DNA from: Candidatus Flavonifractor intestinigallinarum
Lineage (GTDB): Bacteria > Bacillota > Clostridia > Oscillospirales > Oscillospiraceae
Direction of reading: 5' to 3'
Length of the DNA: 36,634 nucleotides
Assembly (NCBI GenBank): GCA_019119165.1
Contig: DWXO01000083.1
Location: 1 to 36,634 of the forward strand
Of the stretch, positions 1 to 36,634 are shown one piece after another. The notes below the pieces were generated by a model. That model had not been told where the DNA came from. It saw nothing but the letters and a program-made list of their open reading frames with translations, and ran no database searches. Every line of letters begins with the position of its first letter. Positions within the stretch are counted from its first letter, which is position 1. Position numbers and translations under genes: made by a program.

Positions 1-2
1 TC

Positions 3-61
3 CTCCCTTTGCTATTTCTAGTGCAGTTGGCAGACCGCACTTCAAATTATAGCAAAGGGAG
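3..61. repeat. 13-bp perfect inverted repeat around a 33-base loop
   Basis: Bases 3-15 (CTCCCTTTGCTAT) are the exact reverse complement of 49-61. The loop holds a second small stem, AGTGC at 20-24 against GCACT at 37-41. The region is AT-richer than the genes that follow. It could be the 3' structure of an upstream gene or RNA, or the end of a small repeat. No run of T follows directly, so it is not called a terminator. Its identity is unknown. Confidence 0.5.
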
Positions 62-96
62 TTTCTTTAGCTTTTTCATCGCCATAGGCTTTTTTG

Positions 97-125
97 AACC
101 ACTCGCCTAGCGAGTGGTTTTCTTT
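97..125 (+). terminator. Rho-independent terminator of an upstream unit
   Basis: A perfect 10-bp stem, AACCACTCGC (97-106) and GCGAGTGGTT (110-119), with a 3-base loop is followed by a T-rich stretch (TTTTCTTT). The gene it serves lies off the left edge. Confidence 0.7.
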
Positions 126-135
126 ATACAAACAG

Positions 136-168
136 GGGAGAGCCTGCCGGAGCGGGCTCTCCCTTTTT
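136..168 (+). terminator. Second Rho-independent terminator
   Basis: GGGAGAGCC (136-144) pairs with GGCTCTCCC (155-163), followed by five T. This is a classic strong terminator, placed in tandem with the hairpin at 97-119, and it isolates the marR unit from upstream transcription. Confidence 0.8.
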
Positions 169-242
169 ATGCCGCCGACACAATGCGCCTGTGCTACAGA
201 AATCACTGGATGGGCCACGAAAGCATTTGTGGATATTGCTCA

Positions 243-271
243 TTGACAACTGTTAGCAAAGAAACTAAACT
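243..271 (+). promoter_or_regulatory. Vegetative promoter of the marR-ABC exporter unit
   Basis: A perfect -35 box TTGACA (243-248), a 17-bp spacer and a -10 box TAAACT (266-271, 4 of 6 matches) lie 30 bp before marR. A short dyad, TACTGATAGTA, just downstream (271-281) sits where a MarR repressor would block initiation; that operator role is inference only. Confidence 0.65.
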
Positions 272-301
272 ACTGATAGTACAGATAAAGGAGATGACGG
301 A

Positions 302-736
302 ATGCGGCAGGAACGCCACATGGGCTATGAGATCAAGGCCCTGTCCAATCTGCTGCGGCGCAAGGTGCTGGAGTCCGCTGGCTCTGCGGACGGAGACGAT
401 TTCACCGAGATGCAGGTGAAGGTATTGGGTTTCCTGGCACACAACCAGGATCAGGAGATCTGCCAAAAGGACATCGAGGAGGCCTTCTATATCCGGCGAT
501 CCACCGCCTCCCGGCTGCTCAAGCGGCTGGAGGTTCAGGGCTTCATTGTGCGCCAGTCGGTAAAGCGGGACGCCCGGCTCAAGCGGGTGACCACAACGCC
601 CAAGGCCGACGCCCTGTGCCAGCAGGTTATGGAGCGGATTGACAACGTGGAGGCCGCGCTCACCCGAGGACTCACCAGGGAGGAGATCGACCAGTTTCTT
701 GCCACGGTGGAAAAGCTCAAGCGCAACCTGATGTGA
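302..736 (+). CDS. MarR-family transcriptional regulator
   Basis: A 144-residue winged-helix regulator of normal MarR length. Residues about 30-100 hold the DNA-binding domain, with a helix-turn-helix segment (KDIEEAFYIRRSTASRLLKRLE) followed by a basic wing rich in Arg and Lys (VKRDARLKR). The start ATG at 302 has a good ribosome site (AAAGGAG, 8-9 bases upstream). It heads a unit with two ABC exporter genes; MarR proteins in this position commonly repress the adjacent pump and let go of DNA when a drug or phenolic ligand binds. Autorepression at the promoter 243-271 is likely but not shown. The ligand is unknown. Confidence 0.85.
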   Translation: MRQERHMGYEIKALSNLLRRKVLESAGSADGDDFTEMQVKVLGFLAHNQDQEICQKDIEEAFYIRRSTASRLLKRLEVQGFIVRQSVKRDARLKRVTTTPKADALCQQVMERIDNVEAALTRGLTREEIDQFLATVEKLKRNLM

Positions 737-786
737 GCCGCCACGGCGGCGGCTTTTGCGTCATCTCATCGCAGACGGCGGTCTGC
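736..786 (+). promoter_or_regulatory. Two small hairpins between marR and the exporter genes
   Basis: AGCCGCC (736-742) pairs with GGCGGCT (748-754) and is followed by TTT; GCAGAC (771-776) pairs with GTCTGC (781-786) just ahead of the AAGGAGGG ribosome site. The first could act as a weak terminator that lowers exporter expression relative to marR. This is inference. Confidence 0.35.
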
Positions 787-811
787 ATCGTTATCCTAAG
801 GAGGGAACCCT

Positions 812-2551
812 ATGAAGAAAAAACGCGGCTTGGTCAGCTGCATCCAGGAGTTCAAGCGGGATACCATCCTAACTCCCATCTTTGTCATCGGCGAGGTGGC
901 CTTCGATGTGCTGATCCCTCTGATGACCGGCAAACTGCTGGATGAGGGCGTCAAGGCGGGCAGCATGGCCCATATCCTGAAGTATGGCATCACGGTAATT
1001 GCCATGGCCCTCATCGCCCTGCTGCTGGGCGCTCTGTCGGGCCGGTTTGCCGCCCGGGCGTCCACCGGCTTCTCCCGCAACCTGCGCCGGGAGATGTACC
1101 ACAGCGTCCAGAAGTTTTCCTTTGCCAACATTGACAAGTTCTCCACCGGCGGCATCATTACCCGTCTGACTACCGATGTGACCAACGTGCAGATGGCCTT
1201 TATGATGATCATTCGGATCGCGGTGCGTTGCCCCATCATGCTCATCTGCGCCTGGGTGCTTACCTTTACTATCAACCCCCAGCTGGCAATGATCTTCCTC
1301 ATTGTCATTCCCATTCTGGCGGTGGGCCTGCTGGTCATCATGAAGTCGGCCCACCCCCTCTTCGAGCGGGTGTTTAAGAAGTACGACTGGCTGAACAACG
1401 TGGTGCAGGAGAACCTGCTGGGTATCCGCGTGGTAAAGTCCTTCGTCCGGGAGGACCACGAGAAGGAGAAGTTCGGCAAGGTGTCCAACGAGATCTACAT
1501 GGACTTCTCCAAGGCCGAGAAGATCGTGGCCTTCAATATGCCCCTGATGCAGATCTGCGTCTATGCCTGTATGCTCACCGTGTCCTGGTTGGGCGCCAAT
1601 CTGGTGGTGGGCGGTGAGCTGACCACCGGCCAGCTCACCAGTATGTTCAGCTATATCATGATGATCCTCATGAGCTTGATGATGCTGTCCATGGTGCTGG
1701 TCATGATCATCATTTCCCGGGCCTCCGCCGAGCGTATCGTGGAGCTGCTCAATGAGGAGAGCGACCTGAAGAACGGCCCCAACCCCATCCACGAGGTGAA
1801 GGACGGCTCCGTAGTCTTTGAGAACGTCAGCTTCAGCTATGCCAAGGACCCTGACAAGGAGTGCCTGAAGGACGTGAATCTCACCATCCGCTCCGGCGAG
1901 ACGGTGGGCATCCTGGGCGGTACCGGTACCTCCAAGACCACCCTGGTCCAGCTCATTCCCCGCCTGTACGACGCCACCGAAGGCCGGGTGCTGGTGGGCG
2001 GCGTGGACGTGCGGGACTACGACATGGAGGCCCTGCGGGAGCAGGTGGCCATGGTGCTCCAGAAAAACGTGCTCTTCTCCGGTACCATTAAGGAGAACCT
2101 GCGCTGGGGCAACAAGGAGGCCACCGATGAGGAGATGGTCCGGGTGTGCAAGCTGGCCCAGGCCGATCCCTTCATCCAGGAGTTCCCCGACAAGTACGAT
2201 ACCCACATCGAGCAGGGCGGCTCCAACGTGTCCGGCGGTCAGAAGCAGCGTTTGTGTATTGCCCGGGCCCTGCTGAAAAAGCCCAAGATCCTCATTCTGG
2301 ACGACTCCACCTCCGCGGTGGACACCAAGACCGACGCCCTCATCCGCAAGGCCTTCCGGGAGGAGATCCCCGAGACCACCAAGTTCATCATCGCCCAGCG
2401 TATCTCCTCCATCGAGGACGCCGATAAGATCTTGGTGATGGACGGCGGCAAGATCGCCGCCATGGGCACCCATGAGGAGCTGCTCCAGAACTGTGACATT
2501 TACCGCGAGATCTATGAGTCCCAGACCAAGGGAGGTGACGACGATGAGTAA
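812..2551 (+). CDS. ABC exporter half-transporter, subunit A (degenerate ATP site)
   Basis: A 579-residue half-transporter: six membrane helices in about 1-310, then an ATPase domain. It acts in the cell membrane with the next gene product as a heterodimeric multidrug or lipid exporter of the BmrCD/TM287-288 type. The Walker A motif at 369-376 reads GGTGTSKT, with Ser in place of the last Gly. The signature VSGGQ is intact at about 473-477. In Walker B (LILDD, 494-498) the catalytic Glu is replaced by Asp498, as in the non-consensus site of heterodimeric exporters. The ribosome site AAGGAGGG precedes ATG 812. The 3' end overlaps the next gene by 8 bases, so translation is coupled. The MarR gene upstream suggests drug-induced expression; the substrate cannot be read from sequence. 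Confidence 0.9.
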   Translation: MKKKRGLVSCIQEFKRDTILTPIFVIGEVAFDVLIPLMTGKLLDEGVKAGSMAHILKYGITVIAMALIALLLGALSGRFAARASTGFSRNLRREMYHSVQKFSFANIDKFSTGGIITRLTTDVTNVQMAFMMIIRIAVRCPIMLICAWVLTFTINPQLAMIFLIVIPILAVGLLVIMKSAHPLFERVFKKYDWLNNVVQENLLGIRVVKSFVREDHEKEKFGKVSNEIYMDFSKAEKIVAFNMPLMQICVYACMLTVSWLGANLVVGGELTTGQLTSMFSYIMMILMSLMMLSMVLVMIIISRASAERIVELLNEESDLKNGPNPIHEVKDGSVVFENVSFSYAKDPDKECLKDVNLTIRSGETVGILGGTGTSKTTLVQLIPRLYDATEGRVLVGGVDVRDYDMEALREQVAMVLQKNVLFSGTIKENLRWGNKEATDEEMVRVCKLAQADPFIQEFPDKYDTHIEQGGSNVSGGQKQRLCIARALLKKPKILILDDSTSAVDTKTDALIRKAFREEIPETTKFIIAQRISSIEDADKILVMDGGKIAAMGTHEELLQNCDIYREIYESQTKGGDDDE

Positions 2552-4430
2552 GCACATGAATCCCTCTCCCGTGAAGCGGTCCCATACCGTGCGGCGGCTG
2601 ATGAGCTATGTGGGCCGGGGCTACGGCCTGCGGTTCATGCTGGTGCTGGTGTGCATCCTGATCAGCGCCATTGCCTCGGTGTCCGGCTCTCTGTTTCTGG
2701 GCTCCCTCATCGACGACTATATCACCCCGCTGCTGGCCATGGACAATCCTGTGTTTGACGGCCTGCTCCACGCCCTCATCCTGATGGGCTGCCTGTACCT
2801 CACCGGCGCCCTGTGCGCCCTGGCCTACAACCGGATAATGGTCACCATCTCCCAGGGCGTCCAGAAGAAGATCCGTGACGACCTCTTCGGTCATATGCAG
2901 GAGCTGCCCATCAAATACTTCGATACCCACGCCCACGGCGACGTGATGAGCGTGTACACCAACGACGTGGATACCCTCCGCCAGATGTTCTCCCAGAGCA
3001 TCCCCCAGGTCATCAACTCTTTGATGATGATTGTGGTGGCCTTTGTGGGCATGATCGCCACCAACCTGCTGCTCACCGGCGTGGTCATCCTGTGCATCAT
3101 CGGTATGCTGCTGGTTACCCGGTTCCTGGCCGGCCGCAGCGGCCGGTACTTCATCCGCCAGCAGGTCAAGCTGGGCGACCTCAACGGCTATATTGAAGAG
3201 ATGATCAACGGCCAGAAGGTAGTTAAGGTATTCTGCCATGAGGAGGAGGCCCAGGAGGGCTTTGACAAGGTGAACGACGCCCTCTTTGAGAGTGCCGACA
3301 AGGCCAACAAGTACGCCAACATCCTCATGCCCATCCTGATCAACATCGGCAACGCCCAGTACGTTATCATTGCCATGGCCGGCGGCGCCCTGGCCCTCAG
3401 CGGTATCGGCTCCGGCATTACCCTGGGCGTCATCGCCACCTTCCTCCAGCTGTCCAAGAGCCTGTCCAACCCCATCAGCCAGATCTCCCAGCAGCTCAAC
3501 TCGGTGGTCATGGCTCTGGCCGGCGCACAGCGTATCTTCGATCTGATGGATGAGCCTGTTGAGGAGGACCACGGCATTGTCACGCTGGTGAATGTGGCCT
3601 TTGACCGGGACGACCAGATCCATGAGACCGACGAGCACACCAACCTGTGGGCCTGGAAGGTGCCTCAGGAGGACGGTACGTTCCAGTATGTCAAGCTGGC
3701 CGGCGACGTGCGGTTCGACCATGTGGACTTCGCCTATGAGGAGGGCAAGACCATCCTCCACGACATCAGCCTCTTTGCCAAGCCTGGCCAGAAGCTGGCC
3801 TTCGTGGGCGCCACCGGCGCGGGCAAGACCACCATTACCAACCTGATCAACCGCTTCTATGACATTGCCGACGGTAAGATCCACTACGACGGTATCTCCA
3901 TTAACGATATCAGAAAGCCCGACCTGCGGCGCTCTCTGGGTATCGTGCTCCAGGATACCAACCTGTTTACCGGCACCGTCCGGGAGAATATCCGCTACGG
4001 CAACCTGAACGCCACCGATGAAGAGGTGGAGGCCGCCGCCGTGCTGGCCAACGCCGACGACTTCATCCGCCGTCTGCCCCAGGGGTATGACACCATGCTC
4101 ACCGGCAACGGCGCCAACCTGTCCCAGGGCCAGCGGCAGCTCATCGCCATTGCCCGGGCCGCTGTGGCCGATCCCCCGGTGATGATCCTGGATGAGGCCA
4201 CCTCCTCCATCGATACCCGTACCGAGGCCATCGTGCAGCGGGGCATGGATTCCCTGATGTGCGGGCGCACCGTCTTTGTTATTGCCCACCGGCTCTCCAC
4301 CGTCCGCAATTCCAACGCCATCATGGTGCTGGACCACGGACGCATCGTGGAGCGGGGCGACCACGAGGACCTGATCGCCCAGCACGGCGTCTACTATCAG
4401 CTGTACACCGGCGCCTTTGAGCTGGAGTAA
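2544..4430 (+). CDS. ABC exporter half-transporter, subunit B (active ATP site)
   Basis: A 628-residue partner of the preceding half-transporter. ATG 2544 was chosen because GGAGG lies 8 bases upstream and it overlaps the stop of subunit A; open sequence further upstream has no ribosome site. Membrane helices occupy about 25-340. The ATPase domain has canonical Walker A GATGAGKT (422-429), signature LSQGQ (526-530) and Walker B ending in D550-E551 with the catalytic Glu present. Thus the pair should have one hydrolytic and one degenerate site. An extra segment of about 45 residues lies between the membrane domain and ATPase (about 345-390), as often seen in the second subunit of Clostridial pairs. 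Drug export is probable but unproven. Confidence 0.9.
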   Translation: MSKHMNPSPVKRSHTVRRLMSYVGRGYGLRFMLVLVCILISAIASVSGSLFLGSLIDDYITPLLAMDNPVFDGLLHALILMGCLYLTGALCALAYNRIMVTISQGVQKKIRDDLFGHMQELPIKYFDTHAHGDVMSVYTNDVDTLRQMFSQSIPQVINSLMMIVVAFVGMIATNLLLTGVVILCIIGMLLVTRFLAGRSGRYFIRQQVKLGDLNGYIEEMINGQKVVKVFCHEEEAQEGFDKVNDALFESADKANKYANILMPILINIGNAQYVIIAMAGGALALSGIGSGITLGVIATFLQLSKSLSNPISQISQQLNSVVMALAGAQRIFDLMDEPVEEDHGIVTLVNVAFDRDDQIHETDEHTNLWAWKVPQEDGTFQYVKLAGDVRFDHVDFAYEEGKTILHDISLFAKPGQKLAFVGATGAGKTTITNLINRFYDIADGKIHYDGISINDIRKPDLRRSLGIVLQDTNLFTGTVRENIRYGNLNATDEEVEAAAVLANADDFIRRLPQGYDTMLTGNGANLSQGQRQLIAIARAAVADPPVMILDEATSSIDTRTEAIVQRGMDSLMCGRTVFVIAHRLSTVRNSNAIMVLDHGRIVERGDHEDLIAQHGVYYQLYTGAFELE

Positions 4431-4449
4431 GCGAAACCCTCTCTTTGCA

Positions 4450-4490
4450 GCGGGCCGTCCCGGTATGACCGGGCGGCCCGCAGTTTTTTT
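4450..4490 (+). terminator. Terminator of the marR-ABC exporter unit
   Basis: A very stable stem of 14 pairs with a one-base bulge (4450-4464 against 4468-4481, loop ATG) is followed by seven T at 4484-4490. It closes the operon 20 bases after the stop codon. Confidence 0.9.
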
Positions 4491-4605
4491 GCCCGGCAAC
4501 GCACCACATCGGGGGCGCGGCATAGTATGGAATGAGACCGGGCCGGACAGCGGGAAGCTCCGCCGCCAGCTCCAGGTTTCTATCATTAAACCGGGAGGTA
4601 CTTCT

Positions 4606-4755
4606 ATGATGGGGTGCAATAATGGTTGTGGCTGTGGCTTTGGCGGCGGTAGCTGCCTGTGGATCATTCTGATCATCATCCTGCTGTGCTGCTGCTGCGG
4701 CGGCAACAACAACGGCTGTGGTAACGGCTGCGGCTGCGGCAACAGCTGCTGCTGA
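4606..4755 (+). CDS. 49-residue Cys/Gly/Asn-rich membrane peptide
   Basis: A very small protein whose start at ATG 4606 is supported by GGGAGG 8-10 bases upstream; it stands alone between two terminators. It begins with a Gly/Cys/Asn head (residues 1-16), has one hydrophobic segment of about 12 residues (CLWIILIIILLC) running into four consecutive Cys, and ends in a Gly-Cys-Asn-rich tail. Fifteen of the 49 residues are Cys. Such composition resembles small spore-coat or YjcZ-like peptides of Firmicutes, but I cannot place it in a named family. It could be a metal-binding or disulfide-linked envelope peptide. The existence of a real gene rests on the ribosome site, isolated position and non-random composition. 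Confidence 0.6.
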   Translation: MMGCNNGCGCGFGGGSCLWIILIIILLCCCCGGNNNGCGNGCGCGNSCC

Positions 4756-4777
4756 CGGTATCGGTTCATAAGAGATC

Positions 4778-4812
4778 ACCGGGGGAGCGCCTTTGGGCGC
4801 TCCCCCGGTTCG
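4778..4812 (+). terminator. Terminator-like hairpin after the Cys-rich peptide
   Basis: A 14-bp perfect stem (4778-4791 against 4796-4809) with a 4-base loop. Only a poor T-run follows (TTCGTCT), so termination may be partial. Confidence 0.6.
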
Positions 4813-4861
4813 TCTGTCCGGCTCCCGGCGCGCATACAATGGCAGAAAGGGAGGTGGAGGC

Positions 4862-5404
4862 ATGGAACGGCGGTTTTCCCTGGCGGAGGGGCGGGGCTGG
4901 CTCACGGTCCGGGAGGAGGGGAGCCGGGCGGTGTGCGCCGCCCAGCTGCCTGACGACAGCAAGGGACTGTACAAGTGCTGGCTCACTGGAAGGGGCGGGA
5001 AGGCCCTGCTGGGCACCTTTGTGCCCCAGGGCGGCGTTCTGCGGCTGGAACGGACCCTGTCGGTGGGGGAGCTGGAGCGGCAGGGGGCCTGGCCGCCGGA
5101 GGGCGGTCAGGCTGTGCTTGCCTTTTCCTTTGATGGAAGGGAGCGCGCCCCGGCGGGCTGGCGGCGGGAGGAGCAGCCCGGGCGGCTGATGGGGGAGCCT
5201 CTGCTGGCCGGGAGCGCAAGCGGTCCCGCTTTGATCCGTCGGGATGAGCGCGGCTTTCTCCTGGCCTATCCCTACCGGCCCGACCGGCCCTTTCCCCTGA
5301 CGCCGCTGTTTTGCTTTGCACGGCTGGAGAGGCTGGAGGGACGGAATTACCTCTGCTTTCCCTTCCGGCCCGGCGGGTGTCCCCGGTTGGAAGATCTGTT
5401 GTAA
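4862..5404 (+). CDS. Unknown protein, 180 residues
   Basis: I do not recognise this protein. ATG 4862 follows a purine-rich site (AAGGGAGGTGGAGG). There is no signal peptide or membrane segment. The sequence is rich in Arg, Gly and Leu, with two Cys in the first third (C25, C39) and an aromatic, Pro-rich stretch near 140-150 (YPYRPDRPFPLTPLF). The frame is kept open with normal GC-rich codon use, which argues for a real cytosolic protein. It stands directly before mrnC; the mrnC promoter overlaps its stop codon, so the two need not be co-regulated. Confidence 0.6.
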   Translation: MERRFSLAEGRGWLTVREEGSRAVCAAQLPDDSKGLYKCWLTGRGGKALLGTFVPQGGVLRLERTLSVGELERQGAWPPEGGQAVLAFSFDGRERAPAGWRREEQPGRLMGEPLLAGSASGPALIRRDERGFLLAYPYRPDRPFPLTPLFCFARLERLEGRNYLCFPFRPGGCPRLEDLL

Positions 5405-5427
5405 TTTTGCTCCGTTTGCGCTATACT
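5399..5427 (+). promoter_or_regulatory. Promoter of mrnC-rqcH
   Basis: TTGTAA (5399-5404), a 17-bp spacer and TATACT (5422-5427) lie 39 bases before mrnC. The -35 box overlaps the stop codon of the gene before. The surrounding 60 bases are markedly AT-rich for this window. Confidence 0.55.
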
Positions 5428-5465
5428 GACCTAATGATATCCAATTTACGAATGAGGAATGGACT

Positions 5466-5879
5466 ATGACCGATTATTTTCATCTCAATGCCGGGCCGGA
5501 GCTGATCCAGGGGATCAGCAGCCTGGGCCTGGCCCATCTGGGGGACGGCGTGTTTGAACTGATGGTGCGTTCCTGGCTGTGCCTCCACGGCAAGGCCACC
5601 TCCAAGGGACTCCACCGGGCCACCGTCCGCTATGTGGCGGCTCCCGCCCAGGCCAGAGCGGTGGAGAAGATCCTCCCCATGTTAGAGGAGGGGGAGCAGG
5701 ACGTGTTCCGCCGGGGCCGCAACACCAGCCCCCACAGTGTGCCCCAGAACGCCAGCCGGGCTGACTACCAGGCTGCCACGGGACTGGAGGCCCTGTTTGG
5801 CTGGCTGTGGCTCCAGGGCCGCACCGACCGGCTCAATGAACTGTTTGCCGTGATGATGGAGGAAGAGGAATGCCGTTAG
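5466..5879 (+). CDS. mrnC: Mini-ribonuclease III
   Basis: 137 residues, the usual length of mini-RNase III, a dimeric RNase III catalytic domain without the double-stranded RNA-binding domain. It matures the ends of 23S rRNA in the cytosol of Firmicutes. The RNase III signature is clear: LAHLGDGVFELMVR (22-35) with the metal-binding Asp27, and the second acidic site Glu108 in ATGLEALFGWLWL. The family motif GRNTSPHSVPQNAS is present at about 84-97. Its 3' end overlaps rqcH by 10 bases, so the two are translationally coupled: an rRNA maturation enzyme with a ribosome rescue factor. The usual neighbour cysS lies outside the window or elsewhere. Confidence 0.9.
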   Translation: MTDYFHLNAGPELIQGISSLGLAHLGDGVFELMVRSWLCLHGKATSKGLHRATVRYVAAPAQARAVEKILPMLEEGEQDVFRRGRNTSPHSVPQNASRADYQAATGLEALFGWLWLQGRTDRLNELFAVMMEEEECR

Positions 5880-7594
5880 ACGCACTGTGCCTGACCGCCG
5901 TGGCGGAGGAGCTTCGCCGGGCCGTGGTGGGGGGAAAGATCGACAAGATATACCAGCCCACCCGGGATGAGATCGTGCTCTTCCTTCGGGGGCAGGGCGA
6001 GAATTTGAAGCTGCTGCTCTCCGCCAATCCCGGCCATCCCAGAGCCCACCTTACCACCCTGAGCCGGGAGAATCCGGACAAGCCCCCCATGTTCTGTATG
6101 CTGCTGCGCAAGCACCTGCTGGGCGGGCGCATCCTGGAGCTGAACCAGCCTCCTCTGGAGCGTATTCTGGACTTCAGACTGGAGACCATTGACGAGCTGG
6201 GAGACCGGGTGGAGCGCCGTCTGGTGCTGGAGGCCATGGGCCGCTCCGCCAACCTGATCCTGCTGGACGGGGAGGGGCGCATCATCGACTGTATCCGCCG
6301 CATTGACGGCGACCTGTCCAGAGGACAGCGCCAGGTGCTGCCCGGCCTGTTCTACCGTCCCCCTGCTGCGCCTGCCAAGCTGAATCCCTTTACACTGGAT
6401 GAGGACGGGCTGAGGGCGGCCCTGGATAATCCCATGGGAAAAGAGCCGGAAAAGCTGCTGATGGATACCTTTACTGGCCTTTCACCCCTGATTGCCCGGG
6501 AAATCGTGTTCCGGGCCGGAGGGGAGGAGGGCCTGGTTCAGGAGCTGCTCAAGCTGCAAAATATTGTACAGCAAAATAACTTTACAGCATATCTGCTGGT
6601 CCGGGAGGGTAAGCCGGTGGATTTCTCCTTCCTGCCCATCCTCCAGTACGGGCCGGAGACCGAGAGCATCCGTCAGGACAGCTTTTCCGTTCTGCTGGAC
6701 GGCTTCTATGAGCGCCGGGAGGCGGCGGAACGGGTCAAACAGCGGGGGCAGGATCTGGTGAAGGCAGTGACCAACGCACGGGACCGCACCGCCCGCAAGC
6801 TGGCCAACCAGGAGAAGGAGCTGGCCGCTACCTTTGACCGTGAGAAGCTGCGGGAACAGGGGGACATCATCACCTCCAATCTCCACCGGATGGAGAAGGG
6901 GATGGCGGTGCTCCATGCCCAGAACTTCTATGACCCGGACTATGGCGAGATCGACATCAAGCTGGACCCTCTGCTCACCCCTCAGCAGAACGCCGCCAAG
7001 TATTATAAGGACTACAACAAGGCCAAAAAGGCGGAGGAGATGCTCACCATCCAAATTGAGAAGGGCGAGCGTGAGCTGGAGTATCTGAACAGCGTACTGG
7101 AAAACATCCGCCTGGCGGAGGGGGAGCGAGATCTGGGGGAGATCCGCCAGGAGCTTACGGACACCGGCTATCTCCGCCGGGCCAAGACCGCCGCCAAGCG
7201 TGAGAAGCGGGTGGCGGGCAAGCCCATGGAGTTCCGCTCCAGTTCCGGGCTGCGGATCACCGTGGGCAAGAACAACAGCCAGAATGACCAGCTCACCACC
7301 AAGATGGCCTATAAGAGCGACATCTGGCTCCACACCCAGAAGATCCACGGCTCCCATGTGATCCTGTGGCTGGAGGGAGGGGAGGCCGACGCTCAGAGCC
7401 TCACCGAGGCGGCCATTCTGGCGGCCACCTTCTCCCAGGCGGGAGACAGCACCCGGGTGCCGGTGGACTATACGCCGGTGAAGTATGTGAAAAAGCCCGC
7501 CGGGGCCCGGCCGGGCATGGTGGTGTATACCACCTACCAGACCGCCGTGGTGGACCCGGACCACGAGCTGGCCAAGCGCCTGCGGGCGAAATAA
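5870..7594 (+). CDS. rqcH: RqcH/NFACT-family ribosome quality control factor
   Basis: 574 residues, the normal size for bacterial Rqc2 homologues (also called FbpA or FbpB, fibronectin-binding-like). RqcH binds the stalled 50S-peptidyl-tRNA complex and adds C-terminal Ala tails to the nascent chain. Domains in order: NFACT-N (about 1-180, with MFCMLLRKHLLGG at 74-86 and EAMGRSANLILLDGEGRI at 121-138), a helix-hairpin-helix part, a long coiled coil (about 280-430) and NFACT-R (about 445-560, KNNSQNDQLTTKMA and DIWLHTQ). At the Asp-Arg pair essential in B. subtilis (D97-R98, from memory) this protein reads Glu97-Arg98. It starts within mrnC. Confidence 0.9.
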   Translation: MPLDALCLTAVAEELRRAVVGGKIDKIYQPTRDEIVLFLRGQGENLKLLLSANPGHPRAHLTTLSRENPDKPPMFCMLLRKHLLGGRILELNQPPLERILDFRLETIDELGDRVERRLVLEAMGRSANLILLDGEGRIIDCIRRIDGDLSRGQRQVLPGLFYRPPAAPAKLNPFTLDEDGLRAALDNPMGKEPEKLLMDTFTGLSPLIAREIVFRAGGEEGLVQELLKLQNIVQQNNFTAYLLVREGKPVDFSFLPILQYGPETESIRQDSFSVLLDGFYERREAAERVKQRGQDLVKAVTNARDRTARKLANQEKELAATFDREKLREQGDIITSNLHRMEKGMAVLHAQNFYDPDYGEIDIKLDPLLTPQQNAAKYYKDYNKAKKAEEMLTIQIEKGERELEYLNSVLENIRLAEGERDLGEIRQELTDTGYLRRAKTAAKREKRVAGKPMEFRSSSGLRITVGKNNSQNDQLTTKMAYKSDIWLHTQKIHGSHVILWLEGGEADAQSLTEAAILAATFSQAGDSTRVPVDYTPVKYVKKPAGARPGMVVYTTYQTAVVDPDHELAKRLRAK

Positions 7595-7617
7595 CCGGGA
7601 ACCAGGAGGAATCATCT

Positions 7618-8307
7618 ATGGAGACCTGCCACATCCTGGTGGTGGAAGACGACCAGGACATCAATAACCTGCTGTGCAAGATCCTGACCGGGGCGGGCTA
7701 TGACTGCCGCCCCGCTTATTCCGGCAGTGAGGCCGCCCTGTGGGCGGAGCAGTACGACTATGATCTGGTGCTGCTGGACCTGATGCTCCCCGGCATGACC
7801 GGGGAGGAGTTCATTGCCCAGCTCCGCCGGCGCAAAACCATGCCCATCATCGTTCTCTCCGCCAAGGCGGGGCTGGAGGACCGGGTGAACGTGCTGCGGC
7901 TGGGGGCGGATGATTTCATCCCCAAACCCTTCGACAACGCCGAGGTGCTGGCCCGGGTGGAAGCCCAGCTGCGCCGGTACAAGCAGTTTGACCGGGGGAG
8001 CGGCGGCGCGGTGCTCACCCACGGGGATCTGGTGCTGGATAAGGAGGGGGTGACGGTCACCGCCGGAGGTAAGCCGGTGACCATCACCGCCCGGGAGTTT
8101 CGGATTCTGGCCCTGCTGATGGAGCATCCCAAAAAGGTGTTTACCCGGGAGGAGCTCTACCAGCAGGTGTGGGGCGGGGAGTATATGGGGGACGACAATA
8201 CGGTGAATGTCCACATCTCCAATCTGCGCTCCAAGCTGGCCAAGGCCAGCCCCACGGAGTACATCAAGACGGTTTGGGGCATCGGCTTCAAGCTGAATGA
8301 CCTGTAG
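7618..8307 (+). CDS. OmpR-family response regulator
   Basis: 229 residues. The receiver domain (1-120) has the acidic pair E10-D11-D12, phosphate acceptor Asp54 (LVLLDLMLPG), Ser81 and Lys103. The output domain (135-229) is a winged helix of OmpR/PhoB type (VTITAREFRILALLMEH, VNVHISNLRSKL, TVWGIGFKL). The start ATG 7618 has AGGAGGA 9 bases upstream. It lies 23 bases after rqcH but belongs functionally to the ABC module and histidine kinase downstream, an arrangement like the CprRK-CprABC and other LanFEG antimicrobial-peptide resistance systems of Clostridia. It probably acts at the direct repeats 8318-8344. Confidence 0.9.
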   Translation: METCHILVVEDDQDINNLLCKILTGAGYDCRPAYSGSEAALWAEQYDYDLVLLDLMLPGMTGEEFIAQLRRRKTMPIIVLSAKAGLEDRVNVLRLGADDFIPKPFDNAEVLARVEAQLRRYKQFDRGSGGAVLTHGDLVLDKEGVTVTAGGKPVTITAREFRILALLMEHPKKVFTREELYQQVWGGEYMGDDNTVNVHISNLRSKLAKASPTEYIKTVWGIGFKLNDL

Positions 8308-8317
8308 GCCTGTAATT

Positions 8318-8370
8318 TTAAAGATTCTTCACCTTTGCTTAAAGTCCGGTTATGGCCTTGCCTGTATACT
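8318..8370 (+). promoter_or_regulatory. Probable response-regulator-dependent promoter of the ABC module
   Basis: Two identical TTAAAG boxes (8318-8323 and 8339-8344) are 21 bp apart, two helical turns, as usual for OmpR-type dimers. A good -10 box TATACT lies at 8365-8370, 20 bp after the second repeat, and no proper -35 box exists at 16-18 bp, as expected for an activator-dependent promoter. Start of RNA would be near 8377. The link to the regulator at 7618 is inference. Confidence 0.5.
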
Positions 8371-8385
8371 GGCATCACAAACAAA

Positions 8386-8548
8386 GGGACGCTCTGACTC
8401 CATCGCCTGCGGCTGAACGCCGGATCTTTTGCCCCATCCGTGCCGTTTGCCAAGCGGGAAATACATACAGTATTCCTCCGCTTTTCAAACGTTCGGCTGT
8501 ACCAAAATCTCTCGACGTCAGCTCTTGTCGATGGAATCAGAGTGTCCC
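8386..8548 (+). ncRNA. Long folded leader closed by an imperfect 20-bp inverted repeat
   Basis: Bases 8386-8405 pair with 8529-8548 with one mismatch and one G-T pair. Inside lie GCTGA (8412-8416) with TCAGC (8518-8522), a CGGAT/ATCCG hairpin, and a GCGG...CCGC hairpin around AAATAC/GTATT. An alternative stem TCGAC/GTCGA (8512-8516 with 8527-8531) would compete with the outer stem. The element lies in the predicted 5' UTR of the ABC module and fills nearly all of the 261-base gap after the response regulator. It could be a regulatory leader RNA or a small inserted repeat; no target-site duplication is evident. I do not recognise a known RNA family. Confidence 0.5.
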
Positions 8549-8568
8549 AAGAGAAAGGCGGATGCCCT

Positions 8569-9489
8569 ATGACAGATACCGTATTACACACAAAGGGCCT
8601 GACCAAGCGGTACGGGGCCCACACTGCGGTGGACCGGGCGGAGCTGACGGTGGAGAAGGGCCAGATCTACGGCCTGGTGGGCCGCAACGGCGCCGGAAAA
8701 ACCACCATCATCCGCATGGTCACCGGCCAGACGGTGCCCACGGCGGGGGAGATCTCCCTCTTCGGGGCCACGGGCAAGGACCTGATGAAGGTGCGTGCCC
8801 GCACCGGAGTCATGGTGGAGACCCCCAGCTTCTATCCCTATCTCACCGCCCGGCAGAACCTGGAATACTACCGCATCCAGCGGGGGATTCCCGGCAAGGG
8901 GACGGTGGACCAGGTGCTGGAGGAGACCGACCTGGCCAATACCGGGAAAAAGGTCTTTAAGAACTTTTCCCTGGGCATGAAGCAGCGGCTGGGTCTGGCC
9001 CTGGCCCTGATGAACCGGCCCGACTTCCTGCTGCTGGACGAGCCCATCAACGGCCTGGACCCGGAGGGTATTGTGGAGTTCCGCAACCTGCTGCTCAAGC
9101 TCAACCGGGAGCGGCAGACCACCATTCTGATCTCCAGCCACATCCTGCCGGAGCTGGCCAACCTGGCCACCTGCTACGGCTTCATCGACAACGGGGTTAT
9201 GCTGGAGCAGATCACCGCCCGGGCCCTGGAGGAGAAGTGCCGGGCCTGTATCGAGGTGGGGGTGGAGGACCCCTCTGCCGCCTCCCTGGTGCTGGAGCAG
9301 AAGCTGGGCACCCGGGACTACGAGGTGCTCTCCGGCGGCGTACTGCGGCTGTACAGCTTTCTGGATCAGCCTCAGACGGTGGCAAAGGTGCTGGTGGAGG
9401 GGGGCGTGTCCCTGCGCTCCCTGGAGAGCCGGGGGGCCAACCTGGAGGACTACTTCCTGTCCATGATCGGAGGTGTCCGCCATGCGTAA
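8569..9489 (+). CDS. ABC transporter ATPase, LanF-like
   Basis: 306 residues, single ATPase domain in the N-terminal 220 residues: Walker A GRNGAGKT (38-45), signature FSLGMKQR and Walker B LLLDEPINGLD. This is the family of lantibiotic immunity and bacitracin resistance ATPases (LanF, CprA, BcrA). ATG 8569 follows AAAGGCGG by 8 bases; the frame is open to 8440 but that part lies in the folded leader and has no ribosome site. It overlaps the first permease by 8 bases. With the two permeases it should expel antimicrobial peptides from the membrane. A role in general peptide stress rather than immunity to a self-made bacteriocin is likely because no biosynthesis genes are near. Confidence 0.85.
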   Translation: MTDTVLHTKGLTKRYGAHTAVDRAELTVEKGQIYGLVGRNGAGKTTIIRMVTGQTVPTAGEISLFGATGKDLMKVRARTGVMVETPSFYPYLTARQNLEYYRIQRGIPGKGTVDQVLEETDLANTGKKVFKNFSLGMKQRLGLALALMNRPDFLLLDEPINGLDPEGIVEFRNLLLKLNRERQTTILISSHILPELANLATCYGFIDNGVMLEQITARALEEKCRACIEVGVEDPSAASLVLEQKLGTRDYEVLSGGVLRLYSFLDQPQTVAKVLVEGGVSLRSLESRGANLEDYFLSMIGGVRHA

Positions 9490-10237
9490 CTATCTGGCCG
9501 CGGAATGCTATAAAGTATTCCGGAGGAAGTATCTCTACCTGACCCTGCTGGTGGTGCTGGCCCTGGAGGGGCTGATGCTGTGGGGGTTCTGGTTCACCTG
9601 GTCCAACGGCAACACGCAGATGGACTTTTATTCCGCCGTCATCATGATCCCCATGATGCTGAGCATCGGACTGTACGCCACCATACTCACCGGCGACATG
9701 GTTTTTTCCGAGCAATACAAGCACAACACCTTGAAGAATGAGGTGTCCTACGGCTTGTCCCGGGTGCGGATCTACCTGGGCAAGCTGGCGGTGGCCACCC
9801 TGGTGGCTCTGCTGGCGGCGGTGGTGATGGTGGCCCTCTATATGGCGGGCTGCTGGGTGCTGCTGCCCCACAATGAACTGGATCAGACCGGCCTGGCGCT
9901 GGTGGGTTACACCCTTGCCGGCGCGCTCCCCCTGTGGCTGGGCGCCCAGGGCGTGGTGCTGGCCTGCTATTTCCTGGTACGCAACACCACACTGGCCGCC
10001 TTTGTGGCGGTGGCTCTGCTGGGCGTGGTGCCCCCCATCCTCCAGCTGTGCGGTCTGCTCATCCATCCGACCTTTGAAATGATCCGGCAGTTTATGCCCG
10101 CCGTCATGCTGGAGCAGCTGCATATCTATGCCTTCCAGTGGGACTATGTGGGCCGGTGCTGGATGGTGGGCCTGGTGGTGCTGGCGGGGTCCATTTTGGT
10201 GGGCCTGTTGGCATTCCGGAAAAAAGAGATTCGCTGA
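9482..10237 (+). CDS. ABC-2 type permease, LanE/LanG-like (first)
   Basis: 251 residues with about six membrane helices (first at 17-40, then near 50-75, 105-130, 140-165, 170-195 and 225-245). The loop TLKNEVSYGLSRVRIYLGKL after the second helix is typical of the lantibiotic-immunity and ABC-2 permease families. ATG 9482 has GGAGG 8 bases upstream and overlaps the ATPase gene. Its partner with similar size and the same loop motif follows at 10262, so the transporter is probably ATPase2-permease-permease. Confidence 0.8.
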   Translation: MRNYLAAECYKVFRRKYLYLTLLVVLALEGLMLWGFWFTWSNGNTQMDFYSAVIMIPMMLSIGLYATILTGDMVFSEQYKHNTLKNEVSYGLSRVRIYLGKLAVATLVALLAAVVMVALYMAGCWVLLPHNELDQTGLALVGYTLAGALPLWLGAQGVVLACYFLVRNTTLAAFVAVALLGVVPPILQLCGLLIHPTFEMIRQFMPAVMLEQLHIYAFQWDYVGRCWMVGLVVLAGSILVGLLAFRKKEIR

Positions 10238-10261
10238 CAGAGGGTGCCGGGAGGGAAGGGT

Positions 10262-11008
10262 ATGCTCAACTATATCAGGGCGGAGCTGTGGAAGGCCTTC
10301 CGGCATAAGGGACTCTACGGGCTGGTCCTCTTTCTGGGACTGTGTACCGCCCTGTTTACCTCCATCATGCTGGAGGCAGATAACTTTTCCCAAATGGCCT
10401 CCGCCGCGGCTACAACCATGCTGCTGGGGGTGCTGGTGGCTCCGCTGCTCACCCAGATCGTGGACGGCAAGGCCATGAGCAGCTTAAAAAACGAGGTGTC
10501 CTTTGGTCTGAGCCGGGGGCGGATCTACTGGGGAAAGCTGCTGACCGGGCTGATGCTGGGGCTGGGGCTGTGCCTGCTGCTGGTGGGAGGCTACCTGCTG
10601 GTGGGCTGGCTGGCCCTGCCTCATGACTCCAGTGAGGCCGACCTGACCGCCCTGGCGGTGGTGGGCTTCTCCCTGCTGGGGGCCCTTCCCGTCTGGTGCG
10701 GGATATTCAGCCTGTGCCACATGATGGCCCTGCTCATCCCCAGTACGGCGGCATGGATGGCGCTCTATTATATCCTCAGCTTCTTCGGCCAGCCTGTGCT
10801 GGTAGCCCTGACGGCCATGGGCACCGGCGGCCGGATCAGCAGTCTGATTCAGGCGATTTTAATGCCAATGGCCTTGCTGATGCCCGACTTTCTGTCCGGC
10901 TGGCTTACCTGGGAGTACCAGTTCTGGTGCTGGGCCGTGGGGATGGGCTGGCTGGTATTCACCTCGGCGCTGGGCCTGCTCTGGTTCCGGCGGCGGGAGA
11001 TCAAATAA
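10262..11008 (+). CDS. ABC-2 type permease, LanE/LanG-like (second)
   Basis: 248 residues, about six membrane helices, and clearly a paralogue of the preceding permease: both carry the motif LKNEVS(Y/F)GLSR(V/G)RIY(L/W)GKL and end in a Phe/Leu-rich helix followed by (F)RR(R/K)EI. ATG 10262 follows GGGAGGGAAGGG. Gap to the previous gene is 24 bases. It should form the second half of the membrane channel of the LanFEG-like exporter. Confidence 0.8.
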   Translation: MLNYIRAELWKAFRHKGLYGLVLFLGLCTALFTSIMLEADNFSQMASAAATTMLLGVLVAPLLTQIVDGKAMSSLKNEVSFGLSRGRIYWGKLLTGLMLGLGLCLLLVGGYLLVGWLALPHDSSEADLTALAVVGFSLLGALPVWCGIFSLCHMMALLIPSTAAWMALYYILSFFGQPVLVALTAMGTGGRISSLIQAILMPMALLMPDFLSGWLTWEYQFWCWAVGMGWLVFTSALGLLWFRRREIK

Positions 11009-11020
11009 AAACACTTTCCA

Positions 11021-11049
11021 CGGGCGTGCCGCATGGAGCGGCACGCCCG
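11021..11049 (+). terminator. 12-bp hairpin between permease and kinase genes
   Basis: CGGGCGTGCCGC (11021-11032) and GCGGCACGCCCG (11038-11049) form a perfect stem with a 5-base loop. No T-run follows, so this is more likely an attenuating or mRNA-stabilising hairpin that lowers expression of the kinase relative to the transporter. Confidence 0.5.
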
Positions 11050-11074
11050 CTTGGGCTGGAGAGGAGATGGGACC

Positions 11075-11995
11075 ATGGTGATCATCCTTTGCGTTGTGCT
11101 GGCGGCGGTGTGTGCCGGACTGGGCCTGTGGGTCTGGACCCAGCGCAGGGCGCTGAAGGGGGCGGCGGCTCAGCTGCGGGAACTGACCCGGGGGGACAGC
11201 ACCGCCCGGCTGCGGATGGCGGTGCCCAACCGGGCGGCGGAGGAGCTGCTGGAGGGGGTCAATCTTCTGCTGGAGCTGCGGCGGGAGGACCAGTCCCGCT
11301 GGCTGGAGCGGGAGCGCTCCCTCCGTCAGCAGATCGCCAATGTGTCCCACGACCTGCGTACCCCTCTGACCTCCATCCTGGGCTACCTTCAGCTGCTGGA
11401 GGACCCCAAGCTGCCGGAGGGGGAGCGGAGGGAGTATCTGGCGGTGGTGGAGAGCCGGGCCAAGGCGCTGCAAAGCCTCATCACCGGCTTTTATGACCTG
11501 TCCCGGCTGGAGGGGGGAGAGTACCCCCTGGAGCAGGAGCCGGTGAACCTCTATACCAGTCTGTCCGGCCTGCTGGCCGCCTTTTATAACGACTTTACCG
11601 ACCGGAACTTCGATATGACGGTGGAGCTGGCCGAGCACCTGCCGCCGGTGCAGGCGGACAACGGCGGGGTTTTGCGGGTATTCACCAATCTGATCCGCAA
11701 CGCCCTGGATCACGGGCGTGGAAAAATGACGGTCCGGCTCTGGCAGGAGGGGGAGAGGGTGGTCAGTCTCTTCGCCAACGAGACTGACGAGCTGACGGCG
11801 GAGGATCTGCCCCACATTTTCGACCGCTTCTTCACTTCCGACAAAATGCGGACCGGTCGCAATACCGGCCTTGGTCTGGCCATCGTCAAGACGCTGGCGG
11901 AGCAGATGGGCTGCCGACTGACCGCTGAACTGGAAAACGGTATGTTTGCCATTCGGGTACAGTGGCCCCTCTGGCAGGGGCGGGGCTTTGGATGA
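11075..11995 (+). CDS. Sensor histidine kinase with minimal sensor
   Basis: 306 residues. ATG 11075 was chosen for its AGGAG site 8 bases upstream; starts further up lie within the hairpin 11021-11049. One membrane helix (2-20) and almost no extracellular part, then a HAMP-like linker, the HisKA box with phospho-acceptor His92 (ANVSHDLRTPLTS), N-box Asn209 (NLIRNALDHG) and G-box GLGLAI (265-270). Such small-sensor kinases with a single N-terminal helix usually work with a transporter or by membrane perturbation. It partners the response regulator at 7618, which lies at the other end of the module, and should sense antimicrobial peptide or cell-envelope stress. Confidence 0.85.
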   Translation: MVIILCVVLAAVCAGLGLWVWTQRRALKGAAAQLRELTRGDSTARLRMAVPNRAAEELLEGVNLLLELRREDQSRWLERERSLRQQIANVSHDLRTPLTSILGYLQLLEDPKLPEGERREYLAVVESRAKALQSLITGFYDLSRLEGGEYPLEQEPVNLYTSLSGLLAAFYNDFTDRNFDMTVELAEHLPPVQADNGGVLRVFTNLIRNALDHGRGKMTVRLWQEGERVVSLFANETDELTAEDLPHIFDRFFTSDKMRTGRNTGLGLAIVKTLAEQMGCRLTAELENGMFAIRVQWPLWQGRGFG

Positions 11996-12019
11996 TGTGC
12001 CGAAGGCGGTGATTGCCGC

Positions 12020-12048
12020 TTGACAAAGTAAGGGAAAACTGATATCGT
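12020..12048 (+). promoter_or_regulatory. Promoter of nfnAB
   Basis: Perfect TTGACA (12020-12025), 17-bp spacer, TATCGT (12043-12048, 4 of 6). It lies 136 bases before the nfnA start; the leader between shows no strong hairpin. Confidence 0.6.
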
Positions 12049-12183
12049 TTATCCGTATGACTGGAAGGCCGCAAACCATTGGGGCTGTAAGGTTTTCTAA
12101 ACTGAGCAGTCATAAAATGGCGTACGCGGCCGAGACGGGAAACCGTGCCGCAGATTGTTATTGAGAAGAAGAGGTTGAATACT

Positions 12184-13041
12184 ATGGTAAAGATCGTACG
12201 CAAGAAGGTACTCAACCCCAGCGTTACCTTGCTGGAGGTTGAGGCCCCCCTGATCGCCAAGAAGGCGCGGGCGGGACAGTTTATCATCCTGCGGCTGGAT
12301 GAGCAGGGAGAGCGCATCCCCCTGACCATCGCCGACTATGACCGGGAGAAGGGTACCATCACCATCATCTTCCAGAAGGTGGGCCTGACCACCGAGCTGC
12401 TGGCCGACCTGAACGAGGGCGACCACATCCAGGACTTTGTGGGTCCCCTGGGCCTGCCCACCGAGCTGCCCGAGGGCGCCAAGCGCATCTGTGTGGTGGG
12501 CGGCGGCGTGGGCTGCGCCATTGCCTATCCCCAGGCCAAGACCTGCCACGCCGAGGGCCTGGAGGTGGACGTGATCGCCGGCTTCCGCTCCAAGGATATC
12601 GTGATCCTGGAGGACGAGTTCAAGTCTGTCAGCGACCACTGCTACATCATGACCGACGACGGCTCCTATGGTGAGCAGGGCTTCGTTACCGTCAAGCTGA
12701 AGGAGCTCATCGACTCCGGCATCCACTATGACGCCGTCATCGCCATCGGCCCCATCCCCATGATGAAGTTTGTGTCCAAGACCACCGAGCCCTATGGCAT
12801 CAAGACCATCGTCTCCCTGAACCCCATCATGATCGACGGCACCGGTATGTGCGGTGGCTGCCGTGTCACCGTGGGCGGCAAGATGAAGTTCGCCTGTGTG
12901 GACGGCCCCGACTTCGACGGCCACGAGGTGGACTTTGACGAGCTGATGAACCGCAACGCGGTCTACCGCGCCCAGGAGGCGGAGGAGAAGGAGCGCCACG
13001 CCTGCCGTATGGACCAGCTTGCCAAGGAAATGATCCAGTAA
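12184..13041 (+). CDS. nfnA: NfnA: FAD/[2Fe-2S] subunit of electron-bifurcating ferredoxin-NADP reductase
   Basis: 285 residues. The family includes NfnA and the sulfide dehydrogenase beta subunit. It has an FAD-binding ferredoxin-reductase fold (1-95; RIPLTIADYD near 44-53), an NAD-binding part (GGGVGCA 106-112) and a C-terminal cluster site with C223, C226 and C238 (GMCGGCRVTVGG ... FACVDGP) that binds [2Fe-2S]. Together with NfnB it couples NADH and reduced ferredoxin oxidation to NADP reduction in the cytosol, supplying NADPH in fermenting anaerobes. ATG 12184 was preferred over the in-frame GTG at 12145 because AGAGG lies 10 bases before it. nfnB follows after 15 bases. Confidence 0.9.
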   Translation: MVKIVRKKVLNPSVTLLEVEAPLIAKKARAGQFIILRLDEQGERIPLTIADYDREKGTITIIFQKVGLTTELLADLNEGDHIQDFVGPLGLPTELPEGAKRICVVGGGVGCAIAYPQAKTCHAEGLEVDVIAGFRSKDIVILEDEFKSVSDHCYIMTDDGSYGEQGFVTVKLKELIDSGIHYDAVIAIGPIPMMKFVSKTTEPYGIKTIVSLNPIMIDGTGMCGGCRVTVGGKMKFACVDGPDFDGHEVDFDELMNRNAVYRAQEAEEKERHACRMDQLAKEMIQ

Positions 13042-13056
13042 GGAGAGACTGATACA

Positions 13057-14454
13057 ATGCCGAATATGAGTTTGAAGAAGGTCCCCATGCCGGAGCAGGA
13101 CCCCAACGTACGCAACCATAACTTCCAGGAGGTCTCTCTGGGCTACACCGCCGAGATGGCCATGGAGGAGGCTACCCGCTGCCTCAACTGTAAGCATAAG
13201 CCCTGCGTGGGCGGCTGCCCGGTGAATATCCGCATCCCCGAGTTTATTGCCAAGGTAGCCGAGGGCGACTTCAAGGCCGCCTATGAGATCATCTCCGACA
13301 CCAACGCCCTGCCCAGCGTCAGCGGCCGCGTGTGTCCCCAGGAGAGCCAGTGCGAGGCCCGCTGCGTCCGGGCCATCAAGGGCGAGCCGGTGGCCATCGG
13401 CCGCCTGGAGCGCTTTGTGGCCGACTGGTACCGTGAGAACATCAACGCCATGCCGGTCAAGCCCCAGAGCAACGGCATCAAGGTGGCGGTGGTGGGTTCC
13501 GGCCCCGCCAGCCTGACCTGCGCCAGCGACCTGGCCAAGCTGGGCTATCAGGTCACCATGTTCGAGGCCTTCCATACTGCCGGCGGCGTACTGGTGTACG
13601 GCATCCCCGAGTTCCGTCTGCCTAAGGCCATCGTGCAGAACGAGGTGGACAAGCTGTCCGCCCTGGGCGTGGATCTGGAGACCGACATGGTCATCGGCAA
13701 GACCTTCGACATCGACGAGATGTTTGAGGAGGGCTATGAGGCCGTGTTCATCGGCTCCGGCGCCGGTCTGCCCATGTTCATGGGCATCGAGGGCGAGACT
13801 CTGGCGGGCGTGTACTCCGCCAACGAGTACCTGACCCGTATCAACCTGATGAAGGCCTACCGGGAGGGCTACGACACCCCCCTGAAGATCTCCGGCTCCG
13901 CCGCCATCATCGGCGGCGGCAACGTGGCCATGGACGCCGCCCGCTGCGCCAAGCGTATGGGCGCCAAGCACGTCTATGTCCTCTACCGCCGGGACGAGGA
14001 GGAGATGCCCGCCCGTAAGGAGGAGGTCCACCACGCCAAGGAGGAGGGCATCGAGTTCATGCTGCTCACCAACCCTGTGCGGGTGCTGGACGACGGTACC
14101 GGCAAGGTGGGCGGCCTGGAGTGCGTCAAGATGCGCCTGACCGCCCCTGACGAGAGCGGCCGCCGTGCCCCCAAGGTGGTGGAGGGCTCCAACTTCGTGA
14201 TGGACGTGGATACCGTGGTCATGAGCCTGGGCACCAGCCCCAACCCCCTGATCCGGTCCACCACCCCCGGCCTGGAGACCAACAAGAAGGGCTGCCTCCA
14301 GGTCAACGAGGACACCATGGAGACCAGCCGTGAGGGCGTGTACGCCGGCGGCGACGCCGTCACCGGTGCGGCTACCGTGATTCTGGCCATGGGCGCCGGC
14401 AAGAAGGCCGCCGCCTCCATGCACGAGTATCTGACCAAAAAACACAGCAAGTAA
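13057..14454 (+). CDS. nfnB: NfnB: glutamate-synthase-like NADPH subunit of the Nfn complex
   Basis: 465 residues, the normal length of NfnB and of the small subunit of NADPH glutamate synthase (gltA annotation). N-terminal [4Fe-4S] binding Cys occur at 42, 45, 50, 54 and 93, 99, 103. The FAD-binding motif VVGSGPASLTCA is near 144-155 and the NADPH motif IIGGGNVAMDAARCAKRMGA at about 285-305. C-terminal YAGGDAVTGAATVILAMG is the second FAD contact. No large glutamate synthase subunit is nearby and NfnA is directly upstream, so NfnB is the better name. Ribosome site AAGGAGA precedes ATG 13057; a terminator follows at once. Confidence 0.9.
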   Translation: MPNMSLKKVPMPEQDPNVRNHNFQEVSLGYTAEMAMEEATRCLNCKHKPCVGGCPVNIRIPEFIAKVAEGDFKAAYEIISDTNALPSVSGRVCPQESQCEARCVRAIKGEPVAIGRLERFVADWYRENINAMPVKPQSNGIKVAVVGSGPASLTCASDLAKLGYQVTMFEAFHTAGGVLVYGIPEFRLPKAIVQNEVDKLSALGVDLETDMVIGKTFDIDEMFEEGYEAVFIGSGAGLPMFMGIEGETLAGVYSANEYLTRINLMKAYREGYDTPLKISGSAAIIGGGNVAMDAARCAKRMGAKHVYVLYRRDEEEMPARKEEVHHAKEEGIEFMLLTNPVRVLDDGTGKVGGLECVKMRLTAPDESGRRAPKVVEGSNFVMDVDTVVMSLGTSPNPLIRSTTPGLETNKKGCLQVNEDTMETSREGVYAGGDAVTGAATVILAMGAGKKAAASMHEYLTKKHSK

Positions 14455-14461
14455 GTCCTGA

Positions 14462-14493
14462 GGGCCTCGCCGCACAGCGGCGGGGCCCTTTTA
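14462..14493 (+). terminator. Terminator of nfnAB
   Basis: GGGCCTCGCCGC (14462-14473) pairs with GCGGCGGGGCCC (14477-14488), one G-T pair, loop of three, followed by TTTTAT. It begins 8 bases after the nfnB stop. Confidence 0.85.
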
Positions 14494-14604
14494 TGTCTCT
14501 GCTTACTGAAAGGAAAGTGACTGTGCAAAAGGTGGGGATTGCGGCGGGAACGGGGGAGAGGTACACTATACTCTGTATGAGACAGAGAAAAGGAGAGGAT
14601 GGGA

Positions 14605-15942
14605 ATGCCCGCCCTTCAAAATGACCTGACCCAGGGCAGCGTCAGCCGAAAACTGGTTCGATACGCTATGCCTCTGGTGGCCTCCAGCCTGTTACAGGCC
14701 ATCTATTCCATCACGGATATCATCATTGCCGGCCATTTTATTGGAGATAACGGCATCTCCGCCATCAACACCTCCAGCGTGATCATGAATATGCTTACCC
14801 AGCTGGCCATCGGCGTCACGGTGGGCGGCAACATCCTGGTCAGCCGCTATTTCGGCAGCGGTGCCGAGGAGGACCGCCGAAAGGCGGCGGGCAACACCCT
14901 GACCATCGGTATCATTGCCGGTATTCTCTTTACCGCCCTGGTGGTGCTGCTGTGCCGGCCCATTCTGGTGCTGCTGCGGGCCCCGGCCATGGAGGACAGC
15001 GTGGCCTATCTGGGGATCTGCGGCGTGGGACTGTTCTTTATTTTCGGCTATAACGCCCTGTCAGCCATCCTGCGGGGGGTGGGCAACTCCCGTATCCCGC
15101 TGTACTGCATCATCCTGTCGGTGAGCCTCAATGTGGTGCTGGACATCTACTTTGTGGCGGTGCGGGGCATGGGGGTGGCGGGAGCCGCTCTGGCCACTGT
15201 GATCGGGCAGGGGGTTTCCTTTGTCACCGCCCTCGTTTTCTGTCTGATTCACCGGGAGAGCCTGGGCCTTCTGCCCCGCTACCTCTCCCCGGAGAAGCAG
15301 GTGGTGAGCCGTACCCTGAAGCTGGGTCTGCCGGTGGCCCTCCAGTGGACCATCGCCAGTGTATCCTGGCTGGTGGTGCTCACCCTCATCAACAAGTACG
15401 ACGTGGATGTATCCGCCGCCAACGGTGTATCCAACAAGATTCGTGATTTCTGTCAGCTCTTCCTGTCCGCCCTGACCACCGGCGCGGGTACCATGTGCGC
15501 CCAGTGCCTGGGCGCCAAGCTGTATGACCGGGCGGAACAGGTGATGAAAACCTGTATGAAGCTGTCTCTGGGTATGGCGGCGGTCATTATCGTTTTGGCC
15601 GAGGTGCTGGCCCCCTGGCTGGTGATGATCTTCACACCCGACCCCGATGTGCAGGCCTGGGCAGTGATCAACCTGCGGATTGAGATTGTGTGCCAGCTGT
15701 TCTACGCGGGAATGTTCACCTACAACACCCTGGCCACCGGCTCGGGTCACACGGTGTTCATCATGTGGAACTCCTTCCTCAACTGCATTGTGGTGCGCCT
15801 GGTGCTGGCTGTGGTGCTGGAGCACTTCATGGGCATCTACGGCGTCTACCTGGCCTGCGGCGTGGCAGTGTCCAGCTCGGTGCCGGTGGGCTGGTGGTTC
15901 TACCGCTCCAACCGCTGGAAAATCGCAAAGAACGTATCCTAA
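14605..15942 (+). CDS. MATE-family multidrug/cation efflux pump (first)
   Basis: 445 residues with about 12 membrane helices and the two-fold MATE layout. Typical MATE elements are seen: PLVASSLLQAIYSITDIIIAGHFIG in the first helices, LSAILRGVGNSRIPLY and a second-half motif with NAxSxxI-like sequence (AANGVSNKIRDF). It exports cationic drugs or metabolites in exchange for Na+ or H+. ATG 14605 was preferred over ATG 14599 because the ribosome site AGGAG then has a 9-base spacing instead of 3. It forms a one-gene unit between the nfnAB terminator and a bidirectional terminator. The substrate is unknown. Confidence 0.85.
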   Translation: MPALQNDLTQGSVSRKLVRYAMPLVASSLLQAIYSITDIIIAGHFIGDNGISAINTSSVIMNMLTQLAIGVTVGGNILVSRYFGSGAEEDRRKAAGNTLTIGIIAGILFTALVVLLCRPILVLLRAPAMEDSVAYLGICGVGLFFIFGYNALSAILRGVGNSRIPLYCIILSVSLNVVLDIYFVAVRGMGVAGAALATVIGQGVSFVTALVFCLIHRESLGLLPRYLSPEKQVVSRTLKLGLPVALQWTIASVSWLVVLTLINKYDVDVSAANGVSNKIRDFCQLFLSALTTGAGTMCAQCLGAKLYDRAEQVMKTCMKLSLGMAAVIIVLAEVLAPWLVMIFTPDPDVQAWAVINLRIEIVCQLFYAGMFTYNTLATGSGHTVFIMWNSFLNCIVVRLVLAVVLEHFMGIYGVYLACGVAVSSSVPVGWWFYRSNRWKIAKNVS

Positions 15943-15950
15943 CAAAATGG

Positions 15951-16000
15951 AAAATGCCCCCGCCTGGGACTGTTTTACGGTCCCAGGCGGGGGCATTTTT
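15951..16000. terminator. Bidirectional terminator between MATE gene and lysR
   Basis: A perfect 20-bp stem (15951-15970 against 15980-15999) with a 9-base loop; T-runs on both strands (TTTTT to the right, TTTT plus CCATTTT on the reverse strand). It serves the pump gene on + and the LysR gene on -. Confidence 0.9.
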
Positions 16001-16013
16001 GTGCTGTCTCAGA

Positions 16014-16970
16014 TCAGTTGACCCCATCCTGCGGGGAACCGTCCGCAATCTCGGAGCGGACCTGCTCCATCAGCGCCTCATAGGCCCGGTCGATGCCCTG
16101 CATATAGTCACGCACGAAGTCCCGGAACCGCTTGCCCTGGGCGTTCAGCGGGCGGCGCTTGTGGTAGGCGATGCCGAAATAGGCCACCGGCGCACCGTCG
16201 GTGTAGGGCCGACAGACCACGTCGCTGTGCTTGCCCAGTAGCCGCAGCTCCCGGTATTTCACCGAAGGCACGATGGAGATGCAGCGGTTGGCCTCCACCA
16301 GGGAGAGCAGCAGCTCCAGGTGCCGCACGTCGTAGTCGATGATGGGGGTGCTTCCCATTTTTCCTTCGGCGGCGCAGAAGGTGGTCCGGTTGACCCGGGA
16401 ACCATCGATGGCCAGATGCTCGCCTGCCAGCTGCTGACGGCTGATGCTCTGACAGCTGGCCAGAGGGTGGGCCCGGTTGAGCAGCAGCACGAACTCACAT
16501 TCGTACAGCCGCTCAAAGGCCAGATCGTCTCCCGGAGGCTCCAGTACGGTAAGGGCCAGGTCCACCTCCTGGCGCTCCAGCATTGCGGTGACGGAAGGCA
16601 GGTCGGCGCGCTGGTGGTTGAGGCTGATATCCGGATTTTTCAGCAGGAACTGCTGGAGCATGATAGTGTCGTCTACCATACAGGCAATGGACAGCGCTTC
16701 TGGGCGGTCGGCGTTGAGATTTCGCACCTCCTGCACGCCCTTCTCCAGGGCGGACAGAGCCTGATCCACGTAGCGCAGGAAGCACTCGCCGCTCTGATTC
16801 AGGGTGATTTTGCCCCGCCTGCGTTCAAACAACGGGACTCCTACCTCCTCCTCCAGCCGGGATAGAGAAGTGCTCAAATTGGGCTGGGAGACGAACATGG
16901 TCTCAGCCGCTTTGGACATATTACCCAACTGGGCTACGGCAGAAAAGTACCGGAGCTGTGAAAGTTCCAT
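16014..16970 (-). CDS. LysR-family regulator of the catabolic cluster
   Basis: 318 residues, the usual LysR length. The N-terminal winged helix (1-60) has the signature MSKAAETMFVSQPNLSTSLSRLEEEVGVPLFERRRGK with the conserved family pattern; the rest is a periplasmic-binding-like effector domain (about 90-290). The strong ribosome site AGGAGG lies 8 bases before the start on the reverse strand. It is divergent from the MFS transporter at 17169 with a 198-base shared control region, so it most likely activates the 17169-29009 genes in response to a pathway compound, and represses itself. Ligand unknown; in LysR proteins it is often a small acid or aromatic compound. Confidence 0.9.
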   Translation of the reverse strand: MELSQLRYFSAVAQLGNMSKAAETMFVSQPNLSTSLSRLEEEVGVPLFERRRGKITLNQSGECFLRYVDQALSALEKGVQEVRNLNADRPEALSIACMVDDTIMLQQFLLKNPDISLNHQRADLPSVTAMLERQEVDLALTVLEPPGDDLAFERLYECEFVLLLNRAHPLASCQSISRQQLAGEHLAIDGSRVNRTTFCAAEGKMGSTPIIDYDVRHLELLLSLVEANRCISIVPSVKYRELRLLGKHSDVVCRPYTDGAPVAYFGIAYHKRRPLNAQGKRFRDFVRDYMQGIDRAYEALMEQVRSEIADGSPQDGVN

Positions 16971-16989
16971 GCCAAGTTTCCTCCTGGTA

Positions 16990-17018
16990 AGTATATGAAT
17001 TGTTTATACTGCTGTAAA
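16990..17018 (-). promoter_or_regulatory. lysR promoter
   Basis: On the reverse strand TTTACA (17018-17013, 5 of 6), 17-bp spacer, TATACT (16995-16990). RNA would begin only a few bases before the ribosome site, giving a very short leader. The -35 box overlaps the dyad 17002-17019. Confidence 0.5.
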
Positions 17019-17019
17019 C
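17002..17019. promoter_or_regulatory. Candidate LysR operator
   Basis: GTTTA (17002-17006) and TAAAC (17015-17019) form an interrupted dyad holding a T-N11-A core, the usual LysR recognition pattern. It overlaps the lysR -35 box (autorepression) and lies about 27 bp above the -35 box of the forward promoter at 17029 (activation). Confidence 0.45.
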
Positions 17020-17028
17020 ATTATATAT

Positions 17029-17057
17029 TTTTCAAAAAAGCTTGTAAAGCTTATACT
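17029..17057 (+). promoter_or_regulatory. Promoter of the catabolic cluster
   Basis: TTTTCA (17029-17034, 4 of 6), 17-bp spacer, TATACT (17052-17057). The spacer contains AAGCTT twice (17038-17043 and 17047-17052), each a palindrome. The following leader (17058-17168) has a GGGCGG/CCGCCC hairpin (17111-17116 with 17132-17137) before the start codon. Confidence 0.5.
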
Positions 17058-17168
17058 GGGAATCGCTCCAAGACGATCCGGAACGTCAGACGATGCTATG
17101 CAAGAGGGAAGGGCGGTCGGCGCCGTTCGGTCCGCCCAGATGGAATGTGTAAAAAGGAATGTGAAAGT

Positions 17169-18440
17169 ATGGAACAAACGAAGCGAGGCTTTGGTGCCTG
17201 GGGTTGGTTTCTGCTGATCTTCGGATTGCTGATCTTCTTCAGCAACGGCGGCTTCTTTGCTGACGGCACCAACGTGATCTCCCCCGCGGTAGCGGAAAAG
17301 TTAAACGTGGATCAGAGTTTGATCCTTACCATGAACTCCATTGCCGGTGTGATCGGCGTCCTGGTGGCCATCGTGGCCGGCCAGATCAACCAGCGCATCG
17401 GTCCCAGTAAGGTGGCCGCCGGCTGCCTGATCCTGGCGGGCCTGGGTCACATCGCCACCGGCAACGCCGTGAACGTGCCCATGTATCTCATCGCCATGTG
17501 CTGCGTGGGCGGCGGCCTGAGCGCCGGTTCCTTCGTGGGCATCGGGACTCTGGTGGCCATGTGGTTCCCCAAGAAGCAGGGCCAGGCCATGAGCGTTGTG
17601 GCCATGGGCTCCAACTTCGGCACCATGCTCTTCGTCCCCCTGCTCACCGTGATGGTGGGCGCCATGGGCATCGCCACCAGCTCCATGATCTGCGGCCTGG
17701 TGGCCGTGGCGGTGGGCGTGATCGGCGCCATCCTGCTGCGCAACACCCCCACCGAGCGGGGCCTGTATCCCGATAACGTCACCGAGGCCGAGTTCAAGGC
17801 CAACTATTCCACCAAGCCCCCCGAGGTCTCCGACGCCGGCTGGACCACCGGCAAGCTGCTGCGCACCAAAGAGGTGTGGCTGTGCGTGTTCTCCACCGGC
17901 CTGCTGATGCTGGTCCAGATGGGCATTATGACCCAGCTGGTTGCCCGCAACATGGAGGTGGGCATGGATCTGGCCATGGCCACCGGCGTCATGAGCGCCA
18001 TCGCCGTCATCGGCATCATCGGTTCGGTGATCTTCGGCCGTATCGTGTTCAAGCTGGGCATCAAAAAGGCCGGCGTGCTCACCGGCGTGCTGTACATCGT
18101 CGCCATGCTGTGCAACGTCAGCGGCATCATGCCTCTGGTGTGGGTGTCCCTGGTGATCATCGGTTTCCTGGGCGCCGCCGCTCCCAACCTGATGAACTCC
18201 GTTCCCGGCTCCGTGTTTGGCCGGGTGGGCTACGCCAAGGTCAACAGCGTGGTGTTCCCCCTGACCAGCATTATCTTTATGCTCAACTTTGCCGTCAACG
18301 GCCTGATCAAGCAGCTGTTCAACAGCCTGAGCGTGGCTTACATCGTTTTCGCCGTACTGGCTCTGATTTCCACTCTGCTGATCCTGGCCCTGCAGGATCA
18401 CAAGTATGACCAGGACTATATGGCCGCCCATAAAAAGTGA
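17169..18440 (+). CDS. MFS transporter, OxlT/monocarboxylate-like (first)
   Basis: 423 residues, about 12 membrane helices, with the central cytoplasmic loop near 195-230. The motif YLIAMCCVGGGLSAGSFVGIGTLVAMWFPKKQGQAMSVVAMGSNFG matches the pattern of helix 4-5 in the oxalate/formate antiporter and monocarboxylate groups (gain of Phe-Pro-(K/R)x-x-G). It should move an organic anion across the cell membrane. ATG 17169 lies 11 bases after AAGGA; in-frame ATG 17145 has no ribosome site. First gene of the cluster after the LysR control region, 29 bases before the DUF362 gene. A second MFS gene (21227) in the same cluster suggests uptake and product export, or two substrates. Confidence 0.8.
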   Translation: MEQTKRGFGAWGWFLLIFGLLIFFSNGGFFADGTNVISPAVAEKLNVDQSLILTMNSIAGVIGVLVAIVAGQINQRIGPSKVAAGCLILAGLGHIATGNAVNVPMYLIAMCCVGGGLSAGSFVGIGTLVAMWFPKKQGQAMSVVAMGSNFGTMLFVPLLTVMVGAMGIATSSMICGLVAVAVGVIGAILLRNTPTERGLYPDNVTEAEFKANYSTKPPEVSDAGWTTGKLLRTKEVWLCVFSTGLLMLVQMGIMTQLVARNMEVGMDLAMATGVMSAIAVIGIIGSVIFGRIVFKLGIKKAGVLTGVLYIVAMLCNVSGIMPLVWVSLVIIGFLGAAAPNLMNSVPGSVFGRVGYAKVNSVVFPLTSIIFMLNFAVNGLIKQLFNSLSVAYIVFAVLALISTLLILALQDHKYDQDYMAAHKK

Positions 18441-18469
18441 GCGGTCTGAATACAAAAGGAGGTAACTCT

Positions 18470-19750
18470 ATGAGCAAGAACTCTACCGTGGCTCTGGCCC
18501 ACGGCAAGGACGTGCAGGAAAACGTCACCCGCGTCTTTGAGATGATGGGCGGCGTCACCAAGATGATCGAGCCCAACTCCACCGTGGTGCTCAAGCCCAA
18601 CGCCGGTCATGCGGCTCCCCCCGAGTTTGCCGTTTGTACCCATCCCGAGACCGTCCGGGCTGTGATCCGTGAGGTCAAGAAGGCCAATCCCAAGCGCATC
18701 GTCATCGCTGAGGCCGCCGCCGTCGGCTGCGACACCATCGAGTGCTACGAGGCCTGCGGCATTGCCAAGGTGGCCGAGGAAGAGGGCGTGGAGCTGGTCG
18801 ACATCAAGCGGGACAAGGACCTGATCAATGTGGCTGTCCGCGGCTACCGCTCCAACATCAGCCATGTGAAGCTGCCCCGCCTGCTGCTGGAGGCCGAGCA
18901 CATCATCAACCTGCCCATCCTGAAGGCTCACGCCAGCATGGTGTTCTCCGGCGCGCTGAAGAACATCAAGGGCGTGGTGCAGGACCAGGTCCACGTGCAG
19001 ATGCACCAGCAGAACCTGACCATGGCCATGATGGATGTGTGGTGGGCCTGCCGGGCCGACATCAACATCATGGACGTGATGCACGCCGCCAGCGGCTACT
19101 CTCCCCACACTCCCGTGCCCATCGAGGTGGACTGCATCATGGGCTCCTATGACCCCGTGGCTCTGGACCGCATCGCCTGCGAGCTGGTGGGCATCGATCC
19201 CGACGGCGTGGACTACTTCCGCGTAGCCCAGGAGGCCGGTCTGGGTACCACCGAGCGGGACAAGATCGAGGTTATTGGCGACGATCTGGCCGCCTGCTCC
19301 ACCAAGATGTGGGTTCCCTACCTGGAGGACATCCGCAACCGCTGGCCTGAGTATGAGGTCCACTGCGAGGGCGCCTGCTCCAGCTGCCAGGCCCTGCTCA
19401 CCCTGAACATGGAGACCCTGAAGGCCATCGGCGTCTACGATAAGAACACCGATATGGTTATCGTGGCCGGCGGCAAGAACACCCTGTCTCCCGATACGCC
19501 CGACGAAAAGATTATGCTCCACGGCAACTGCGCCCGCAAGCATCTGAAGGATCATCCCAACGCCTTCTTCCTCCAGGGGTGCCCCCCCGGAGAGGGCTCC
19601 CTGTATATGTCCATCCTCCGCAAGGAGGCCATGACCGGCAAGCCCGAGCAGATGCACTGGATCCGCGAGCGGATGGAAATCGACGCCCCCGCCTGGCGCG
19701 GCTATGTGGAGAACGAGGCTGCGAAGTTTTATGGAACAGACAAGACTTGA
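18470..19750 (+). CDS. DUF362-domain protein with a C-terminal Cys cluster
   Basis: 426 residues with the DUF362 features: VLKPNAGHAAPPE (40-52), THPETVRAVIREV (57-69), HIINLPILKAHASMVFSGALKNIKGVV (144-170) and GSYDPVALDRIACELVGIDP (225-244). DUF362 proteins often carry [4Fe-4S] ferredoxin parts, but here the tail instead has C299, C303, C306, C354 and C371, enough for one Fe-S cluster in an unfamiliar spacing. No signal peptide. The function of the family is not settled. The gene has a strong AAAAGGAGG site, sits between transporter and a 94-residue partner, and likely supports the pathway as a redox or Fe-S enzyme. This last point is inference. Confidence 0.75.
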   Translation: MSKNSTVALAHGKDVQENVTRVFEMMGGVTKMIEPNSTVVLKPNAGHAAPPEFAVCTHPETVRAVIREVKKANPKRIVIAEAAAVGCDTIECYEACGIAKVAEEEGVELVDIKRDKDLINVAVRGYRSNISHVKLPRLLLEAEHIINLPILKAHASMVFSGALKNIKGVVQDQVHVQMHQQNLTMAMMDVWWACRADINIMDVMHAASGYSPHTPVPIEVDCIMGSYDPVALDRIACELVGIDPDGVDYFRVAQEAGLGTTERDKIEVIGDDLAACSTKMWVPYLEDIRNRWPEYEVHCEGACSSCQALLTLNMETLKAIGVYDKNTDMVIVAGGKNTLSPDTPDEKIMLHGNCARKHLKDHPNAFFLQGCPPGEGSLYMSILRKEAMTGKPEQMHWIRERMEIDAPAWRGYVENEAAKFYGTDKT

Positions 19751-20015
19751 TCAGGGCTATGTGACCCTGACGGATGCCCCGGAACTGATGAAGCTGCTGG
19801 AGGACATCTTCACCGACGAGTTCATGCAGAAGCACACCCGCTTTGAGAATTTCGACGGGTTCAAGTTCTCCAGCGCGGTGATGGTCAACTGGAAGGCCGA
19901 TACCATCGTCTACGCGCCCCTTCTGCTGGACAGCTTTGTGAAGGAGAGCACCCAGTTTGCCGACTGGGACGAGATGGTGCGCTCCGCCACCAGCCTGCGC
20001 TATCATTGCAGCTAA
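19731..20015 (+). CDS. 94-residue unknown protein overlapping the DUF362 gene
   Basis: I do not recognise this protein. ATG 19731 lies 20 bases inside the DUF362 gene, a translational-coupling arrangement. It is acidic, has no membrane segment, and only one Cys, the next-to-last residue. The middle FENFDGFKFSSAVMVNWKADTIVYAPLLLDSFV is aromatic and hydrophobic, compatible with an alpha/beta small domain. Codon use matches the neighbours and the C-terminal stretch FVKESTQFADWDEMVRSATSLRYHCS is in frame and well formed, so it is likely real. By position it may be a subunit or folding partner of the DUF362 protein. Confidence 0.6.
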   Translation: MEQTRLDQGYVTLTDAPELMKLLEDIFTDEFMQKHTRFENFDGFKFSSAVMVNWKADTIVYAPLLLDSFVKESTQFADWDEMVRSATSLRYHCS

Positions 20016-20046
20016 GCGGGGAAGGGGAGGCCATACCGGTCTCCGC

Positions 20047-20215
20047 TATAATTCCACAGTTGTTCTGCCGGGGCGGGATGGGATCACGCCCCGGCAGGGC
20101 GCAGGGCGGAAGGCCCTGCGTGGGAACAGAGTCAGCTTGCCCTGAAAGAGTGTCTTTCCAGGGCTCTGACTCTATTCTCGAACCTGGGTCCCAACGGACC
20201 GCCGGCGCCAGCACG
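20047..20215 (+). ncRNA. Folded leader before the dehydrogenase gene
   Basis: The 237-base gap after 20015 holds a perfect -10-like TATAAT (20047-20052, no clear -35) and then at least four hairpins in a row: 20065-20075 with 20087-20097 (11 bp); 20100-20107 with 20113-20120 (8 bp); a two-part stem 20128-20135/20139-20144 with 20159-20164/20166-20173 (8 + 6 bp); and GGTCC/GGACC (20187-20191 with 20196-20200), followed by a GC-rich CCGGCG/CGCCGG segment. No long T-run follows any stem. A structured 5' leader or riboswitch-like element controlling the enzymes downstream is the simplest reading; an inserted intergenic repeat is the alternative. No known riboswitch was recognised. Confidence 0.5.
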
Positions 20216-20252
20216 CCGCCGGGTTACACAGTGAAAGGAGCTGGATTTACAT

Positions 20253-21215
20253 ATGAAACCGGAAGAGATCAAGCGAGTGGCCTGTGTGGGCGGCGGTGTG
20301 ATCGGTTCCAGCTGGGCCATTCAGTTTGCCATGAAGGGCCTGGATGTGGTTCTGTACGATATCAATGACGAGCAGCTGGCCAAAAGCCAGGCTCAGATGC
20401 ACAAGAGCCTGGATGCCCTGGAGCAGTTCAAGGCGGTGACACCTCAGCGGCGGCAGGAGATCGCCGACCAGGTGAAGCTGACCACCTCCATGGAGGAGGC
20501 GGTGAAGGACGCCCAGTTCATCCAGGAGAGCGGCCCTGAGCGGCTGGAGATCAAGCGGTCTATCCTGGCCCAGGTGGAGGAATTTGCCTCCCCCGACGCC
20601 ATCTATGCCAGCTCCACCTCCGGCCTGTTGGTCAGTGATATCGCCGCCCAGGCGGCCCATCCTCAGCGGTGCGTGGGGGCCCACCCCTACAATCCCCCTC
20701 ACCTGATCCCCCTGGTGGAGCTGACCTCCGGCGACAAGACCGATCCGGAGCTGCTTCAGCTGGCCTACGACTTCTATCAGTCCATCGGTAAAGAGGCGGT
20801 GCTGTTGCGCAAGGAGTGCCCCGGCTTCATCGCCAACCGGCTTCAGCTGGCCCTCTACCGGGAGGTGCAGGATCTGATCATGCGGGGCGTGTGCTCCGTG
20901 GAGGATGCGGACAAGGCTCTGGTGTACGGCCCCGGCCTGCGCTGGGCCATCTTCGGCCACAACATGATCATGCAGCTGGGCAACCCCGGCGGTCTCACCG
21001 GCATGGTGCAGATGCTGGGCAACTCCGGCGACCGCTGGCTGGCCGACATGGCCTCCTGGACCCATCAGCCCGACAACTGGGCCGAGGTGGCTCAGCCCGG
21101 CGTGGATCAGGAGATGGCCAATTTCCCCGACCACATCGGCCACACCAACGAGGATTGCGCCAAGTACCGGGATCAGATGCTCATTGAGCTGCTGAAACTC
21201 CACCGCAAGCTGTAA
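20253..21215 (+). CDS. 3-hydroxyacyl-CoA dehydrogenase family, L-carnitine-dehydrogenase-like
   Basis: 320 residues. NAD-binding motif GGGVIG (13-18) with Asp36 at the end of the second strand, favouring NAD+. HADH catalytic elements: Ser120-Thr122 and His144 in VGAHPYNPPHLIPLVE, and Asn148. The segment YGPGLRWAIFGHNM (225-238) is typical of the L-carnitine dehydrogenase and lambda-crystallin (L-gulonate dehydrogenase) branch rather than of fatty-acid HADH. Expected reaction: a free beta-hydroxy acid plus NAD+ to a beta-keto acid. That fits a BKACE in the same cluster, as carnitine dehydrogenase and BKACE are paired in Pseudomonas carnitine catabolism. Strong site AAAGGAG; the next gene starts after 11 bases. 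Confidence 0.8.
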   Translation: MKPEEIKRVACVGGGVIGSSWAIQFAMKGLDVVLYDINDEQLAKSQAQMHKSLDALEQFKAVTPQRRQEIADQVKLTTSMEEAVKDAQFIQESGPERLEIKRSILAQVEEFASPDAIYASSTSGLLVSDIAAQAAHPQRCVGAHPYNPPHLIPLVELTSGDKTDPELLQLAYDFYQSIGKEAVLLRKECPGFIANRLQLALYREVQDLIMRGVCSVEDADKALVYGPGLRWAIFGHNMIMQLGNPGGLTGMVQMLGNSGDRWLADMASWTHQPDNWAEVAQPGVDQEMANFPDHIGHTNEDCAKYRDQMLIELLKLHRKL

Positions 21216-21226
21216 GGGGAGGTCCA

Positions 21227-22456
21227 ATGAGTTCCCCAAAGGATTTTAACGTTTTTGCCCGGCGGCGCTGGGTGTGCCTCATCTCCGCCATGGTCATCTG
21301 TATCTGCGCCGGCTTTGGTTACGCCTGGAGCGTACTGCAAAACCCCATCGTGACCCGCTTCGGCTGGGCCGACTCCGCCGTGGCCCTGGCCTATACCATT
21401 ACGGTGCTGTGTTCCACCATGGCGCCCCTCATCTTCGGCGGGCTGATCCGCCGTATGTCCACCCGGACCGGCGTCATTGTGGGCGCGGTCCTCTTCGGCG
21501 GCGGGCTATTGCTGACCGGCCTGATGAATCAGATCTGGCAGCTCTACCTGTTTTACGGCGTGATCTCCGGCCTGGGGGTGGGCTTCATCTACCCCAGCAT
21601 GATGGCCTATGTGGTTCGTCTCTTTCCCGACCGGTCGGGCCTGGCCTCCGGCCTGGGCACCGCCGCCTACGGCTCGGGCGCCATTTTGTGGGCCCCCACC
21701 GCCGCGGCGTTGATGGAGGGCGTGGGCATGGACCGGGCTTTCCAGGTGCTGGGCGTCCTCTTCGCCGCCGTCATTCTGGTGGGCTCCCTGCTGCTGACCG
21801 ACCCCCCGGAGGGCTTTCAGGCCGCCATGGCCCCCAAGCGCGGAGGAGAGCAGGGGGGAGCCGCCGACCTGCGGCGGGGCCAGATGGTACGCACCGGTAC
21901 CTTCTGGAAGATGGTAGTGGTGTTTACTTGCGGACTGGTGGCGGGGGTTATCGTCATCAGCCAGGCCTCTCCCATCCTCCAGCAGACCCTGGGCTATACC
22001 GCTTCCGGCGCGGCCCTCTTCGTCAGCGTATTTTCCGCCTGTAACATGGCCGGGCGCTTCCTGTGGGGCAGCCTGTCGGACAAGCTGGGACTGGTCAATA
22101 CCGCCGGCGCGGTCTTTGTGCTGTGCATCCTGTCCATGGGCCTGCTGGCCGTGGTGGGGCAGGAGGTGCCGGTGCTGGTGCTGATGGGCGTGGCGGCCTC
22201 CTGCTATGGCGGCCTGGCTTCCATCCTCACCCCCCTGACCGCCCGGATGTTCGGTCCCCGGTACATCACGGAAAACTACGGCGTCATGTATGTGGTGTTC
22301 GGTCTGGCCAGCCTCATCGGGCCCAGCCTGGCTACCACCTTTAAAACCATGGGAGGGGGAAGCTATACCGGAGCCTATGTTACCGCCGCGGTGCTGGCGG
22401 CGGTGGGCCTGGTCCTCTCCCGCTTCCTGAAACCTGTGTCCCGCAAAGGAGAATGA
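21227..22456 (+). CDS. MFS transporter, OxlT-like (second)
   Basis: 409 residues, about 12 membrane helices with a charged central loop (about 205-225, PKRGGEQGGAADLRRGQ). It resembles the oxalate/formate antiporter group: WSVLQNPIVTRFGWADSAVALAYTI near 33-58 and GVGFIYPSMMAYVVRLFPDRSGLASGLGTAAYGSG (122-150). Substrate likely a small mono- or dicarboxylate. ATG 21227 has GGGGAGG 5-6 bases upstream; it lies between the dehydrogenase and CoA transferase genes with tiny gaps (11 and 1 bases), so it is part of the same transcript. Confidence 0.85.
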   Translation: MSSPKDFNVFARRRWVCLISAMVICICAGFGYAWSVLQNPIVTRFGWADSAVALAYTITVLCSTMAPLIFGGLIRRMSTRTGVIVGAVLFGGGLLLTGLMNQIWQLYLFYGVISGLGVGFIYPSMMAYVVRLFPDRSGLASGLGTAAYGSGAILWAPTAAALMEGVGMDRAFQVLGVLFAAVILVGSLLLTDPPEGFQAAMAPKRGGEQGGAADLRRGQMVRTGTFWKMVVVFTCGLVAGVIVISQASPILQQTLGYTASGAALFVSVFSACNMAGRFLWGSLSDKLGLVNTAGAVFVLCILSMGLLAVVGQEVPVLVLMGVAASCYGGLASILTPLTARMFGPRYITENYGVMYVVFGLASLIGPSLATTFKTMGGGSYTGAYVTAAVLAAVGLVLSRFLKPVSRKGE

Positions 22457-22457
22457 T

Positions 22458-23111
22458 ATGGAATTAAGTAAAGTGCGTACCATGGAGCAGATCATCGCCA
22501 GCTTCAAGGACGGCCAGACCATCGCCATCGGCGGCCAGACCAACCACTATATGCCGGAGCGGCTCATTGACTGCGTGCTGGAGAGCGGGGCCAAGCATCT
22601 GACGGTGTACTCCATCGACTCCAGTGACCCCGGCATGGGCATCAGCCGCATCATCGAGGCCGGGCGGGTGGACAAGATGATCACCACCCATGTGGGGACC
22701 AATCCCCGCACCAACGCCCGCATCCAGGACGGCTCCCTGAAGGCGGAGCTCATCCCCATGGGCACCTTTATTGAGCGCATCCGCTGCGGCGGCATGGGCC
22801 TGGGGGGCGTGCTCACCAAGACCGGCCTGGGTACCGTGGTGGAGGAGGGCAAGCAGGTCATTGAGGTCAATGGCCAGCAGTACCTGCTGGAGACGGCTCT
22901 CCACGCCGACGTGGCCCTGACCCGCTGCCGGAAGGCCGATCCTCTGGGCAACCTGGCCTATCGGGGCAGCAGCGGCCACGCCTCCCACCCGGTCATCGCC
23001 ACCTGTGCCGACCTGTCCATCGTGGAGTGCGATCACTTCTGCGATCTGGGCGAGATCGGCCCGGACGAAGTGAAGGTGCCCGGTATGTTCGTGGACATGA
23101 TTCTGGTGTAA
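22458..23111 (+). CDS. CoA transferase subunit A (acetoacetate-type)
   Basis: 217 residues, alpha subunit of a family I 3-oxoacid CoA transferase (AtoD/ScoA type). Visible family elements: DGQTIAIGGQTNHYMPERLIDCVLESGAKHLTVYS (18-52), THVGTNPRTNARIQDGSLKAELIPMGTFIERIRCGGMGLGGVLTKTGLGT (77-126) and ETALHADVALTRCRKADPLGNLAYRG (145-170). It works only with subunit B, which follows after 13 bases. It should transfer CoA between an acyl-CoA and acetoacetate. Starts one base after the MFS stop codon with AAAGGAG upstream. Confidence 0.9.
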   Translation: MELSKVRTMEQIIASFKDGQTIAIGGQTNHYMPERLIDCVLESGAKHLTVYSIDSSDPGMGISRIIEAGRVDKMITTHVGTNPRTNARIQDGSLKAELIPMGTFIERIRCGGMGLGGVLTKTGLGTVVEEGKQVIEVNGQQYLLETALHADVALTRCRKADPLGNLAYRGSSGHASHPVIATCADLSIVECDHFCDLGEIGPDEVKVPGMFVDMILV

Positions 23112-23124
23112 GGAGGGGGAGCAG

Positions 23125-23775
23125 ATGGACAACAGAAACTTTATCGCCAAGCGGGCCGCCGCCTACTTCAAGCCCGGCGACGTGGTCAACCTGGGCATCG
23201 GTATCCCCAGCCTCTGCGGCAGCTATGCTGCCGAGGGGGTCCTGTTCCAGAGCGAGAACGGCTTTATCGGCATCGGCGCCACGGTGAATGAGGGCCTGAT
23301 GATGAACGAGCGGTTTGTCAATGCCGGCGGCGTGAACTTTATCCCTGTCCCTGGCGCCAGCGCCTTTGATGTGGCCATGTCCTTCGGCGTGATCCGTTCC
23401 GGTCGGCTGGCCGCCACCGTACTGGGCGGCCTTCAGGTGTCCGCCAACGGCGATCTGGCCAACTGGGCCTCTCCCGGCCGGGCCTTCGGCATGGGCGGCG
23501 CCATGGACCTGTGCAACGGCGCCCGGAAGGTGATCGTGGCCATGGATCTGGTGGCCAAGAACGGCGCACCCAAGGTGGTCAACCAGTGTACCATGCCTCT
23601 CACCGCCATCCGCTGTGTGGACCATATCGTCACCGACCGCTGCGTCATCAACGTGACCCCGGAGGGCCTGGTACTGGCCGAGATCCGCAAGGGTCATACT
23701 GTGGAAGAAATTCAGGCCGCCGTGGAGCCCAAGCTCCTGGTGGCCCCCGATCTGATTGAAATGGAGGAAGATTGA
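23125..23775 (+). CDS. CoA transferase subunit B (catalytic)
   Basis: 216 residues, beta subunit. The catalytic Glu is Glu44 in the motif SENGFIGIG (43-51), preceded by NLGIGIPSL (22-30). GGLQVSANGDLANW and the tail VLAEIRKGHTVEEIQ are typical of AtoA/ScoB. In the pathway it most plausibly moves CoA from the acyl-CoA made by the BKACE to acetoacetate, giving acetoacetyl-CoA for the thiolase that starts one base after its stop codon. Ribosome site AAGGAGGGGG. Confidence 0.9.
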   Translation: MDNRNFIAKRAAAYFKPGDVVNLGIGIPSLCGSYAAEGVLFQSENGFIGIGATVNEGLMMNERFVNAGGVNFIPVPGASAFDVAMSFGVIRSGRLAATVLGGLQVSANGDLANWASPGRAFGMGGAMDLCNGARKVIVAMDLVAKNGAPKVVNQCTMPLTAIRCVDHIVTDRCVINVTPEGLVLAEIRKGHTVEEIQAAVEPKLLVAPDLIEMEED

Positions 23776-23776
23776 T

Positions 23777-24949
23777 ATGGCAAAACCGCTGAGCAAGACG
23801 GTTGTCGTGGCCTACGGCCGCTCCGCCGTGGCTAAATCCGGCAAGAAGGGCGCTCTGCGTCAGCTCCATCCCATTGATATGGGCGGCTTGGTGCTGAAGG
23901 GCGTTATGGAGAAGATCCCCCAGCTGGACCCCGCTCTGGTGGAGGACGTGATTCTGGGCTGCGCCATCCCCGAGGCCAAGCAGGGCCTCAACCCCGCCCG
24001 TCTGGTGGCCGCCCGGGCCGGGCTGCCCTACACCGCCTGCGGCCTCACCGTGGACCGCTTCTGTTCCTCCTCTCTCCAGGCCGTGGCCCAGGCCGCCTGG
24101 CAGATCGAGGCCGGTCAGGCCGACTGCATCGTGGCCGGCGGCATTGAGTCCATGACCGCTCTGCCCATGACCCTGGACCGCAGCGGAGATATGAACCCCT
24201 GGCTGCTGGAGAACGACCCCAATCAGTATATCTCCAACGGCGAGACCGCCGAAAACGTGGCTGAGAAGTACAACGTCACCCGGGAGGAGATGGACGCTCT
24301 GGCTCTGGCCAGCCATCAGAAGGCGGCCCATGCCCAGGACGCCGGCTACTTTGACGAGCAGATCATCCCCCTGCCCGGTGTGGACGCCGAGGGCAACCCT
24401 ATTGTCTTTGACAAGGACCAGGGCATCCGCCGTGACACCAGCATGGAGAAGATGGCTTCCATGAAGCCCTGCTTCCGGGAGAATGGCCGGGTCACCGCCG
24501 CCACCTCCTCCCAGACCAGCGACGGCGCTGCCTTCCTGGTGCTCATGAGCCGGGACAAGGCTGCTGAGTTGGGTATCAAGCCTCTGGCCTCCTTCCTGGG
24601 CTTCTGCGTGGGCGGCCTGGACCCCGCCTATATGGGTCTGGGTCCCATCTACGCCGTGCCCAAGGTGATGGAGTACACCGGCCTCACTGTCAATGACATG
24701 GACGTGATCGAGCTCAACGAGGCCTTTGCCGCCCAGGTCAGCCCCTGCATCAAGGAGCTGGGCATGGACCCCGCCAAGGTCAACCCCAACGGCGGCGCCA
24801 TGGCCCTGGGACATCCTCTGGGCGCTACCGGCGCGGTGCTGTCCTGCAAGGCCATCTCCGAGCTGCGCCGCACCGGCGGCAAGTACGCCCTGGTGACCAT
24901 GTGCATCGCCGGCGGCATGGGCGCGGCCGGTATCTTTAAAACGGAATAA
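23777..24949 (+). CDS. Thiolase (acetyl-CoA acyltransferase)
   Basis: 390 residues, normal thiolase length. Nucleophile Cys96 in VDRFCSSSLQAV (the usual motif has Gly in place of the third Ser), His in GGAMALGHPLGATGA (about 344-358) and second Cys in VTMCIAGGMGAAG near the end. Also NEAFAAQ with the conserved Asn-Glu. It cleaves acetoacetyl-CoA or a related 3-oxoacyl-CoA with CoA to acetyl-CoA in the cytosol, or works in reverse. Here the CoA transferase genes directly upstream argue for acetoacetyl-CoA cleavage that returns the acetyl-CoA spent by the BKACE. ATG 23777; a 48-base AT-rich gap follows. Confidence 0.9.
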   Translation: MAKPLSKTVVVAYGRSAVAKSGKKGALRQLHPIDMGGLVLKGVMEKIPQLDPALVEDVILGCAIPEAKQGLNPARLVAARAGLPYTACGLTVDRFCSSSLQAVAQAAWQIEAGQADCIVAGGIESMTALPMTLDRSGDMNPWLLENDPNQYISNGETAENVAEKYNVTREEMDALALASHQKAAHAQDAGYFDEQIIPLPGVDAEGNPIVFDKDQGIRRDTSMEKMASMKPCFRENGRVTAATSSQTSDGAAFLVLMSRDKAAELGIKPLASFLGFCVGGLDPAYMGLGPIYAVPKVMEYTGLTVNDMDVIELNEAFAAQVSPCIKELGMDPAKVNPNGGAMALGHPLGATGAVLSCKAISELRRTGGKYALVTMCIAGGMGAAGIFKTE

Positions 24950-24997
24950 ATTGACGCAATAATCATTCTATTTGACTATTTTACGGAGGTATTTGTT

Positions 24998-26014
24998 ATG
25001 GGTAAGCCTTTGGCTGATTATGTGAAGCTCCCCCAGCTGGACGAGTATAAGGAGTGGTTCAAGGATTTCGCGGACCTGTACCGTGAGGACGGTATCCTGC
25101 AGGTGACCTGGAAAACCAACGACGGCCCCATGCACCACAGCGGTATGTCCCACCGGGCCATCAGCCAGCTGGTGCGCATCCTGTCCCTGGACAACGAGAA
25201 TGAGATCATCATTTTCACCCACATCGGCGACAGCTGGATGACCGAGTCCGATCCCAACGGCTGGGAGACCTACTCCAAGCTGCCCACCGAGCGGTTCCAG
25301 CACCAGTATTTTGATGACACCAACCTGATCAAGAACATGGTTTTCGATCTGGACGTGCCCACCATCGGCGTGCTGCCCGGCCCCGGCTTCCACTGGGACT
25401 CCGCCATGCTCAGCGATATCACCATCTGCTCCGATGACACCTGGATCGAGGTACCCCACGCCCACGGCGGCCTGGTGCCCGGCGACGGCATGGGCCTGAT
25501 GGCTCAGCACTACTTCGGCACCAAGCGGGGCAACTACTACATGATGACCGCCCGTCAGTGGACCGCCCAGCAGATGCTGGACTGGGGCATGGTCAGCGAA
25601 GTGGTGCCCAAGGATCAGGTCATGGCCCGTGCCTGGGAGATTGCCCGGATGCTCAAGACCATGCCCTATGAGAACCGTACCATCATGTCCAACCTGGCCA
25701 AGCGGCCCCTGAAGAAGCTGCTGGTGGAGGACCTGAAGCTGCACACTGTTTCCGAGCAGTACGGCTCTCTGCTGCGCATCGCCGCTGGCGACATGGGCGA
25801 CCGCAACGCTGCCCAGCAGGACGAGAAGTACATCAGCCAGACCAACGACTGGCGTTACTGCCACGACTGGATGCAGCAGCCCCCCACCCGGGAGAGCTGG
25901 GCCGGCTTCCGTACCAAGCCCATCGAGTGGTTCAAGGAAGTGGAGGCCGGTCGGGAGGTCAACCCCTTCGATCCCAACCGCCCGGTGAAGCCCTATCGCC
26001 CCGACGAGAAGTAA
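24998..26014 (+). CDS. 6-oxocamphor-hydrolase-like C-C hydrolase, copy 1
   Basis: 338 residues, crotonase superfamily. The segment GGLVPGDGMGLMAQHYFGTKRGNYYMMTARQWTAQQMLDWGMVSEV (157-202) parallels 6-oxocamphor hydrolase (OCH) of Rhodococcus, which cleaves a C-C bond in cyclic beta-diketones by a retro-Claisen reaction with water. From memory, OCH uses His122, His145, Asp154 and Glu244; by alignment these fall on His132 (GFHWD), His154 (VPHAHGG), Asp163 (VPGDG) and Glu253 (VSEQYG), all present. No CoA-enoyl hydratase Glu pair is evident. About 80 residues at the C-terminus (260-338) go beyond OCH length. Ribosome site GGAGG with 8-base spacing; copy 2 follows after 40 bases. The diketone substrate is unknown. 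Confidence 0.7.
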   Translation: MGKPLADYVKLPQLDEYKEWFKDFADLYREDGILQVTWKTNDGPMHHSGMSHRAISQLVRILSLDNENEIIIFTHIGDSWMTESDPNGWETYSKLPTERFQHQYFDDTNLIKNMVFDLDVPTIGVLPGPGFHWDSAMLSDITICSDDTWIEVPHAHGGLVPGDGMGLMAQHYFGTKRGNYYMMTARQWTAQQMLDWGMVSEVVPKDQVMARAWEIARMLKTMPYENRTIMSNLAKRPLKKLLVEDLKLHTVSEQYGSLLRIAAGDMGDRNAAQQDEKYISQTNDWRYCHDWMQQPPTRESWAGFRTKPIEWFKEVEAGREVNPFDPNRPVKPYRPDEK

Positions 26015-26054
26015 GCCAAAGACCGGAACGATTTGAGTATTGGAGGTTACTGTA

Positions 26055-27068
26055 ATGGGAAAGCCTATGGCTGATTACGTCAAGCTGCCTGAGTTTGACG
26101 AGTATAAAGAGTGGTTCAAGGATTTTGCGGACCTGAAGCGGGAGGACGGCATCGTCCAGGTCACCTGGAAGACCAACGACGGCCCCATGCACCACAGCGG
26201 TATGTCCCATCGGGCCATGAGCCAGCTCACCCGCTGGCTGAGCCTGGACTACAAGAACGAGATCATTATCTATACCCACATCGGCGACAACTGGATGATC
26301 GAGTCGGATGCCAACGGCTGGGAGACCTACTCCAAGCTGCCCACCGAGCGGTTCCAGCACCAGTATTTTGACGACACCAACCTGATCAAGAACATGATCT
26401 TTGATCTGGATGTGCCCACCATCGGCGCTATCCCCGGCCCCGGCTTCCACTGGGATTCCGCCATGCTGTGCGACATCACCCTGTGCTCTGAGGACACCAA
26501 GATGGAGGTGCCTCACGCTCAGGGCGGTCTGGTGCCCGGCGACGGCATGGGCCTGATGTGCCAGCACTACTTCGGCACCAAGCGGGGCAACTACTACATG
26601 ATGACCTCCCGCCAGTTTACCGCCCAGCAGATGCTGGACTGGGGCATGGTCAACGAGGTGCTGCCCAAGGGCAAGGTGCTGGAGCGGGCCTGGGAGATCG
26701 CCCGGATGTGGAAGACCATGCCCTACGAGAACCGCACCATCATGTCCAACCTGGCCAAGCGTCCGCTCAAGAAGCTGCTGGTGGAGGACCTGAAGCTGCA
26801 TACCGTCTCCGAGCAGTATGGTTCTCTGCTGCGGGTGGCCGCCGGCGACCTGGGCGATGAGAACTCCGCTCAGCAGGATGAGAAGTACATCAGCCGCGTG
26901 GGCGACTGGCGTTACGCCACCCACGACATGGAGCAGCCCCAGACCGCCGAGAGCTGGCGCACCATGCCTCAGAAGGCTGCTGAGTGGTGGAAGAAGGTCA
27001 ACGCCGGAGAGATCGAGAATCCCTTCGTCTTTGAGCACAGCAACGAGCCGGAGGGCTACGAATTTTGA
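26055..27068 (+). CDS. 6-oxocamphor-hydrolase-like C-C hydrolase, copy 2
   Basis: 337 residues, a tandem paralogue of the preceding gene. Counting by eye, 43 of the first 290 residues differ (about 85% identity, no gaps), while the last 45 diverge strongly. The four candidate catalytic residues His132, His154, Asp163 and Glu253 are kept. Changes cluster near the putative active site: His156 to Gln, Ser139 to Cys, Ile143 to Leu, Asp146 to Glu, Trp149-Ile150 to Lys-Met. This suggests a second substrate or a heteromeric enzyme rather than a simple copy. GGAGG 9 bases before ATG 26055. A weak terminator follows before the BKACE gene. Confidence 0.7.
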   Translation: MGKPMADYVKLPEFDEYKEWFKDFADLKREDGIVQVTWKTNDGPMHHSGMSHRAMSQLTRWLSLDYKNEIIIYTHIGDNWMIESDANGWETYSKLPTERFQHQYFDDTNLIKNMIFDLDVPTIGAIPGPGFHWDSAMLCDITLCSEDTKMEVPHAQGGLVPGDGMGLMCQHYFGTKRGNYYMMTSRQFTAQQMLDWGMVNEVLPKGKVLERAWEIARMWKTMPYENRTIMSNLAKRPLKKLLVEDLKLHTVSEQYGSLLRVAAGDLGDENSAQQDEKYISRVGDWRYATHDMEQPQTAESWRTMPQKAAEWWKKVNAGEIENPFVFEHSNEPEGYEF

Positions 27069-27082
27069 TCCAGCAGGGAAGA

Positions 27083-27106
27083 AGGGGCCGCCTCCGGCCT
27101 CTTTTT
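27083..27106 (+). terminator. Weak internal terminator or attenuator
   Basis: GGCCG (27086-27090) pairs with CGGCC (27095-27099), extended by AGG/TCT with a G-T pair, then five T (27102-27106). It lies in the 92-base gap between the second hydrolase and BKACE genes and could reduce expression of the last two genes. Confidence 0.55.
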
Positions 27107-27160
27107 CCCATACCCGCAGCCTAAATCCGGTGCGGAATCATAAAAAGGAGTGGAACTGAA

Positions 27161-28045
27161 ATGGCAAAGACCATCATTACCGCCGCGCTGACCGGCGCGG
27201 TCACCCCCGCGGGCTACAAGATCCCCGAGACCCCCCAGCAGATCGCCGACGAGGCCTATGACGCCTGGAAGCTGGGCGCCGCTGTGGTCCACCTGCATAT
27301 GCGTGCCGACGACGGCCTGGGCGCTATGGACAAGGAGAAGTTCCGTGAGACCATCCGCCTGATCCGCAGCCACAAGGACTGTGACGTCATCATCAACTGC
27401 ACCTCCTCCGGCGCCTCTCCCCAGCATCCCGCCACCGATGAGGAGCGTATGGCCCACCACAAGGAGCTGGCCGGTATCGAGATGGGCTCCTACGACGCCG
27501 GTTCCTTCAACTGGATGCCCGGCGGCGTGTTCATCAACTCCCCCCAGTTCCTCCAGCAGCTGGGCGACCTGTACATGGAGAAGGGCACCAAGCCGGAGAT
27601 CGAGATTTTTGACGCCGGTATGCTGGGCGTCACCGACTACTTTGTGAAGAAGGGCCACCTGCCCAACCCCTGCCACTACCAGTTCTGCCTGGGTGTGCTG
27701 GGCGGTATGCCCGCCACCGTGGAGAACCTGCTCTACCTGGTGAACCACATCCCCGCCGGTTCCACCTGGTCCGCCTTCGGCGTGGGCAAGGGTCATCTGC
27801 CCATCATGTTCGCGGCCCTGGCCCTGGGCGGCCACATCCGCGTGGGCATGGAGGACAACGTGGTCTTTGGCGTGGACGAGAACGGCAAGAAGATCATGGC
27901 CACCAACCATATGCTGGTGGAGCGCGCCGTGGCTGCCGTCAAGGCCTTCGGCAATACCCCCGCTACCCCCGCCGAGGCCCGCCAGATCCTGGGCATTCCC
28001 GCCTTTGACGGCGAGAAGGTCCGCGCCGCTCTGGGGATCGACTGA
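27161..28045 (+). CDS. BKACE: beta-keto acid cleavage enzyme (DUF849/Kce family)
   Basis: 294 residues, a TIM-barrel Zn enzyme of the family that includes 3-keto-5-aminohexanoate cleavage enzyme (Kce), dehydrocarnitine cleavage enzyme and triacetate acetoacetate-lyase. Reaction type: beta-keto acid plus acetyl-CoA gives acetoacetate plus the shortened acyl-CoA. Zn ligands His44 and His46 (VHLHMR) and Glu231 (RVGMEDNVVFG), with NCTSSGA (79-85) in the substrate pocket region. The usual HxHxRD reads His-Leu-His-Met-Arg-Ala here. Which beta-keto acid is bound cannot be read with certainty. The lysine-fermentation partners of Kce (aminomutases, diaminohexanoate dehydrogenase) are absent, so another substrate is likely. 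Start ATG 27161 after AAAAGGAG. Confidence 0.85.
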   Translation: MAKTIITAALTGAVTPAGYKIPETPQQIADEAYDAWKLGAAVVHLHMRADDGLGAMDKEKFRETIRLIRSHKDCDVIINCTSSGASPQHPATDEERMAHHKELAGIEMGSYDAGSFNWMPGGVFINSPQFLQQLGDLYMEKGTKPEIEIFDAGMLGVTDYFVKKGHLPNPCHYQFCLGVLGGMPATVENLLYLVNHIPAGSTWSAFGVGKGHLPIMFAALALGGHIRVGMEDNVVFGVDENGKKIMATNHMLVERAVAAVKAFGNTPATPAEARQILGIPAFDGEKVRAALGID

Positions 28046-28046
28046 T

Positions 28047-29009
28047 ATGAAGATCCAGAGCGTACTGGGTCCGGTGGATACGGCCGACCTGGGCCAGGTG
28101 CTGATGCACGAGCATCTGACCTGTGCCGACTGGTCCATGCGGATGAACTTTGGTTCCCGCTTCTATGAAGGGGACAAGGTGACCGAGATGGCCTGCGGGA
28201 TGCTGGGCAAGGCAGCACAGCAGGGCGTGGCCACCGTGGTGGACGGCACGCCGGTAAACCTGGGCCGTGATGTCCACCTGATGCGGGAGGTGGCCCGCCG
28301 CACGGGGCTGAACATCATCGCGTCTACCGGCTTCTACTATCAGGAGGAGCCCTGGCTGGGCTTCCGGGACGAGGAGCAGATCTACGACCTGCTGATGGGC
28401 GACTGCACCGACGGCATTCAGGGTACAGACAGTAAGCCGGGCATCCTGAAGGCTGGCGTGGCCCGGGCTGGCGTGACTCCTCTGCTGAACAAGGTGCTCC
28501 ATGCCACCGGACGGGTGGCGGCTGAGACCGGTTTGCCCATCTTCTGCCACCACGATCCCTCTGTCCACAGCGGCGGGGAGATCCTGGACCTGTTCGAGAG
28601 CTGCGGCGTGCCTGCAAACCGGGTGATCCTGGGTCACAGCGGCGACACCACCGATCTGGAGTACCTCACCGCCATGCTGGAGCGGGGCTGTTGGCTGGGT
28701 ATGGACCGCTTCGGCTTCTGCGACCGGGACCTGGGGCTGGAGCCCCGGGTGGACACCATTGCCCGGCTGTGCGAACTGGGCTGGGGGAGCAAGCTGCTCC
28801 TCAGCCACGATCTGGCCGCCTATCTGGCCTTCTGGGACAGCTGGGAGACCACCAAAAACAGTGATTACCTCCATCTGGAGGAGGACTTCACCTTCATCCA
28901 CCGGCGGGTGCTGCCCGCCCTGCGGGAGCGGGGCCTGGAACCCGCCGCGGTGGACGGCCTGTTGACGGCCAACCCCAGAGCCTTCTTTGAAGGAACTTCC
29001 AGTCGCTGA
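28047..29009 (+). CDS. Phosphotriesterase-family metal hydrolase (possibly a lactonase)
   Basis: 320 residues, amidohydrolase-superfamily TIM barrel of the phosphotriesterase/PLL group. The binuclear metal site is complete by motif: His21-His23 (LMHEHL), Lys135 (GILKAG, expected to be carboxylated), His168 (PIFCHHD), His197 (VILGHSGDTTD) and Asp255 (LLSHDLA). Natural members mostly hydrolyse lactones or esters. ATG 28047 lies one base after the BKACE stop codon, so it is tightly coupled and presumably belongs to the same pathway, perhaps opening a lactone that forms from a hydroxy-keto acid. That role is inference. It is the last gene before a strong terminator. Confidence 0.8.
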   Translation: MKIQSVLGPVDTADLGQVLMHEHLTCADWSMRMNFGSRFYEGDKVTEMACGMLGKAAQQGVATVVDGTPVNLGRDVHLMREVARRTGLNIIASTGFYYQEEPWLGFRDEEQIYDLLMGDCTDGIQGTDSKPGILKAGVARAGVTPLLNKVLHATGRVAAETGLPIFCHHDPSVHSGGEILDLFESCGVPANRVILGHSGDTTDLEYLTAMLERGCWLGMDRFGFCDRDLGLEPRVDTIARLCELGWGSKLLLSHDLAAYLAFWDSWETTKNSDYLHLEEDFTFIHRRVLPALRERGLEPAAVDGLLTANPRAFFEGTSSR

Positions 29010-29053
29010 GACTGTTCCCTATTTTCCCCCTTACCAAACCCTTTCCCTCATCA

Positions 29054-29099
29054 GGCAGGCACGGGACCGGAGATTCGGTCCCGTGCCTGCCCCTTTTTT
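29054..29099 (+). terminator. Strong terminator closing the catabolic cluster
   Basis: A perfect 16-bp GC-rich stem (29054-29069 with 29076-29091), loop of six, then six T (29094-29099). Confidence 0.95.
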
Positions 29100-29166
29100 G
29101 CGGACGGAGGTACCAATCGCTCAAGGACGGGAAGCGTCCGATTTGTCTTTTTGTGTGAACCGATGG

Positions 29167-29195
29167 TTGAAACGTACGGTTTTCTAAGGTATACT
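29167..29195 (+). promoter_or_regulatory. Promoter of the transketolase unit
   Basis: TTGAAA (29167-29172, 4 of 6), 17-bp spacer, TATACT (29190-29195, 5 of 6), in a locally AT-rich patch 52 bases before the start codon. It shows that the transketolase genes are transcribed separately from the catabolic cluster. Confidence 0.7.
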
Positions 29196-29247
29196 AGAAG
29201 TCAAAGAGTATGGCCCTCCGGGCCCACAGAATGGAAAGGTGAATCGA

Positions 29248-30093
29248 ATGGAACAGTCAAAGGTCCACGAACTGGCTGTCACAGCCGCCCGTGCCCGCCT
29301 GCTGGCGATGGACATGGTGCACGACGCGGCCTCCGGCCACATCGGCGGCTCCCTGTCCTCCATGGACATCATTACCACCCTGTACGGTCATGTGATGCGG
29401 GTTGATCCCGCCAACCCCCGGGACCCCGACCGGGACCGCTTCGTGCTGTCCAAGGGGCACTGTACCCCCGCGCTTTATCCCAATCTGGCTTTGAAGGGCT
29501 TTTTCCCCGTGGAGGATCTGAAGTTGTTCCGCTCCATCAAGGGCGAAATGTCCGGCCATGCCGAGATGCGCCACATCAAGGGCGTGGATATGTCCACCGG
29601 CTCTCTGGGCCAGGGCATCTCCGCAGCTGTGGGCATGGCTCTGGCGGGCAAGGCCGATCAGAAGGACTATCGCGTGTACGCCCTGTTGGGCGACGGCGAG
29701 ATCGAGGAGGGCCAGGTGTGGGAGGCCGCTATGTCCGCGGCCAAGTACCACCTGGATAACCTGTGCGCCATTGTGGACGTCAACGGCCTGCAGATTGACG
29801 GCGCCACTGCCGACGTCATGCCCTCCGAGCCTCTGGACAAGAAGTTTGAGGCCTTCAATTGGAATGTGATCCATGTGGACGGCCACGACTTTGAGGCTCT
29901 GGATCAGGCTTTCCAGGCGGCCGCCGCCTGCAAGGGCAAGCCCACCGTGCTGCTGGCCAAGACCATCAAGGGCAAGGGCGTCTCCTTCATGGAGGGGGAC
30001 TACGGCTGGCACGGCAAGGCGCCCAACGACGAGCAATATGAAAAGGCCCACGCGGAGCTGGCCGCGACGCTGGCGGAACTGGAGGGAAAGTAA
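29248..30093 (+). CDS. Transketolase, N-terminal (thiamine-binding) subunit
   Basis: 281 residues: the first half of transketolase as a separate chain, common in Clostridia and archaea. Thiamine-diphosphate elements: HDAASGHIGGSLSSMDIITTLYGHVM (29-54), SKGHCTPALYPNLA and GDGEIEEGQVWEAAMSAAKYHLDNLCAIVDVNGLQIDG (about 150-187) with the metal-binding Gly-Asp-Gly...Asn. Substrates are sugar phosphates of the non-oxidative pentose phosphate pathway; cytosolic. Paired with the next gene, 3 bases away. ATG 29248 with GGAAAGG upstream. A link with the catabolic cluster is possible but the separate promoter argues for housekeeping pentose supply. Confidence 0.9.
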   Translation: MEQSKVHELAVTAARARLLAMDMVHDAASGHIGGSLSSMDIITTLYGHVMRVDPANPRDPDRDRFVLSKGHCTPALYPNLALKGFFPVEDLKLFRSIKGEMSGHAEMRHIKGVDMSTGSLGQGISAAVGMALAGKADQKDYRVYALLGDGEIEEGQVWEAAMSAAKYHLDNLCAIVDVNGLQIDGATADVMPSEPLDKKFEAFNWNVIHVDGHDFEALDQAFQAAAACKGKPTVLLAKTIKGKGVSFMEGDYGWHGKAPNDEQYEKAHAELAATLAELEGK

Positions 30094-30096
30094 GCC

Positions 30097-31044
30097 ATGA
30101 GTGAGAAGATCGCCACCCGTGTGGCATACGGTAAGGCCCTGGCCGAGCTGGCCGACCAGTATCCCGACCTGGTGGTGCTGGACGCAGACCTGTCCGGCTC
30201 CACCCAGAGCGCCTTTTTTGCCAAGGCCCACCCTGAGCGCTTTTATAATATGGGCATTGCGGAGGCCAACATGACCGGCGTGGCCGCCGGTCTGGCCACC
30301 TGCGGTAAAATGCCCTATACCCATACCTTTGCCATGTTCGCCACCGGTCGGGCCTATGAGCAGGTCCGTAACTCCGTGGCCTATCCCCGTCTCAACGTGA
30401 AGATCGTGGGTTCCCACGGCGGCCTGTCCGTGGGCGAGGACGGAGCCACCCATCAGTGCATCGAGGACTATGCCCTCATGCGTACCATCCCCAACATGAT
30501 GGTGGTTTCTCCCTGCGACGGCCCCGAGATGCGTCTGGCGGTGAAGGCTCTGCTGGACTACGACGGGCCGGCCTATCTGCGGCTGGGCCGCCTGGCGGTG
30601 GACAGCATCACCGATGAGGTGCCCGGCTACTCCTTCCAGCTGGGTAAGGGCTCTCTGCTGCGGGACGGCACCGACGTTACCGTCATTGCCACCGGCATGA
30701 TGGTCCAGATGGCCTATGCCGCCGCTGAGAAGCTGGCGGAGGAGGGAATCTCCGTTCGGGTTATTGATATGCACACCATCAAGCCCCTGGACGGCGAGAT
30801 CGTGCTGAAGGCCGCCCTGGAGACCCGCTGCATCGTCACCTCCGAGGAGCACACCGTCCTCAACGGCCTGGGCTCCGCCGTGGCGGAATTCCTGGCCGAG
30901 CACTGCCCGGTGCCCGTGGTGCGCCACGGCGTCAACGATGAGTTTGGCCGCTCCGGCGCCGCCAAGGCCGTGCTGGAGGCCTATGGCCTCACCACCGAGG
31001 GCATCATCGAGAAGGTGCGCCAGGCCCTGAAGCTGAAGAAATGA
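30097..31044 (+). CDS. Transketolase, C-terminal (pyrimidine-binding) subunit
   Basis: 315 residues: second half of transketolase. Visible features: GIAEANMTGVAAGLATCGKMPYTHTFAMFATGRAYEQVRNSVAY (50-92, including the catalytic Glu of the Glu-Ala-Asn motif), HGGLSVGEDGATHQCIEDYALMRTIPNM (108-135) and the C-terminal transketolase domain from about 185. Forms the active site with the N-terminal subunit at a shared interface. GGAAAG precedes ATG 30097, and the 3' end overlaps the HAD gene by 4 bases (ATGA). Confidence 0.9.
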   Translation: MSEKIATRVAYGKALAELADQYPDLVVLDADLSGSTQSAFFAKAHPERFYNMGIAEANMTGVAAGLATCGKMPYTHTFAMFATGRAYEQVRNSVAYPRLNVKIVGSHGGLSVGEDGATHQCIEDYALMRTIPNMMVVSPCDGPEMRLAVKALLDYDGPAYLRLGRLAVDSITDEVPGYSFQLGKGSLLRDGTDVTVIATGMMVQMAYAAAEKLAEEGISVRVIDMHTIKPLDGEIVLKAALETRCIVTSEEHTVLNGLGSAVAEFLAEHCPVPVVRHGVNDEFGRSGAAKAVLEAYGLTTEGIIEKVRQALKLKK

Positions 31045-31868
31045 ACGACATCCGACTGATCTGTCTGGACATGGACGGTACCCTGCTGGATGATGACCAC
31101 GCCACTGTGCCGCCCCGGAACGTGGCCGCCCTCCGGGCGGCGGCGGAGCGGGGGGCGGCGGTGACCATCGCCAGCGGTCGGGCCTGGTCCCTGCTGCGGG
31201 CGGTGGACGCCCAGATCGGCGTCACCCGGTATGCCGTGCTGTCCAACGGCGCGGCGGTGCTGGATGTGACCACGGGGGAGTGGCTCTACCGCCGGCCCAT
31301 GGACCCAAACGCCCGCCGTACCATCCTCACCCTGCTGCTGGACTGGGGGCTGCCCTTTGAGGTCTACTGCGAGGGAGAAAACTATATTCAGGCCGACCGC
31401 ACCGAGCAGGTGGTGGGCAGCGCCCTGTCCCCGGAGTTTGCACAGGTGCTGCGTTCGGTCTCCCACTTCCCGGAGGATCTGAACGCTGCCCTGGAGGGCA
31501 AGGCGGTGGAGAAAATCCACATCTTCCATGTGCCGCCGGAGCGCCGGCAGGAGCTGCTGGACGCGGTGGAGGCCTGCGGCCCCCTGGCGGTGACCACCTC
31601 TTTTGGGGAGAATATGGAACTCACCGCCCCCGGCGTCAATAAGGGTTCGGCGGTTCAGGCCCTGTGCGTCCGGCTGGGGCTGGAGCCAAACCAGGTGATG
31701 GCCTTCGGCGACGCGGGCAACGACCTGGAGCTGCTGGGCTGGGCAGGCTGGTCCTTTGCCATGGGCAACGCCAGCGACGAGGCCAAAGCCACCGCCCGCT
31801 ACCTTACCGGCACCAACCGGGAGGGCGGCGTAGGCATGGCGGTGGAACAATATCTGCTGAACGCATAA
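31041..31868 (+). CDS. Cof-type HAD-family sugar phosphatase
   Basis: 275 residues, HAD superfamily subclass IIB (Cof type). Catalytic Asp10 and Asp12 in CLDMDGTLL, Thr/Ser motif in TIASGRA (43-49), Lys in the NKGSAVQAL segment, and GDAGNDLELL near 229-238. The cap domain lies in about 85-190. These enzymes remove phosphate from sugar phosphates or nucleotide coenzymes. It starts inside the last codons of the transketolase subunit, so it may act on pentose or hexose phosphates; specificity cannot be read. Confidence 0.85.
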   Translation: MNDIRLICLDMDGTLLDDDHATVPPRNVAALRAAAERGAAVTIASGRAWSLLRAVDAQIGVTRYAVLSNGAAVLDVTTGEWLYRRPMDPNARRTILTLLLDWGLPFEVYCEGENYIQADRTEQVVGSALSPEFAQVLRSVSHFPEDLNAALEGKAVEKIHIFHVPPERRQELLDAVEACGPLAVTTSFGENMELTAPGVNKGSAVQALCVRLGLEPNQVMAFGDAGNDLELLGWAGWSFAMGNASDEAKATARYLTGTNREGGVGMAVEQYLLNA

Positions 31869-31870
31869 CT

Positions 31871-31907
31871 AAACGGCGCATGACCTTTGTCATGCGCCGT
31901 TTTCCTC
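31871..31907 (+). terminator. Terminator between the HAD and MATE genes
   Basis: A 14-bp perfect stem (31871-31884 with 31889-31902), loop CTTT, then TTTTCC. It ends the transketolase unit; on the reverse strand the T-run is short (TTTAG), so it may also help end the MATE transcript. Confidence 0.85.
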
Positions 31908-31918
31908 ATGGTTGATTT

Positions 31919-33265
31919 TCAGCGGGCCACAGAAGGAACGTCTGCCTGCTGTTCCAGTTGGGTCTGACGGATTTTATGGAAGTACCGCAGCAGGAAGAAC
32001 AGGGTAATCAGCAGGCAGATCCCCTCGGAGAACAGGGGGGAGAGCCAGATGCCCGTATCGCCCAGCACTTTGGACAGGACCACCAGACAGCCGGCAATGA
32101 GCACCAGGCCCCGGCCAAAGGAGATGGTAAGGGCGGGGAAGGGGTGTTCAACGGCGGTAAAGAAGCCGGAGATCACCACGTTGAAGCCCATGAGCAGGAA
32201 GGCAGGGGCATAGAGCCGTAGCGCATTGACGGTGTATCCAAAGAGTGGATCGGCCGGCTCCAGAAAGAGGCCTACAATGGGACCGGCCAGCAGCTGGCAG
32301 ATGACGAAGAAGCCTACTCCTGCCACTGCCACCAGCTTGATGCCGTAAGACAGGAATTTGTGGCACAGGGGCCGCTGTCCCGCGCCAAGATAGAAGCTGG
32401 ACAGAGGCTGGACCCCGTGGGCAGTGCCGATCATGGTCATGAGCACCAGAGTGTTGACATAGCTGATGATGGTGTAGGAGGTGAGGGCGGCCTCGCCGGA
32501 CACCTGCAGGATAGTCTGATTGAACAGAAAAATGACCAGGCCGTTGGAGAACTCGCTGAGTCCATCGGAGGTGCCCAGAGGAATGATCCGGCGGTAGGCC
32601 CCGAAGTCGGGCTTGAAACGGCCAAAGCGCAGAGGGTTGGGGTGGCGCACGAAGTAGATGACAAAGATCACAGTGGAGGTGACCTGAGACAAGCCGGTGG
32701 CCAGAGCCGCACCCCACACGCCCCAGTGGAAGTGCATCACAAACACATAGTCCAGCACCACATTCATAATGGCACAGGACAGTACGCCGATGGTGCTGAC
32801 GTGAGGGGCGCCGTCTGCCTTCACCTGAACCTCAAGGTTGTAAGACACGGTAAAAAAGACGGAGAAGCAGGCGATAATACCTACATATTCCTTTACCAGC
32901 GGCAGCAAATCCCCAGTGGCGCCCAGGAACAGGGCCACGCGCTCCAGGTTCAGCAGCACGACTGCCGTCAGGACCAGAGACAGAACAATGACCACTGCCA
33001 GGTTCTGATTAAAGTAGTTGCGGGCTTTCTCCTCGTCCCCTTGGCCCAGAGACAGGGACAGGACGGTGGAGGTGCCGGTGGCCAGCAGGATGCCGATGGT
33101 GAAGATGAGCGACACGAATGGCATGGACAGATTCACTGCCCCCAGAGCGTGGCTGCCCACGCCGTGAGCAACGAAAATGCCGTCCACCATGGTGTACAGG
33201 GAGAAGATCCACATGGAGACGATGGATGGAACGGTAAACTTGAAAAACTTAGCAACCAGATTCAC
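31919..33265 (-). CDS. MATE-family multidrug efflux pump (second, MerR-controlled)
   Basis: 448 residues with about 12 membrane helices. MATE signature pieces: FKFTVPSIVSMWIFSLYTMVDGIFVAHGVG (8-37), LEVQVKADGAPHVSTIGVLSCAIMNVVLDYVFV (about 144-176) and a second-half repeat with EFSNGLVIFLFNQ. It starts with GTG (33265-33263), with GAGGAGG 8 bases upstream. Probably an Na+- or H+-coupled exporter of cationic drugs (MepA/DinF-like). Its promoter at 33292-33322 has the elongated spacer of MerR-controlled genes, and the MerR gene is divergent. It is only distantly like the MATE at 14605. Confidence 0.85.
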   Translation of the reverse strand: MNLVAKFFKFTVPSIVSMWIFSLYTMVDGIFVAHGVGSHALGAVNLSMPFVSLIFTIGILLATGTSTVLSLSLGQGDEEKARNYFNQNLAVVIVLSLVLTAVVLLNLERVALFLGATGDLLPLVKEYVGIIACFSVFFTVSYNLEVQVKADGAPHVSTIGVLSCAIMNVVLDYVFVMHFHWGVWGAALATGLSQVTSTVIFVIYFVRHPNPLRFGRFKPDFGAYRRIIPLGTSDGLSEFSNGLVIFLFNQTILQVSGEAALTSYTIISYVNTLVLMTMIGTAHGVQPLSSFYLGAGQRPLCHKFLSYGIKLVAVAGVGFFVICQLLAGPIVGLFLEPADPLFGYTVNALRLYAPAFLLMGFNVVISGFFTAVEHPFPALTISFGRGLVLIAGCLVVLSKVLGDTGIWLSPLFSEGICLLITLFFLLRYFHKIRQTQLEQQADVPSVAR

Positions 33266-33291
33266 GGGTAAAACCTCCTCTTACTGGGGAT

Positions 33292-33322
33292 ATGATAAAC
33301 CCTCGTACTGTCCGAGAGTCAA
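33292..33322 (-). promoter_or_regulatory. MerR-type promoter with 19-bp spacer and central dyad
   Basis: On the reverse strand TTGACT (33322-33317), 19-bp spacer, TATCAT (33297-33292). The spacer holds the dyad ACCCTCG-N7-CGAGAGT (forward coordinates 33299-33319, 6 of 7 matching). Over-long 19-bp spacers with a central dyad are the hallmark of promoters activated by MerR-family DNA distortion. Confidence 0.8.
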
Positions 33323-33340
33323 GAGCGGGAGGCAAAAAAG

Positions 33341-34147
33341 TTGAAAGAATTTTATCAGATCCATGAATTGGCCAAATTGTTCGACCTGTGCCCCGATACG
33401 CTGCGCTATTATGAGGAGAAGGGACTGCTTCATCCGGTGCGGGGGGAGAATCGCTACCGGATGTACGGCATTCAGGATGTATGTACCCTGAACATTATCC
33501 GCTCCCTGCGGGAGCTGGACCTGCCCACCCGGGAGATTGGCGCCTATCTGGAGCACCGGAGCGTGGGGGAGACCCTGGAGCTGCTGGACCGGGAGGAGGG
33601 GCTGCTCAAGCGTCGGATGGAGGAGCTGGAAGCAGCCCGGAAGGAGGCGGCAGAGCGTCGAGCGAGATTGGAGCGCTACCGCGCGGTGGAGGCGGGGATA
33701 GTGGAGCTGGTCCGGGAGCCGGAACGGCCCTACGTCTTTCTGGAAAAGGATTTTATTCTGGAAAAGGAGATCGACTTTCAGCTCAAGCGGCTGGAGCAGC
33801 GGCATCAGAACTACATCCAGGTCATCGGCAGTCAGTGTATGGGGGCTCAGGTGGATGAGGAGAGTCTGAAAAAGGGGATCTTCAATCACTTTTCCCGGGT
33901 GTTTTTCCTGACCAGTCCGGGCTTGCCCTTTGACGATGAGCTGCCGGCGGGGGAGTATGCCCGGCTGTACTACCGGGGGGAGTATGACCGGCTGGAGGAG
34001 CACTGGAAAAAACTATTGGCCGGTGTGGAGCGGACCGGATATCATCCTGCTGGAGCGCCGCTGGAACTCTACCGTATCGACGCCCACGATACCAACTGCC
34101 CGGAGGAGTATGTCACGGAGCTTCAGGTTCGGGTCTGTGCCATGTGA
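33341..34147 (+). CDS. MerR-family regulator with C-terminal effector domain (BmrR-like)
   Basis: 268 residues. Winged helix at 5-75 (IHELAKLFDLCPDTLRYYEEKGLLHPVRGENRYRMY), a dimerising coiled coil at about 78-118 rich in Glu, Arg and Leu, and a C-terminal domain (125-268) of multidrug-binding GyrI/BmrR type. It probably activates the divergent MATE gene on binding cationic compounds. The start is TTG at 33341 with GGGAGG 9 bases upstream; no ATG fits before the HTH. Intergenic distance to the MATE start is 75 bases and contains the shared operator. Confidence 0.85.
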   Translation: MKEFYQIHELAKLFDLCPDTLRYYEEKGLLHPVRGENRYRMYGIQDVCTLNIIRSLRELDLPTREIGAYLEHRSVGETLELLDREEGLLKRRMEELEAARKEAAERRARLERYRAVEAGIVELVREPERPYVFLEKDFILEKEIDFQLKRLEQRHQNYIQVIGSQCMGAQVDEESLKKGIFNHFSRVFFLTSPGLPFDDELPAGEYARLYYRGEYDRLEEHWKKLLAGVERTGYHPAGAPLELYRIDAHDTNCPEEYVTELQVRVCAM

Positions 34148-34261
34148 CCCTGGATCAGATGTGGCGCCTCCAGGCAGGACAAGAAACTTTTTACAGCAGC
34201 GGTGCGTCTATGACATGGCGGGACTCCCGTCAGATTCCATGTTTAGCAGGAGGAGATACAC

Positions 34262-35410
34262 ATGAAAAGAATAGGTGCAACCGCTGTTGTCCTGACGATT
34301 TTATCTGCAATGTGCCTGAGCGGTTGTTCACAGGCTCAGTCCAATGCCGTGGATAGCAACGGCCTCAGCCCTGAAGCCCCATCCCACACTCCGGTGCAGA
34401 GTGAAATGCCCGCCTCACCGGAGCCAATGGATGAGATCTATCCTGTGAGTACCCAGGAGGAGGCAGCTCAGATCCTGGAGCGGGCATATGAAGGATTTGT
34501 GCAGGAAGTGACCTTCCGCTTTACACAGGAAGATCTGCCCTTTCAGGAGCGTTCCATTCTGCTCCAGAACGCATCCAATCAGGTGTTGAGCGCCCGGCCG
34601 GAGCTGAAATATGCCTACGCTCTGGAATGTACAGAAGGAGCGGAGGGGACGGTCTGTAAGATTTCGTATATGCCGTATAAGCTGGGGTATCCGGACGGCG
34701 AACCGGAGGGAGCCGTAGAAATCAATACCCTCGCGGAATTGGTGAAGGCGGCGGACGCCGCTCTTGGAAAGGAAGAGATTCCTATCGTGATCCGGGACCC
34801 GGAACTGCTGGTAGATGATATGCAGCGAGCTCTGCAGCTGGCGGGGTATGGCTATATCTTGTATACACTCAACAGCGACGCCACGGCAATCCGAGCTTTT
34901 CCAAGCGATTCTGAGACGGTGGAGGAGAGCGTCGAGAAGATACGGGAGATTCAGAGCATTGCAAAAGAGACTGCGGCGACAATCTTGACCGATACCATGG
35001 ACGATGAGGAAAAGCTTAAGGCTATTTACCGTTTTATTGTGGAAAATACCACGTATGACTACCGGTATTACCAGGACCCGAATGTGCTGCCCTATGAATC
35101 CAGGACGGCTTTCGGACCATTGCAGAATGGAACGGCCATCTGCGGCGGATTTTCCTGGGCGTTTCGTGTGCTCTGTGAGGAGGCTGGCATCCCCTGCTGG
35201 AACATTACCGGCACCGGAGCTGGGGAGGAGCATATGTGGAATTGCGCACTGCTGGATGGGGAATACCGCTACTTTGATACGACCTGGGACGCGGGACGCT
35301 CGGACGAAAGCCAGTGGAGGTATTTTGGCCGAACAGAAGAGGAAATCTCCCAGGAGCATTTCTGGGGAATAGGCCAGAAGGAGCTGATACAGGCGCTGAC
35401 TCAATCATAG
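34262..35410 (+). CDS. Transglutaminase-like lipoprotein
   Basis: 382 residues. Signal peptide 1-18 with lipobox LSGC and lipidated Cys22, then a Ser/Pro-rich linker (about 25-60). The C-terminal domain has the transglutaminase-like Cys-His-Asp triad: Cys294 in NGTAICGGFSWAF, His324 in GEEHMWNCALL and Asp339 in YRYFDTTWD. It is therefore anchored to the outer face of the membrane and may act as a protease or cross-linking enzyme on surface proteins or peptidoglycan-related targets. GGAGGAG precedes ATG 34262. Its codons are clearly less GC-rich at third positions than those of the neighbours. Single gene; no terminator is evident before sigK. Confidence 0.85.
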   Translation: MKRIGATAVVLTILSAMCLSGCSQAQSNAVDSNGLSPEAPSHTPVQSEMPASPEPMDEIYPVSTQEEAAQILERAYEGFVQEVTFRFTQEDLPFQERSILLQNASNQVLSARPELKYAYALECTEGAEGTVCKISYMPYKLGYPDGEPEGAVEINTLAELVKAADAALGKEEIPIVIRDPELLVDDMQRALQLAGYGYILYTLNSDATAIRAFPSDSETVEESVEKIREIQSIAKETAATILTDTMDDEEKLKAIYRFIVENTTYDYRYYQDPNVLPYESRTAFGPLQNGTAICGGFSWAFRVLCEEAGIPCWNITGTGAGEEHMWNCALLDGEYRYFDTTWDAGRSDESQWRYFGRTEEEISQEHFWGIGQKELIQALTQS

Positions 35411-35431
35411 ATTGGGACAAGGCTTTGCCGT

Positions 35432-35459
35432 ATAGGGACAAACATTGTCGGAATACAGT
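35432..35459 (+). promoter_or_regulatory. Candidate sigma-E-type promoter of sigK
   Basis: ATA (35432-35434), 17-bp gap, then AATACAGT (35452-35459), close to the sigma-E/sigma-K -10 pattern CATACANT with A for the first C. Lies 21 bases before the sigK start, which is where mother-cell expression would begin. Fit by eye only. Confidence 0.45.
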
Positions 35460-35480
35460 GGGACCATGGAGGTGTGACAA

Positions 35481-36131
35481 ATGATTCCTGCATGGATCCT
35501 GCTGCTACTCAACCAGGTTTTCTTTACCCTGCGCCTGTCCGGCGGGGGAAACGGCTCCTTTCCCCGGCCACTGAAGGTAGAGGAGGAGCGACGCTATCTG
35601 GAGTTGGCGGCCCAGGGCGATCTGGATGCCCGCAATAAGCTGATCGAACACAATCTGCGCCTGGTGGCCCACATCGTTAAGAAATACTATACGCCCAATG
35701 GAGATCAGGATGATCTGATCTCCATTGGTACCATCGGACTGATCAAAGGGATTGGTACCTTTAAACCGGACAAAAAGGTACGACTGGCCACTTACGCGTC
35801 CCGCTGCATAGAAAATGAGATCCTTATGCACTTCCGGGCCCAGCGCAAAACGCAGGGTGAGGTCTCCCTGTCCGATGCCATTGACGGGGACGGGGATGGC
35901 AATTCTCTTTCTCTGATGGACACCATCAGCGTGGATGACGATATGCTGGAGGAACTGGATGCCAGAGACGCGTGCATCCAGGTGAGAGAATGTGTGAAAC
36001 GATGTTTGGACCAACGGGAGGCAGCCATCATCACGCTTCGCTATGGACTGGATGACCGCAAACCGTTGACCCAGCGTGAGGTGGCCGCCCAATGCGGTAT
36101 ATCGCGGTCTTATGTATCGCAGCGGTGCTAA
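35481..36131 (+). CDS. sigK: Pro-sigma-K, interrupted: 5' part of sigK
   Basis: Mother-cell sigma factor of late sporulation. It starts with a hydrophobic pro-sequence (MIPAWILLLLNQVFFTLRL, 1-19) like the membrane-tethering piece cut by SpoIVFB, then sigma region 2 (about 45-120: DARNKLIEHNLRLVAHIVKKYY, ISIGTIGLIKGIGTF, YASRCIENEILMHFRAQRKT) and region 4 (about 165-213: TLRYGLDDRKPLTQREVAAQCGISRSYVS). After Ser213 it should continue Arg-Ile-Glu-Lys and about 25 more residues, but reads Gln-Arg-Cys-stop. The missing end of region 4.2 makes this form incomplete. A large serine recombinase lies just beyond, so interruption by a skin-like element, not decay, is the likely cause. Confidence 0.85.
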   Translation: MIPAWILLLLNQVFFTLRLSGGGNGSFPRPLKVEEERRYLELAAQGDLDARNKLIEHNLRLVAHIVKKYYTPNGDQDDLISIGTIGLIKGIGTFKPDKKVRLATYASRCIENEILMHFRAQRKTQGEVSLSDAIDGDGDGNSLSLMDTISVDDDMLEELDARDACIQVRECVKRCLDQREAAIITLRYGLDDRKPLTQREVAAQCGISRSYVSQRC

Positions 36132-36180
36132 TGTAAACGATTTTGCCTTCAAAGAAATGCGCCGCTGACCGGCGCTAATC
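36117..36180. mobile_element. Left attachment junction of a sigK-inserted element
   Basis: Similarity to sigK ends at 36119/36120 (TCG, then C shared with the expected Arg codon). On the element side two near-identical 10-mers, CGGTGCTAAT (36123-36132) and CGGCGCTAAT (36170-36179), and a GCGCC/GGCGC stem (36159-36163 with 36171-36175) lie between the junction and the recombinase gene. These may be recombinase contact sites. The exact crossover bases cannot be fixed without the right end. Confidence 0.55.
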
Positions 36181-36634
36181 CTTGCAACTACAGGGGTCAT
36201 CCCTTCTGCTCCAGTTCCCGGAACCGGAAGCGGAGGATGACCTCTTTTTCTTCGGTCAGTTCCACCCGCTCGATCAGGGAAACCAGCACCTCCCGGTTGG
36301 TGTGGGCGGTAGCCAGAAAGCGTTCCACCAGCTGTTTTGCCAGATCGTTCTGCCTTTCTGGTGAGAAGTCCGGCCGGTCGATCTGGGAGAGGCGCTGCTC
36401 CAGCGCGGCCCGGTCTGCCTTGACCTTCCGGTAGACCCGCTGGAAATCCGCCTCATCCAGCAAGCCGGACAGCTTATCCAGATACACCTGGTCCAGATGG
36501 TCGGACAGGCTGTCGATCTTGGCCTTCAGGGCGGCGATCTCCTTCTCGTGGTCCGCCTCCGCCTGGGCCTTTGCGATCTCCTGCTTGGCGATGGGCAGCA
36601 GCCTTTCGGCCTGCAGATAGTTCCGGCAGACCTC
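36120..36634. mobile_element. Left end of a skin-like intervening element (continues off-window)
   Basis: Everything right of the sigK break: about 77 non-coding bases and the C-terminal part of a serine recombinase running towards sigK. In Clostridioides difficile and Bacillus subtilis, sigK is split by skin elements cut out by a dedicated serine recombinase during sporulation. The insertion point here (residue 213) differs from the mid-gene break of B. subtilis as I recall it. Confidence 0.7.
36197..36634 (-). CDS. Large serine recombinase, C-terminal part (gene starts off-window)
   Basis: 145 codons read without stop from the window edge to TGA at 36199-36197 on the reverse strand. The visible part is the distal coiled coil (many Lys, Glu, Ala; for example AKQEIAKAQAEADHEKEIAALKAKI-type heptads, near 36490-36600) and the C-terminal helical end with LVERFLATAHTNREVLVSLIERVEL and VILRFRF, typical of Firmicute large serine recombinases of the Tn4451/skin type. 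The catalytic resolvase domain and zinc ribbon lie off-window. Its position, converging on broken sigK, makes it the likely excisionase-integrase of the element. Confidence 0.8.
   Translation of the reverse strand, partial: EVCRNYLQAERLLPIAKQEIAKAQAEADHEKEIAALKAKIDSLSDHLDQVYLDKLSGLLDEADFQRVYRKVKADRAALEQRLSQIDRPDFSPERQNDLAKQLVERFLATAHTNREVLVSLIERVELTEEKEVILRFRFRELEQKG

Follow-up and report, generated by a model that had tools for sequence, protein, structure and literature searches.

A gene cluster of Candidatus Flavonifractor intestinigallinarum with a possible role in the reductive cleavage of phloroglucinol-type rings

The anaerobic phloroglucinol pathway of C. scatologenes comprises the enzymes PGR, DPGC, TfD and TAL, and F. 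plautii is listed among the carriers of the canonical cluster, according to the sections available of PMC10470551. F. plautii strains aK2 and MT42 are described in excerpts of PMC4772042 and PMC10383799 (also PMC11887054 and PMC8145700) as forming hydroxyphenylvaleric acid and valerolactone from a diarylpropan-2-ol. An extract of PMC13057332 presents the phenyl-valerolactone 3,4-DHPV as a hallmark among the microbial metabolites of dietary flavan-3-ols, the production of whose metabolites differs widely from person to person (PMC8921115, in extract). Titles and abstract openings in the literature searched named no genes for the A-ring conversion of F. plautii, and the passages searched gave no names for bacterial A-ring enzymes. 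The reported converters are aK2 and MT42; the cluster-bearing strain in this study is ATCC 29863, a strain number not found in connection with the conversion in the partial texts searched. ATCC 29863 may itself convert the diarylpropan-2-ol.

The window analysed here is a stretch of 36,634 nucleotides from Candidatus Flavonifractor intestinigallinarum, in an assembly that is 85.6% complete, so that absences from this genome are weak evidence. All genes of the cluster proper lie on the plus strand. The run at 20253-29009 encodes a 3HCDH-family dehydrogenase of the lambda-crystallin/carnitine-dehydrogenase type (20253..21215), a second MFS transporter (21227..22456; NCBIfam L-lactate MFS model, 339 bits against a cut-off of 320), CoA transferase subunits A (22458..23111) and B (23125..23775), both identified by profile matches, a thiolase of the acetyl-CoA C-acyltransferase subfamily (23777..24949; 42% identical to a sister-cluster thiolase), two C-C hydrolases resembling 6-oxocamphor hydrolase, OCH1 (24998..26014) and OCH2 (26055..27068), a beta-keto acid cleavage enzyme, BKACE (27161..28045), and a phosphotriesterase-family hydrolase (28047..29009), with gaps of 11, 1, 13, 1, 48, 40, 92 and 1 bases. 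Every gene that a preceding sequence-only reading had named was found in its place and order, including the three put upstream of the run: a LysR-type regulator (16014..16970, minus strand, from the ORF list, divergent from the cluster), a first MFS transporter (17169..18440, start estimated, frame open from 16995) and a DUF362 protein (18470..19750). That reading had overlooked a gene for a 93-residue protein (19731..20015), which overlaps the 3' end of the DUF362 gene. The regulator stands at the same place in most Flavonifractor-group loci, and the first MFS protein is 39-40% identical to those of two sister clusters in this genome. A redox gene pair lies at 12145-14454; in the related loci examined it does not adjoin the cluster.

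The designation of the two hydrolases as OCH-like proved correct. Among solved structures, the nearest relatives of OCH1 were the Anabaena beta-diketone hydrolase (2j5g/2j5s; E 3e-33) and 6-oxocamphor hydrolase (E 9e-30), with the next crotonase at 6e-8. OCH1 and OCH2 are 81% identical and, among the crotonases, belong to the 6-oxocamphor/beta-diketone hydrolase branch. Residues H122, H145, D154 and E244 of OCH, which we take to be its active site, align in the 1o8u alignment with H132, H154, D163 and E253 of OCH1; the positions are kept in OCH2 and were invariant in 23/23 aligned sequences. Both proteins are of the same sequence family as 6-oxocamphor hydrolase and the Anabaena enzyme, from which they differ in a C-terminus about 75 residues longer, in being duplicated, and in lying inside a BKACE cluster of anaerobes. 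Their sequences mark OCH1 and OCH2 as candidate 1,3-dione hydrolases.

To examine conservation, 72 related OCH loci were compared using analyst-set identity thresholds, with short contigs possibly hiding genes beyond the contig end. The expectation that the genes travel together had a mixed, on the whole favourable outcome: at least one partner gene was present at 47 loci, and none at the other 25, several of which lie on short contigs. BKACE was found in the fetched flank of 23 of the 72 loci against about 2.6 expected (from the BKACE density of this genome, assuming full 10-kb flanks), indicating that its linkage is not due to chance. The cluster is carried by F. plautii ATCC 29863 (locus L061). 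The dehydrogenase occurs in 18/23 BKACE loci and in 0/7 loci with an alternative decarboxylase-family (ADC)/ALDH module (Fisher 4e-4, overstated because the genomes are related), whereas a particular short-chain dehydrogenase (SDR) or DUF362 occurs in 19/23 and 7/7, respectively. Because these latter genes accompany both types of module and the dehydrogenase only the BKACE type, the ring reductase would act upstream and the dehydrogenase downstream. A 3-hydroxy-5-oxo acid, the opening product of a dihydrophloroglucinol-type dione, suits either route. Olsenella profusa and Propionibacterium australiense also encode OCH proteins, 85-88% identical to those of the window, and have another downstream module behind them; the substrate of OCH itself may therefore be plain phloroglucinol or some other dione.

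The dehydrogenase, a proposed 3-hydroxy-5-oxo acid dehydrogenase, scored 210 bits against the NCBIfam L-carnitine dehydrogenase model (cut-off 414). BKACE matched Pfam PF05853 (293.6 bits, cut-off 24.8) and fell under the cut-off of the lysine-pathway Kce equivalog NF052387 (247 against 382), with a valine where the lysine-pathway enzyme has glutamate. This residue, number 14, is V, I or M in 23/23 OCH-cluster enzymes (the window and 22 loci; proteins under 250 residues, hence the split copy of L058, were excluded) and W in the copies on contigs C12 and C50 of the same genome. The phosphotriesterase-family protein, a proposed lactonase, matched Pfam PF02126 (204.9 bits, cut-off 22.4) and aligns along its length with 4if2; its gene is present in 10/23 BKACE loci and missing from that of ATCC 29863.

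The position of the ring reductase appears to be filled in two ways. DUF362 and the small gene occur together in 15 of the 72 loci, the small gene accompanying DUF362 in 15/15, and the SDR occurs in 18; no locus has both. In locus L009, from a species of the same genus, a cupin and an SDR gene replace the DUF362 and small genes of its relatives; the LysR gene does not stand at its usual place there and the sister cluster of L009 is likewise without DUF362. Genome-wide tests covered the genomes of 45 of the 72 loci, of which three hold both DUF362 and SDR (G540, whose SDR is at 51%, and G549 and G570, in which DUF362 lies with the cyclase cluster) and three show neither (G563, G574 and G575, the OCH locus of G574 having a cut-off SDR). 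Fisher's test of DUF362 against SDR gave 3e-5 for 30 loci and 2e-5 for 45 genomes, values overstated by the relatedness of the genomes. From this exchange we infer that DUF362 with its partner, and the SDR, may each hold the reductase position.

Residues of about 11-280 of the DUF362 protein have a predicted fold like that of LarA, suggesting on the basis of the model that it looks like a distant relative of the nickel-pincer lactate racemase. The Lar_N profile match is weak (12.6 bits, below the gathering threshold of 23.3), and matches at E<=10 were obtained for 4/13 DUF362 members, the best at 0.021. Invariant H154, K164, H175 and H179 all lie in a low-confidence part of the model; the cofactor-bearing residues of LarA are, we assume, H174, K184 and H200. 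The protein differs from LarA in a C-terminal cysteine-rich part with invariant cysteines (CxxxCxxC, GNC and GCPP), possibly an Fe-S part, in its small partner protein, and in its setting in a catabolic cluster. No PDB sequence matched it at E<=1, a profile search returned two rows, both at chance level, and a pattern search of the fetched loci for classical LarA gave a single chance match, to an ABC-transporter-like protein. LarB and LarC scored above cut-off on contig C23 of this genome; LarE was not seen there, where the contig ends. In a search that also took in genome G000, LarC was present in 11/14 DUF362 genomes and missing from three (Fisher 0.026, overstated since the genomes are related).

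The 93-residue protein had no Pfam match, and when the fold of its model (pLDDT 85) was compared with the PDB, no match fell below E 2.9. A gene of this type also follows the second DUF362 copy of the genome. Among 391 genomes of the class, distant homologues (30-37%) were found in five besides its own, with no recognisable partner gene of this system in their neighbourhoods, so the protein belongs to a wider small-protein family.

The sequence-only reading had proposed opening of a dione by the OCH-like enzymes, oxidation of a hydroxy acid, BKACE cleavage and recovery of acetyl-CoA by CoA transferase and thiolase, by analogy with phloroglucinol breakdown, and this logic holds. Ring reduction, 1,3-dione hydrolysis, 3-hydroxy acid oxidation and the BKACE, thiolase and CoA transferase steps would parallel the C. 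scatologenes pathway, and the 3HCDH-type dehydrogenase and BKACE families are common to both. In contrast to that pathway, the ring hydrolase is an OCH-type crotonase and not of the Mn-dependent cyclase family, DUF362 and its partner may stand in place of an SDR reductase, and a lactonase-type gene is added. The remark that a phloroglucinol reductase is not seen has to be modified: an SDR, dehydrogenase, cyclase and BKACE set of phloroglucinol type lies on contig C12 of the same genome, and an SDR or DUF362 with the small gene fills the place in OCH clusters. No DPGC of the cyclase family was found in the window cluster and no SDR among its scanned proteins; the two SDR matches of the genome are on C12 and C103. 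Identity to the C12 copies was 32% for the dehydrogenase and 50% for BKACE.

Plain phloroglucinol, or simple dihydrophloroglucinol, converted to three acetyl-CoA through a non-homologous ring hydrolase would be the obvious substrate, since the reaction logic is the same, all parts suit triacetate chemistry, and the ADC/ALDH module suits acetone and malonate semialdehyde. The C12 set counts against this, as do the occurrence in 15/45 OCH genomes of a protein sharing 77-100% identity with its cyclase, the distance and differing residue 14 of the two BKACEs, and a lactonase that would be superfluous. The C12 cyclase has no match at 1e-15 in 26/45 OCH genomes, many of them incomplete MAGs, which leans the other way; on balance we regard plain phloroglucinol as somewhat unlikely. 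The phloroglucinol-type set in the same genome and the cyclase in 15/45 genomes indicate that the window cluster probably serves another ring compound. Because F. plautii is listed as a carrier (PMC10470551, sections available), the canonical pathway could also be involved, although ATCC 29863 yielded no match to the C12 cyclase at 1e-15.

We tentatively put forward, as a real possibility, that the cluster encodes the reductive cleavage of a phloroglucinol-type ring with a carbon side chain, a ring-opened flavan-3-ol being the likeliest substrate. The trihydroxyphenyl ring of 1-(3,4-dihydroxyphenyl)-3-(2,4,6-trihydroxyphenyl)propan-2-ol would first be reduced by DUF362 and the small protein, giving a 2-substituted 5-hydroxycyclohexane-1,3-dione, which OCH1 or OCH2 would hydrate (retro-Claisen) to a 3-hydroxy-5-oxo acid bearing the side chain on C6. 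The dehydrogenase would then form the 3,5-dioxo acid, and BKACE would convert this with acetyl-CoA to acetoacetate and a 3-oxoacyl-CoA. Thiolase would yield acetyl-CoA and 4-hydroxy-5-arylvaleryl-CoA, from which the CoA transferase would pass CoA to acetoacetate, releasing 4-hydroxy-5-arylvalerate; interconversion of the latter with the gamma-valerolactone might be catalysed by the phosphotriesterase-type enzyme. On paper, this bookkeeping for ring-opened catechin gives exactly 4-hydroxy-5-arylvalerate, the reported product of F. plautii. The predicted end product is thus identical to that of strains aK2 and MT42, of a species that carries the cluster (ATCC 29863); the passages available name no genes or enzymes for that conversion, for which genes are proposed here.

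Other rings and other chemistries suit the cluster less well. Resorcinol, pyrogallol and hydroxyhydroquinone were set aside since their opened dihydro forms should yield no 3-hydroxy acid, leaving the dehydrogenase/BKACE pair idle. A non-aromatic ring, such as a quinate- or cyclitol-derived or Maillard-type dione formed by an oxidoreductase and opened by OCH, would satisfy the sole requirement of OCH, a 1,3-dione; the SDR of Olsenella resembles sugar-acid enzymes (gluconate 5-dehydrogenase model, 221.8 bits, below the cut-off of 279), and some OCH-bearing bacteria are presumably from oral and bovine habitats. We consider it improbable, since BKACE should need a CH2 beside the carboxylate and the acyl-CoA must suit thiolase, which heavily hydroxylated products would fail, and since the genome has a sister cluster of phloroglucinol type. 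Inositol, quercitol and quinate suit, on paper, the ADC/ALDH module and not BKACE with thiolase. Degradation of an acyclic beta-diketone or carnitine-like acid, with no ring chemistry, recalls the beta-diketone hydrolase named among the OCH relatives, and carnitine degradation includes members of the dehydrogenase and BKACE families. The carnitine-like option of the sequence-only reading kept this family resemblance and lost ground otherwise: the dehydrogenase is far under carnitine-dehydrogenase cut-offs and BKACE has no acidic residue at position 14, which disfavours carnitine- and lysine-type substrates alike, and DUF362 and the SDR would be left without a role, making this reading very unlikely. 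A reading of the OCH-like proteins as ordinary enoyl-CoA hydratases of a beta-oxidation-type operon is scarcely credible despite their Pfam ECH_1 match, given that the E-value of OCH1 with the beta-diketone hydrolase is about 25 orders of magnitude lower than with other crotonases, that the four active-site positions are kept throughout the alignment, and that acyl-CoA dehydrogenase was absent among ten cluster proteins scanned.

Under the flavan-3-ol reading, the cluster supplies candidate genes for turning tea and cocoa catechins into phenyl-valerolactones. If this is true, a defined gene set would make the trait readable from metagenomes, the ring hydrolase and ring reductase of such chemistry would each have evolved at least twice, and a first role would fall to DUF362, a domain of unknown function. 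The fuller claim, that catechin A-ring fission to phenyl-gamma-valerolactones has its missing genetic basis in this cluster and also that DUF362 with the 93-residue protein forms a new nickel-pincer, iron-sulfur dearomatising class replaced by SDR and cupin in relatives, is doubtful as a whole. A sister cluster on C50 has its own DUF362 gene and is also present in ATCC 29863 (L133); this type of cluster could be the catechin pathway instead.

The genes at 16014-29009 form a genuine catabolic unit, patchy in its distribution and probably of the reductive ring-opening kind, whose predicted ring hydrolase belongs to the crotonases. ORF and domain-profile searches recovered every gene listed in the sequence-only reading as described there, together with one gene it had overlooked (19731-20015), which codes for a 93-aa protein and shares its first bases with the end of DUF362. 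This small protein lies beside DUF362 in all 15 DUF362 loci, and the second DUF362 copy of the window's genome is likewise followed by a small protein, 59-60% identical. Distant homologues (30-37%) in other genomes of the class (L107-L111) have unrelated neighbourhoods. The window is part of contig C46 of a draft genome of 2.29 Mb (completeness 85.6%); genus-mates among the genomes searched correspond by coordinates to Flavonifractor sp. An112, Flavonifractor AGMB03687 and Pseudoflavonifractor phocaeensis An507. Upstream of the cluster, two genes (12145-14454) appear by eye to encode an NfnA/NfnB-type ferredoxin:NADP oxidoreductase. Downstream, genes at 29239-31044 resemble a split transketolase, and a pair 58-60% identical occurs in locus L127, 7-8 kb from a gene for a cyclase (the phloroglucinol-type ring hydrolase family).

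By sequence comparison, the nearest relatives of the two 6-oxocamphor-hydrolase-like (OCH) proteins, OCH1 and OCH2, are an Anabaena beta-diketone hydrolase and 6-oxocamphor hydrolase, and OCH1 matches these two far ahead of other crotonases. Residues H122, H145, D154 and E244 of 6-oxocamphor hydrolase have active-site roles. Alignment with 1o8u places them at H132, H154, D163 and E253 of OCH1, which are invariant across 23 aligned sequences. Because of these relatives and the retained residues, OCH1 and OCH2 are very probably hydrolases of a 1,3-dione C-C bond.

A scan of species genomes yielded 72 OCH loci. An OCH gene was present in 21 of 300 sampled genomes of the family, including four of the six from the genus, and is therefore an accessory trait. 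OCH was accompanied by BKACE (beta-keto acid cleavage enzyme) in 23 of the 72 loci, the dehydrogenase in 21, thiolase in 17, both CoA transferase genes in 15 and the phosphotriesterase-type gene in 11; DUF362 with the small protein occurred in 15, a particular SDR in 18 and a small cupin in 11. No partner gene was found within the locus sequence examined in 25/72. Coprococcus catus (L026) and two Oscillospiraceae assemblies (L043, L047) carry roughly the same gene set in a different order. At five loci (L030, L037, L038, L040, L069), OCH lies close to long old-yellow-enzyme-type flavoenzymes, a possible further front end.

Three related clusters are present in the window's genome: the window cluster and sisters on contigs C12 and C50. 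Genes for an SDR, a 3HCDH-type dehydrogenase, a cyclase-family protein, BKACE and an MFS-like protein are consecutive on C12. At the level of families, these genes match those of the Clostridium scatologenes phloroglucinol pathway, in which a Mn-dependent enzyme of the cyclase family serves as ring hydrolase (excerpts of PMC10470551). On C50, a DUF362 gene (69% identical to the window's) and the small protein occur with a cyclase (36% identical to that of C12), a dehydrogenase (39% to the window's), BKACE (84% to the C12 copy), thiolase and MFS. Since one genome carries three related clusters with either hydrolase, OCH and cyclase look like alternative ring hydrolases of one pathway kind. A cyclase 77-100% identical to that of C12 was found in 15 of the 45 OCH genomes, with one partial match, distant matches only in three and no match at 1e-15 in 26. 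The C50 cluster (L085, G000:C50:12000-31500; 5919-17402) also contains Fe-ADH, ferredoxin-nitroreductase and, by eye, an NtrC-type regulator. A further cluster (L134, G540:C1:105000-120000; 3504-13439) comprises BKACE (68%), SDR (48%), a dehydrogenase and thiolase; neither OCH nor cyclase was recognised in it, and its genome also has an OCH cluster.

DUF362 and the SDR were found together in none of the 72 OCH loci. Among the 45 genomes, DUF362 occurs in 13 and the SDR in 32, with both in three and neither in three; two of the genomes holding both have their DUF362 gene with the cyclase cluster. In Flavonifractor AGMB03687 (L009), the genes in common with the window cluster are 84-98% identical, the upstream LysR, MFS1, DUF362 and small-protein genes are missing, and a cupin and SDR (67% and 79% identity to the Olsenella profusa proteins) directly follow BKACE. 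DUF362 and the small protein are absent from this genome's C50-type cluster as well. This replacement, and the fact that DUF362 and SDR never share a locus, lead us to read the two pairs, DUF362 with the small protein and SDR with cupin, as alternative ways of carrying out a single step that precedes ring opening. Between the Olsenella and C12 SDRs identity is 37%, a value compatible with, though not specific for, ring reduction. The proposed DUF362-based first step of the window-type cluster, in this genus, is unusual. In two genomes (L131, 3349-4122; L132, 4110-4940), larC, a gene for the nickel-pincer cofactor, directly adjoins the dehydrogenase gene of a cyclase-type cluster, with a DUF362 gene on the same contig in L131. 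Loci L137 (8360-10464) and L138 (5341-8779) hold larB and larC, and L138 larE too; by eye, transporter-like genes lie next to them, and a motif search of these two loci found no classical LarA.

Two downstream modules accompany OCH. Seven loci combine SDR and cupin with an acetoacetate-decarboxylase-family protein, and four of these have an aldehyde dehydrogenase (ALDH), the Olsenella enzyme scoring 533 bits against a cut-off of 448.5 with the methylmalonate-semialdehyde model. Neither the dehydrogenase nor BKACE occurs in these seven, and the decarboxylase-family gene is absent from all 23 BKACE loci, 18 of which have the dehydrogenase; three more (L025, L051, L066) have the dehydrogenase without BKACE within the locus sequence. 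OCH clusters with cupin, SDR, decarboxylase-family protein and semialdehyde-dehydrogenase-type ALDH were seen in L015 (4803-10999), L017, L036 and L039, from Olsenella profusa, Propionibacterium australiense, a Clostridiales MAG and a Treponema MAG. Decarboxylase-family proteins can have an aldolase role. A 3-hydroxy-5-oxo acid, the product of opening a 5-hydroxycyclohexane-1,3-dione, would suit both modules: one would proceed through oxidation, BKACE and thiolase, the other through retro-aldol cleavage to a methyl ketone and malonate semialdehyde, and on to acetyl-CoA.

Position 14 of BKACE is V in the window's enzyme and V, I or M in all 23 OCH-cluster enzymes compared, W in the C12 and C50 copies, and E in the solved lysine-pathway enzyme and the copy on contig C22. 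This difference suggests that the window's enzyme handles a different, neutral, perhaps larger acyl group. The window and C50 thiolases share only 42% identity, and the window cluster also has genes for CoA transferase and a lactonase-type enzyme. Chemistry, taxon and gene content together make catechin A-ring fission the leading hypothesis for the window cluster. From 1-(3,4-dihydroxyphenyl)-3-(2,4,6-trihydroxyphenyl)propan-2-ol, four ring carbons would be lost as two C2 units, and the end product by this bookkeeping would be 4-hydroxy-5-(3,4-dihydroxyphenyl)valerate, lactonisable to the gamma-valerolactone. Products of this hydroxy-arylvalerate/valerolactone kind are described from F. plautii aK2 and MT42 (excerpts of PMC4772042, PMC10383799, PMC11887054, PMC8145700); literature titles and abstract openings name no genes for the A-ring conversion by F. 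plautii.

F. plautii ATCC 29863 carries a window-type cluster (L061), with no phosphotriesterase gene in the locus sequence, and a C50-type cluster (L133). The C12 cyclase had no match in this strain at E<=1e-15, whereas F. plautii is listed as a canonical phloroglucinol cluster carrier in section 12 of PMC10470551; a strain or assembly difference may account for this. The second OCH copy of L061 (11048 to about 12100) may be interrupted or reflect a sequencing error, since its matches, at 11048 and 11775, fall in two frames.
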